64,000 nucleotides of DNA from Zanthoxylum bungeanum (Eukaryota; Streptophyta; Magnoliopsida; Sapindales; Rutaceae). Shown one piece after another: positions 1 to 64,000 of this stretch. The notes below the pieces were generated by a model. It was not told the origin of the DNA. It saw nothing but the letters and a program-made list of their open reading frames with translations, and made no database searches. Both the position numbers and the translations under genes were made by a program. The stretch is from positions 1 to 64,000 of the forward strand of contig SKCR01041530.1 of NCBI GenBank assembly GCA_019454045.1, given 5' to 3'. Each line of letters starts with the position of its first letter. Positions within the stretch are counted from its first letter, which is position 1.

Positions 1-1334
1 CTGAAAAGTAAATTGTTGAAAAGTAAATGACGGAAAGTAAATGCTGAAATTAAATACTGAAAATTAAATGCTGAAAAGTAAATTATGAAAGTAAATTACT
101 GAAAAGTAAATGCTGAAAAGTAAATTGTTGAAAGTAAATTGTTGAAAAGTAAATGCTGAAAGCAAATTGCTGAAAAGTAAATAAAGTAAAAGTACAATAA
201 AAGAAAATGCTGAGGTAAAAGGATCCACTTTTATTACTTTTATTTTAGATATATCCCTTAATATAATATATTAACTTTACATGATAATTACCAACCAGCC
301 ATATAGGCGGTATCCAGATTAAGTCAAATTAATAATTAATTACCAACCGACCAATCAGGCGGTATCCAGTTTAGTCAGGTTAAAACCAATTTAAATAATT
401 ACCAACCGACCAATATGGCGGTATCCTCGTTAAGTCAGGTTTTAACTAGTTTATATATTATAATTAAGGGAGATTAATCTAAATATTAGTAATAAAAGTT
501 TTACCTTTTACCTTAGCAAATGAGAGTTACCTCCTCATTACTGAAAAGTAAAAACTGAAAATTAAAGAAAGAAAAGTATTGTGCGTAAAAGTAAATTTCG
601 GAAAGTAAAAACTGAAAAGTAAAGAAAAGAAAATGCGAAAGCGGGAATTAATTACTGAAAGCTGTAAATAAACAAACAAGATACAATCTTCTTATTATTC
701 TTAAGGAATTCCTTGGAAGAAAGTATGAATTTACAAATGAAATGGCTTGGTATTTATAGGCAAAATTTTGCCTCCATCAAATCATCCATCAAATCCATTA
801 TTAATTGCTCCACTAATTGCTTATCATGTTTGGTGGTGATTTGATAATTTTTATTATTTATTTATAAATTTATTTTTTGCTTTGAAAATGATTGAAAATG
901 ACTTTAATAATTACACACAACACACTTCTGGATGATTCATCAATTTCGGGCATGCAATATTTAGAATTCGAAATTATTTTGTCTTTAAAAGTTGTAGATC
1001 TTTCAGTCTTATTTAATCTAGAACTTGAATCAGCTCAATCCGATATCGGAGTAAAAATTTATGCCCAAAATACGACAGATGCGCAAAATTGGAATTTCCA
1101 AAACTGCATTTCGTTAAAACGCCATTTCAAGTTTCCAATCTCCAAAATTAATATGTCAAGTCCAATTTTGTCCTTATTTGACCCACATTTCGTCCTAAAT
1201 GATTTCATTGTATCCCAATATTATTTTATCTGCAAAATAAACTAAAACACATCAAAACGTTCATCAAACCCGAGAAACTAAACAAAATATTAAGTAAAAA
1301 GGGCGGTAAATATTGATATATTTTCCGCTCATCA
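1..1334 (-). mobile_element. Athila-type LTR, subtype B, cut by window edge
   Basis: The LTR reads on the minus strand; its 5' end is TGATGAGCGG (bases 1334-1325) and its 3' end lies outside the window. It matches the reverse complement of the solo LTR at 41381-43545 along its length: the U3 sequence near 840-1300, a TATA box (TATAAATA, plus-strand 751-758), the CTTTTACTTTCAG low-complexity blocks (1-190 and 540-640) and three GGATACCGCC units (about 284-440). A 117-codon open frame at 892-1245 lies inside U3 and is not a gene. Only one end is visible, so solo LTR or full element cannot be decided. Confidence 0.85.
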
Positions 1335-1708
1335 AAACTGCACAACTTGGAACAAAGTCCAACATCAAATGGAGCCTACAATTAAAATCAAATATATAAA
1401 AGGACCTTAGGTCCACACAAAACACATCAAACTCAAAATCAACACTTAAGGGCTCCTTGCCCACAATATCAATCAACACTCAAGGGCTCTGTGCCCATAA
1501 CATCACATGCAATCAAAACTTTTACTTAATAAATACAAACAGCGTGCTCAGCACGACGAATATCACAATAACCACAAATCTAACTTCTAAGACTTCCCCC
1601 AGAACACTTGCGAGGGTGACTGTAACTTAGGTAATCTGTGTCTCGAGCATAACTTCCAAAGCTGAAGTGGTTAACCCATATGATAGCCAACCTGCAAAAC
1701 TAGCAAAT
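1335..1708. other. Unassigned repeat-like sequence left of a solo LTR
   Basis: No gene is supported. The stretch has short phrases repeated at intervals (AAGGGCTC...TGCCCA near 1449-1495). It continues after 3689 once the solo LTR between is removed, so it is older than that insertion. It may be part of another LTR, but I cannot name the family. Confidence 0.4.
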
Positions 1709-3689
1709 TGTTGGACAATTATGACCCATAGCGTCACTATTTGTACAGATCATGGTGTTGTTGTACAAATTAACTATGTGACAAGGAGATTGCTCTATTA
1801 TCATTTGTGATTAGATCACCTAGATGTATAAATGATATGAGGTCCCTATGATTAGTTCCTGGATTGAGAATGATATGAGACAGTATCAGTCCACGAAGGA
1901 TTAATCATTAAATATCCCTAGTCAGAGTATTATCGAGATTGGACATCGATAAATACGTAAAAGACTATAATTACACTTGTGCTCGTTGTGAGGGCATAAC
2001 GACATAGTTCTCATATATTTGGGTATATGATACTCATGCAAGTGTAATAGGAGGTTGTGTTTTACCGATGGTATAGGAAACAATTTCACTCTGGATAGAC
2101 CCCCTCGGAATTCCATTGGTAGTATGACTATGTGTCTATGGAAGTCCGAAATCAGGGTAGGTGTATTTGGTCTTAACCTGAGACTTGCACCGCTAATACT
2201 TGCGACAATCAATATACTTTGGTTTTGGTCGTCCAGGGCTTTAACTGGTTTCTGTGTACGCCTCTTCTGGGTATATCGAGAATCGTAGTGTGTTGGGTGT
2301 GATGTCAAGACGGAAGTATCACTTCATTCATATAGAGATGATGGTCACGTAGGATACGGTACTAGTACTCTTAAGTACTGCAGTCATCGGGATAAAATGA
2401 CAAGGTCATGTTTATCCGATATAGAGACTAGTTACCGGACATCCGACATGTGCTTCGTACGGGGCAGACACAATTCCAGCCCCAGACCTAGCACGTGATC
2501 ATCCGATACTGGATCGACATACGCAATACTACGTATACTACGCCTGATATAGATCCTTTATTCCTGTAAGGATATTTCTGGAGAATTGGGTAGGCATGGC
2601 GCTTTGCTAGAAGCCAATCTTGTCTTGTAAATCGGTACAAACGTAGTACGAGGTACTTACGTGTTCGGATAGTCCAACGACCGAATTTACTGCCAACATA
2701 TCCGGGGATCTCATGGGTCGCTTCCCGAAGATTCACCGATGACGTATGACTCGCACTCTAAATTAATCTGGGATTAATTAGAAGAGAGAGAAAATTGATC
2801 TGTGATTAATTACAGAGATATTTTATCTGGGATAAAATATCATTAAAGAGAGATAACGATTAATTTGGAATTAATCGATAAATTAATATATTCGATATAT
2901 TAAACGAAATTGGATTTCGACGCGGAATTGAAATTAGATTTTAATTCGGGCGAACGAATTAATTTAGAATTAATTCGTTAGCGACGTGAATAGTAATTAT
3001 GCTAGGCATGACTATTTAATTAAATTAGATTTAATTACGTCGCAACGGAAAATTCGTTAATTTGGAATTAGGGAACCCGAGCCTGAGATTATTTGTGAGC
3101 GCATTCGCATTTCGAATTCGAGTGCGGCACGCAAGTCAAATCAAGCGTCAAATCGCTAGTCGCATCTAGCGTCACATCATTCGTCAATCAAGTGATAGAT
3201 GTCTTTCACTTTGAGTGATTGACGCCAATCATTATTCATTGATTGATGGATTGATGGAGTGATGTGTGTGGTTGGCAAGCATTATGGCTTGATTTTTTGA
3301 AAAATCAAAAGTGGTATATGTTAATTGATTTTTGGAAATCAATTAGTCAACACATAACCAACTCTCTCCTCTCTTTCTTCTTGCTCTCACACGCCCAAGG
3401 GGCTGAAAAACCTTCTGTTTTTCTGTTGAAAACCGAGAGCCATAGGGAAGTCCACCCATGAGCCGGGAATCGTTTGACGAAGCTTGGAGCTTGACGAAGA
3501 ACCTCCAATGGCCGAAAACAATGGACTGCACACAGCCACTGCCATGACATGCAGTGAGCAGAATTTCAAGTTTTGTTCGTTGCCGCGTCGCTCAACCGAT
3601 CGATGTGAGTATTCCGTAACTTCGTTGATTTGTATTCGCACTTGTTTCATGCTTGTTTAATGATCTTGGGACCTTAGCAAACACCAACA
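1709..3689. mobile_element. Solo LTR, unnamed (Copia-like) family
   Basis: The block starts TGTTGGACAATT and ends ACACCAACA, giving TG...CA ends within a TGTTGG/CCAACA terminal inverted repeat. It is flanked by CAAAT (1704-1708) and CAAAC (3690-3694), a 5-bp target duplication with one change. Length is 1981 bp. No primer-binding site or polypurine tract adjoins it, as expected of a solo LTR left by LTR-LTR recombination. The open frames inside (1922-2308, 2488-2736, 3387-3650) lack codon structure or known motifs. No other copy of this family is in the window. Confidence 0.65.
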
Positions 3690-5323
3690 CAAACTGGTTT
3701 GGTGTGAGTTATAAAACTCAGTAAGTAACCACACTCACACTACAACAAAAATACAAGTCAAGCATAACAGAAACTTTTCGAAATTACTAAGCTGTTAGGA
3801 GTTCAGATTTACCAACTTTTAATTATCCTTTATTTTTTTACACATGCCAATATAATATACAAACATCCAAAGCATACAAGGCAAAAGTTAAAATATAGAC
3901 AGAGTACGTCATTTGACAATGAATCTGTTTCAATCATAGGAAACATAAAGTTACTCTTTATACTTAATCAAGAATAAATATCTTTGAAATATCATCAAAT
4001 CGGTAAGTCAAACAAACTTGCTTTAATTCGATACAAACTTTCCTATCAATTCTGATAGTCTTACAATAACTTAATATTTTTTATTCTTATGTATTCACAC
4101 ATATCATAGCTCATTTCTCTTATATTCATGCAAATACGATTTCAAAATTCTTACACATATACGTACATACAGAAACAACTTAGCAAACACAGTTTACAAC
4201 ATATTATACTCACACCAGTTTCCAAGTCATTCATTCATTCCACAATAGCATACACAGTCCATATATATCACAGATTCTATCACACACACAAATACACTTT
4301 TAACATAAATACAATCATCGTGCAACCATCAATGAATTATACATAATAGCCAATACATCAAAGAACACATAACCAAACAATACATATATATGGTTAGCTT
4401 ACACATACAATGCTCGTACAAGACTCATTACCTATTTTAGAATAGGTATGAGATGATGTCGTCCGAACGAATTCCTAACCAGCACGACTACTACACCACG
4501 AAATCATCAACCAATTAAACATACAGACATGTATACATATCACATAACACAGCCTCATTGAATGATTTACCATACACAAGCATATATATGACAAACACTG
4601 CTTTATCATTAGACCAGTCATACACATACGTATATACATCAAACATACTAGTATACACATTATTTTGTATTCAGATACCATAGCCTTTAATAGTCCTCAT
4701 ATCATTTACTTATCAATTAAACATACTATGTTTCATAATTCTTACCTGAAAATATTTGATACAATATCTTACCAAATAGACGTAACCATTCATATACACA
4801 TCTGATCAATCTCGTACCTTAACCATTCATTAAAAGCTTAGCTTATATCAATTCCTTATCACACGTAATCACCCAAACACCATACAGACAAATCACATAT
4901 AATAGTTAATAACGAGCTTATCCAAATACCGTACACATACACATGCTTATACAAATTCAGAAACCATAACTTATTCCATTTACCGATCTTATATACTCAA
5001 ATTATACTTGTCTTACCATCACATACATATATGAATATGTGTACATATACTTATATATGTGTTTATACATATACATATATATACATATGTCATTACGAGT
5101 TCATACACTTACATACATCAATAGACATCAATCTCATCAAACATTTCACTTCATATCATAGCATTACAAAACTCCATATCTGTGGTGGTCGATTATCTTA
5201 ACCATACGTAATCTCGAACTTCGTACTTAAAACCACCTCTTAACTATCATTTTTTTATCCTAACATTTCAATCATATATATATTTAAAACACGAATTCGC
5301 CAATTCAAGTTCTCATTGCATGG
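3690..5323. other. AT-rich unassigned repeat between two insertions
   Basis: This is the right flank of the 1709-3689 solo LTR and the left flank of the Tat-type element. It is AT-rich, with alternating purine/pyrimidine runs of the ATACATATAT type at about 5025-5095. No frame longer than 72 codons has recognisable protein motifs. It looks like LTR or intergenic repeat; I see no gene. Confidence 0.4.
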
Positions 5324-5328
5324 GTTAC
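5324..5328. repeat. Target-site duplication GTTAC (left)
   Basis: GTTAC directly precedes the LTR terminus and is repeated at 12067-12071 directly after the other terminus. Confidence 0.85.
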
Positions 5329-5791
5329 TGTGGGAACACGGGAATCTGGGGCGACGCATGCTGTCTCGGGCTCGCGGCCCGGTCGGGAGTACGGAGTAGC
5401 CACGAGGGACTAAACCGGAGAATAATGGAGTCGCCACCCGGTGTGAACCGGGAAAATGAGATTTAAGGCCGCACTCACCCCTCGCAAGGGAAGACCTCAA
5501 ACCGTTGGGTTCAGAATGGTCCCTTACTTATTGCATTTGTAATGAAAGGATTTACATAATAATTTAATCAGGCTTAAGTAACACTTATTCCTAAGAATAT
5601 CATGTTTCTATATTCACGGGTACAAAATAACACTTATACATACATTTCGCATATATCTCATATCTAAGAACACATGCCTGAAAATACCTCAAAGTAACAA
5701 TGAACATACAACTTCATTCAGCATATCATATTCATGAAAAACACAAGCATACATAATAATCGCGCAAGCATACATGTGAGCACTTTTCCAA

Positions 5792-5887
5792 GTGATACGT
5801 GGAATTGTATCCCAAGTACAGACCGCATTACCGTCCATTCGGAATCGGCTACGGAATTTATGTCTGGGTTTCCATCCGATATATCAC
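5792..5887 (-). ncRNA. Candidate structured element in Tat LTR, copy 1
   Basis: About 96 nt closed by GTGATA/TATCAC, with an inner pairing of CCCA with TGGG and a strongly conserved core (CCATTCGGAATCGGCTA). Other copies keep the pairing with different bases. It lies inside the LTR and would be in the element transcript if that part lies in R or U5. Structure is inferred by eye. Confidence 0.5.
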
Positions 5888-6097
5888 AAGAAATAATACT
5901 CCAAAGTCATCATGGCATAGGTATATGAATCGTAATGCGTTAAATCAAGATTAAGGCAATGACGCAACTAATGGAATAAACATGTTTTTCATTATTATGT
6001 GCACAAAGATAAGAATGACTATGTGTGGTTCCATAAGAAATCACCTAAGAAACAATTATACATGGCATGTGATGAATATGTCTCAGTTCAGTGTGTT

Positions 6098-6362
6098 CGC
6101 GTTCGTGTAGCGTTCGTAAACGCGTTCGAACGGAAATGAAACAGAATGCTCACGTTCGTATGGCGTTTGTTAACGCGTTCGAACGGAAATAAAACAGAAT
6201 GCTCACGTTAGTATGGCGTTTGTTAACGCATTCGAACAGAAATGAAACAGAATGCTCACGTTCGTATGGCGTTTGTGAACGCGTTCGAACAGAAATGAGA
6301 CCTGATGCATGATAAGGCAAAATGCATACGCGTTCGAGTTGCGTTCGTAGACGCGTTCGAAC
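6098..6362. repeat. 53-bp tandem repeats with CGTTCGAACG palindrome
   Basis: About five units; units two to four start at 6151, 6204 and 6257, a period of 53 bp. Most units contain the 10-bp palindrome CGTTCGAACG or a close variant. The homologous array in the other LTR is at about 10097-10364. Confidence 0.8.
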
Positions 6363-6424
6363 AAGGACAGATCTGATGCATGAAATGGGACGCAATAAAT
6401 AAATGGTGAATAGTACAATGCGAG

Positions 6425-6719
6425 GCGCGGCAAAGCATCGTGGTAAAGGGCTTTAACCCTTCCCCATAGGGGATATTTCATTCCACTTACTAAGCCCATG
6501 CGCTCGATCGTATCATGCATACAAACATAAAGACAATCATATCAAAACCAAGTATGCCCGATTGAACACATCTTACATCCAATCCGAACACGCATCAACC
6601 GGTGCGGCAAAATATCGTGGTAAAGGGTTTTAACCCCTCCCCATAAGGGATCTTTCATTCCACTTACTAAGCCCATGCACTTGATTGAACCATGCATAAA
6701 AAGATAAAGACAATAATAT
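6425..6719. repeat. 177-bp tandem units (about 1.7 copies)
   Basis: Units begin at GCGCGG near 6425 and at its variant near 6602. Each carries a short inverted repeat around AAAGGGCTTTAACCCTT. The other LTR has three units (10427, 10604, 10779). Confidence 0.75.
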
Positions 6720-6847
6720 AATGTCTTTATTATCATTTAAAAATGATTCGAACATGTAGATTAAGTCAATGTATATATTAAAAATGCATGATCAAATAGA
6801 CTATGAGGGATGATTTCATCATTCGCAGTATTGCCTTCTTTCTTGGC

Positions 6848-8226
6848 CTATGGTTTTCCACTGTTGTCATCCCCTATTCCTATGAATGAAGCTGAGTGGT
6901 CGAGAGTTTGGAAGACAAGGGTTTCGGGTAGGCCAGAGTTGATCATGTAGTTGGGTAGGGGATTTCTGTGTGCGTTGGGTTGTTCTCTTTCTGGGTCAGG
7001 TATTTTGTGAGCATCGATGAGGTTTTGGATTTCATGCCTAAGGCGGGTACAGCTGTCAGTTTCGTGGCCTCTCCTCTGATGGAAGTGACAATACAAGCTT
7101 AGGTTAAGGTTGGGTGGTATAGGATCTGGAAGTGGTTTAGGCTCTAAGGGTTTTAGGAGTCCTTGTCCCTTCAACTTCTCAAGCACCTTCGATAACGGCT
7201 TCCCCAGGTTAGAGAAATGCCGGTTCTTGACGGTAGCGACCTCGGCAGTAGCGGGCTTGGTCTCAGAAGGCCCCCCAAAAGTTCTTCTATTCTGGCCATA
7301 AAACTTTCTGTTTTCAGCCTCTTCTTCCTCAATATCCATGACAGTTTCCCTCAACTGTCGAAAATCAACAATCATGGAGGTCATCCTCCTCAACTTGCTG
7401 TAGATCGAGGGCTTAGTGCCCTTGATGATCACTTTAATCTAGTCCTTCTCAGAGGGCCGAGTCTGCATTTTCAGAAGCTGGCTTCTCCAGCGGTCTACAT
7501 ACTCCTTGAAGCTTTCTTCCGGCTTCTGCTTAATGTTCTCCAAATCACGGAGTGACAAGTCAATTTATAAGTCTGTAACATACTGCTTCAGAAAAGCATC
7601 AGCTAGTTCCTTCCAATCTTCCTTAACCTTCTTCTCAAGGCTATGATACCAAACCACAGGTGCCCCCTCGAGTGACATCCCAAACATCTTTTGGACTTGG
7701 CGCTGTGTGATAGGCCCATTGAACTCATGATTGAGACATATTGCTGCAGATGGACCCTCGGGTCTCCGTTCCCACTAAACTTGGCCATGTCGGGCATTTT
7801 AAACTGAGCTGGCAGCTGTTCTCCGAACGTCATTGCCTCATAATCTAACAACTCTTCATTTTTACCCCTCATTTTACGGGTAACTGTTTCAACCTGATCC
7901 CGGAGCTTCTGAAATTCTGCCTGAGACCCAAATACTTTGTCTGCTGCATACTCTGCCATATCATCATCAAAAGCGGGGGTATCATCCCTCAACCCATTCA
8001 GAGGCTCCTCACGCCTCACATTCTCAGAATTTTCCCCAGCACGGGGCACAGCTATACCAGCCATAGCAGTAGTCAAAGCTTGCAACTATTCAGTGACCTT
8101 GGCGAGAATGTTCTCTAACTGATCCATACGGGACACCTCATTAACAGATTCACTCATACTTGTTCTTTTAGTGAGTCTTGTCCCTTCTCTAACCCAAACG
8201 GTATCTATGATGTCTTTTTGAGACAT
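6848..8226 (-). pseudogene. gag: Tat/Ogre-type gag, broken
   Basis: Decayed nucleocapsid gene. Reading on the minus strand, an N-terminal segment (frame 8313-8086) ends in an in-frame TAG at 8086-8088. It is followed by a gag core containing PDMAKFSGNGDPRVHLQQY (frame 8085-7603). That frame is lost near 7740; the expected continuation, including a WRSQ-type motif, is read in another frame with further stops. The C-terminal part (7432-6848, 194 codons) holds a CHFHQRRGHETDSC zinc-knuckle-like motif followed by an RLRHEIQNLID helix, as in Tat-lineage Gag. Gag would package element RNA. It ends only about 130 bp before the 3' LTR, so pol is gone. A homologous but shorter remnant is at 36960-37370. 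Confidence 0.82.
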
Positions 8227-9304
8227 AGATGGTGTTAACATGATATATGTATGTATGAGGTGCGTGAGATGCATGTAACATATATAACATACTAAATCAA
8301 TTATAACTCTCAAACAAATCGGCCCGTTATCATTTTAGAATCTTTCAGGCTATTTGTCATAGGAGTGAACCCATCCCAGTTTAAATGGCCCAATGAGTTC
8401 ACATCTCATGACAAGGTGCCCGACTAAACCCAAATGGTAACGTTCCGAACACAATCACAAAGTGGCCCGTCAATCACTTAGAAGCCTTTGGCCCAATAGT
8501 CATGAAATACGTTCTTGTCCCAGTTTAAATGGCCTAACAAGCCCATATCCCATGATAAATGGTCCAAATGGATCCAAACGACGATGTTCTCAAACACAAG
8601 CATACAAGAAAGATGATGCAAACATGACATAATAATTTCTACATAATGGCCTATCAACATTTCAGAAGCTTTTGGCCTAATAGTCATGAGGTGCGAACTT
8701 GCCCCAGTTTAAATGGCCCAGCAAGCCCGTATTTCTGACAATAGTCCAACTGCATCCAAATGAGGATGGTCCACAAGCGCATATTCAAGGAAATAATTGT
8801 CACTTTAGCCAACCCGGTCTATGGGTGGGTTAGCAAGAGTATAGACAAAGGCTCTCACCGGCGAATGATGGCCCACAACTAGCTCTCCCCACTCAAGGGT
8901 TCGAGCAACCAAGTGAGTGCACCAATTTTTATACACTAAGGTACGTGCCAATGAGCTATGGTGTGTGACAGACTGTCAAATGGATTTCCCGTTGTAGATT
9001 CCCCAGAGGGAAGGTGAAGCGAGGCTCACTTAAATACCCAAGCCTCTTAGGCTCTTATCGCTTGTTGTCATGAATAAACAACGAGTCCTCAAATTAGTCC
9101 ATCATAATAGGCTACGAGTAGATGGCTATCTAGGTGCCTTCACAGCTTTTCCTTCTAGAAAGGTAGTGAATGAAGCAAGACACCAAACCATTACCTAGCC
9201 TCAAAATGCCTTTGATTAAACCCTCACTTTATCCACTATAGACACGGTCAATTAAAACATAAATCCAAACATCACAAGTCAATATTTCGGGGCCAATTCT
9301 CTAT

Positions 9305-9321
9305 CCCCAGTGGAGTCGCCA
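9305..9321 (-). other. Primer-binding site, tRNA-Arg type
   Basis: On the minus strand it reads TGGCGACTCCACTGGGG, three bases after the LTR end. It differs at one position from the complement of the 3' end of the plant tRNA-Arg ending CCCCAGCGGAGTCGCCA (recalled, not searched). This fixes the element's orientation. Confidence 0.85.
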
Positions 9322-9794
9322 AACTGTGGGAACACAGGAATCTGGGGCGACGCATGCTGTCCCGGGCTCGCGGCCCGGTCGGGAGTACGGAGTAGCCACG
9401 GGGGACTAAACCGGAGAATAATGGAGATAATGAGTCGCCACCGGTGTGAACCGGGAAAATGAGATTTAAGGCCGCACTCACCCCTCGCAAGGGAAGACCT
9501 CAAACCGTTGGGTTCGGAATGGTCCCTTACTTATGCCATTTGTAATAAAAGGATTTACATAATAATTTAATCAGGCTTAAGTAACACTTATTCCTAAGAA
9601 TATCATGTTTCTATATTCACTGGTACAAAATAACACTTATACATACATTTCGCATATATCTCATATCTAAGAACACATGCTTGAAAATACCTCAAAGTAA
9701 CAATGAACATACAACTTCATTCAGCATATCATATTCATGAAAAACACAAGCATACATAATAATCGCGCAAGCATACATGTGAACACTTTTCCAA

Positions 9795-9889
9795 GTGATA
9801 CGTGGAATTGTATCCCAAGTACATACCGCATTACCGTCCATTGGAATTGGCTACGGAATTTATGTCTGGGTTTCCATCCGATATATCAC
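9795..9889 (-). ncRNA. Candidate structured element in Tat LTR, copy 2
   Basis: Counterpart of 5792-5887 in the other LTR, with the same GTGATA/TATCAC closing stem and a 1-nt deletion in the core. Confidence 0.5.
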
Positions 9890-10096
9890 AAGAAATAATA
9901 CTCCAAAGTCATCATGGCATAGGTATATGAATCGTAATGCGTTAAATCAAGACTAAGGCAATGACGCAACTAATGGAATAAACATGCTTTTCATTATTAT
10001 GTGCACAAAGATAAGAATGACTATGTGTGGTTCCATAAGAAATCACCTAAGAAACAATTATACATGGCATGTGATGAATATGTCTCAGTTCAGTGT

Positions 10097-10364
10097 GTTC
10101 GCGTTCGTGTAGCGTTCGTAAACGCATTCGAACGGAAATGAAACAGAATGCTCACGTTCGTATGGCGTTTGTTAACGCGTTCGAACAGAAATAAAACAGA
10201 ATGCTCATGTTCGTATGGCGTTTGTTAACACGTTCGAACGGAAATGAAACAGAATGCTCACATTCGTATGGCGTTTATGAACGCGTTCGAACAGAAATGA
10301 GACCTGATGCATGATAAGGCAAAATGCATACGCGTTCGAGTTGCGTTCGTAGACGCGTTCGAAC
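10097..10364. repeat. 53-bp tandem repeats, second LTR copy
   Basis: Same array as at 6098-6362, with units starting near 10153, 10206 and 10259 and the CGTTCGAACG palindrome in most units. Confidence 0.8.
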
Positions 10365-10426
10365 GGGGACAGATCTGATTCATGAAATGGGACGCAATAA
10401 ATAAATGGTGAATAGTACAATGCGAG

Positions 10427-10930
10427 GCGCGGTAAAGCATCGTGGTAAAGGGCTTTAACCCTTCCCCATAGGGGATCTTTCATTCCACTTACTAAGCCCA
10501 TGCGCTCGATCGTATCATGCATACAAACATAAAGACAATCATATCAAAACCAAGTATGCCCGATTGAACACATCTTACATCCAATCCGAACACGCATCAA
10601 CCGGCGCGGCAAAACATCGTGGTAAAGGGTTTTAACCCCTCCCCATAAGGGATCTTTCATTCCACTTACTAAGCCCATGCGCTTGATTGAACCATGCATA
10701 AAAAGATAAAGACAATAATATCAAACTAAGTATGCCCGATTGAACGTATCTTGCATCCAACCGAACACACATCAACCGGCGCGGCGAAGTAGTATCACAA
10801 AGGTGGCCTTTTAGGCTATTCGTCTCTCAAATAGAGGACCTTTGGACTAACTCACTAAGCCCATGCGCTCGATTGAATCATGCATAAATAAACAACATAC
10901 ATAATTCAAGTGACGAAAAAATAAACAAAC
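10427..10930. repeat. 175-177-bp tandem units, three copies
   Basis: Units start at GCGCGG at about 10427, 10604 and 10779. The third is more diverged. Each ends with the phrase ACTAAGCCCATGCGCT(C/T)GAT followed by a spacer. Confidence 0.75.
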
Positions 10931-10969
10931 CAAAGCAACACAAGGCAAAAGATAGTGCCGTTTACTCAA

Positions 10970-11065
10970 GCGGTACATGGAGTTGTGTCCCGAGTACATA
11001 TCATATTACCGTCAATTCGGAATCGGCTATGAAATTTATGTCCGGGTTTCCATCCGATATACCGC
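10970..11065 (-). ncRNA. Candidate structured element in Tat LTR, copy 3
   Basis: A second copy in the same LTR as copy 2. The closing stem is GCGGTA/TACCGC and is extended by CTC (10965-10967) facing GAG (11066-11068). The inner pairing is CCCG/CGGG. Confidence 0.5.
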
Positions 11066-12066
11066 GAGAGTTAACACATTTCTCATTCATCCAATACCCA
11101 CAACACACATCATACACAAACAAGATTCAACGAATAAGTAAAATATAATTAAAATAAATAACAAAAATCACGTAGAGATGAGTGTGAAAAGTACCCTCAG
11201 GTCTAACCTTTTAAGCCGTCTCTCGGACTCGCGTTTCACGAAGATCGGAAGGGGTAAAGCTCCGTAACTTTTCTGGTTCACTGGTTTGCCTTTTCCTTCG
11301 CTGTTTTGCCGCTCAAGCTACTGTTTCGAGTCCGTTTTGCTGCTGTTTCCTTGTGGTTTCCCTGCTGTTTCCTCTGTATCTCTTGCTTACTGTTTTTGGG
11401 TGTGTTCTTCCTGTAATTTTCCTGTGTGTTCTGTATCTTATGTGTATGAGCTAGCTAGGGTTGAGAAGGTTGGTGAAGGGTTGTTTATATAGAGAAGGGC
11501 TAGGCTTGACAAGGAAAGAGATTTGGCTAATTAAAGAGGGATTTGATTTGGTGTTGGATAAGGAAAGGATTAGATTGAGGGGGGACAATCTTGGCTAGAT
11601 AGGGAAGGTTGAATATTTAGTTTATGTTGATTAGGCATACAATATTTTAAGTTTGGGAATAATATATTGGTTGATTGATTTTAACTTGGTATGATTATAT
11701 TTGATTGGTTTAGATTAGGTAAATGGTTTAAATATTTTATTTAATTGACTTTTAATTTAATTAATATTTGATTTAATTAGGATGTGTCTTATGGGCTTGG
11801 TGGGCTAATTGGGCTTGGGTGTGAGGCTAGCAGCAAAACCAGAATTACCGACACCGTTCGAACGCTTCCTCGAACGCGACACGAACGCCCGCAATCTGCC
11901 TGACGTTCGAACGAAGTAACGAACGCAGCACTAACGAAGACAGTGAGCTTGCTTATTCTGAATTTCCCCTTCCGATATCCGTTTCCCGGGCTTCCGTGAC
12001 TCAAAAGGTAGTGCCTCCAAATGAGACTCATCATCGGGTTTCACATGTAAAAATACAATGCCTACA

Positions 12067-12071
12067 GTTAC
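12067..12071. repeat. Target-site duplication GTTAC (right)
   Basis: Second copy of the GTTAC target duplication of the Tat-type element. Confidence 0.85.
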
Positions 12072-13029
12072 TTACCTGGCTTCACGAGCACTTTAGGTCC
12101 TAGTCAAATCTATCAAAATAAATGGTGAAACGCTGTCACTTAGTCTTTTCCTCTTCTGGCAATGTTTGACCTCTAAAACAGTGTCCAAGAAGTGGAACCT
12201 TGCTATGGTCTCCATGAAATCTACATAAAGATTCAGTTGAGCAAACATAGTTAAACCCTATATGTACTTTACATGAATGGAGTTTCAATTTAAGAGCAAT
12301 GTAACTTGCCTTCTTTTGAATTCGTTTGCAGGGGGAATATGAAGATCTATTATAATATTTGAGGCGGAACATGTGGGAAAAGTTAGCTGACCAAAATATG
12401 GCAAAAAAGTTAAATTCATAAAAGGCTTACTGTAATAAAACAAAATAGCATACCTATGTATTTTGACACAGTCATTGCTGCAACAACTATGGCAGTTGAC
12501 TGATGCGCTCCAAGAAAGAGTTCCTCTTTCAGTTGCTATACGAATTCCCCCAACTGTTACTCGTACAATGTCATCATTGTATAATAGATGTATTAATTAG
12601 AAGTAAGAGATAAAATGAAAGTATTAAATTACATTTTCAATTTTCAATCAAGAAATTAAAACTACTATAATATATGGATTTCAAGATTTCTTCTTAAAAC
12701 TTCTTGTAAATTTTCACCAAGGTACATCTTCGCAACATTCCCAATGCTTACTATAAAACAAATAACATATGCAAAGCATATAGACATACTAAATGAGGTA
12801 ATTATTAGTTTGAAAAGAACTCATAACATAAGTAGTCGGGAAAAACCTGATAGAACGTTATTGTTTCTGATTCTCCACTTCTTCAAACTTAACAAAGTTG
12901 TAATAATATTGGGGAAATTTACTCTATTCTGTTTTCAATTTTACGACCTTTGTAGTTCTCACAAAATTCAAATAACATGGATTCGAGACAACATTATAAT
13001 ACGTGTTCGGTCATTCACAACGAAGTTCA
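12072..13029. other. Unassigned stretch with weak exon-like signals
   Basis: It lies between the Tat element's right TSD and the Copia LTR. On the minus strand a frame at about 12590-12465 reads VRVTVGGIRIATERGTLSW, followed by a donor-like ATAG/GTATGC. A second frame (12372-12136, 78 codons) includes STESLCRFHGDHSKVPLLGH. I do not recognise a family. These could be scraps of a host gene or of a transposon. Confidence 0.3.
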
Positions 13030-16000
13030 TGTTAGTACCATGATTTTGATGATGTCAATGAAGCAAAAAGGTACAATGATAAGAAGCTCAAAGACATGAA
13101 GAATTTCCCAAAGATGATCAACTTTACCGAATCAAGTTCGATGAAGCAAAAAGATTATGATGAAGCCAAAATGTTGAGGAAGAGCCAAAATGAGCTACAA
13201 GATGATCAAGAGAGAAAAGATAACAAAAAGCCAAAAAGAGGATGAAAAAAAGTCAAAGCAAGAGCCAAGCAAGATGAAGATCAAGATGATGATTAAGAGC
13301 TAAAACTAATTAAAAGTGAGTTTATTCAAATGTTTTAAAGCTTTTATGAATCATATATTTTGCATCACTTGCATTTAAAATGACTTAGAATGCTTAAAGA
13401 ATCATTTGAACTTTATTTACACCAAAATGAATTTCAATGCACAAGTGCATAGGGACATGGTTTTGAAAAATTAGCAAATGGTTGAATTAAATTTCAAATG
13501 ATATACTGTTAGGTAGATTGTTGGGGTTTCGAGCGAAGGGCGCAACGGAAGCGCGGTTCGGGCGAAATCGTAATTTAAAACTTTTTAAATTACCGAACAA
13601 ATTATTCAATATCTAATATGAATAATTTATTCATATTTCACCTAAACACATTTATTGGATATCAAATAAAGACATAAATATATATGAAATGTCGTGAAAC
13701 TTTTACAAAAAATGTTTTTCCGTAAAATGACGCAAAATGCGTTTTTAATCGAATCGACCACCCAACACTTATGCGGACTGTCCAGGTCAGCTCCAATAGT
13801 GTTAGGGCAGTTCATGGGCTAACCGAACAGTGACAAATTCACTGTTTGGATAGTTTTCACCCGGTTGGCTCAAAAGTCACACGGTAACGCCGTTTTTGGC
13901 CGTTTTCGCTTATTTCAACTCCGAAACACTTTCCGGAAATTGTTCCAACTCCCAAAACACATCCAATACATTCATATGACATCAAATTCATCACAAAAAT
14001 AGAACCATTTCCAGGTCTGATCCAGAACCGAAAATCATCAAATTTAATGCTTTAAATCCAATTTTTTTAACATTAATCAAATTAATCTCAACACCAATTT
14101 AAGTCACCACATATGAATTACCCAAGAATAATTATAGGCATTACAAGAGTGGTCATAACACTCTAGAATGACAATAAATCATCAAATGAAAAATTGGACA
14201 CTAATTACACTAATTGCATCCAAAATACTTTACACATGCTTTATTAGCTTCCAATTCATCAACCACAACCAAAAGCCCCAAACTTTGTAGAAAAAAATAA
14301 ACCCTAGGTATCACTATATCATCAAGAAACAAGAAACATAATTTTCCAAGCTTAGGGATTTTAGAATTACCTTTAATCCTATGATTTCTTAGTTTAGTTT
14401 CTTGATTTTTCTTCTTTCTCCACTTTGATTCATCAAAAACCATTTTAGAGCTTTTTTGAGTTATGTATTCGGCCATGAAAAGAACAAGAAGAAGAAAATA
14501 AAATTTTCCTTTTTAAAAAAGTGATGACCGACACTACAAGGGCATTTTTGTCCAATTTTATATTTTAATTTCATTAAATTAAAATAATGATAAGATAAGC
14601 TTTAATGTGGCCAAATCATATTTGCACACCTAAGCTTAAATAAATCATGCTATATGTTCCAATAATAATTAAACAAATTTCATAACATTTATGGAAAAAG
14701 CTTAATTAATTAATTATTCAAATATTTAACAATTAAATATCCAAATAATCAATTAATATAATTATTATTATTATATATGTTTATTTATTTATAATAAATA
14801 ACAAATACATATATTTATGGCATGTTTCAAAATCTCATTTGATGAATAATTAATGTGTATCTAATCGTATTATATATCAAATACAAATACACAATAATTA
14901 CGATTGACTAAAATTGCCCATATGAATGTGTTATCGTTTAACTGATTAAACGATTCAAATTAACTCATTTAATCCGATGAAGTCTTATGAATAATCCATA
15001 TTATTCATATCTAGTTGCCCAAGTGCTTAACAAGTACACTTGATATTGTGGGACTCTCTAAGTTTAGGTTTATCCGTCACGAAATCCAATTTCGTGTCCA
15101 TAATCCACCCACTCATGGATTATGATGACCACGGATAATCTCGCTAAACTATGCAAGCCGAGGTCATTACATACGTATAATCCCTCCGTCACAGGCTATC
15201 CATATTATACATAAGGTATAGATAAAAAAAATGTCAAACTCATTCGGTATAATATAGTCGACTTTCAATTTACGATCTCTAAATAACACTCGGAACTGAT
15301 TTCTGATATTATACCACGGTCATGGATTTACTAGATCGCAAACACGTGAGGATGTCTATGCTATGTACACAGGACTGACGGATCCTCTCTTGATACGCAC
15401 TGGATATCATGAGCATCAGTCCACACCCAACGAACAGGCGGATGTCTGATTTTAATAGATCGGTGACATGACTGCCATTAAAGTGTGGAGGATAACTCAT
15501 ATATCCCACTGTGGTATCTCAAGTTGAATAACCACTATGCTCGCTCAACTCGAGAAGATTTCTATTGACGTTGGTGTACCATCTATTAGGAAATTTTCAG
15601 TGAGTCGTTCAGTGTTTATCAAATAAACACCTACATGTCTATACGAGTCTCCCATGACTCATGGTTCATTGGGATAAACAATCGGACCAAGTCATGATAT
15701 ACATGATATACAACATGTACTGGTCTCAGCGGATTTTACTAACCGACCCGTGTTAGTAAATCTTGACCATGAACTTTATTTAAGGATATATATCTTATAG
15801 TGCACTTCCCAATGTCAATTACAAACTACGTTGTAACTGCACACTACATTGTAAATCCTAGGGTCTTTATCTAATATACATGTATCACTAAACCAGATTT
15901 AGTTTCGATCTAATCATAATCAGATATCTAATCGTAATTAGATCGAATAAGTGTATAAAAGACAATGGTGCTACATTAAATTAGTAATATTATGGAAAAT

Positions 16001-17462
16001 AGAATTGCACGTATTCATGAATCGGACATAAATACGATCCGGATTGGCACTCCGTGCACCAACCCTAACATAGATATGTGTCTCTAGTTTTTTACGGTTC
16101 AAACGGAATAAAATATCGATAAATATAACTTTTACTAGAGCCATATTACTACAACATGTTTATATGCGCATTATTTACAAATTTGTCAAATTAGAAAATT
16201 TCCACAAACTTCATCTTAATGTTTTTGAAGCTGAATTTATTGTTATAGATGATAGATCTATGTGTCTAGTTTATGAAAAAATTTACGGATCTTGATTTGA
16301 AATTTTCTAGAGTAAGTTATGGCAAAAATACTGAGTGCTGTTCGGATTGACTGGTAATCAAAAACTTACTGAGACAAGCATACCGGTATGAGACAGACAT
16401 ACCGGTTCACATAGCGATCTGTGACAGACATACCTATAACCATACCGGTCAAAGCTGAATTTTTCATAAATTCTGGAACCGGGCCAAATCATACTGGTCT
16501 CTGTTTAATGTTAAAAAAACAATGATCATTTTTTTCAGAAACTATTTCTTGATGTCAGACCAGTATACCGGTACTGTAGACTGGCATACCGGCCTTAGAA
16601 CAGAAAAACGACCATATTCAGTTTTAAGCATATAAATTGAAGCTTGATTTCAGTTTTGCTATGGGGAACATTTTGGGAAAAATATATTCAAAGAAAAAAT
16701 CATTTTCATACATTTTTTAATTACACAAACAAACTTCGAACACTTTCAAAGAGAGTTTTTCAAATCTTCTATATCTTACACTCTCTACATTTGAAAAAGC
16801 TCATACTTCATATTCATATTCATATTAGTGAGCTTTGATACATTTGGGGTGAGAAACTCACATATTGAATCTTCTTATCTTTTGTGAGTGCCCAAGTGAA
16901 TTATAAAACTTTATTATTCAAACATTTGAGGTTATGAAATCCCTTTGTGAGTGGGTATACTCAAAAGGGTGATTATTGTAAAGGTTGTGAGTGAGCCTAG
17001 GAACAAAACTCATTGTAAAGGTTTTAAGAGTGGACCTATGGATAAAACTCTTATGTAAAGGTTTGGAGTGAACCTAGGGGACAAAAATCTTGGTTGCAGA
17101 TGATCCATGGAAAACTCGATATAAGTTGTGGATTCAACTTAGTGGAAATCTTCAAACACGACTTGGTGGAGTGGACGTAGGCATTGTTGGTCGAACCACT
17201 ATAAATCACCGCTGTTATTTTCTCTATCCCTTAACTGTTAAATATATCAAGTTTATTTTCATATTTGCACATTAATTAGAAACTTGCTTTTAGGAAATAT
17301 ATTGTGATTGATAAAATTGACCTACTCCAAATTAGTAAAGCTACTAGCTTAGTAGCGTAAAATCGGCAAGAATTTTAATTCCGCAAGATTTATGCCATAA
17401 CCCAATTCATCCCCCTCTTAGGTATATAGAGTTTGTTTGTTGTGTACTTATAGGTAATTTCA
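13030..17462 (+). repeat. 5' LTR of Copia gag-only element, with insertion
   Basis: It starts TGTTAGTACCATG and ends GGTAATTTCA. Without the nested 2552-bp solo LTR it is about 1.88 kb. It is clearly homologous to 19899-21534: GATGATGTCAATGAAGC near the start, repeated (C)ATACCGG(T) phrases near 16380-16590, and TTTGAAAAAGCTCATAC at 16789. Both 13030 and 19899 give TGTTAGTA.CATGATTTTGATG starts. Confidence 0.85.
13519..16070 (-). mobile_element. Solo LTR of the LARD-like Copia family
   Basis: 2552 bp, TGTTGGGGTTTC to CCAACCCTAACA in plus-strand reading, flanked by perfect TAGAT duplications (13514-13518 and 16071-16075). It matches, in reverse, the LTRs of the LARD-like element at 49555-58925. 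The unoccupied site exists in the sister LTR of the host element at 20383-20387, which confirms a discrete insertion. The frame at 14210-14476 is not a gene. Confidence 0.92.
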
Positions 17463-17464
17463 AT

Positions 17465-17476
17465 TGGTATCAGAGC
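17465..17476 (+). other. Primer-binding site, initiator tRNA-Met type
   Basis: TGGTATCAGAGC lies two bases after the LTR end. It is the usual Copia primer site in plants. Confidence 0.9.
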
Positions 17477-17517
17477 AAAGTTTTCTCAATAAAGATTTAA
17501 TTATCCGAGAATCGATC

Positions 17518-18663
17518 ATGGCCTCTACAAGCTACATAACATACTTTACCGAAGAAAAATTCACCGATAGATCGTCATTTTATGACAAAATGGACTTCAA
17601 TTTTTGGAAAAGAAGGATGTTCATATTTTCACTTGCCTACGATATTGGTGGATATAAAGAGATCACAGGAGGGTGAAAAACTTCGGTAAATTCTAATGCA
17701 CTTAAAGTTTTATGTTAATCATTAGATAAAAGCATAATTGATAGGATTCCTAAATTTATAAATGCATATGAATTATGAAAATCCTAAGAATTTCTAAATG
17801 AGGGAAATAATGAATTAAATGAATGTAATATTGATTCTAGCTTACCAAATGATGAAACTTGTAATTTGGCATTCATGGATATAGAAAATCCTATAGGGGA
17901 ATCAGAAAAAGAAATTATTATTGTGTGTGAAAATGAAATTTCCGATGGTGAAGAAATGTTTGACATGTTGAATGAGTTGCATGATAAATATGATGCTCTT
18001 AGAAGGAAATGTAATTTGATTAAGAAAGAGCATATATCACTTCAACATGAACATGCATCATGTATGGATAAAATTCATGCTTTGGATAATGATAATATTT
18101 GCTTAACGGCCAAGCATGAAAATAATGTGTTGATTGAACAAAGTGAGCGTTGTTGAACAAATTTATACTTTAAATAATGAGAATATGTATTTAAATGAAG
18201 AGCATGCACATTGTGTAGAGAACATGCAAAATGAAGCATTTACTTCTAAATCATCATGTGCTTGTGAATCATTGAAAATTAAAAATGATGATTTGAATAA
18301 GAATTAGATGATTTGCAATGCATTGTGACCAAGTTTTTTCAAGGTGAAAAGAAATTTAAAATGCTACTTGGTTCACCTAGATGTGTTTTTGGAAAGTGTG
18401 GATTAGGATACAAGCCTCACATGAAGGAAAAATATTTGAACAATTATTTTGTGAAGGCATCCAAATCATATACACATTCATCTCATATACATGCATCAAA
18501 AATATTTAAATTAAATGTTAAATGTCATGCATGTAATATGATAGGTCACAAGAGTTATGATTGTTGGACTAAAAAGAAGAATATGACTATTATTTGGGTT
18601 CCAAAAGGAACTAAGATTAATCCCTATAGACCCAAGAAAGTTTGGGTACCAAAATGTAATTAA
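17518..18663 (+). pseudogene. gag: Copia-type gag, broken (copy 1)
   Basis: Starts ATGGCCTCTACAAGC (MASTSYITYF). The first frame stops at 17674-17676; later blocks are open at 17866-18156 and 18313-18663. N-terminal part: FYDKMDFNFWKRRMFIF, typical of Copia Gag. Middle: an acidic stretch and a likely coiled coil with a repeated KKEHISLQHEH / IHALDNDN pattern. C-terminal part: MLLGSPRCVFGKCGLGY, then a CHACNMIGHKSYDC zinc knuckle (CX2CX4HX4C, 18523-18564) and two VWVPK-type phrases. Gag forms the particle and binds element RNA. At least three stops or shifts make this copy non-functional. Pol does not follow. Confidence 0.85.
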
Positions 18664-19884
18664 ATGATTTTGTAGGGGAGCTTTGGGAATGATTATTAAT
18701 GAGAAATGCAAATTAATCACAAAGACTTGAAAAAGATGAGGAAAAAGCTCAACAAAAAGAATATCAAAACTCTACCTCAAAAATAAATGAATGATTTTGA
18801 TAATCGGAGGATTTGCCACTTGATGACAACAGTTATAGGTAAAATCCATATTTATGAAAATATTGGTATTGTTTCCTCTAAGTTATATATGTATTGAACT
18901 TAAGTTTGAAGCATACTAGTGATTAGACAAATTATAGTATAATTGATTTTAATTTGGTATCATCATTTGCCTTAAACATATTATTGATCTTATTTACTAT
19001 CAATTGGTATCACTTAAGACCTATGGAGTTATATGATATATATGTGATCCTTTTGAACGTTTAACATTGAATATGTCTCGCCATTGAATATTATTGGTTG
19101 AAAATGAAATGCGTTGATATTGACTTAATTTGAATGATTTTGATGATCTATGCATGATTTTTTAAATTACATGGCAGAGAGGAGAAAATGCTAAGTGTGC
19201 ATGTTAATGAACTTTCATATGTTTATGCACATGTTAATTGGTATCTCATAAAGCTTAATTTTTTGCTTCTTTATTCTTTTTGATGATGTCAAAGGGAGAG
19301 AAATCATAGGAATGAGATTAAAACTTGTATACCATCACCCTTATATTAAGGGGGAGAAAATTTACACTAATGTGTTTGTCTAAGTTTTATAGAGTTATAT
19401 TGAAGACAATCACACATTGAGGGGGAACTTTATGGCTGGAAAAGTCATCATCAATATAATTTGGTTGGAATCTTTAGCTCTTATGTTGTTTTTATTGCTT
19501 CTAATCCAAATGATTGAAATGTTATATTATTTTCTTTGAACTATTTAAGTTTTGAAAATTTGCTCAATCTCATGTAATTGCTATGCTTAAATGAGAAAGT
19601 TTTTCTTTGCAATTGTCATGCTTAAATGAATATGCCACTTATATAAGATAATGGGAAAATTTAGTTTATCATGAATCCATGTTCTTTTCTATCATGTTTA
19701 CATGGTACCCCTGTTTTAAGAAGAATGAGTTTTCACTTGCATTCTTACCTTTTTGCTAATGTCAAAAGAGGAGAGAAAGTAAAGGAATGCAGCTCAAGCT
19801 AATCTTTCTTTTTGAGTGTATTTTATCTAAATCTTAAGATTAAAGAAAGAGACACATGTTGAGGTACATGGAGTTTCTATCATC
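18664..19884 (+). other. Non-coding 3' internal region of the gag-only Copia element
   Basis: No open frame of note. Several purine-rich GGGGGAGA phrases occur (about 19346-19360 and 19417-19425), resembling the polypurine tract at the 3' end and possibly acting as secondary plus-strand priming sites. Part of it is conserved in reverse at about 47286-47990. Confidence 0.6.
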
Positions 19885-19898
19885 AAAAAGGGGGAGAT
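19885..19898 (+). other. Polypurine tract
   Basis: AAAAAGGGGGAGAT immediately precedes the 3' LTR start TGTTAGTATC. Confidence 0.85.
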
Positions 19899-21534
19899 TG
19901 TTAGTATCATGATTTTGATGATGTCAATGAAGCAAAAAGACATAAAGATAAGAAGCTCAAAGACATGAAGAATTTACCAAAGATGATCAACTTTAGCGAA
20001 TCAAGTTTGATGAAGCAAAAAGATTATGATGAAGTCAAAATATTGATGAAGAGCCAAAATGAGCTACAAGATGATCAAGAGAGAAAAGATGATAAAGAGC
20101 AAAAAAGATGATGAAAAAAGTCAAAACAAAGAGTCAAGCAAGATGAAGATCAAGATGATGATTAAGAGCTAAAACTAATTGTAAGTGAGTTTATTCAAAT
20201 GTTTTAAGGATCTTAGGAATCATACATTTTACATCACTTGCATTTAAAATGGTTTAGAATGCTTAAAGAATCATTTGAACTCTGTTTGCACCAAAATGAA
20301 TTTCAATGCACAAGTGCTTAGGGAAATGGTTTTGAAAAATTAGAAAATAGTTGAATTAAATTTCAAATAATATACCGTTAGATAGATATGTGTCTCTAGT
20401 TTGCTACGGTTCAAATGGAACACAATTCTGATATATTGAAATTTTTCTAGAGCCATATTACTACAACATGTTCAAATGTGCGTTATTTGCAGACCTGTCA
20501 AATTAGAAAAATTCCACAAACTTCATCTTAATTTTTTTAGGCTGAATTTTTATAGATGATATATCAATGTGTTTACTTTATGAAAACATTTACGGATCTT
20601 GATTTGGAATTTTCTAGAGTAAGTTTTGGTCAAAATACTGAGTGCTGTTCGGATTGACTAGTCATCAAAAAATTACTGAGACATGCATACCGGTCTGAGA
20701 TAAGCATATCGGTTCATATACCGGTCTATATTAGGCATACCGGTAACCATACCAGTCATAACAGAATTTATCATATATTTTAGAACCGGGGAAAATCATA
20801 CCGATCTTCATATCGGTATATATATCGGTCTCTGTTTAACGTTAAAAAAACAACGATCATTTTTTCAGAAGCCGTTTCTTGATGTCAGACCGGAATATCG
20901 ATACTATAGACCGACATAACAGCCTCAGAATAGAAAAACAGTCATATTCAGTTTTAAGGCTATAAATTAAAACTTGGTTTCATTTTTGCTATGGGGAACA
21001 TTTTGAGAAAAATATATTCAAAGCAAAAATCATTTTCATACATGTTTTGATTACACAAACAAGTTTCAAACACTTTCAAATAGAGTTTTTCAAATTTTCT
21101 ATATCTTACACTCTCTACATTTGAAAAAGCTCATACGTCATCTTCATATTCATATTAGTGAGCTTTGAAACATTTGAGTGAGAAACTCACATCTTGAATC
21201 TTCTTATCTTTTATGAGTGGCCAAGTTAATTGTAAAATTTTATTATTCAAACACTTGAGGTTGTGAAATCCCTTTGTGAGTGGGTATACTCAAAAGGGTG
21301 ATTATTGTAATGGTTGTGAGTAAGCCTAGGAACAAAACTGATAAAGGTTTTAAGAATGAACCTAGGGATAAAACTCTTGTGTAAGGGTTTGGAGTGAACC
21401 TATGGGACAAAAATCTTGGTTTCGGGTGAGCAAAGGAAAACTTGGTTTAAGTTGCGGATTCAACTTAGTGGAAATCTTCAAGCGCGGCTTGGGGGAGTGG
21501 ACGTAGGCATTATTGGTCGAACCACTATAAATCA
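19899..21534 (+). repeat. 3' LTR of Copia gag-only element, cut at its end
   Basis: Homologous to 13030-17462 without the solo LTR, up to the phrase CGAACCACTATAAATCA, where the LARD-like LTR begins. About 250 bp of LTR end are missing from this side. Its second side is not found in the window because the LARD-like element is itself truncated. Confidence 0.85.
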
Positions 21535-24080
21535 TGTTGGGGTTTTGGCGCGAGCGCAGCGGAAGCTCGCGGTTTTGGTGAAATCGTAATTTTAAAACTT
21601 TTTAAATTACCGAATAAATTATTCAATATCCATATAAATAATTCATTCTTTGAATAATTCATTCATATTTCACCTAAACATATTTATTCGATATCAAATA
21701 ACGACATAAATAGTTAAGAAATATCGTGAAACTTTTACGAAATGTTTTTCCGCAAAATGACATAAAACACATTTTTGACCGAACCGACCACCCAATACAC
21801 ATGAGGGCTGCCCATGTCAGCCCCAATAGTATTAGGGAAGTTCATGGGCTGCCCGAAAAGTGACCAATTCACTATTTGGTCAGCCGTCACCCGGTTGACT
21901 CAAAAGTCACCCGGTAACGCCGTTTTTCACCGTTTTCGCATATTTCAACTCCGAAACAACTTCCGGCAATTGTTCCAACAACCAAAACAAATCCAATACA
22001 TTTATATGACATAATTTTCATCACCATATGAACAGTTATTCCAGATCTGATCCAGAAGCAAAATATATCAATTTTCATACTTTAATCCAACTTTTTCAAC
22101 ATTAATCATATTAATCATAACACCAATTCAAGTCACCACAAATGAACCACCCAATAACAATTCTAGGCATTATAAGAGTGGTCATAACACTCTAAAATGG
22201 CAACTTATCATCAAATGATAAAATTGAACAAATATTACAATAATATCTTTCAATTCTACTTCACACATGCTCAAATCCTTCCATTTCATCTTCCAACACC
22301 AAAAGCATCAATTTTAACAAGTAAAGAAAACCCTAGAACTATTCTAGCAACACAAGAATAAGAAACTAAATTTTTAAACTCAAGACGATTAAAGATTACC
22401 TTTTAATCTCCAATTTTCCTAAGCTTTTTCTTGTTTTTCTTCACTTTCTTCCTTGAATTATCAAGAAATGTTTGAGAGCCTTTTTAGGAAGATGATTCGG
22501 CCATGAAGCCATTAAAGAAGAAAAAAGAAAAAATTTCCTATTTAAAAAACAAGATTACCGACTTAAGGAGGGGTAAAATGGTCAATTTCCAAATTTAATC
22601 CAATTAAATTAAATCAAACTTTATATTAGCAAATCAAATTTGCACACCTAAAATTTAATTAAAACATGCCACATGTCACCAATAATAATTAAACATTTAT
22701 CATAACAATTATGAAAAAATTGATATTATTTAATTATTCAAATATTTAACATTTAAATATCTAAATAATTAATTAATATAATTATATATGTATTTTTATT
22801 TACATTAAATAACAAATACATATATTAATGGCATATGTCAAAGTCTCATTTGACAATTAATTAATGTGTATCTAATCAATTTATGTATCAAATACAAATA
22901 CAAATACACAATAATTACGATTGCCCAAAATTCCTGAAAGCATGTGTTTTCGTTTAAACGTTTAAACAATTCGAATTAACTCATTTAATCATATGAAGTA
23001 TTATGAATAATATGTATTATTCATAACGCGTTGCTCAAGTACTCAACGAGTACACTTCATATAATGAGACTCTCTAAGTTTAGGTTTATCCGTCACGAAA
23101 TTCAATTTCGTGTCCATAATTCACTCACTCATGAATTAGGACGACCACAGATAATCTCGCTAAACTATGCAAGTCGAGGTCATTGCATAAGTATAATCCC
23201 TCCGTCACAGGCTATCTTTATTATACCTGGGATATAGATAAGAACTTCAAATCCTTTCGGTATAATATAGTCAACTTTTTCAAATTTACGATCTCTAAAT
23301 AACACTCGGAACTGATTTCCGAAGTTATACCACGACCATGGATTTACTAGATCGCAAACACGTGTCGGATGCCTATGCCCTGTACACAGGACTGACAGAT
23401 TCTATCTTGATACGCATAGGATATCATAAGCATCAGTCCACACCCAACGAACAGGCGAAGGTCTGATCTAAATACATCAGTGACGTGACTGCCATCAAAG
23501 TGTGGATGATAACTCATATATCCACAGTGGTATCTCAAGTCTAAGGACCATTATGCTCGCTCAACTCGAGAAGATTCCTATTGACGTTGGTGTACCATCT
23601 ATTAGAAAATCTTCAGTGAGTCGTTCAATGTTTATCAAATAAACACCTACATGTCTATACGAGTCTCCTGAGACTCATGGTTCATTTGGATAAACCATCG
23701 GACCAAGTCACGATATACGACATGTACTGGTCTTAGTGGATTTTACAAACCGACCCGTGTTTGTAATTCTTGACCAGGAATTTTATTTAAGGATATACAA
23801 CTTATAGTGACCCTTCTCAATGTCAATTACAAACTACGTTGTAACTGCGCACTACGTTGTAAATCCTAGGGTCTTTGTCTAATATACACGTATCACTAAA
23901 TCAGATTTAGTTTCAATCTATTCATAATTAGAAATCTAATCGCAATTAGATCGAATATGTGTATAAAAGATAAGAGGTGCTACCAGTAAATAAGTAATAT
24001 TATGGAAAAAAGAATTGTTCGTATTCATGAATCGGACTTAAATACGATCCGGATTGGCACTCTGAACACCAAGCCTAATA
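21535..24080 (-). repeat. 3' LTR of LARD-like element, copy 2
   Basis: 2546 bp, homologous to 13519-16070 and, in reverse, to 49555-52129. In minus-strand reading its 5' terminus is TATTAGGCTTGG, so the terminal TG has mutated to TA. Frames within it (21814-22078, 23031-23538) recur in all LTR copies and lack protein features. Confidence 0.87.
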
Positions 24081-24095
24081 ATTTATCCCACTTGC
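24081..24095 (-). other. Polypurine tract of LARD-like element, copy 2
   Basis: Minus strand GCAAGTGGGATAAAT next to the 3' LTR. It corresponds to GCAAGTGGGAGAAAT at 56301-56315 in copy 1. Confidence 0.75.
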
Positions 24096-24917
24096 TCTAT
24101 TGCCAATCCACGGTATCATATACACATCTTAATGTGTATCACATACCCATGGCCCTCAAGAGCTCACCTAGCACTCAAGAGGTAGGCAATAACAAGTAAG
24201 TCTGCTTTAACAAATTAAGTCTATCTAACAAACCCAATTGTTTCATTTAGCCTGCATCATTCATATATTGCATAACCTAAATTATACATCAATATTGTGC
24301 TATAACTACTAAGTTGTCTATGTATTTAGAAATCAAATCCAAATATTATGAGACAACTGCAAGCACATCATTAATATCAAAACTTCTAATCTATAAGGTC
24401 ACTATGTAACTTCATAAGTCAATACTTCAAAAGTTACAACTAATTCCACTAACATAGTAGAATCATTTGTGACACTCCCACTGCATCTTTTCTGACTTTA
24501 TATGACATAGACCATCTAGTGTCATAATTAGACTCAAAACTAATCTGACCCTAATGGTTACAGATTATATTCTCCATGAATTAGAAACACGTTCTTAATA
24601 TCTCAAATATCACAAAGAACATGTTTCAAGATCCATCATATGGTCTATAGCATATCAAAATAATTCGTAATAATTACGATTAAATTGATATCTTTAATCG
24701 CACATAATATAGTATTCATTATGCTATCATCATATGATGCATCAGAATAACTAGACATTCTAATCAATTTCTCTTTCGACAAAGGAATCATCATTTACAA
24801 AAGATTAATACTATATACAAGAGACACACTAACTGTCAAACAATTATTCTAACTGTCATACAAATAGTTTTAATGTGTCCTTTATTAGATCATATCTAAT
24901 GAACGACTAATGGGAGT
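24096..24917 (-). other. Non-coding internal domain of LARD copy 2, 3' part
   Basis: Matches the reverse complement of about 55470-56300. No gene. It ends at the GGAGT target site of the Athila solo LTR. Confidence 0.75.
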
Positions 24918-25128
24918 TGATGAGTGGTAAATGTATCATATTTCCCACTCATTTGACCTAATATTTTGTATAGTTTCTTGAGTTTTGTGAATATTTTGAT
25001 GTGTTTTGTGTTATTTTATAGATAAATAAAGTTTTAGGACTCTCTGGAGGTGATTCGGGGCCAAGACAGTGAAAATGGAAAAAGGGCAAAATGGTAATTT
25101 GGTGCATCGCGACGCACAGTCTGCGTCG

Positions 25129-25595
25129 CGACCGCTAACGTGCGTTGGGAGCTTGCTAATGTGCGCCATGGACACGTGTCAGAATCTGAGAAGTTTGATC
25201 TTGCTAATGTGCGCCACATCTTGCTAACGTGCGCCGTGCCACGTGTCATCATCACAACCAATTTGCTAACGTGCACACTGCCACGTGTCACCATCACATG
25301 GTGCTGACAATCATAATCAGCCATGTGTCATCCACATGTTTGCCACGCTATCACCACGTCAGCAGCTTACCAAGTCATTGTGCCACGTGTCCGCCACGTC
25401 ATCATCAACAAATCACAATGCACCACGTGTCACCATCACATGCTGCCGACAATCCACATCGCCACGTCAGCACAATTATTGAGTTAATAATCCAAAGTGT
25501 CATGTGTCAGCATTCTATTTGGCTAACAGATTCCTTATCGCCACATCATCAGATAAGAATCGAAGCAGCCAAACTTTTTTCGACACGTGGCACGT
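25129..25595 (+). promoter_or_regulatory. U3 array of G-box/ABRE-like motifs (CCACGTGTCA)
   Basis: Six CACGTG cores, most as CCACGTGTCA, plus several CCACGTCA and TAACGTGCGCC phrases, lie just upstream of the TATA box. CACGTG with ACGTGTC is the classic bZIP/bHLH (G-box, ABA-response) target in plants. Function here is inferred. Confidence 0.6.
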
Positions 25596-25621
25596 CGCGA
25601 CGCGCTGAGTTAATTTTTCCC

Positions 25622-25629
25622 TATAAATT
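25622..25629 (+). promoter_or_regulatory. TATA box of Athila LTR
   Basis: TATAAATT within CCCTATAAATTCAGG. The equivalent site exists in each Athila LTR in the window (minus-strand 45295-45288; 61870-61877; TATAAATA at 41996-42003 and on the minus strand at 758-751). This puts U3 at roughly 700 bp. Confidence 0.65.
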
Positions 25630-26054
25630 CAGGACGATTTCATTTCATTTGGTGTGCTTTCCTTTGGGTCTTTATAGGCTTTAAAAGGATTGCATCTATT
25701 TTCTAAATATTTTTTATTATGTATTTTTATTTTTAATTTCAATATTTTTAATTTCAGTATTTTTACTTTCAGTATTTTACTTTCAGCACTTTTACTTTCA
25801 GCACTTTTACTTTCAGTACTTTACTTTCAGCACTTTTACTTTCAGTACTTTACTTTCAGCACTTTTACTTTCAGTACTTTTACTTTCAGTAATTTTAATT
25901 ATGCACTTTTACTTTAAGTAATTATTTTATTTATTTTCTTTTTATTTCTTTTATGTTTTGTAATTAAATTTCTGTTGGGGTAAGGGTGAAGCTTTTTACT
26001 ATCATAATTTAGATTAATCTCCCTCAATTATAATATATAAACTATTTAAAACCT

Positions 26055-26215
26055 GACTTAACGAGGATACCGCCATATTGGTCGGTTGGTAATTAATTAT
26101 AAATTGATTTTAATCTGACTAAGCATGGATACCGCCTGGTTGGTCGGTTGGTAATAAATTATTAATTTGACTTAATCAGGATACCGCCTATATGGCTGGT
26201 TGGTAATTATCACGC
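26055..26215 (+). repeat. Three GGATACCGCC hairpin units in Athila R/U5
   Basis: Three units of about 55-70 bp, each with GGATACCGCC, a 4-8 nt spacer, then GG(C/T)(T/C)GGTTGGTAAT. ACCG-CC can pair with GG-CGGT. Degenerate further units follow to about 26465. The same block lies in every Athila LTR here. Confidence 0.6.
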
Positions 26216-27278
26216 AGATTTATTTATTATAATAAGAGAGATTTCTAAATTATAAATAGTAAAGGTAGATTAATCTCACTTAATTTATAATATGGAAATT
26301 GTAATTTAATAATATGGATTAAAAGTTGATTCCACTTTAATGGCTGGTTTTAATTATGTAACATAATGTGACACCACTTCTAGGTCGGTCTAAGGTGACA
26401 GATGATTACTGCCTATATGGCTGGTATATGGATAAATAATAACACCGCCTTTATGGCTGGTTCAACTTAAATGGGTAACAATGACAATTTCCATATGATA
26501 ATAAAGTGAGATTTCTAAAAGTGGATCCCCTAACCCCCAACATTTTATTTTTATTCTAGGGAAGTGATGAAACACAATATTCACATACTTAATAATTGAT
26601 TTAATTATATATTAGGTAATTCTTTAGTTTGTTTATTGAATCTTAAGCTTAATGCTTCTTGTTGCCCGATCACCACTAAGATTGATATGGTAAACTTAAA
26701 ATGAACTTGACAAAGGGATTTTAGGTTTCAGTCTTAGATTCAATAGCCCACAATCTTTCTTGAGGATAGATAACCCTTTAATAGATTTCCTTCCAGGATA
26801 GACATAAACCTGTCGGGCGGGGGTAGCCATAATTGGAACTTGAACTTAATGAATTCGGGTAACTTGGTTAACATAGACATATGATTAATTGGGTTATTTG
26901 GGTATTTGCGTCTGACCATCGACAGAGGCTTTTGCATAACTTCGTGTTCCAGGTTAGCCGATTAATTTATTACACATATATAAGAGAATCAATTCATCTT
27001 TAGAATAATATTGTGTGGAGTCACGACCCTAGATATTTGTGACATTTGTTTATTTTTCTTTAGTATTTTCTTTTGTTTATTTCATTTAGCAAATCCACAT
27101 TCAACCAACCAATCAAACAATCATTCTCTTCTCCCTTAATTAGATACTTGTAAATAAATAGTATCAACAATTAATAACAATAGTAGGAATTAAGTCCTCG
27201 TGGGATCGATATTTTTATACTACTTGAACGATACGTGCGCTTGCGTTATACACGTGTGATTATGCACCAGTCAGGAGT

Positions 27279-30200
27279 ATCTCACAAGTCTCTTGTTTTA
27301 TATCATATATAAAATTTTATATCAAATATATCAGAGACTACTCACATTGCTTTCACGGAGATAATAAGACTTTGGTAAACTTTTTACCTCACAAACATCT
27401 CATTATTACATTAATAATGACAATGTTGTTAGGATATATAACACTAGAAAGAAATTTGTACACTCCCACTGACCCTACTATAAAATATGTATTCTCTATG
27501 CTTTGACAAAATCAGACAATCTGACTGTATCAAAATTAGAAAGCACATATTTTTGGAAAGCTTATCTGAGTCTACAATAGGCTCTATAAGCCAGTATATC
27601 AAACTATGATCTTAGCAGAATACAAACTCTAGGGCCATTCTAGAATGAATTCTTCAAACAAAGAAACCACACGGATCTCTTATTCGAAGAAACCATTCAA
27701 GAACGCTACTTGGAATTCTTTAGCCAAAATACATAGTTTAATATCAACATTAACCAATAAATCTTTAATTGTTCAATTAGTGCGACTTGAGACAAGTTTT
27801 CTCAGAATCTACAATAGATCACTAAGTATAACTTTTCTCAATGTCATACTATAAAAGGTCAAACCTTCATCAAGTTCACTTTGCTTTTACTGCGCAAATA
27901 ATTTGCACATTTTATGAACGATTCATAACAAAAGCTTAATCAAATTCAAAACTTGATCGTAGTAAGCTACGAACAATCTTAGATCTATGGTTTAATGGTA
28001 ATTTCCGAAATCGATATCAAATATCGCTCTCACTATAAGTTATAGGATAATTTTCTTCAATAAGAAAACAACAGAACCAATAAGTATCAAATACTTCGCA
28101 AATGATTCTGACATCCTATTGGACTTATATGGAAGTTGACTAAGGGTCATTTCATCTTATTAATTACATGGTTCCATTTATAGTTTATCACTCTCACATT
28201 TGACTTCAATAAGTCAAGTCTTTTCTACAATCATTAACATCTGATGTTACTTTCAAAGTAATAAAACAATTTTTATTACTCGGGATCGTAGAAAAGATAT
28301 TCTATCAAATAGAATATAATATTCTATTAAATAGAATAAATGATAAACTTTTACTTGTACCTCCAAGGCTCAAGTACTTTTTAATTATATAACCATTATA
28401 CAAAAGAAAGATTCAAATCTCAAACTTTTCAAGATTAGAATTTTATTTATACATATCATATACGTAATTGTAGAAACTAATGGAACAATAATTAAAAGGA
28501 TGAATTAGTGTTACTGGAGCATAACCCCAAGAGTATTGAAACAATTCGGTAACACTCAATATCAAATGAATAAAATCATATAAGATTCAATTTCTCTCAC
28601 TGATCAATTCCATCACGATGGAATCGTAAAAGAATCATTTGAGTAAGAATCACATTCAATAAATAACTTAGAACTAATTGCCTTAAATTCATATGTTGAT
28701 CATATCAAACATCTTTGAACAATTCAAAGATTCACGATGAATTTTAAAGATATAGTTTTCAACACTTCAAATAGAATATCTTTGAACCATTCAAAATATT
28801 CTATCCGCGTTTCATCGGAAACATATTGAAAGTCCTTGAACCATTCAAGACATTCAATATATTCTTTTAGAAACGTGTAACTAAGTCATGAAAATTCATT
28901 AACTGAGTTACGAAGTAAAGAAAATTATCCAAGGTATTTTATAATTCATTAAACTACATACTTCCAAAGTATTAGTTTAATAAATCTGTGGTCCAATGAC
29001 GATCATTGATTAAATGAGATTTAATCACATTCCTGAATAATATTCATAAATGGATAAGATATGTGGTGTGATCTTGTATCAGACCATCATTTACCATACG
29101 CCATACGAAAATAAGCATTTAATGCTTATGTGAAAAATCTCATAAAGCACTGTTCTAAGTTATTTAATTAACCGAATATTTTTCTTAATGTTTATCATCC
29201 TATCAATGACACTACTAGTCATATTAAAATATGTAACGACTGTTTATATAGAACAAGTAACTATCCAATAGTCACAAGTTCTGATATCAAATATCAAAAT
29301 AATCATTAAACATTATTTTAAATAACTAGATGGGAGATCTGGTATCCATATCTACAATTGTCGTATTGTGAGAATCGATATTCTCTATACACAACTATAC
29401 ACATTTCCTTTCTTTAGCTTTATAATTTGCCTTCAATGATTCACAACAATTGCAAATAATTGATTAGCAACTGTGTCAAACACGTGCATTCTAAAAGTCA
29501 TTAAAGCCAAAAAAATGTCATTATAAGAAAAACAAATACTTAATGGAGTTTTCTAAATGCCAGTCAAGAATCTCGAGACATGAACTAATTCATGTCAATT
29601 CTTACTGCACAAGAAACTATTCTCTCTAGACAATTATATCCTAAAAGAGATATATATATTTAGATTACTTATCGTGACTTAGAAACTAAGTCACTAACCA
29701 TCTTGATTTTCAAGAAAATCGAAACAACAGTTCCTGATGGTTTTAAAACAATCTAACAATATCCAAGTCTACTTATATTCTAGAACCTATTCTAGAAATA
29801 CACAACCATAAGGGAAGTCAGAAAACATATTCAACTAATATGCATGCAGTGGATTAGAAGTATAATTCTATTAACAATATAGAATAAATGAAAACAACAG
29901 CAGCAATTTCCATAAAATTACGCACTGCCTTAGTTATGGATTTTTAACCCAGCAGTATCTCCCACTACTTTACGTAATACCGTAATCCCCAACGGAGAAT
30001 GGGAATTCAATAACTAAATTGAATTCCATAGTGAGAGTAGGATCCCATGAATATATTTTGACTCATAGCTTTGGCACAATCTCGCATACGTATATTCATT
30101 AGGTAGACAACTTATTGTCAATCACTCACCAGTGACTCCTAATTTTGGTCCTGACCATTTCTCGTTATGTCAGCTTTGGCACGTTCACAATGAGGCATAT

Positions 30201-30465
30201 CAAGGCTTCACTTGCCAATGACAAATTCAAGCTACCGATGTAGTCCTGATAGCTTTGGCACGTTCAGGATTTCCACTTTCACTTGAATTTGTCTAGTATC
30301 AAATATACATCCGGCATGGATAAAATTGTATCAACTACACCCTCACTGCTTTGGCACTTTCTCGGATGCAGCTAAAAAGAAGATACTCATAAACCGTATT
30401 GACAAGACGAACCAAGAAACATGCATCAAATACATGTTACTTTACAGCCTTATTTAATCGGGGAT
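27279..30465 (-). other. Non-coding internal domain of LARD copy 2, 5' part
   Basis: Matches the reverse complement of about 52270-55450. In the last 450 bp (30047-30371) it carries four exact GCTTTGGCAC decamers, each inside an inverted repeat. I see no gene: the longest frame is 69 codons (27645-27854) and is not conserved. Confidence 0.8.
30047..30371 (-). ncRNA. Hairpin array with GTGCCAAAGC loops (LARD leader), copy 2
   Basis: Four hairpins in plus coordinates: ATGAATATA/TATATTCAT (30047-30099), CTCGTTATG/CACAATGAG (30161-30194), TCCTGA/TCAGGA (30244-30269) and CTACACCC/GGATGCAG (30335-30371). Each loop contains GCTTTGGCAC in the plus strand, that is GTGCCAAAGC in the transcript sense. 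The position is just downstream of the expected primer site. A packaging or dimerisation role is inference. Confidence 0.55.
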
Positions 30466-32509
30466 TGTAGACAACAGGAGCTGGGCGACGCCGTCCTAGG
30501 CTCGCGGCTAGCTGAGAAGTATGAATAACATGGAGTCGCCACCCGGTGTGAACCGGGACAAAGATTTAAGGCCGCACTCACTCCTTGCAGGAGAAGACCT
30601 CAAACCGTTGGGTTCGGAATGGTCTCTTACTTTATGTCATCTTGTAATGTTTGTGATTTGTGTAATATTAACCAAGTCTACTTAGCATGCATGCTCAAGG
30701 GTACTTAGATCTAACATGCTTTCATCCAAATAATTTCACGCAATATAACACAACGAGCACATTGAATCATTACATTAACATGTATAAATCATTACCCAAA
30801 CGCATTATAAACTAATAACGTGCATAAAGGACAACATAAATATGCTTTAACAAATAAATAACAAACTAAGCTAAATCATGCTTAAATACAAATTCGGATG
30901 AGACGAGATATGTGTATCTTAAGTGGTACGTGGCATTGTATCCCGAGTGCAGACCGCACTACCGTCCATTCGGAATCGGCTACGGAATTTACGTCCGGGT
31001 TTCCATCCGATATACCACAAGCAAGAACACATATTCCATTCATCCGAAATCACATCACATACTAAGTCATTATTTCATGCGAATAAATTCAAAACAACAT
31101 GCCAAACTAACTATTCAAGCTAAACACATGCTTTCTAATTCATTATTTCATGCGAATAAAAATAACAAATTAACTAAGAAATAAATGATGATAAATAAAA
31201 TAGGTGCCCTCAGGTCTTACCTTTTAGTCGCTATCCGGGAGTGCGTTCCACGGTGCCAGAAGGGTTATCATCCCACTGTTCTCACTGATCCGTTGTTTCC
31301 GCTGTTTTGTCCGGGTTCGCCGTTTTCACTGTTTCCATAGGTTCACTGTTTCTGCTATTTTCTCCGCTTTCAACGGGTCCGCTATTTTCACTGTTTTCAC
31401 CCGCGGTTACAGTTTGCTATTTTCGGCCATTTTCTCACAGTTTTGACTCGCCGTTTTCTCTCTGGCAGTTTGGTGCGTGTATGGGGCTGATATAGGCATG
31501 ATAATGGACAGTTTGCTGGACGTGCGTGAGGGTGGCTTGAAGGGCAGTGGATTTTGTACGTGAGAGGTTTCAGGGGGGGATTACATGAGTTTGGCTTGAG
31601 TGAGGACTGTGTTGCTAGGCGTGGATGGGGGCTTCGTGAGGGCTGGTAAATGCGTGAAGGTCAGGCTGCTGCGTGGAGCTTTGTACGTGAACTTAGAGGC
31701 TGTCTTGGTCGTGAGTGACTTGGCTGGTGAAGGGAGGGGCTCAGTTTAGGAGTTGGGCGAGAGTCAGAGGGATGCTTGGGGAAGGTATCTGCGTTGAAGG
31801 GCTGATGAAATCAGTTAGTTGCTGGTGTCTTAGGGTTTTTCATTGCCGAGAGTCAGGTTGTGGCATGATGGGGCTGTTTGAGTGGAGATGTGAGGGCTGT
31901 GAAGGAGCCTCTGCTCCTGGAGGGGCTGTGTGCTGTGGAGTGGAGTGGCAGTAGGCAGACGTGAGGAGTGAAGGCTGGTGAAGGCAAATGGGCGTGTGTT
32001 GATGTATGAGGGGTTCTTGGCTTCTTTTTGTGAGCAAAGGGCTGGTGCGTTTGATTCAGGGGCAGGTGGCTGGTGCGTTCATGGTGCTAGGTCTGGTGAA
32101 GAGGATTCTTTTTGCTGTCATGATTAGGCTTGTTCAGGTTATGGAGGAGGCAGGTGCGTGAGTGGAGGGAAAATAATAGAGGTGGATGGGCATGCATGGA
32201 GGAAAGAATGGGCAGTGCATGGGTTTGGCAGTGTATAGGTGAGGTGAGAATGGGCAGTGCATGGGTTTGTGCTTCTTAGTGTTTGGTGTGGTTATTGTCT
32301 ACGTGGGGATTATGGGTGGCATGGATAATTTGAAACTGAGACCGAACGAGCGAACCCGAAACTTGAACAAGCGAACCAAATCCAACAAAAATGTCAATTC
32401 TTGACCATTCCCTTCCGACGACCGCTTTCCGCAACTTCCGCAACTAAAAAGGTAGTGCCTCCAGTCGAGGCTCATCATTGGGCTGATATGCAAAAATGCA
32501 ATGCCTACA
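30466..32509 (-). repeat. 3' LTR of the second Tat-type element
   Basis: 2044 bp. On the minus strand it begins TGTAGGCATTGCATTTTT and ends TCCTGTTGTCTACA. Its outer parts match 37866-40826, but the central U3 (about 31480-32320) does not align and is much shorter. G-rich frames in it (31715-31954 and others) are not genes. Confidence 0.85.
30923..31018 (-). ncRNA. Candidate structured element in Tat LTR, copy 4
   Basis: Closing stem GTGGTA/TACCAC, inner pairing CCCG/CGGG and a small AGTGC/GCACT hairpin in the core. Confidence 0.5.
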
Positions 32510-32510
32510 G

Positions 32511-32523
32511 TCGCCCCCACTTT
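32511..32523 (-). other. Polypurine tract of the second Tat-type element
   Basis: Minus strand AAAGTGGGGGCGA, one base before the 3' LTR start TGTAGGC. Confidence 0.8.
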
Positions 32524-32649
32524 GATGGGTCTTGTTCAGTGTGTGACAATGACAATCCTATCAAAGTTCGTGCAATGCATTTTTACTTACCTGGCTCGCC
32601 AGCTGCCACATGGTTTGCCTGCTGTGTTGAGTTGAGTTGGTCTGGTTGT

Positions 32650-32975
32650 GCCATTTTCGGCCTGTGCTCCATTTTGGAGCGCCATTTCCGGCATCTGTTG
32701 TGTGTGTGCTCCATTTTGGAGCGCCATTTTCGGCATCTGTTGTGTGTGTGCTCCATTTTGGAGCGCCATTTTCGGCATCTGTTGTGTGTGTGCTCCATTT
32801 TGGAGTGCCATTTCCGGCATCTGTTGTGTGTGCTCCATTTTGGAGCGCCATTTTCGGCATCTGATGAGTGTGCTCCATTTTGGAGCGCCATTTTCGGCAT
32901 CTGATGAGTGTGCTCCATTTGGAGCGCCATTTTCGGCATCTGTTGTGTGTGCCCCATTTTGGAGCGCCATTCTGA
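32650..32975 (-). repeat. 40-42-bp tandem array A (about 8 units)
   Basis: CTCCATTTTGGAGCGCC recurs at about 32667, 32709, 32751, 32793, 32833, 32873 and 32913, with a final variant at 32952. The core is itself an inverted repeat (CTCCA...TGGAG). It lies upstream of the polypurine tract, the site of hypervariable 3' untranslated repeats in Tat-lineage elements. Confidence 0.85.
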
Positions 32976-32994
32976 TGTGATGGTGTGTGATGTG

Positions 32995-33585
32995 ATGGTG
33001 GTCCATTTCCGAACATGATGTGAGAGAGCGGCCCATTTGCGAACCATTGCTGATGTGATGGTGGTCCATTTCCGAACCATAACTGATGTGAGAGCGGCCC
33101 ATTTCTGAACCATTGCTGATGTGAGAGTGGTCCATTTTCGAACCATTGCTAATGTGAGAGTGGTCCATTTTCGAACCATTGCTAATGTGATAGCGGTCCA
33201 TCTCTGAACCGTTGCTAATGCGATAGCGGTCCATTTCCGAACCAATGCTGATGCGATAGCGGTCCATTTCCGAACCAATGCTGATGTGATAACGGCCCAT
33301 TTCCGAACCAATGCTGATGTCAAATCGGTACATTTCCGAACCAATACTGATATGAGATAGCGGTCCGTTTCCGAACCAATGCTGATGCGATAGCGGTCCA
33401 TTTCCGAACCAATGCTTATGTGAAAGTGGTCCATTTTTGAACCATTGCTGATGTAATAGCGGTCCATTTCCGAACCAATGTTGATGTGAAATCGGTCCAT
33501 TTCCGAACCAATGCTGATGTCAAAGCGGTCCATTTCCGAACCAATACTGATATGAGAAAGAGGTCCATTTCCGAACAGTTGCTGA
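32995..33585 (-). repeat. 33-bp tandem array B (about 17 units)
   Basis: The unit is of the type GGTCCATTTCCGAACCAATG plus 13 bp, with period about 33. As 33 is a multiple of three, frames stay open across the array and give a spurious 368-codon frame (33689-32583) with an 11-residue repeat around VRKWTA. Confidence 0.85.
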
Positions 33586-33589
33586 TAAT

Positions 33590-34035
33590 GTTGTGGGCCT
33601 CGCCCCCAGAGTGGTACACCTGGCAAAACTGATACTGAACTGATGTGGGCCTCGCCCTCTGAACGGCATACCCGGCAGATACTGATCATGAACTGATGTG
33701 GACTTCGCCCTCAGAATGCCATACGCGGCTGATACTGATCCTGATGTAATATGGGCCTCGCCCCTTGAATGCATTTCCCGGCAGAAACTGATCTGAATTG
33801 ATGTGGGCCCCGACCCCAGAATACCTTACCCGGCAGAAACTGATCTGAATTGATGTGGGCCCCCGCCCCCCATAATGCCATACCCGGCTGATGCTGATCA
33901 TGAACTGATGTGGGCCCCGCCCTCAGAATGCCATACCCGGCAGAAACTGATACTGAACTGGTGTGGGCCTCGCCCCAGGTTGAGATAGGCCTCGCCTTCA
34001 AACTGATACTGATGTGGGGCTTCGCCCCCAAGCTG
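33590..34035 (-). repeat. ~60-bp tandem array C (about 7 units)
   Basis: Units carry TGATGTGGGCCTCGCCC and a CATACCCGGCAGA phrase with a period near 60 bp, degenerating towards 34035. It is the third array in series in this 3' region. Confidence 0.8.
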
Positions 34036-35016
34036 ATATGATATTCTACTTCACACATTACATCACCTCTCACGAGATAGTCTTTGATAGATAGACATAT
34101 TTTGTCCTCAACGAATGCTTTCGCGTCGAAACCGAAGAACCTTCAAAGTACTTGACATACTCAAACCCAATCATCTGAACGGATGATCTGAGCTAGACTC
34201 CATGGTGTGTGTGTGCCGGAGATCTTTCGCAGCTTATTCCTTAAGTAAGCCAACTTGATGATTTCGCCTCAGAGATTCGAACCAGTGGGTCTAACCAACC
34301 TGGATGTCTTAATCACATTCTGTGATTACTTCAGCATATTCAATATGATATGTTTTGTATCTTTTTTTTCTTTTTCTTCTCTTCTTTCTTTTTTTCTCTT
34401 CTTTTTTTTTCTTGACACACCTACCCTTTAAGGTAGCATTTCTCCTGATGGTGGTCCTAATACTCGCCCATGGGTAGCTTCACGCTTATCGGTATAGGTG
34501 GTCTATATTTTTCTTTTTTTTTTTATTTTTTTATTATTTTTTTTTCTTCAGAGACTTTTTTTTTTCTTTTTTTTTTTTTTTCAAACCATATCATATATTA
34601 CAGCATCAGCAAACCAGCGTGGACATTCAAGCAAACGGTCATTCACCGATACATCATCCCTTCAACTAGTCACCTAAATAACCACTCAGGCTTCCACTGC
34701 TATGATCCCGCAATCAAGTGCTTAGGAGTCTAATCTAAGATCAATCCATTCAAAGTACTGGATGAGAGCGCGTCTTGCACTTTTTGTTTCTAGGGTTTCT
34801 CCCTACAGCATGCAATGTCATCACATGACATATGTCTAATTATCAAAGACTTCTCTCACTCATTTTTTTTTCAAATTTTTTTTTTCAAATTTTTTTTTTT
34901 TTTTTTTTTTTTCACTCTTTTTTTTTTTTTTTTTCATAATTAAAATGAAATACAAACTTTTCAAATAAAACACAAACTTTCAAATAGGCCTTGGAATACC
35001 TGGTCAGCAGGGCACA
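34036..35016 (-). other. 3' flank of the LOG frame with A-rich tracts
   Basis: On the minus strand the LOG stop codon is followed by about 75 nt and then long A runs (34862-34940, broken by a few other bases), followed further down by A/G tracts (34355-34415 and 34510-34580). The first run looks like a degraded poly(A) tail of a processed transcript. No other coding region is seen. The plus-strand frame at 34470-34733 is low complexity. Confidence 0.55.
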
Positions 35017-35670
35017 TTACCGATTCATATCAATGTCCAATTTGCGCTTCTTGCCACGATCATTATCAGTCCAGTCCAATTTGGAGATGATAGGGTCAAG
35101 CTTCGGCTCAAAATCCAGGATCTGGTCAATCAACTCTTCGGCCTTTGTTGCCGTCAGGAAAATGTCTTCCACAGATTTGGTGACAAATTCATGTCTCTTG
35201 GCTTCCGCCAAGAAACACAAACAGGAAATCGAAGAAGTGCTCAATATTAAGCACCCGATGGGTTTCCGGTGAACGTTTAGGTGTGCCCATGACGCCACTG
35301 TAAATATTTCTTCGAATGTGCCAAGTCCACCTGGTAATGCAATGAACGCATCTGCAGTATTAATCATTTCATGGAGTCGTTCAGACATACCTGATACAAT
35401 GCGCTCGTCTCCATTTGTTGGCCCGATTAACTGTTCATCTGCCAAAGGTCTCGGGATGATTCCCAAAACATTACCGCCACCATCTTGAACGGCTTTTGAA
35501 ACAGCTCCCATCATTCCCAGATTGCCACCGCCATATACCAAGTGCATGTTTTTCGCAGCCATGACTCGCCCCAATTCCTTAGCAGCTTCCAAGAATTTAG
35601 GTATGTTACCAGGGTTAGATCCACAGAAGACACAAATTTTCTTGAATCGTTGCTGTGAGGTAGCTTCCAT
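35017..35670 (-). CDS. LOG-family cytokinin riboside 5'-monophosphate phosphoribohydrolase, captured intronless copy
   Basis: 217 codons, ATG to TAA without interruption. LOG enzymes hydrolyse cytokinin nucleotide monophosphates to the active free base plus ribose 5-phosphate, in cytosol and nucleus. Family marks: VFCGSNPG (residues 14-21), LVYGGGNLGMMG (44-55), GMSERLHEM (94-102) and ALPGGLGTFEE (111-121). The Arg (98) and Glu (121) that I recall as important in plant LOGs are present; the usual Lys after that Arg is Leu. Residues about 140-155 do not fit the family because that stretch is read out of frame, with the frame restored afterwards. Length fits plant LOGs, whose genes normally have several introns; none is here, pointing to a cDNA origin. 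A TATA-like box lies about 60 bp upstream of ATG. Gene identity is sure; activity is not. Confidence 0.9.
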   Translation of the reverse strand: MEATSQQRFKKICVFCGSNPGNIPKFLEAAKELGRVMAAKNMHLVYGGGNLGMMGAVSKAVQDGGGNVLGIIPRPLADEQLIGPTNGDERIVSGMSERLHEMINTADAFIALPGGLGTFEEIFTVASWAHLNVHRKPIGCLILSTSSISCLCFLAEAKRHEFVTKSVEDIFLTATKAEELIDQILDFEPKLDPIISKLDWTDNDRGKKRKLDIDMNR

Positions 35671-35721
35671 TTTTTTTTTTTACTTGGATGTATATTTGAA
35701 TGTGTTGAGGAGAGCAATGCC

Positions 35722-35735
35722 GCTGAATTTATAGG
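35722..35735 (-). promoter_or_regulatory. TATA-like box upstream of the LOG frame
   Basis: Minus strand CCTATAAATTCAGC, about 55-65 bp before the LOG ATG. The same 14-mer is the TATA region of Athila LTRs at 45284-45297 (minus) and 61868-61881 (plus). A TTTTGCAGG acceptor-like signal lies immediately upstream. Confidence 0.4.
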
Positions 35736-35737
35736 AC

Positions 35738-36640
35738 CTGCAAAAGAGGTGAATAATAATTGCAATAACATATTCCACTGAATGACGGTTAGCTAGATCA
35801 CAAAAGAAGTCATCAGAAGTCAAGAAAGGCCATCGGATCATGTCTGCAAAAACAACGAGAGAAATCGTGAGATGTCAAAAAGTTGTGGATTCGTTCCATG
35901 AAAATAACAGAAAATAACAAAGGAGATCGTGATACGTCAAAAAGTTGTGGATTCTTTCAACGAAAATAACAGAAAATACCAAAGGAAGCTCTAAAATGTC
36001 AAAAAGTTGTGGATCTCTTCCACTTCAACATGTCGTGAATGGTCCAAACAGTTATAGATTTCTGCCACCATTAATGAATTATCTCCCATTCTTGTGATTG
36101 CCAAGCACCAATCCCTATGTCCTAACTTGCTCCGCTTTTGCTTTCACCTGCAAAAATAACACAAAGTTAGAGATTTTACAAGAACATGAAACAGAAATCA
36201 CAGCAACTTGCATAGGTTGCCTCCCTTTCAGTATTAACTTCATCGTCTCCAGCCAGACATGACCGAAATTCTTCTGTCAATGTGGCTTCATCGTCGTCGT
36301 CCTAGTACTCGCGCCGCTTTTCGATTTTCTGATTCTTACTGCTTTCTCTCCTTTCTCTTTTTTCTTTAAACCTGCAAATACAAAACAACAATATGAATAC
36401 ATGTGCATGTAAATATGCAAGTGAAGAGATACTCCTTTTTCGTGATGGTTGGATCCTCATTGTGCTCCTCGGCGCCATATGTCCATGGTCTCTATCTGTT
36501 GGTTTTTCTTCTCTGAAATCTGCAAAACCACACCAAAACAAAGGATGCAAGTTACGTGTATGCATGTATGCATGGATGCGTTTCCTATCCCGCTGGGTTA
36601 GGTCTTCTACCGGTTCCCTTGGTGACTGCTCAGTCTTCTT
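35738..36640 (-). other. Intron-rich-looking region between RNase H scrap and LOG frame
   Basis: On the minus strand five TTTTGCAG or TTTGCAG acceptor-like signals follow one another near 36521, 36372, 36149, 35845 and 35740, some with donor-like GTAAG or GTAAC upstream. A 62-bp tandem repeat sits at 35860-36030. The 116-codon frame 36652-36302 reads through such a signal, so it is not taken as one exon. I do not recognise the encoded protein. Confidence 0.4.
35860..36030. repeat. 62-bp tandem repeat (about 2.7 units)
   Basis: GTCAAAAAGTTGTGGAT recurs at 35874, 35936 and 35998. Confidence 0.8.
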
Positions 36641-36960
36641 TTTTCCCAGCAAAGTGCAGCTTCAATCTGCTTACGTCGACCGACTTGGTGAATTCCTCAT
36701 TTCCCAAATCTGGTAGTCTCATTGCCTTGTTTCCCAATCTTCTGTCTTTTCTGCTTATTTCGCTTAGAATTCTCCGTGTTCCAGATACCTCTGAATATTA
36801 TGATACCAAGGCTTTCTGTCATCAACTCCCACATCCGACATCTCGTCTGTCTCATACGCCTGTTTGCTTACAGCTGTCAACACAAATGATCTCATCACCA
36901 ATTCTTCGGATTTTCCAAGCCACAGCTAGTGTCACCAATGTGTCTGTCATCTGATTTTCT
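36640..36960 (-). pseudogene. Tat-type pol scrap (end of RNase H and linker)
   Basis: Across frames on the minus strand it reads SENQMTDTLVTLA, then KPWYH near a YLEHGEF-like segment, SRKDRRL and NKAMRL. These phrases resemble the RNase H end (NQMADALATLAS) and the pre-integrase linker (WYHDI...YLxxGxxP) of Tat/Ogre polyproteins. It is joined directly to gag scraps, so most of pol is deleted. Several stops and shifts. Confidence 0.55.
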
Positions 36961-37370
36961 GAAATTTGCAACCAGGGATAGTCTATGCCAGCTTCTGAGG
37001 TAAAACAACCATCTTCATTTACTCATATTCTCATTGCATCTTCAATTTTTCAAACATCTTTTGACAACGGTTTACCAAAACTGGAGAGTTGTCTGTTTCT
37101 GATAGGAGCAGTCTCTGAGGAAGTGGGCTCGGTCTTTGAAGGTTTTCCAGTGATCTTTTCATTCTGGTTGCACAGTTTCTGTTACTGACTGTACAGGGCA
37201 CGGTCAAACTGGTCGCATCATTATTCAGGACTTGTAACTGCTCAACAATCTCGGCTACCCTGGTTCCAATCGATCTAGGCGGGATTCCCCGTTAGTTGAC
37301 TTACTCATACTGGCTGACGGTTCTTTGACAAATCTTCCTTCTTTCCCAACCCAACAGGAGTCTATAATGG
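36960..37370 (-). pseudogene. Tat-type gag scraps
   Basis: N-terminal homology to the first Tat gag (KAIIDSCWVGKEGRFVK against QKDIIDTVWVREGTRLTK), then a jump to the segment TAPIRNRQLSSFGKPLSK (against EVATVKNRHFSNLGKPLSK). The gag core between them is missing. Frameshifted, not translatable. Confidence 0.65.
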
Positions 37371-37845
37371 CTTTAAGACACAAATGGTTAACATGATGCA
37401 TGTATGCATGATATGTGTGCAATGTATGGAATGAATAAGTTCATAAAAGAATTTACACAATCGGCCCGTTATCATTTTAAAGTATCCAATCACACTATTG
37501 CAATGCAAACTTGTCCCAGTTGAAAAGGCCCAACAAGTTTACACTTTTGCAATAACACGGCTAAATAACTTCAAATGATAAATGCCCAAACAAAACTGGC
37601 CCATCGGTATTTCAGAAATTTCGGCCTAATTGTCAAAAGGACATGAACTTGTCCCGGTTTAAACGACAACGAGTCATATCTTTTAACAAGGAGTCCAAAT
37701 AAATCCAAATGACAACAGTCCAAAACACAAACATAAACACAAATGACAACAGTCTAAAACACAGGCATGAACACAGTAGTCATGATTAATTAAAACACAA
37801 ATCACAAACATTACAAGATAACATTTCAGAGCCAATTCTCTATAT
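37371..37845 (-). other. Leader between primer site and gag, second Tat-type element
   Basis: Non-coding. It shares with 8330-8790 the phrases GGCCCGTTATCATTTTA and CTTGTCCC(A/G)GTT, so the leaders of the two Tat elements are homologous. Confidence 0.6.
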
Positions 37846-37862
37846 CCCCAGTGGAGTCGCCA
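37846..37862 (-). other. Primer-binding site, tRNA-Arg type
   Basis: Minus strand TGGCGACTCCACTGGGG, identical to the site of the first Tat-type element and three bases from its LTR. Confidence 0.85.
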
Positions 37863-37865
37863 GAC

Positions 37866-40826
37866 TGTAGACAACAGGAGCTGGGCGACGCTTTGTCTAG
37901 GCTCGCGGCCTAGCTGAGAAGTATGAAATAACATGGAGTCGCCACCCGGTGTGAACCGGGATAAAGATTTAAGGCCGCACTCACTCCTCGCAGGAGAAGA
38001 CCTCAAACCGTTGGGTTCGGAATGGTCTCTTACTTTATGTCACTTGTAATGTTTGTGATTTGTGTAATATTAACCAACTCTACTTAGCATGCATGCTCAA
38101 GGGTACTTAGATCTAACATGCTTTCATCCAAATAATTCCACGCAATATAACACAACGAGCACATTGAATCATTACATTAACATGTATAAATCATTACCCA
38201 AATGCATCATAAACTAATAACGTGCATAAAGGACAACCTAAATATGCTTTAACAAATAAATAATAAACTAAACTAAATCATGCTTTAAATAATAAACGAA
38301 TAACCTAAAGGCTATAACATGCTCAAATACAAATTCGGATGAGACGAGATATGTGTATCTTAAGTGGTACGTGGCATTGTATCCCGAGTGCAGACCGCAC
38401 TACCGTCCATTCGGAATCGGCTACGGAATTTACGTCCGGGTTTCCATCCGATATACCGCAAGCAAGATTACATACTCCATTCACCCGAAATCACATCACA
38501 TACTAAGTCATTATTTCATGCGAACAATTTCCAAACAACATGCTAAACTAACTACTCAAGCTAAACACATTCCCTAAGTCATTATTTCATACGAATAAAA
38601 TAAATTACATGCCTCTTAATTCACTAATCCATACAAATAAAACAAATTACATGCTTTCTAATTCATTAATTCATGCGAATAAAAATAACAAATTAACTAC
38701 GAAAATAAATGATGATAAATAAAATAGGTGCCCTCAGGTCTTACCTTTTAGTCGCTATCCGGGAGTGCGTTCCACGGTGCCGGAAGGGTTATCATCCCAC
38801 TGTTCTCACTGATCCGTTGTTTCCGCTGTTTTGTCCGGGTTCGCCGTTTTCACCCACGGTTACAGTTTACTATTTTATCCGTATTCTCACAGTTTCAACT
38901 CGCCGTTTCTGCCGTTTCACTCGTTATTTTCACTCATGATTTTTCTGCATTTTTCTTCTATTTTCACTCGCTGTTCTCTCTGTTTCAACTCAAATTCTCA
39001 TGTTCTCTCTTGGATTATTCTTGGCTCGTTTTGGAGTGGTAGAGGGCGTGAAGAATGATACGGTTGAGGGACGGTTTTCACGTGAGTTTGGGGAGTTTTC
39101 TCGTGGCTCATTTATTCACTGTTTGTGCCTGAGAGCTGTGTCGGTTGGGTGCTATATGCACGTAGGGTTTAGTGGCTTTGTTCACGTCCAGGTGTGTGGT
39201 CTTCACATGGGTCATGTGATGTGTCTAGGTTTCTAGGGTTTTTTGTCATGTTGCATGGAGTTTGACGTGTCTGGGTGAGTGAGGGGATCCAGGTAAGGCC
39301 AGGGCTGTGAGTGCTCGGCTTGGGTGTAGTGAAGCGGTGAACGTGCGTGAAGGTGGATACCGATCTGTTTGTCTTAGAGGTGATGATTTTACCCAGAATG
39401 AGGGCTGTCCCTTTGTGCCGAGAGCTGAAGGTGAACAGAGATCATGGTGAGGTGCGTTGCTCTTGTGGCCGAGTGGCTAGGTTCGTGAAGGTCAGTGGGT
39501 TCAAGTCGTGGAGTGTGTTGATGGCCAGTGAAGGGCAGAGGCCGAGAGTTTGAAGTGGCTGAGTGTAATGATCAGTTGCTGTCGATGAGGATGAAGGGTT
39601 CCTTCGTTAGTGGTGACCTGAAGGAGAGTTGTGTTCTGCCGAGAAGAGTGTTAAGGTTCCAGAGTGAAGGGCTGTGATCCTTGGCCGAGAAGAAGATGGA
39701 TCAAGGTCGTGAATGGAGGTAATGAGAGTGGTGTGCCATGGATGTTAATGGCGTGAGGGCTGTGGAGATGATGAAGCCGAGCTGTAGGTGTCCCCCCTTG
39801 CCGAGAGCAGTTCCAGAAGATTGATGAAGGTCTCGGTTCTTTTGAAGATTGATGAAGGAGATGGATGATGAGGGCTGAATGGTTTATGGTCTTGTGATGA
39901 TCATCGAGAGTTGTGGATGCTGAGAAGAAGATCCAGGTCGAGAAGAGTGGTCCAGGTGATCCATGGTCGAGAAGAGTGGATGGGTTCTTGATGATCAGGT
40001 GGCCGTGAGGGACATGAAGGGAGCCGAGATGAGAGGTCCAAATGCGTGAGGTTCAGGGGTTTCTTGCTTGCTACCGGTGTAACGTAGTTGAGCTGTGCGT
40101 GAGTTTGAGGGTTCCAGTGGGCTGTGCTTGAATGGCGTCAATTGAAGGAGCAAGCAGGCTGGAGGGATCTTGGCAGAGAGAGGGGTGTCATGAAGGTTGA
40201 TCATCTGCCAGAGGCATGGGCGGTTAGTGGTTGAGGCAGGGAGCAGTGTATGGGCGTGAAAGACTGATTCCACGTGAAAGGGGCAGTGAGCTGTGATAAG
40301 GTGTAGGGTTTGAGTGTCGTGTATGGGTGGTTGCACGTGGGGTGAAGAAATGATGCTTTGTATCGGTGTTGTATGGGCATCACGTGCTGTGTGAATGTGA
40401 AGGAATGGGTTGTTGCAGTGTATGGGGTGTAGGAATGGGTGTTGCATGGAAGGTTATGGGTTTTTGTTTATTTGAAGAGATGTGTGGCAGTGTATGGTGG
40501 TGATGGGGCTTCACATGGGGGCTTTTGTTGGTTAGTGTTTGGAGTTAAAAGGAAGGTGCATGGGTTGGAATGGGTTACAAGCATGGAAAGTTAGAGATAG
40601 AGAATACGTGTGAGAAAGAGCGAGGAAAAGGTTCCGAGCGAAGGATGATTTTGAAATGGAAAAGGCGACGACGAACCCGAAGCAAAACGAGCGAATAAAA
40701 TCAACAAAATGTCAATTTTTGACTTTTCCCTTCCGACGACCGCTTTCCGCAACTTCCGCAACTAAAAAGTAGTGCCTCCATTCGAGGCTCATCATTGGGC
40801 TGATATGTAAAAATGCAATGCCTACA
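37866..40826 (-). repeat. 5' LTR of the second Tat-type element
   Basis: 2961 bp. Ends match 30466-32509, but the central U3 (about 39000-40660) is longer and different. A structured-element copy lies at 38364-38459. Long frames in the G-rich U3 (for example 39995-40447 minus) have no protein features. Confidence 0.85.
38364..38459 (-). ncRNA. Candidate structured element in Tat LTR, copy 5
   Basis: Closing stem GTGGTA/TACCGC (one wobble), otherwise nearly identical to copy 4. Confidence 0.5.
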
Positions 40827-41380
40827 CTGCTGTATTGGCTCCAACTTCATAAATTCCTGTAATTCTTTGGATCATGCTCCTTTCTGTTGGCCACAAGGAA
40901 TTGTTGTTGGCCATTTCTTCGATTAGGTCCCAGGCTTGATATTCTCCTTTTTCCATTAAAGCTCCTCCAGCAGCAGCATCAATTGTGGTTCTCATTAGTC
41001 CATAAAGTCCATTATAGAAAGTTTGGACTTGAAGCCATTTTGGAATCTCATGGTGAGGACATTTCCGGAGCAAATCTTTATACCTTTCCCAAGCTTCGTA
41101 GAGAGTTTCCGAGTCTTGTTGCACAAAGGATGTGATGTCATTCCTCAGCTTTCCAGTTCTGGCTGGTGCAAAGTACTTTGCAAGAAATTTGGTGGCTAAA
41201 GTGTTCCAAGTTGTGATGGAACCTGCTGGTAGTGAATGTAACCAATATTTAGCTCTGTCCTTCAAGGAGTATGGAAAAACCTGCAGTCTCATTGCTTCTT
41301 CAGCTTCTCGGTTGTAATTGAAAGTGCCGCAAACTTCCAGGAAGTTGCTGATGTGGGTATTAGGATCTTCAGTTGCTTTC
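40827..41380 (-). pseudogene. gag: Athila gag, C-terminal part, open frame
   Basis: The frame is open from the insertion junction (KATEDPNTHISNFLEVCGTF) through MRLQVFPYSLKDRAKYWLHS, GSITTWNTLATKFLAKYF, FVQQDSETLYEAWERYKDLL and CPHHEIPKWLQVQTFYNGL, the signature series of Athila-type retrotransposon Gag. It is cut at its C-terminal side by the Tat-type LTR. It continues upstream, in the same frame, at 43551 beyond the solo LTR. Gag would form the particle. The two interruptions make it dead. Confidence 0.88.
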
Positions 41381-43545
41381 TGATGAGCGGAAAATATATC
41401 AATATTTACCGCCCCTTTAACTTAATATTTTGTTTAGTTTCTCGGGTTTGATGAATGTTTTGATGTGTTTTAGTTTATTTTGCAGATAAAATAATATCGG
41501 GTCTCAATGAAATCATTTAGGACGAAAAATGGGTCAAACAAGGGCAATTATTGGACTTGATATTTTAATTTTGGAGATTGGAAACTTGAAAGGGCGTTTT
41601 TGACAAAGTGCAGTTTTGGAAATTCCAATTTTGCACATCTGTCGTATGTTGGGCATAACTTCTTACTCCGATATCGGATTGCGCTGATTCAAGTGTCAAA
41701 TTAAAGAAGACTCAAATATCTACAACTTGGAAAGACAAAATATTTTCGAATTCTGAAGATTTCATTACCGAAATTGATGAACCATCCAGAAGTGTGTGTG
41801 TGTAATTATTAAAGTCATTTTCAAAGCAAAATAATAAATTAATAAATAAATAATAAAATTATCAAATCATCACCAAACATGATAAGCAATTAGTGGAACA
41901 ATTAATAATATATTTGGTGGAGTAATTAGTGAAGAAATTAATAATGGATTTGGTGGAGAATTTGATGGATGATTTGATGGAGGTAAAATTTTGCCTATAA
42001 ATACCAAGCCATTTCATTTGTAAAATTCATATTTTCTTCTTTGAAATTCCTAAAGAATAAATAAGAAGATTGTATCTTGTTTGTTTATTTACAGCTTTCA
42101 GTAATTAGTTTCCGCTTTCGCACTTTCTTTTCTTTATTTTTCAGTTTTTACTTTCCGCAATTTACTTTTACGCACAATCATTTCCTTTCTTTACTTTTGC
42201 AGTTTTTATTTTTCAAGCAATGAGGAGGTAATTCCCATTTGCTGGGGTGAAAGGTAAAGCTTCTATTATTGGTATTTAGATTAATCTCCATTAATTATAA
42301 TATAAAAATATTTAAAACTTGACTTAATGAGGATACCGCTATATTGGCCGGTTGGTAATTAATTATAAATAGGTTTTAACCTGACTAAGTATGGATACCG
42401 CCTGGTTGGTCGGTTAGTAATTAATTATTAATTTGACTTAATCAGGATACCGCCTTTATGGCTGGTTGGTAATTATCACGTAAAATTAATATATTATATT
42501 AAGGGAGATATCTAAAATAGTAGTAATAAAAGTTGATTCTCTAACCCCAGCATTTTCTTTATTGTACTTTTACTTTATTTAATTTTCAGTAATTTACTTT
42601 TCAGCAATTTACTCTTCAGCAATTTACTTTCAGTAATTTACTTTTATTTTTTTTTAATTTTTAATTTTACTTTTACTTTTACTTTTACTTTTACATTTTA
42701 CTTTTACTTTTACTTTTTTTTTACTTTTCAGCATTTATTTACTTTTCAGTATTTAATTTTCAGTATTTTACTTTATGTCTTTTATTTTATTTAAATTTTT
42801 ACTACCCGTAAATATGTGTAGTAACTAAGCCAGTTATCTGGGGTTGTGATGAAATCCAATATCACCGGTTTATAAGGGGTTAGATTATAGCTTGGGTAAT
42901 ATAATGTTTATTTATTGAGTCTTAATCTTAATGCTTTTTATTAACTGGCCATTAATAAAATTGATTAGGTAAACTTAAAATGAACTTGGAAAATAGATTT
43001 TAGGTTAAAGACCTTAGACTCAATAGCCCACGATCTTCCTTGAGGATAGATAACCCTTTAATAGATTTCCTTACATGATAGGAATATACCTGTCGGGCGG
43101 GGGTAGCCATAATTGAAACTTAAACTTAATGAATCCATGTAATTTGGTTGACATAGACATATGGTTCAATTGGGTTATACTGGGTATTTGTAATCGACCA
43201 TCAGAAGAGACTTTTACATAATTTAGTGTTCCAGGTTAATAATTAATATATTACCCAACTGTAAGATAACCACTTCATCTTTAATAGATATTGGAAGGAT
43301 TCACAACCCTGAATAGTTTTATAAATTTGAATTTTCTTCAATCTACTTTCAAGAAATTTTATTTACTTGTTTTAAGTTTTAAAGTCACCACCCAATCAAA
43401 CAATCAATCTATTAGATACTTGTAAACATTTGACCTCATAAAAAATTAATAGCAAAGGTTTTAAGTCCTCGTGGGATCGATACTTTTTATACTACTTGAA
43501 CGATACGTGCGCTTGCGTTATACGCATGTGATTACGCACCGGTCA
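41381..43545 (+). mobile_element. Athila solo LTR, subtype B, inside Athila gag
   Basis: 2165 bp from TGATGAGCGG to GCACCGGTCA, flanked by perfect CTTTC duplications (41376-41380 and 43546-43550). It lies opposite in strand to the Athila gag it interrupts. It shares the U5 half with subtype A but has a different U3 without the CACGTG array. Long T-rich runs of the CTTTTACTTTTA type at 42560-42790. Confidence 0.93.
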
Positions 43546-43550
43546 CTTTC

Positions 43551-43833
43551 CCCCCAAACTGCACTAACTGCTGAATCATCTGAATGCATGTTTTGATGTC
43601 ACATGCATTTGCTGGTAAAAGAGGAAGTACAATACAGGAAATGAAGCCGTCTACCACCAGAATGGTTTGTCTCGAATGGGTATTGGTGGTGCAACTTCCA
43701 AAGGTTCAGGTTCCATGTTTACTAAAGCTTATTGGACTTCTCGCCTTTCCCTTCTCAACTGTCAGATGGTTCTTTCAATTTGTGGGTCAAACGGTCGGAG
43801 TTCAAAGCTTCTAGTTCATCTCATGTAGTTTCT
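43551..43833 (-). pseudogene. gag: Athila gag, N-terminal part, broken
   Basis: In reverse it matches the gag start at 63329-63488 (TRSFELRP, IERTI, LRRE, NMEPEPLEVAPPIPIRD). The start reads ATGAGATGA, so the third codon is a stop, and there are further stops. Near the solo LTR the frame becomes ACDIKTCIQMIQQLVQFGGK, which joins the open frame at 41380. Confidence 0.8.
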
Positions 43834-43931
43834 GAGAACCTGAAACAGAAGAAAACAACAACAATAAGTAAAAAGAAATTAGATACAAGTAAAAGTATCT
43901 AACCTCAAAACTAATAGTGAAAGATAAATAG

Positions 43932-43949
43932 TCCCCGACAACGACGCCA
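43932..43949 (-). other. Primer-binding site, tRNA-Asp type
   Basis: Minus strand TGGCGTCGTTGTCGGGGA, five bases after the LTR end. It differs at two positions from the complement of plant tRNA-Asp 3' sequence (TGGCGCCGTTGCCGGGGA, recalled). Confidence 0.85.
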
Positions 43950-43954
43950 AAAAC

Positions 43955-45990
43955 TTGACCGGCGTAATCACACGCGTATAACGCAAGCGCACGTATCGTT
44001 CAAGTAGTATAAAAAGTATCGATCCCACGAGGACTTAATAAATAATCTATTAATTTTATGAGGTCAAATGATTACTAGTATCTAACAGGTTGATTGATTG
44101 ATTTGAAATGGTGATGATTCTAAATTAAAAACAAGTAAATAAATTGCACGAAATTAGGTTTAAGAAAATTCAATATTAGGAAACTATCTAGGGTTGTGAA
44201 TCTTTCTAATATCTTTTTAAAAGATGAAGTGGTTATTTCATGTTTGTGTAATAAATCGGTTTACAAACCTGGAACACGAAATTATGCAAAAGCCTCTGTC
44301 GATGGTCAGATGCGAATACCCAGTATAACCCAATTGAACCATATGTCTATGTCGACCAAATTACCTGGATTCATTAAAATTAAGTTCCAATTATGACTAC
44401 CCACGCCCGACAGGTATATGTCTATCTTGTAAGGAAATCTATTAAGGGTTATCTATCCTCAAGGAAGATCGTGAGCTATTAAGTCTAAGGCTGAAACCTA
44501 AAATTCATTTGTCAAGTTTATTTTAGATTTACCAGATCAATCTTATTAGTGGCCAGTTAACAAGACCCATTAAGCTTAAGACTTAATAAGTAAACCTTTA
44601 AATTACCCAAACTATAAAATAACCCCTTATAAACCGGTGGTATTAGAATTAATCACAACCCTAGATAACTAACTTAGTTACGACGCATAACTAGGGCTAG
44701 TAAAAACTTAATAGTAAAAGACATAAAATAAAATGCTGAAACGTAAATGAAGAAAATTACAATAAAAGAAAACGCTAGGGCTAGAGGATCTACTTTTATC
44801 ACTACTATTTTAGATATCTCCCTCAATATAATATATTAACTTGTGTGATATTACCAACCAGCCATATATGCGGTAACTTGATTAAGTCAAATTAAGTCCA
44901 TAAACCAGCCATTTAGGCGGAAATTACCAACCGACTAACCAGGCGGTATCCATGCGTAGTCAGATTAAAACCAGTTTATAATTGATTACCAACCGACCAA
45001 TATAGCGGTATCCTTGTTAAGTCAAATTTTAACTAGTGAATATATTATAATTAGGGAGATTAACCTAAATAGAAGTAATAAAAGTTTCACCTTTCACCTT
45101 AGCAGGGGAAGTTACCTCCTCATGTTGAATAGTAAAAATTGAAAAGGTAAAAAAAGTAAATTATTATTACAGAACGTAATTAAAATTAATTACAAAACTG
45201 AAATTAAAAGAAACTAGATATAGAACTCCCTATTTACATCAGAGAATTCAGAGAGGAAGGTACATCTGAAACTGAAATCTCGAGCTGAATTTATAGGCGT
45301 TGATGGGGTCTCCGCGTCGCGACAGGCAAGGCTTTACGCGTCGTGACGCGCTCGATTTGCCGCGTGGTTTGCGGAGGTGATGACACGTGGCAATCTGGAT
45401 AAGGTGCCACGTGGCAAGACGGCTGGCAACTCAATGATTATGGTGACGTGGCGATGATGTGGCAATGTGGATTGTCGGCACCATAGGATTGCAACACGTG
45501 GCATGCGATGATTGGCTGATGATGACATGTCGCTGACGTGGCGAGTTGACTCGGTCTACTACTGATGTGGACGATAACATGGCTGGCACACAGGATGACA
45601 CATGTCAACACGTGGTGATGACGATTGTCGGCATTGTAGGATGATGACACGTGGCACGGCGCACGTTAGCGAATGGCTGTGATGTTGACATGTGGCAGAC
45701 GCACGTTAGCAAGTCATACTTTTCAGATCTGACACGTGTCCCCCGGCGCACGTTAGCAGCTAATGGCGCATGTTAGGCGTCGCGATGCCAAAGACTTTCG
45801 CGTAAAATTACCAAATTGCCCTTTTGTCTGTTGTTCACTATTTTGGCCCCAAATCACCTCCAAAGAGTCATGAAACTTTATTTATCTACAAAATAACACA
45901 AAACACATCAAAAAAATTCACAAAACTCAAGAAAATATACAAAATATTAAGTTAATGAGTGGGAAATATTGATATAATTACCACTTATCA
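43955..45990 (-). repeat. 5' LTR of minus-strand Athila element, subtype A
   Basis: 2036 bp. In minus reading it starts TGATAAGTGG and ends near GCCGGTCA. Contains the CACGTG array (about 45350-45770), TATA box (45288-45295), low-complexity blocks and GGATACCGCC units (about 44850-45015). The other LTR of this element is not in the window. Confidence 0.87.
45350..45770 (-). promoter_or_regulatory. U3 array of G-box/ABRE-like motifs
   Basis: Six CACGTG cores, mostly in the form ACACGTGGCA on the plus strand, between the U3 start and the TATA box. Same organisation as at 25129-25595. Confidence 0.6.
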
Positions 45991-47285
45991 GATGCACTTT
46001 TGTAACTTTGAGTGGAAAAATACATTCTTTTACAACATCGGAAAAATGATAAAGTTAAAAATTTTGTAGCATTTTTAAATTTTCGCCTAATTTAGAGTGG
46101 ACTGTAGATAATTTTCCTTTTTTTTTTTTTTTTTAATAATTTAACATTATGAGAAAATATTAATATATTGGTATCATCGTTGGCCAAGGCATTCAAAATA
46201 CTCATTTTAGACAAAAATACCCATTTCTCTATCTTTAAATTTAGAAAGAAAAAAGAAACAAGATTAAGACTTTACGATACTTTGCAACAAGTTTTTGCTA
46301 CGCTTTACAATTGTAATATCTCAAATTTTTAGAACAGTTCGGGAAGGTTCTCGGTTCAAAGTTTAGATCTCGGAACAAAATGTTAGTGGAGTTTGAGTGT
46401 TGAAAAATATAAGCCGGAATGTCTTGAAGTGGTGTTTCAAAGCTTTGGAAATCGTGAAATTTGAAATGATCAGTTACGCGTATTTTCAGGATATTATTAT
46501 TTGAGGAAGTTTTGATGTTTCAACTATAGAAATAGCAAAAAAAACTTCATTTAAGCTGATTTTTGATCCGTTGGAAATATTTTTGAAGACGAACAATTTT
46601 CATATTGAATACTTTTCGAAAATTATATCAGAAAGACCTCAAAAATATAAATTTCCAAAGAAATATTTTGTTAGGGGCCTATTTGCAATTTCACGTGGTT
46701 GTTTTGTAATTTTCAGAAAACTTCCTATATATACCCGTAGATTTATGAAATTACAAAAAATGGAATAAATTACCAAAAGCCTCACCCGACAACATCTCCT
46801 TCACGCTCGAGAGAAATAGTGGCTGCCGGCCATGATCCGACTGGCACGAAGGTGCCGGCTGGTGCGCCAGACCACCGTGCGTCGGCTAGTGGCCGACGAT
46901 AGGCCAAGTTTGATGGACCGACTCTGTACATCTTCCCGTCTTCCTCCAGTAGCCCTTAGACCCAAGATTTTTCCCTCGTTGTGGATGGTCATCTTTTTCA
47001 AAGAATTCCTAACCCAATGGTCTCGAATCTTGTCTTTCAGCTATCTTTCTACCGATGCCTCTTTCACTAGGCCTATCACCGCCTTGTTGGAGTTATATTT
47101 ACTGGAGTTTTGGTCCTGGCAGTTTGGGTTTCCACATACGATGTTCTATTGCTTTACTTTCCTGCATCCATATCTTCGGGATCAATGAATTTTTTCCGCG
47201 GATGAGATCGCTGCAGAGTTAGGTTCCTGCCAAGCCTTTTGTCCAAAACCGCTCCTTTAGTGAGGCTTCTGACTGACGAGAAGGA
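45991..47285. other. Unassigned, LTR/promoter-like fragment
   Basis: A T-run at about 46118-46135, an AT-rich stretch, then CCTATATATACCCG (near 46725) that would serve as a plus-strand TATA box, followed by a GC-richer stretch. The plus-strand frame 46832-47188 (118 codons) has no motif I recognise and overlaps equally long minus-strand frames. This could be the U3-R of another gypsy LTR. No gene is claimed. Confidence 0.35.
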
Positions 47286-47999
47286 AACAAAGTTAGCACA
47301 AATATAATAGTTTTCTCCCCCTTAAATGATATCAATTGAAAAATAAATTAACTTCCTTATTTTTCCCTTTTAAGAAAATATCATGTAGATAAAAACAATT
47401 TCATATCAATTATCATAAGACATATCATGGAATCCAAATATTCATATTCATCTCATAAGTCCATAAGATTCAATATGTCATCACATTATCCATAATATGC
47501 AATTTATCAAACAAACAATTTGAATCATTTGAAAACTTCATTTTAACAATCCAAATACATAATCAATCATAAAAGTCAAATTATGGATTGAAATCAATTT
47601 TTGACAATATAAGATCTAAAGGCATTTTAATCAATGAAATCACTCAATATGCTTTTCAATCATCATACAATTAATCTCACAATCTTTAATACAATTTAAA
47701 AATCAAAACATGAGATTGAATACATATATGACAATTTGTGCTCTTAATCCTAATATAAAACATTTAAGCACCACACATTGTATATTTCAAACTTTATCTA
47801 AAATCATCACTAATAATTCACATAATTCATTTATATATGTTTATCATACCAAGTGATTGCAATAGTTTGCATATATCTTCTCACTTGAGGAGTGTGCAAG
47901 ATTCATCACCTTAGTCATTTTAAGGTTGCATTAGGTTTTTTTTTTATTGAACTTTTTCCTCATTTTGTATTAAGTATTTGAGATCTTTACATTTCTCAT

Positions 48000-49165
48000 T
48001 AATAATTTTTCCCAAAACTTCACCTACAAAATCATTCAAATAAATTTTGGTACCCAAACTTTCTTAGGTCCAGGAGGGCTAATCTTGATTCTTTTAGGAA
48101 CCTAAATAACATTCACATTTTTCTTTTTACTCCAACAATCATAAATTTTGTGACCTTTCATATTACATGCATAACATACAATATTTGATGTAAGTGCATA
48201 TGATAAATGTTTATGCGAATTGGATGATTTCACAAAATAATTTTTCAAATATTTTTGCTTCATGTGAGGCTTATATCATAATTTGTATTTTTCAAAAACA
48301 CATCTTTGTGAACCAAGTAGCATTTTAAAATTCTTTTCACCTAGAGTGAACTTGTTCACAATGTCATGCAAATCATCTATCTTCTTATTTAAATCATCAT
48401 TTTCAATTTTCAAAGTTTCACAAGCACATGATGATTTAAAAGTAGATGATTCATTTTTCATATTCTTTACATAATATTCATGCTGTTCTTTTTAAACATG
48501 TATTCTCATTTTCTAAAATATGAATTTGTTCAATAAGAGATGCATGTTCATTTTCTACAATCATCATATCATTTTCATATTTGGCCTTTAAGTAAATATT
48601 TTCATTATCTAAAGCATGAATTTTTTTTATTATACACGATGCATGTTCATGTTGAAGTAATGTATGATCTTTCTCAATCAATTTTCATTTCTCCTGAAGA
48701 GCTTTACATTTATCACGCAAATTATTCAACATGTTAAGCAATTTATCACAATCGAAATTTCATTTTCACAAACAACATTGCTTTTATTTTTCGATTCCTC
48801 TATAGGATTTTCTATAGTAAAGAATGCTAAATTACTAATTTCATCATTTGATGAGAGTAAGAATCAATATTGACTATTTTTCTCATTTAGAAATTCTAAT
48901 GATTCCATAATTCACATGCATTTGTAAATTTGGGAATCCTATCTATTATGCTTTTATCTATTACATTTTATAAAAATTCAAGAGTATTTGAATTTACCGA
49001 AGTTATTTTTCTGTCCACGATCTCTAAATATCCACCAATATCATAGGCGAGTAAAAATGTGAGCATCCTCTTTTTCCAATATCTGAAGTCTGTTTCGTCA
49101 TAAAATGGTGGTCTATCGGGGAATGCACATTTGACGAAGTTTTTCATGTAGCTTGTAGAGGCCAT
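48000..49165 (-). pseudogene. gag: Copia-type gag, broken (copy 2)
   Basis: Starts MASTSYMKNF (ATG at 49165-49163) with FYDETDFRYWKKRMLTFLLAYDIGGY, open to 48968. Later open blocks are 48681-48478, a coiled-coil type stretch rich in EHA and LENEN phrases, and 48461-48276 (MLLGSQRCVFEKYKL). The zinc knuckle CYACNMKGHKIYDC is at about 48134-48175, followed by a VWVPK phrase. Same layout as copy 1, with stops and shifts in other places, so the two decayed independently. Confidence 0.83.
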
Positions 49166-49202
49166 TTGATCTCTTCTCAGATTGTTAAGTCCTTTGTGCT
49201 AA

Positions 49203-49220
49203 GTCCTAGCTTTGATACTA
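49203..49220 (-). other. Primer-binding site, initiator-Met type, degenerate
   Basis: Minus strand TAGTATCAAAGCTAGGAC, two changes from the usual TGGTATCAGAGC at its start. Confidence 0.7.
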
Positions 49221-49225
49221 TTGAT

Positions 49226-49554
49226 TGAAATTACCTAAAAGCACTATCAAGTAACAACTATATCTAAGAGGGGTTGAATTGGGCACTTCAACAAATAATG
49301 CATAATTAAAAATCTTTTCAATATTAAGCTACTTAGTTAGTAGATTTACCGATTATGCTTAGAATTCAATTTTCACAAATAATATATTCAACAATAAATA
49401 ATAAATAAAATACCGATTTTAATTATTCAAAAAGTGATTAACAATATTAATTTTAACAACGAAAATTTTAATATATGATATGGAAGAATATATAAAATTT
49501 CAATAAATAAATTATATATGGATAGAGAAATTGACACCGGATTTATAGTGGTTC
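49226..49554 (-). repeat. 5' LTR of Copia gag-only copy 2, inner part
   Basis: The LTR 3' end (GGTAATTTCA on the minus strand) and about 320 bp up to the GGTTC target site of the LARD-like element. It continues at 58926. Confidence 0.8.
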
Positions 49555-52129
49555 TGTTGGGGTTGGTGCTCAAAGCGCCAATCCGGACCGTATTTATGTC
49601 TGATTCATGAATATGAACAATCCATTTTTCCATAATATTACTTATTTATGGTTGCGCCTCATGTTTTTATATACGTATTCGATCTGATTACGATTAGATT
49701 GAAACTAAATGTTGTTTAGTGATATGTATATATTAGACAACGGCCCGATAATATATAATGCAGTACACAGTTACAAAGCTAGTTTGTAATTGACATTGGG
49801 AAGTGTCACTGCTAAATATATATTATCAATATAGTTCCTGGTCAAGATTCACTAACACGGGTCGGTTAGTCAAATTTGTTGAGACCAGTACGTGTCGTAT
49901 ATCGAGACTTGGTCCGATAGTTTATCCCAATGAACCATGAGTCTTGGGAGACTCGTATAGACGTATAGGTGTTTATAGTGGATAAACACTGAATGACTCA
50001 CCGAAGATTCTTAATGGATGGTACACCAACGTCAATAAGAATCTTCTCGGGTTGAGTAGCATAGTGGTCATTCGACTTGAGACACCACTGTGGATGTATG
50101 AGCCATCCTCCACACTTAGATGGCAGTCACGTCACCGATCTATTTAGATCAGACCTCCGCCTGTTCGTTGGGTGTGGTCCTATCCTCAGGATATCCTGTG
50201 TGTGTCAAGATATGATTCATCAGTTCTGTGTACAGAGCATAGGTAGTCCATATGTGATTAGCAATCAGTTAAATCTATAGTTCCGAATGTTATTTATAGA
50301 TTGCTAATATAATCGTCGACGGGATAATACCTATAGTGATTTGACGTTTACATCTATATCTCTGGTATTATCTGGATACCTGTGACGGATGGATTATACG
50401 TATGTAATGACCTTGACCTGTATGATTCAGCTAGTTTATCTGTGGTCGTCATAATTTATGGGTGGGTAAATTATGGACACGAAATTAGATTTTGTGACGG
50501 ATATACCTGAATCTAGAGAGTCTCACTAATGAAATATACTCATAGAGCACTAGGGCAACTTTTATGAATAATGGTGATTATTTATAAATCGTTTAAACGT
50601 TAAACGAAAAATGCATGCAAACTGGCCGAACCGCCATTTCCTAATTAATGTGTATTTATATTTAATATATATTATTAAATACACATTAATAAATTGTCAA
50701 ATAAAGTTATTTGACATATATCATTTATATATGTATTTGAGATATTTAAAGTAAATATAATACATATATTTGAGATATTTGTATTTAATTAATTAATTAA
50801 TTATTTAATTGTTAAATAATTAATATAATTAAACTATAAATATCTTATCAAATGATAAATTTAGGAAATGATTATAAGTGTAAATGTTTGACTTTACATT
50901 AAAGGAAAAGATTGTCAAAATGGTTTTGACTTCTTTTGATATTTGATTAAATTGTTTAAAATGAAAATATCTATTTCCTTTTTCTTTTGTAATTTTCGGC
51001 CATGAACTTATTAAATATAAGTGTTATATTTTTTAAGTTGCCATTGTTGATTGTTTGGAATCATTAAAGTGTAATGATAAAAGCAAAACAAGTTGATAAA
51101 CCTTTAAATGAAACAAAATCAAAATATCTAGATATTTTATTATTTCTCCTAAATTTCGGCCAAGGCTCATTTTGGAGGAGGTATATATTGTTTTGTTTCA
51201 TTTTTAGGGGTTAAAAGAAGTTCAAATACACAAAATAAAATAAAAGAAAGTTGAGAGAAAAGCTTGAAGGCCAAAGGAGAAAAGACTTGAAAACTTGGAT
51301 TTTGTAAGTCTTTCTTTAAAGCTTTCAACATGGAAATTGTTTCTAACATGTTTAGCATCATTTTGTGTCGCTTTGATGTTCTTTCTTCTATTATAGTTTG
51401 TGTTATTTGGTTGAGAACTTGTGTGAAAGATTGATGCATGTAAGTGAGCTTAAACTGTTTTAAAGCTTACTTTTGATTCTTTGAAAATCAAAGTTGCCAT
51501 TCAAGAGTTAGTAAGCCACTCCTTGGTGACCTAGAATTGTTCTAGATTTGTTTCAAAGTGGTGAGGCTAGATTGGTGAAGTATTGAATGGATTAAAGTGT
51601 TGGATTTTGTAAATTTGGTGAAATTGGACAATTTGCTGAAATTGAAAATTAGGGTTCATAACCCACTCCAAATTTGGGATTTTCATATATGTGATGTATT
51701 ATGGTATTAATATATGAATGTAAATTTTTGGGTTGATTGGATTTGATCTTGGCATGTTTTGAACAAAAGGGACCAAAATGCAATTACTTGAAAATTTGGG
51801 GTGCTCACGACAATTACTCAAAAATTGGGGATTTGTGTGAAATCTGATTTTGATGCATTAGATGTGTTGAAAAATATTTTAGAAATGATTTAGAATCATC
51901 CAAAATTATATTTGATAATTTTTGGGCTAAAATAATCAATTTACAAAGTTTTGGGCAATTCGGTATTACCAAGAAATTTGATCTCTTGTGTAATTTTTCA
52001 GAATTTGATAATTGGATAATTAATTAATAAGTTTATTTATTTATCGGGAAAAAAAAATTTGAAATCGGAAATTTTGATTTTCCGCGATTCCGCGCTGCGT
52101 TACCGATATTCCCCCTTAAAACCCCTACA
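49555..52129 (+). repeat. 5' LTR of LARD-like element copy 1
   Basis: 2575 bp, TGTTGGGGTTGG to TAAAACCCCTACA. It lacks about 23 bp near 50280 that the 3' LTR has at about 57043-57065. Short frames (50077-50280, 51167-51439) are shared by both LTRs and have no protein motif. Confidence 0.92.
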
Positions 52130-52132
52130 AAA

Positions 52133-52144
52133 TGGTATCAGAGC
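52133..52144 (+). other. Primer-binding site, initiator tRNA-Met type
   Basis: TGGTATCAGAGC, three bases after the LTR end. Confidence 0.92.
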
Positions 52145-55100
52145 GAGTCTGATTCTGGCCACCCTAATATGATTATTCCTTTTAAATTCAATGTTTAATT
52201 TATTCTTTACTTGTTGCATGCATGTATTTATTTAATTTGATTAAATAAATTAAAAGAATCTTTTGCGGAAAATCCCTAAATAATAAGGTTTTATGTAATT
52301 TATGTATTTGATGCATATTACATGGTCCGTCTTGTCAATACGGTTTATGAATATTTTTCTGTGACTACATCCGAGATCGTGCCTCTGCTGTGAGGGTGTA
52401 GCCGATAGAGATTTATTTATGCATGATGTATATTAGATACTAGATAAATTCAAGCGAAAGCGGAATCCTGAACGTGCCCTAACTGTCAGGGTTACGCAAG
52501 TAGCTTGAGTTTATCATTGACGAGTTTAACCTTAGTACGTCTCCTTGTGGGCTTGCCTTAGCACTCACAACAAGAAACGACCAGGACCGGAAACCCAGGA
52601 GTCACTAGTGAGTGATTGACAATGAGTTGTCTACTTGTGAATATACGTAGGCGAGACCTTACCTCTGCTGTGAGTCAAAATATATTCATGGGTTCCTCTT
52701 CCCATTATGGAATTTGATTTAATTATTGAATTCTCATTTTTCCGTTGGGGATACGGTATTATGTAAAATAATGGGAGGCACTACTAATTTTAAAAAATTC
52801 CATAACTTAGGCAGTGATATTATTATGGAAATAGCCGTTTGTTCGTTTCCTTATTCTATGTTTATATAGAATTGAACTTTTATTCACCGCACACATATTT
52901 TGTTATGTTATCTGACTTGACTCTTAGTTACAGTTATTATAGAATAAGTTCTAGATAATATTAGACTATGATATTTTTAGATTGGTCTAAACCATCTGGA
53001 ACTGTTGTTCCGATTTTCTTCAAAAATCAAGATGGTTAATGACTTAGTTTCTCAGTCATGACAGATAATCTAGATAGATATCCCTTTTAGGATATATTCT
53101 GTAGAGAGAATAGTTTCTTGTGTAGTAAGAATTGACACGAATAAGTTCATGTCTCGAGATTCTTGACTGGCATTAAGAAAACCCCATTAGGTATTTGTTT
53201 ATCTAGTAATGACGTTTCTTAGCTTTAATTACCTTTTAGAGGCAATGTGTCTGACACAATTTGCTAATCAGTTATTTGTAATTATTGTGAATAGTTGAAT
53301 GAATTAAAGCTAAAGAAAGGAGATGCGTATAGTTGTGTAAAGAAAATATCGATTTTCACAATACTACAACTATAGGTATTGGATACCAGATCTCCCGTCT
53401 AGTTATTTAAAATATTAGTTAACGATTGTTTTGATATTTGATATCGGAACTTGCGACTATTGGATATTTACTTGTTTTTTATAAATAATTGTTATATATT
53501 TTAAATATAACTAGTAGTGTCATTGACGTAGAGATAAACATTAAGAAAAAATTATTCGGTAAAGTAAATAATTTAGAACGGTGCTTTATGAGATTTTATC
53601 ACTTGAGCATGGATGCTTATTCCGTATGGTAAAATGATGGTTTGATATAAGATCACACCACATATCCTTATCCATTTAATGAATATTGTATTCGGGAAGG
53701 TGATTAAAATCTCGTTTAACCAATGATTTGTCATTGGACCACCAGATTATTAAACTGATACATTAGAAGTATGTAGTTTAATGAATTTTAATTGCTTAAG
53801 GTAGTTTTCTTTACTTCGTAACTTAGTTTATGAATTGTCATAACTTAGTTACGTGTTTCTGAAAGAACACATATTGAACGTCTTGAAATGATCAAGAACT
53901 TTCAATCTGTTCTGATGAAACATAGGTTGAACATTTTTGACTTGTTCAAATATATTCAATCTGAAGTTTTGAGAACTCTATCCTTAAAATTCATTACATG
54001 TCTTTGAATGTTCAAAGATCTTGATACGATCAAACATATGAATTTAAAATAATTATTTCTAAGGTTATTCAGTGAATATGATTCTTATTCAATATGATTC
54101 GTCCATGATTCCATCTTGATGGAATTGAGTAGTGGCAGCAGTCGAATCTTATATGATTTGATTCGTTTGATATTGAATGTTACCGAATTAGTTTCAATAC
54201 TCTTGGGGATATGCTCCAGTAACACTAGTTCATCTTTTTAATTTAGGTTCCATTAATTTCTACAGTTACATATATGATATGTCTAGGTAGAAGATCCGGA
54301 TCTTGAAAAGTTTGAGATTTGAATCTTTCTTTTTATAATAGTTATATAATGGAAATTACTTACACCTCGTAGGTATAAGTAAAAGTTTATCATTTATTCT
54401 GTTCAATAGAATATTGTATTCTATTTAATAGAATATCTTTCCTACGATCCTAAGTAATAAAATCATTTTATTACTTGGTGTGTAACATCGGATGATAACA
54501 TTGTAGAAAAGACTTGACTTATTAAAGTCAAATGTGAGAATGATAAATTATAAATGGAACTACTACGTAATTAATAAGATGAAACAACCTTTATACAACT
54601 TTTATATAAGTTTAATAGGATATCAGAATCATTTAGGAGTATTTAATACTTAATGGTTATGTTGTTTTCTTACCGAAGAAAATTATCCTATAACTTATAA
54701 TGGAAGCGATATTTGTATCGATTCTGGAAGTTTATCATTGAACCATAGATCTAAGATTGTTCATAGCTTACTACGATCAAGTTTTAAACTTGATTAAACT
54801 TTCATTATGAATTAGTTCATGATATGTGCTAATTGTTTGAGCAGCGAAAGCGGTGTGAGCTTATTAAAGGTTTGACCTTTATAGTATGACAGTGAGAAAA
54901 GTTATACTCAGCAATCTATTATAGATTCTGAGAAAACTTATCTCTAGTCACGCTAATTGAACAATTAAGATATATTGGTTAATGTTTATATTAAACTGTA
55001 CATTTTAGCTAAAGAATGCAAAATGGCGTTTTTTGAATGACTTATTCAGATAAGAGATCAGTTGTGATTTCTTTGTTTGAAGAGTTCATTCTGAAATGGC

Positions 55101-56300
55101 CCTAAAATTTATGTTCTGCTGAGATCGCAGTTTAGTGTGCTAACTTATAGAGCCTATTGTAGACTCGGACAAGTCTTCTGGAAATCCGTGTTCTCTATTT
55201 TTTATATCAGTCAGATTCTCTGATCTTGTCAAAGTATAGAGAATACATATGTGATTGAAGGGTTAGTAGGAGCGTACAAATTACTTTCTAGTGTTTATAT
55301 CCTAACAAAATTATCATTATTATGGTAATAATGAGATGTTTATGAGGTAAAAGGTTTACCTAAGTCTTCTTTACTCCGTGAAAGCAGTGAGAGTAGTCTC
55401 TATTATATTTGAAATAAAGTTTTATATAAGATATAAAACTAAGAGACTTGGGAGATACTCCTATTATTCGTACATTAGATATGATCTAATAAAGGATATA
55501 ACTAGGCTATCTGTATGACAATTAGTACAACTGTTGGACAGTTACTGTGTGTCTTATATAAAGTATTAATCTTTCGTAAAAGATGATTCCTTTTTCGAAA
55601 GAGATATTGATTAGAATGTCTAATCAATCTTATGTATCATTTAATGATGACATAATAAATACTTTATTATTTGTGATTGTAGATATCGATTTAATCGTAA
55701 TTGTTACGAGTTATTTTGATATCTTATAGACCATAGGATGAATCATGAAACACGTTCTTTGTGATCTTTGAGATATTAAGAACGAGTTTCTAATTCATGG
55801 AGAATACAGTCTGCAACCATTAGGGTCATATTAGTTTTGAGACTAATTATGACGTTAGACAGTCTACGTCATAAAGAGTCACAAAAGATGCAGTGGGAGT
55901 GTCACGAATGATTTTACAATTTAGTGGAATTAGATGCAACTTATGAAGTATTGACTTATGAAGTTGCATAGTGACCTTATAAATTAGAAGTTTTATATTG
56001 GTGTTGTACTTGCGGTTGTCCGCATATTATTTTGGATTTGATCCCTGAATACTTGGACAACTCAGTAGCTGTAGCACAATACTGATGTAGTGTCTGATTC
56101 ATATTAATGTATAATTTAGATTCTACAAAATATGAAAGATACTGGCTATGGGAAACGATTGGGTTTGTTTGACAAACTCAATATATTATAGCGGACTTAC
56201 ATCTTGTTGCCTACCTCTTAAGTGCTAGGTGAGCTTTTGAGGGACATGCGTATACAATACACATTGAGATTTGTATATGATACCGTGGATTGGCACAAGA
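52145..56300 (+). other. Non-coding internal domain of LARD copy 1
   Basis: AT-rich, stops in all frames, no gene. Matches copy 2 in reverse over the whole length with scattered substitutions and small indels, without the triplet pattern of coding sequence. It starts with the hairpin array at 52365-52688. Confidence 0.85.
52365..52688 (+). ncRNA. Hairpin array in LARD leader, copy 1
   Basis: Four inverted repeats: CTACATCC/GGGTGTAG (52365-52401), AATCCTGA/TCAGGGTT (52464-52493), CTCCTTGTG/CACAACAAG (52541-52574, two mismatches) and TGAATATA/TATATTCA (52638-52688). Loops hold GTGCCTCTGC, GTGCCCTAAC, TTGCCTTAGC and TTACCTCTGC, variants of the GTGCCAAAGC seen four times in copy 2. It begins about 220 nt past the primer site. 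Confidence 0.55.
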
Positions 56301-56315
56301 GCAAGTGGGAGAAAT
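56301..56315 (+). other. Polypurine tract of LARD copy 1
   Basis: GCAAGTGGGAGAAAT next to the 3' LTR start. Confidence 0.8.
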
Positions 56316-58925
56316 TGTTGGGGTTGGAGCTCAAAGCTCTAATCCGGATCGTATTTATGTCTGATTCATGAATATGAACAATCCACTTTTCCATAATATT
56401 ACTTATTTATGGTTGCGCATCTTGTTTTTATATACGTATTCGATCTAATTACGATTAAATTGAAACTAAATGTTGTTTAGTGATATGTATATATTAGACA
56501 AAGACTCGATAATATATAATGCAATACACAGTTACAAAGCTAGTTTGTAATTGACATTGGGAAGTGTCACTACTAAATGTGTATTATCAAATATAGTTCC
56601 TGGTCAAGATTCACTAACACGGGTCGGTTAGTCAAATCTGTTGAGACCAGTACATGTCGTATATCGAGACTTGGTCCGATGGTTTATCCCAATGAACCAT
56701 GAGTATTGGGAGACTCGTATAGACGTATAGGTGTTTATAGTGGATAAACACTGAATGACTCACCGAAGATTCTTAATGGATGGTACACCAACATCAATAA
56801 GAATCTTCTCGGGTTGAGTAGCATAGTGGTCATTCGACTTGAAACACCACTGTGGATGTATGAGCCATCCTCCACACTTAAATGGCAGTCACGTCACCGA
56901 TCTATTTAGATCAGACCTCCGCATGTTCGTTGGGTGTGGTCCGATCCTCAGGATATCCTGTGTGTGTCAAGATAGGATCCGTCAGTTCTGTGTACAGAGC
57001 ATAGGTAGTCCATATGTGATTAGCAATCAGTTAAATCTATGGCCATAGTATACTTCGGAAATGAGTTCCGAATGTTATTTATAGATTGCTAATAGAATCG
57101 TCGACGAGATAATACCTATAGTGATTTGACGTTTACATCTATATCTCTGGCATTATCCGGATACCTGTGACGGAGGGATTATACGTATGTAATGACCTCG
57201 ACCTGTATGATTCAGCTAGTTTATCTGTGGTCGTCATAATTTACGGGTGGGTAAATTATGGACACGAAATTAGATTTTATGACGGATATACTTGAATCTA
57301 GAGAGTCTCACTAATGAAATATACTCGTAGAGCACTAGGGTAACTTTTATGAATAATGATGATTATTTATAAATCGTTTAAACGTTAAACGAAAAATACA
57401 TGCAAACGGGCCGAACCATCATTTCCTAATTATTGTGTACTTGTATTTAATATATGATATTATTAAATACACATTAATAAATTGTCAAATAAATGTATTT
57501 GACATATATCATTTATATATGTATTTGAGATATTTAAAGTAAATATAATACATATATTTGAGATATTGTATTTAATTAATTAATTATTTAATTGTTAAAT
57601 AATTAATATAATTAAAATATAATATCTTATCAAATGATAAATTTAGGAAATGATTATAAGTGTAAATGTTTAACTTTACATTAAAGGAAAAGGTTGTCAA
57701 AATGGTTTTGACTTCTTTTGATATTTGATTAAATTATTTAAAATGAAAATATTTATTTCCATTTTCTTTTGTAATTTTCGGCCATGAACTTATTAAATAT
57801 AACTGTTATATTTTTTAAGTTGCCATTGTTGACTTGTTTGGAATCATTAAAGTGTAATGATAAAAGCAAAACAAGTTGATAAACCTTTAAATGAAACAAA
57901 AGCAAAATATCTAGATATTTTATTTATTTCTCCCTAAATTTCGGCCAAGGCTCATTTTGGAGGAGGTATATATTGTTTTGTTTCATTTTTAGGGTTTAAA
58001 AGAAGTTCAAATACACAAAATAAACATAAAAGAAAGTTGAGAGAAAAGCTTGAAGGCCAAATGAGAAAAGGCTTGAAAACTTGGATTTTGTAAGTCTTTC
58101 TTTAAAGCTTTCAACATGGAAATTGTTTCTAACATGTTTGGCATCATTTTGTGTCGCTTTGATGTTCTTTCTTCTATTATAGTTTGTGTTTATTTGGTTG
58201 AGAACTTGTGTGAAAGATTGATGCATGTAAGTGAGCTTAAACTTGTTTTAAAGCTTACTTTTGATTCTTTGAAAATCAATGTTTCCATTCTAGAGTTAGT
58301 AAGCCACTCCTTGGTGACCTAGAATTGTTCTAGATTTGTTTCAAAGTGGTGAGGCTAGATTGGTGAAGTATTGAATGGATTAAAGTGTTGGATTTTGTAA
58401 ATTTGGTGAAATTGGACAATTTGCTGAAATTAAAAAATTATGGTTCATAACCCACTCCAAATTTGGGGAGTTTCATATATGTGATGTATTATGGTATGAA
58501 TATGATGCATGTAAATTTTTGGGTTGATTGGATTTGATCTTGGCATGTTTTGAACAAAAGGGACCAAAATGCAATTACTTGAAAATTTGGGGTGCTCACG
58601 GCAATTACTCAAAAATTGGGGATTTGTGTGAAATCTGATTTTGATGCATTAGATGTGTTGAAAAATATTTTAGAAATGATTTAGAATCATCCAAAATTAT
58701 ATTTGATAATTTTTGGGCTGAAATAATCAATTTACAAAGTTTTGGGGCAATTCGGTAATTATCAAGAAATTTGATCTCTTGTGTAATTTTTCAGAATTTG
58801 ATAATTGGATAATTAAATAAATAAGTTTATTTAATTTATCCGAGAAAAAAAAATTTTGAAATCGTAAAATTTTGATTTTCCGCGATTCCGCTGCGTTACC
58901 GATATTCCCCCTTAAAACCCCTACA
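56316..58925 (+). repeat. 3' LTR of LARD-like element copy 1
   Basis: 2610 bp, TGTTGGGGTTGG to AAAACCCCTACA, followed by the GGTTC duplication. Confidence 0.92.
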
Positions 58926-59510
58926 GGTTCATCCAACTCCTTACCTACGTCCAATATTCCAAGACACGCTTGAAACTTTCCACTATGTAAAATAATTCCA
59001 CACTTTACAATGAGAGTTTTCCCGTCTCACTCCCAAAACTTTAGGATTTTCTTCCAAGGCTTCCTAAACCTTTTACAATAATTCCACCATTGAGAGTACT
59101 CACCAATCACACAATGGAATTCCACACACAAGTGTTTGATAAATATAATTTTACAACCACTATTTGGGTACTCAAAAAATATTACAAAGATTTAAATATG
59201 AGTATCTTAACTCAAATGTATTAAAGCTCACTAATATGAAAATGAAGATGAAATATGAGCTTTTTCAAATGTAGAGAATGCAAGATATAAAATATTTTAA
59301 AAATTATCTCCGCTATTTGGGAACTCATAAAATATTATAAAGATTTGAATGCGAGTGTATTACTCAAATGAAAAAAGCTCACTAATTAAATATGAAGATG
59401 TAAAACAATGAGCTTTATAAATTTGATTTTGGAGACAAAATAATTTAAATATGTTCATAAACTCTCAAGAATATTTTGACATGATTAGATGATGAATATA
59501 TGTGCAAGAG
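58926..59510 (-). repeat. 5' LTR of Copia gag-only copy 2, outer part
   Basis: Continuation of 49226-49554 after removal of the LARD-like element; in reverse it matches about 16700-17200. It contains an internal duplication of about 105 bp with a period near 154 bp (59159-59262 and 59312-59416). It ends where another LARD LTR starts. Confidence 0.78.
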
Positions 59511-61218
59511 TGTTAGGGTTTTGGGCGAAGGGCGCAGCGAAAGCGCTGTTCGGGTGGAATCGTAATTTTAAAACTTTTAAAATTACCGAATGAATTATTC
59601 AATATCCAATATAAATAATTCATTCATATTTCACCTAAACACATTTATTCGATATCAAATAGCGACATAAATATATATGAAACGTCGCGAAATTTTTACG
59701 AAAACAGTTTTCCGCAAAATGGTATAAAACACGTTTTTGACTGAACCGACCACCCAATACAAATGAGGGCTGCCCAGGTCAGCCCCAATAGTATTTGGAC
59801 AGTTCATGGGCTGCCCGAACAGTGAAAAATTCACTGTTTGGTTGACTCAAAAGTCAACCGGTAACACCATTTTTTTTGCTTATTTCAACTCCGAAATAGT
59901 TTTCGGTAATTGTTCCAACACCCAAAACACAACCAATATATTTAGAAGACATAATTTTCATCACCAAAATATCATATATTCCAGATCTGAAATTCAGAAT
60001 AAAACAGTCCACAAATCATGCTTTAAATCCAATTTTAACAAGATTAATCTAATTAATTCAACACCCATTCAAAGCCACCACCTATGAAGCACCCAAGAAC
60101 AATTCTAGGCATTACAAGAGTGTTGATAACACTCTAGAATGACAACATATCATCAAATGATCAATTTGAACAATTATTACAATAATATCATCCAAATCAA
60201 CTTCACACGTGCAATACACTTCCAAATCCATCTTCCAAATCCAAAACACCCAAATTCACAAGAAAAGAAGAAACCCTAGAGTCTATCTAGAAGATCAAAA
60301 ACAACAAAACATGCTTTCAAGCTTAGGGATATTGAGTATTACATTTAATTCTCCAATTTCCTAAAGCCTTTTTTTCTTGGTTTTCTTCATTTTCTTTGTT
60401 AAATCATCAAACAAATTTTGAGGGTGTTTTTGGATGAAGATTTCAGCCTTAAGCTTCCCATTGAAGGAAATGAAAAATTTTACTTTAAAAATGCATCAAG
60501 ATCGACTTTCAAGGGTATAATGGTCATTTGTCCAATTTAAATCAATTAAACATAATTAAACTTTATGTTAACAAATCAAATTTGCACACCTAAAGTTTAA
60601 TTAAATCATGCCACATGTAACCAATTATAATTAAACATTTATCATAACTATTATGAAAAAAGTTTATCATTTAATTATTAATTAATATAATTGTTATTAT
60701 ATATGTATTTTTATTTACATTAAATAACAAATACATATATTTATGACATGTGTCAAAATCTCATTTGATAATTAATTAATGTGTATATAATCAAATTATG
60801 TATCAAATGCAAATACACAATAATTATTAAATGACCAAAATCCCATATGCATGTGTTATCGTTTAACCGTTTAAATGATTTGAATTAACTCATTTAATCC
60901 GATAAAGTATTATGAATAATTTGTATTATTCATAACGTGTTGCCCAAGTGCTCAACGAGTACTCTTCATATTGTGGGACTCTCTAAGTTTAGGTTTATCC
61001 GTCACAAAATCCAATTTCGTGTCCATAATTCACCCACTCATGAATTATGACGACCACAGATAATCTCGCTAAACTATGCAAGTCGAGGCCATTGCATACG
61101 TATAATCCCTCCGTCACAGGCTATCCATATTATAATTAGGATATAGATAAGAATGTCAAATCATTTCGGTATAATATAGTCGACTTTCAATTTACGATCT
61201 CTAAATAACACTCGGAAT
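59511..61218 (-). repeat. LARD-family LTR, interrupted by Athila
   Basis: In plus reading it starts TGTTAGGGTTTTGGGCG, as the other minus-strand LTRs of this family do (13519, 21535), and follows them to the phrase CACTCGGAAT, where the Athila LTR begins. The remaining 800 bp or so would lie beyond the window. Short frames inside are not genes. Confidence 0.85.
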
Positions 61219-63200
61219 TGATGAGTGGTAAATGTATCATTATTTCCCACTCATTTGACCTAATATTTTTGTATAGTTTCTTGAGTTTTGCGAATATTTT
61301 GATGTGTTTTATGTTATTTCGTAGATAAATAAAGTTTCAGGACTTTCTGGAAGTGATTCTGGGTCAAAATAGTGAAAAAGGACAAAAAATGGCAAAATTA
61401 TAATTTGGCACGTCGCGACCACTAACATGCGCCGCTTCATGCTAAAATACGCCGTAACACGTGTCACAATCTGAGAAGTCTACTAACATGCGCCAGATGC
61501 TAACGTGCGCGTGCCATGTGTCAACATCAGAGCAGATCCGCTAACGTGGGCCGTGTCACGTGTCACAATCACATGCTGCCGAAAATCGCCATCACCACGT
61601 GTCATCTACGTGGCGTCCACATCAGTCACATGCCGAGTCAGCTTGCCACGTGTTAGTCATGTCATCATCAAACAATCATCTTGTGCCATGTGTCACCATC
61701 ACATGGTGCCGACAATCCACATCGTCACATCATCGCCACGTCAGCACAATCATTCAGCTGTTGAGCCGCCTTGCCACGTGTCAACAGTGTCGCGTTTGGC
61801 GCCGGAAATCACGGTGCATCGCGACATGCAAAAGTTGGCACGTCGAGACGCACCCCACTCACTCATGCCTATAAATTCAGCCGAATTTTCTGATTTCAGA
61901 TGTACCTTCCTCTCTGTAATTCCTTGAGAATTATAAGGAGTTTGTATCTAGTTTGTTTAATTTCAGTTTTGTAATTAATTTCATTTACTTTTTAATAGTA
62001 ATTTACTTTCTTTACTTTTCAGTTTTTACTATTTAGCAAAGAGGAGGTAACTTCCCCTTGCTATGGTGAAAGGTAAAGCTTTTATTATTGCTATTTTAGA
62101 TTAATCTCCCTTAATTATAATATAATAACTATTTAAAACTTGACTTAATGAGGATATCACTATATTGGCTGCTTGGTAATTGATATTAAATTAGTTTTAA
62201 CCTGACTAAGCAATGATACCGCCTGGTTGGTCGGTTGGTAATTAATGATTAATTTGACTTAATCAGGTTACCGCCTATATTGCTGGTTGGTAATATCACA
62301 CAAGTTAATATATTATATTAGCTGAGATATCTAAAATAGTAGTAATAAAAGTGGATCATTTAACCCTAGCATTTTCTTTTATTGTACTTTTTCCTTTTTA
62401 ATTTCTAGCATTTACTTTTCAGCATTTTACTTTATGTCTTTTATTTTTAAGTTTTTACTAGTTATAAATATGTATCGTAACTAAGCCCGTTATCTGGGGT
62501 TGTGATGAATACCAATATCACCGGTTTATAAGGGGTTATTTTATAGTTTGGGTAATATAAATGTTTACTTATTAAGACTTAAGCTTAATGTGTCTTGTTA
62601 ACTGGCCACTAATAAGATTGATCAGGTAAACTCAAAATAAACTTGACGAAGGAATTTTAGGTTTAAGACCCTAGACTTAATAACCCACGATCTTCCTTGA
62701 GGATAGATAACCCTTTAATAGATTTCCTTACAGGATAGACATATACCTGTCGGGCGGAGGTAACCACAATTGGAACTTAGTCTTAATGAATCCAGGTAAT
62801 TTGATTGACATAGACATATGATTTAATTGGGTTACACTGGGTATTTGTATCCGACCATCGACATAGACTTTTGCAGAATTTCGTGTTCCAGGTTAGTAAA
62901 CCAATATATTACACAAACATAAAATAATCACCTTATCTTTTAAAAAGATATTGGAAAGATTCACAATCCTGGATAGTTTAATAAATTTGAATTTTCCTCA
63001 ACCAACTTAATCGCCATTTTATTTACTTGTTTTAAATTTAAGTCACCATTCCAATCAAACAATCAATCTATTAGATACTAGTAATCATTTGACCTCATAA
63101 AACTAATAGCTTAGGTATTAAGTCCTCGTGGGATCGATACTTTTTATGCTTCTTGAACGATACGTGCGCTTGCGTTATACGCGTGTGACAATACCGATCA
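61219..63200 (+). repeat. 5' LTR of plus-strand Athila element, subtype A
   Basis: 1982 bp, TGATGAGTGG to CCGATCA, followed six bases later by a tRNA-Asp primer site. Holds a CACGTG array (61405-61850), TATA box (61870-61877), low-complexity blocks and GGATACCGCC units (62150-62300). Frames at 61505-61927 are within U3. Confidence 0.9.
61405..61850 (+). promoter_or_regulatory. U3 array of G-box/ABRE-like motifs
   Basis: Five CACGTG cores, mostly CCACGTGTCA, with CCACGTCA variants, just upstream of the TATA box. Confidence 0.6.
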
Positions 63201-63206
63201 TTGTTT

Positions 63207-63224
63207 TGGCGCCGTTGTCGGGGA
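63207..63224 (+). other. Primer-binding site, tRNA-Asp type
   Basis: TGGCGCCGTTGTCGGGGA, one base from the complement of plant tRNA-Asp 3' sequence (recalled). Confidence 0.9.
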
Positions 63225-63328
63225 CTTAGTTATCTTTCACTATTAGTTTTGGGGTTAGATACATTACTCGTGTCTAATTTTTTTACTTATTGTTTTTGTT
63301 TTCGTATGTTTCAGGTTCTCAGACACTA

Positions 63329-63488
63329 CATGAGACGAACCAGAAGCTTTGAACTCCGACCGCTTGACCCAGAGATTGAAAGAACCATCTAACAGTTGAG
63401 AAGGGAAATGCGAGAAGGCCAAGAAGTAATTGTCAACATGGAACCTGAACCTTTAAAAGTTGCACCACCAATTCCCATTCGAGACAGA
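63329..63488 (+). pseudogene. gag: Athila gag start, interrupted
   Basis: ATG with MRRTRSFELRPLDPEIERTI, then an in-frame TAA where CAA (Gln) is likely ancestral, then QLRREMREGQEVIVNMEPEP and APPIPIRD. The frame is cut by a second Athila LTR at 63489. It is homologous to the N-terminal part at 43551-43833. This is the less decayed of the two gag starts. Confidence 0.8.
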
Positions 63489-64000
63489 TGATGAGTGGTA
63501 AATGTATTACTATTTCTCAGTCATTTAACCTAATATTTTGTATATTTTCTTGAGTTTTGTGAATATTTTGATGTGTTTTGTGTTATTTTGTAGATAAATA
63601 AAGTTTCAGGACATTCTAGAGGTGATTTGGGGCCAAAACAGTGAAAAAGAACACAAAAGGGCATTTTGGTCATTTGCCTAACGTGCGCTGGGGAAACATG
63701 TCAGAATATGAGAAGTTTGACTTTGCTAACGTGCGCCGTGCCACGTGTCACCATCACAGTCGATCTGCTAATGTGCACCGTGTCACCATCACAGCCGATC
63801 TGCTAACGTGCGTCGTGTCACGTGTCGTAATTCTATGGTGCCGACAATCCCTTTCGCCACGTGTCGACACGTCAGCGCCACGTCACTGCCACATCAGCAC
63901 AATTATTGAATTAATTATCCGTAATCGTCACGTCAGTAAATAAGAATCTGAACCAGCCAATCAGAGAGCGACACGTCATCGCGTAACGACGCAAGAACAA
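63489..64000 (+). mobile_element. Athila LTR, subtype A, cut by right edge
   Basis: Starts TGATGAGTGGTAAATG, as at 24918 and 61219, within the gag of the preceding Athila. The possible target site is ACAGA (63484-63488), but the other side is outside the window. It contains the beginning of a CACGTG array (three cores, about 63735-63875). The 100-codon frame 63641-63943 is a U3 artefact. Confidence 0.85.

Follow-up and report, generated by a model that had tools for sequence, protein, structure and literature searches.

The LOG frame and its carrier in the window

The window, by which we mean the whole stretch of 64,000 nucleotides of Zanthoxylum bungeanum DNA analysed here, contains a LOG-family frame of 217 codons plus stop at 35017..35670. 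The original prediction of an intronless 217-codon frame of this family was borne out, though the frame lies on the minus strand (35670-35020), and the plus strand at 35017-35670 has stops throughout in the frame translated. The protein matches the Pfam families Lysine_decarbox (2.3e-25) and LDcluster4 (6.4e-18), and its best solved relative is Arabidopsis At2g37210 (2a33, 1.7e-50); that the frame is not due to chance is confirmed. It carries the motif PGGLGTFEE together with R98 and E121, which we take to be the catalytic residues of LOG, and ends in a basic tail, KKRKLDIDMNR. The surrounding element reads, along the minus strand, LTR, primer site, scraps of gag, aRH and integrase, LOG, T-rich sequence, tandem repeats, purine tract and LTR. 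The features located are the following:

40827..41376, minus strand: 5' flank, gag of an Athila-like element from the family that carries the clade-B LOG (see below), with 92% DNA identity to locus L061
37866..40826, minus strand: 5' LTR, TGTAGGC...CTACA, its middle (U3) unlike that of the 3' LTR (LTR comparison)
37845..37862, minus strand: primer-binding-site-like 18-mer TGGCGACTCCACTGGGGA, directly after the 5' LTR (sequence and position)
37059..37374, minus strand: two Tat-type gag scraps, corresponding to residues 1-37 and 305-345 of the gag frame of locus L022
36767..36971, minus strand: scrap of archaeal-type RNase H (aRH)
36648..36737, minus strand: scrap of the integrase C-terminus
35017..35670, minus strand: LOG-family frame, 217 codons plus stop (Pfam, motif and structure match)
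35215..35253, minus strand: wrong-frame stretch, residues 140-152 of the LOG (comparison with 21 clade-A copies)
32621..33976, minus strand: 3' tandem repeats, with 42-, 33- and 53-bp unit families
32510..32523, minus strand: polypurine-tract-like AAAGTGGGGGCGAC, adjoining the 3' LTR (sequence and position)
30466..32509, minus strand: 3' LTR, TGTAGGC...CTACA (LTR comparison)

The same prediction had placed the frame in sense with a Tat/Ogre-type element, inside its LTRs, between RNase H scraps and 3' tandem repeats. Frame and element do share the minus strand, with LTR ends, primer site and purine tract in place; the RNase H scraps proved to be aRH remnants, accompanied by pieces of gag and the end of integrase; the repeats were found in three unit families; and the Tat/Ogre type was reached through a relative, locus L039, in which RVT_3 (aRH) lies between RNase H and integrase. 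The window element itself retains gag and pol as scraps only, neither gene being whole, and to judge from this arrangement it is a non-autonomous, internally deleted derivative of a Tat element of the Ogre/Retand type.

The two LTRs are 90-98% identical in four main pieces and 86% identical in two short ones. At least one end of the element was probably rearranged after insertion, because the LTR middles show no match to each other, no target-site duplication was found at the element (CAGCAG against ATCCC), and the Athila-like gag that the element interrupts is not resumed in the 3' flank. The gag at 40822-41421 was considered as the element's own and rejected, since it belongs to the flanking Athila-like element. 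Compared with the window, the LTR region and gag of L061 show 85-96% identity to the closest Athila-like pieces and 76% to a further one; by this resemblance, the LOG element is inserted in the gag of an element related to the clade-B LOG carrier.

Further repeats occur in the window. A related element on the minus strand at 5327-10721 has LTR-like arms at 9323-10721 and 5327-6719 (97% identical) and a Tat-type gag split in two (about 8217-6851), with no LOG match. An inverted pair of 3.2 kb (27273-30435 and 52302-55462, 83% identity) adjoins the 3' end of the LOG element, and further Athila-like copies, mutually inverted, lie around it at 43668-45990 and 61219-63486.

Copies across the host genome

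The host assembly searched comprises 3.96 Gb in 51,709 contigs. A DNA pattern for the LOG catalytic motif, PGGxGT[LF]EE, gave 18,490 exact matches in it (9,203 forward and 9,287 reverse), and the reversed control pattern gave none. PGG[LF]GTFEE, the form of the window copy, accounts for 1,516 of these matches, and PGGYGT, the form of ordinary LOGs, was matched four times in the host genome. A search for LOG returned 150 scored matches from 67,711 loose candidates, all at 83% identity or more, and 148 were free of stops in the matched stretch; the clade to which the window copy belongs, A, also includes GTLEE copies such as L039. An ordinary LOG used as query (P0106) returned at least 150 matches, covering nearly the full query at about 51% identity, with 149 of 150 stop-free. 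The twelve that were fetched (L009-L020) form a separate clade, B.

For a sample free of similarity ranking we took the first 20 motif matches in listing order. Three of them (L046, L056 and L057) have an intact full frame (exact 95% interval 3-38%) and 17 are broken; the nearest clade is B for 16, A for two and P0009 for two. Extrapolated from these 20 matches, roughly 600 to 7,000 intact LOG frames are expected in the host genome.

Two lineages of carrier

Twenty clade-A loci (L021-L040), chosen by their LOG match, were fetched, and the element order of the window is repeated in all 20 as far as each stretch extends. An LTR start lies upstream in 16 of them and a primer site likewise in 16, at 2.3-3.7 kb before LOG. 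When the sequences preceding the LTR in these 16 loci and the window were compared, only 2 of the 136 pairs proved alike, and the clade-A loci are therefore separate insertions. Downstream, where the loci extend about 1.2-2.2 kb past LOG, a purine tract and LTR start were found in one of the 20 (L035). Whether more copies with the same order exist in the host had been proposed as a check on mobility; they do, so the notion that LOG moves as part of the Tat-type element is supported.

Thirteen of the 20 clade-A loci are of a deletion type, with scraps like those of the window, an aRH scrap and no reverse transcriptase (RT); in these loci, selected by LOG match, LOG is whole and gag and pol are reduced to scraps. 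Four others have a shortened gag without aRH, L022 has a whole gag frame of 465 codons and no RT, and L033 is interrupted by a contig end. The remaining locus, L039, reads gag-PRO-RT-RH-aRH-IN-LOG, its aRH being recognised as RVT_3. An aRH between RNase H and integrase is described as marking the Ogre/Retand type of Tat (PMC6317226), and because of this position L039 is assigned to that type.

The longest clade-B locus, L061, is a longer stretch of the place from which L020 was taken. It reads gag-pol-small ORF-LOG, with LOG after integrase, and we call its carrier Athila-like. Athila elements have an OTA-type gag-PRO-RT-RH-IN layout that lacks aRH; RVT_3 (aRH) was not detected in the RH and IN frames of L061 that were scanned. 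The gag-pol of L039 and that of L061 are each split over several frames, so that intactness of either element is not implied. Of the 12 clade-B loci, for which 1.5 kb upstream was covered, three show the end of an integrase some 1.1 kb ahead of LOG.

Two loci hold more than one LOG. In L037, two whole LOG frames stand about 2 kb apart on the same strand, both basic-tailed, probably through a tandem duplication inside the element. L027 has a clade-B LOG (1810-2460) located upstream of its clade-A LOG element, and Tat-like LTR pieces on either side; by its layout, this may be a case of nesting or a recombinant carrier.

A second ORF beside LOG in the Athila-like carriers

Between integrase and LOG, L061 has a small ORF (6763-7131) matching Carla_C4 (2.2e-7) and Viral_NABP (1.4e-5). 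The ORF is 58-60% identical to four Citrus gene models over about 90-115 residues and 73% identical to the Primulina model P0267 over 49 residues; the Carla_C4 match itself falls just under the cut-off in Citrus P0241, P0261, P0264 and P0278 and just over it in P0267. Upstream of LOG, an ORF of this type is found in 4 of the 12 clade-B loci (L009, L013, L014 and L020), with a weak piece in L019, and also in L027. In L061 a stop immediately precedes the ORF when its frame is followed upstream, and this copy is therefore probably broken. When four copies were compared in pairs, five of the six comparisons gave a dN/dS of 0.36-0.51 and the last, which involves few changes, gave 1.15; strong constraint on the ORF is not shown by this four-copy comparison.

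Selection on the LOG frame

Selection was assessed by the method of Nei and Gojobori, with ratios of mean dN to mean dS. The ratio is 0.10 within clade A (210 pairs), 0.21 within clade B (78 pairs) and 0.12 between the clades (273 pairs, with dS near saturation and one pair without a value), figures to be read with the origin of the copies in mind, because all 21 clade-A and 11 of the 13 clade-B copies came from a list ranked by protein similarity or from beside such a match, which lowers dN. Against clade A, L039 gives 0.07 and L040 gives 0.08. The Ka/Ks comparison proposed at the outset thus came out low (0.1-0.2) among mostly similarity-ranked copies, whose differences are mainly silent. 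In 14 LOGs from the 13 deletion-type loci (91 pairs), likewise mostly similarity-ranked copies, mean pN is 0.015 and mean pS 0.104, and divergence in the 600 bp upstream is 0.131. These values suggest that selection has maintained the LOG family, as if it were of use to the element.

The window copy stands apart. Compared with the 21 clade-A copies it has dN 0.0625 and dS 0.132, a ratio of 0.47 (median 0.84), and with codons 143-160 removed the ratio is 0.27 (median 0.71). Residues 140-152 are in a frame that differs from all 21 clade-A copies compared, and in the window DNA the residues that clade A has at this stretch can be read in the neighbouring frame. Because this 13-residue wrong-frame stretch is private to it, the window copy looks damaged and decaying; the family looks constrained, and the window copy does not. 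Any effect on hormone dosage or by way of siRNA, as the original prediction raised it, would have to come from a copy in this state.

Relatives in other plants and descent

The protein search listed 120 of 3,867 relatives, many of them without an organism name; at least 31 are from Reevesia pubescens, at least 10 from Xanthoceras sorbifolium and at least one is a retro-type protein of Populus. Carriers are shown for Citrus, Primulina and the host genome; the remaining relatives listed owe their placement to the tree alone. Among 43 long gene models containing LOG, 21 list RT, RNase H, integrase or gag domains, all of them from Citrus or Primulina. LOG comes last in all nine fused models scanned (Citrus sinensis, C. 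x changshan-huyou, Primulina eburnea and P. tabacum), and RT is present in four of the six scanned Citrus models. LOG is first or in the middle in P0254, P0258, P0260 and P0282, and the order in gene models is thus mixed. The remaining long models were set aside as ordinary LOGs fused to unrelated genes or as bacterial proteins, as were models with LOG beside LRR-kinase, BED or SWIM, taken to be annotation joins, and the models in which LOG does not come last. In three Xanthoceras gene models (P0013, P0021 and P0032), LOG stretches are tandemly repeated. Viral contigs scanned for relatives gave one pattern match, and none was confirmed.

In a tree of 97 rows, nine ordinary LOGs are separated from the retro-type LOGs by a 100/100 branch. 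A second tree, of 45 rows with carrier labels, again sets the nine apart at 100/100, and its midpoint root falls between ordinary and retro LOGs. Mean identity between the two sets is 48%, against 60% within the retro set. The seven Tat-labelled rows of the second tree form one clade (100/100); the 12 Athila-labelled rows require two changes, forced by well-supported branches, and 17 rows have no known carrier. The labels of L009, L014 and L020 come from the integrase end about 1.1 kb upstream together with L061; for L013, L046, Citrus P0247 and Acer P0245 the label is an assumption from kinship or from reading. Since the Tat-carried clade nests among Athila-carried ones, with carrier labels partly assumed, the simplest reading would be that Athila-like elements had LOG first, with a single later transfer to a Tat element.

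Bs1 is a narrow and recent capture of host cDNA. Like the LOG element, it has host-type coding sequence inside LTRs, whereas the LOG family is old and common to two carrier lineages. The initial comparison with a one-off capture of the Bs1 kind is not supported: on the evidence of the trees and gene models, the retro-LOG is an old resident gene of Athila-like and Tat elements, shared with the Athila-like elements of other plants.

Conserved residues and the C-terminal tail

E121 is retained in 106 of 112 non-host rows and R98 in 91, with Q in place of R98 in 14. Nearly all retro rows have PGG[LF]GT, where ordinary LOGs have PGGYGT. Most retro-LOGs end in a basic run and, after it, hydrophobic residues at alternate positions (KKRKLDLDLNL, KRKLNLTLSL and KKYKLDLTLRL). 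This basic and zigzag tail was found in 74 of 111 listed non-host rows and in 42 of 44 genomic rows (six loci counted twice), and it ends 10 of the 43 fused models, all from Citrus; it is absent from nine ordinary LOGs and from three ordinary LOGs in fused models, 12 checked in all. The 37 non-host rows that fail the tail test include some truncated models. Rows from Xanthoceras and those like P0038 keep the basic run and end before the LxLxL zigzag. A strict LxLxL within the last 22 residues occurs in 62 of the 111 non-host rows, and the window copy has the variant LDIDMN. According to published abstracts, LxLxL (or DLNxxP) is the EAR consensus.

What the LOG may do for its carrier

We infer that the LOG protein is made and serves the element. 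An intact copy is predicted to be an active phosphoribohydrolase, which would release cytokinin from the riboside monophosphate in the cell that expresses it. The released cytokinin would favour division, and hence the passage of the element to daughter and germ-line cells. The tail motif is short, and the role assigned to it follows the EAR literature: the basic, EAR-like (LxLxL type) tail is predicted to take LOG to the nucleus and to TOPLESS-type co-repressors. The window element represents a Tat derivative that kept its LTRs, primer site, LOG, repeats and purine tract after internal deletion.

The most far-reaching reading, at a probability of roughly 0.4, is that LOG is a selected gene of retrotransposons, a hormone-activating, nuclear, EAR-tailed enzyme. 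It would have arisen in Athila-like elements before the rosid/asterid split, or have spread between the two groups, and have moved a single time into a Tat element; it would now be the sole whole gene of a non-autonomous family, with a carlavirus-type nucleic-acid-binding ORF beside it in the Athila-like carriers. The parts of the explanation that we prefer differ in strength. That LOG is a long-lived 3' extra gene, standing after integrase in two retrotransposon lineages, is highly probable; the cytokinin mechanism is tentative, somewhat short of even odds; the gene family and the cytokinin mechanism taken jointly we consider rather probable.

Alternatively, the LOG domain may have lost its importance as a cytokinin enzyme and been repurposed as a nucleotide-binding protein or nuclear co-repressor that acts on element RNA or on silencing, with the EAR-like tail as its working part. 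Consistent with this, the basic and LxLxL tail is kept in Reevesia, Populus, Citrus and the host (there in variant form for clade A), the 12 ordinary LOGs checked lack it, and R98 is replaced by Q in the rows mentioned. The zigzag is, however, absent in Xanthoceras, and PGGxGT and E121 are kept beyond the needs of a dead pocket, so we regard repurposing as unlikely, though it is the best of the alternatives.

Passive hitchhiking, in which an ancient LOG capture is copied along without use to the element, would fit the broken state of 17 of the 20 listing-order matches. It fits less well with full frames of 216-217 residues in rows down to 42% identity, with a pN far under pS and also under the divergence of the non-coding leader of the same copies, or with a LOG that is whole among gag and pol scraps in the 13 deletion-type loci (chosen by LOG match), and we consider it more improbable still.

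An ordinary host LOG gene or a recent processed pseudogene was suggested by the intronless frame and its kinship to At2g37210; this was rejected on the 100/100 split from the nine sampled ordinary LOGs in both trees and on the 48% against 60% identity, and has very little probability left. A lone copy inserted late into a dead element, as the differing LTR middles and missing target-site duplication of the window might suggest, is refuted by the 150 of 150 scored matches at 83% identity or more in the same genome and by the recurring order at clade-A loci, and its probability is close to nil.

Known systems and significance

Plant LOG enzymes (At2g37210, 2a33; At5g11950, 1ydh) share the Pfam family, the PGGxGTxxE motif and the length of the retro-LOG, which differs from them in having PGG[LF]GT for PGGYGT, no intron in the copies read, a basic LxLxL-type tail and a mobile carrier. 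The original prediction knew of no named element with LOG; a YgdH (LOG) domain is in fact in print for LTR-element consensuses of Citrus sinensis, C. clementina and, in the unfiltered set, Populus trichocarpa (PMC9289625; Alvarado-Marchena et al., 2022), an article that cites Steinbauerova et al. (2011, Genetica). Its passages on YgdH report the presence of the domain, without lineage, position, copy number, selection or tail. Like the host elements, these are Gypsy-type elements with LOG, and in the Citrus models that we scanned LOG follows integrase and has the basic LxLxL tail. To what those passages describe, the host adds a Tat clade among Athila-carried ones, a LOG-keeping deletion family and about 18,500 motif copies. 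The giant Gypsy elements of Phalaenopsis with an ORF for an AlkB m6A demethylase (PMC9289625) are of the same kind, with a fixed extra gene for a host-type enzyme. The enzyme is a different one, and the screen reported in that article found them in two Phalaenopsis genomes only, whereas LOG elements occur in rosids (Citrus) and asterids (Primulina). Among the literature matches listed, in the parts available, none describes how many copies there are, which lineages carry them, selection on LOG, its tail or the nucleic-acid-binding partner. Within that literature, this old and heavily amplified retrotransposon gene family is known in general kind; what was not found in print is the Tat branch with its LOG-keeping deletion family, the transfer between lineages, the tail and the partner ORF.

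There is also a practical warning to annotators: in genomes of this sort, intact frames annotated as "LOG genes" may in many cases belong to transposons. The 120 listed relatives include at least 31 rows from Reevesia pubescens and at least 10 from Xanthoceras sorbifolium.

Most extra genes carried by plant retrotransposons have no known use. If the most far-reaching reading given above is true, a retrotransposon would steer host cytokinin or co-repressors for its own spread. In the LOG case the enzyme family is known, the motif count runs to ten thousands, dN/dS is low in the copies taken, the tail is lineage-specific and a move between two retrotransposon lineages can be traced, so that manipulation of a plant hormone by retrotransposons can be put directly to experiment.
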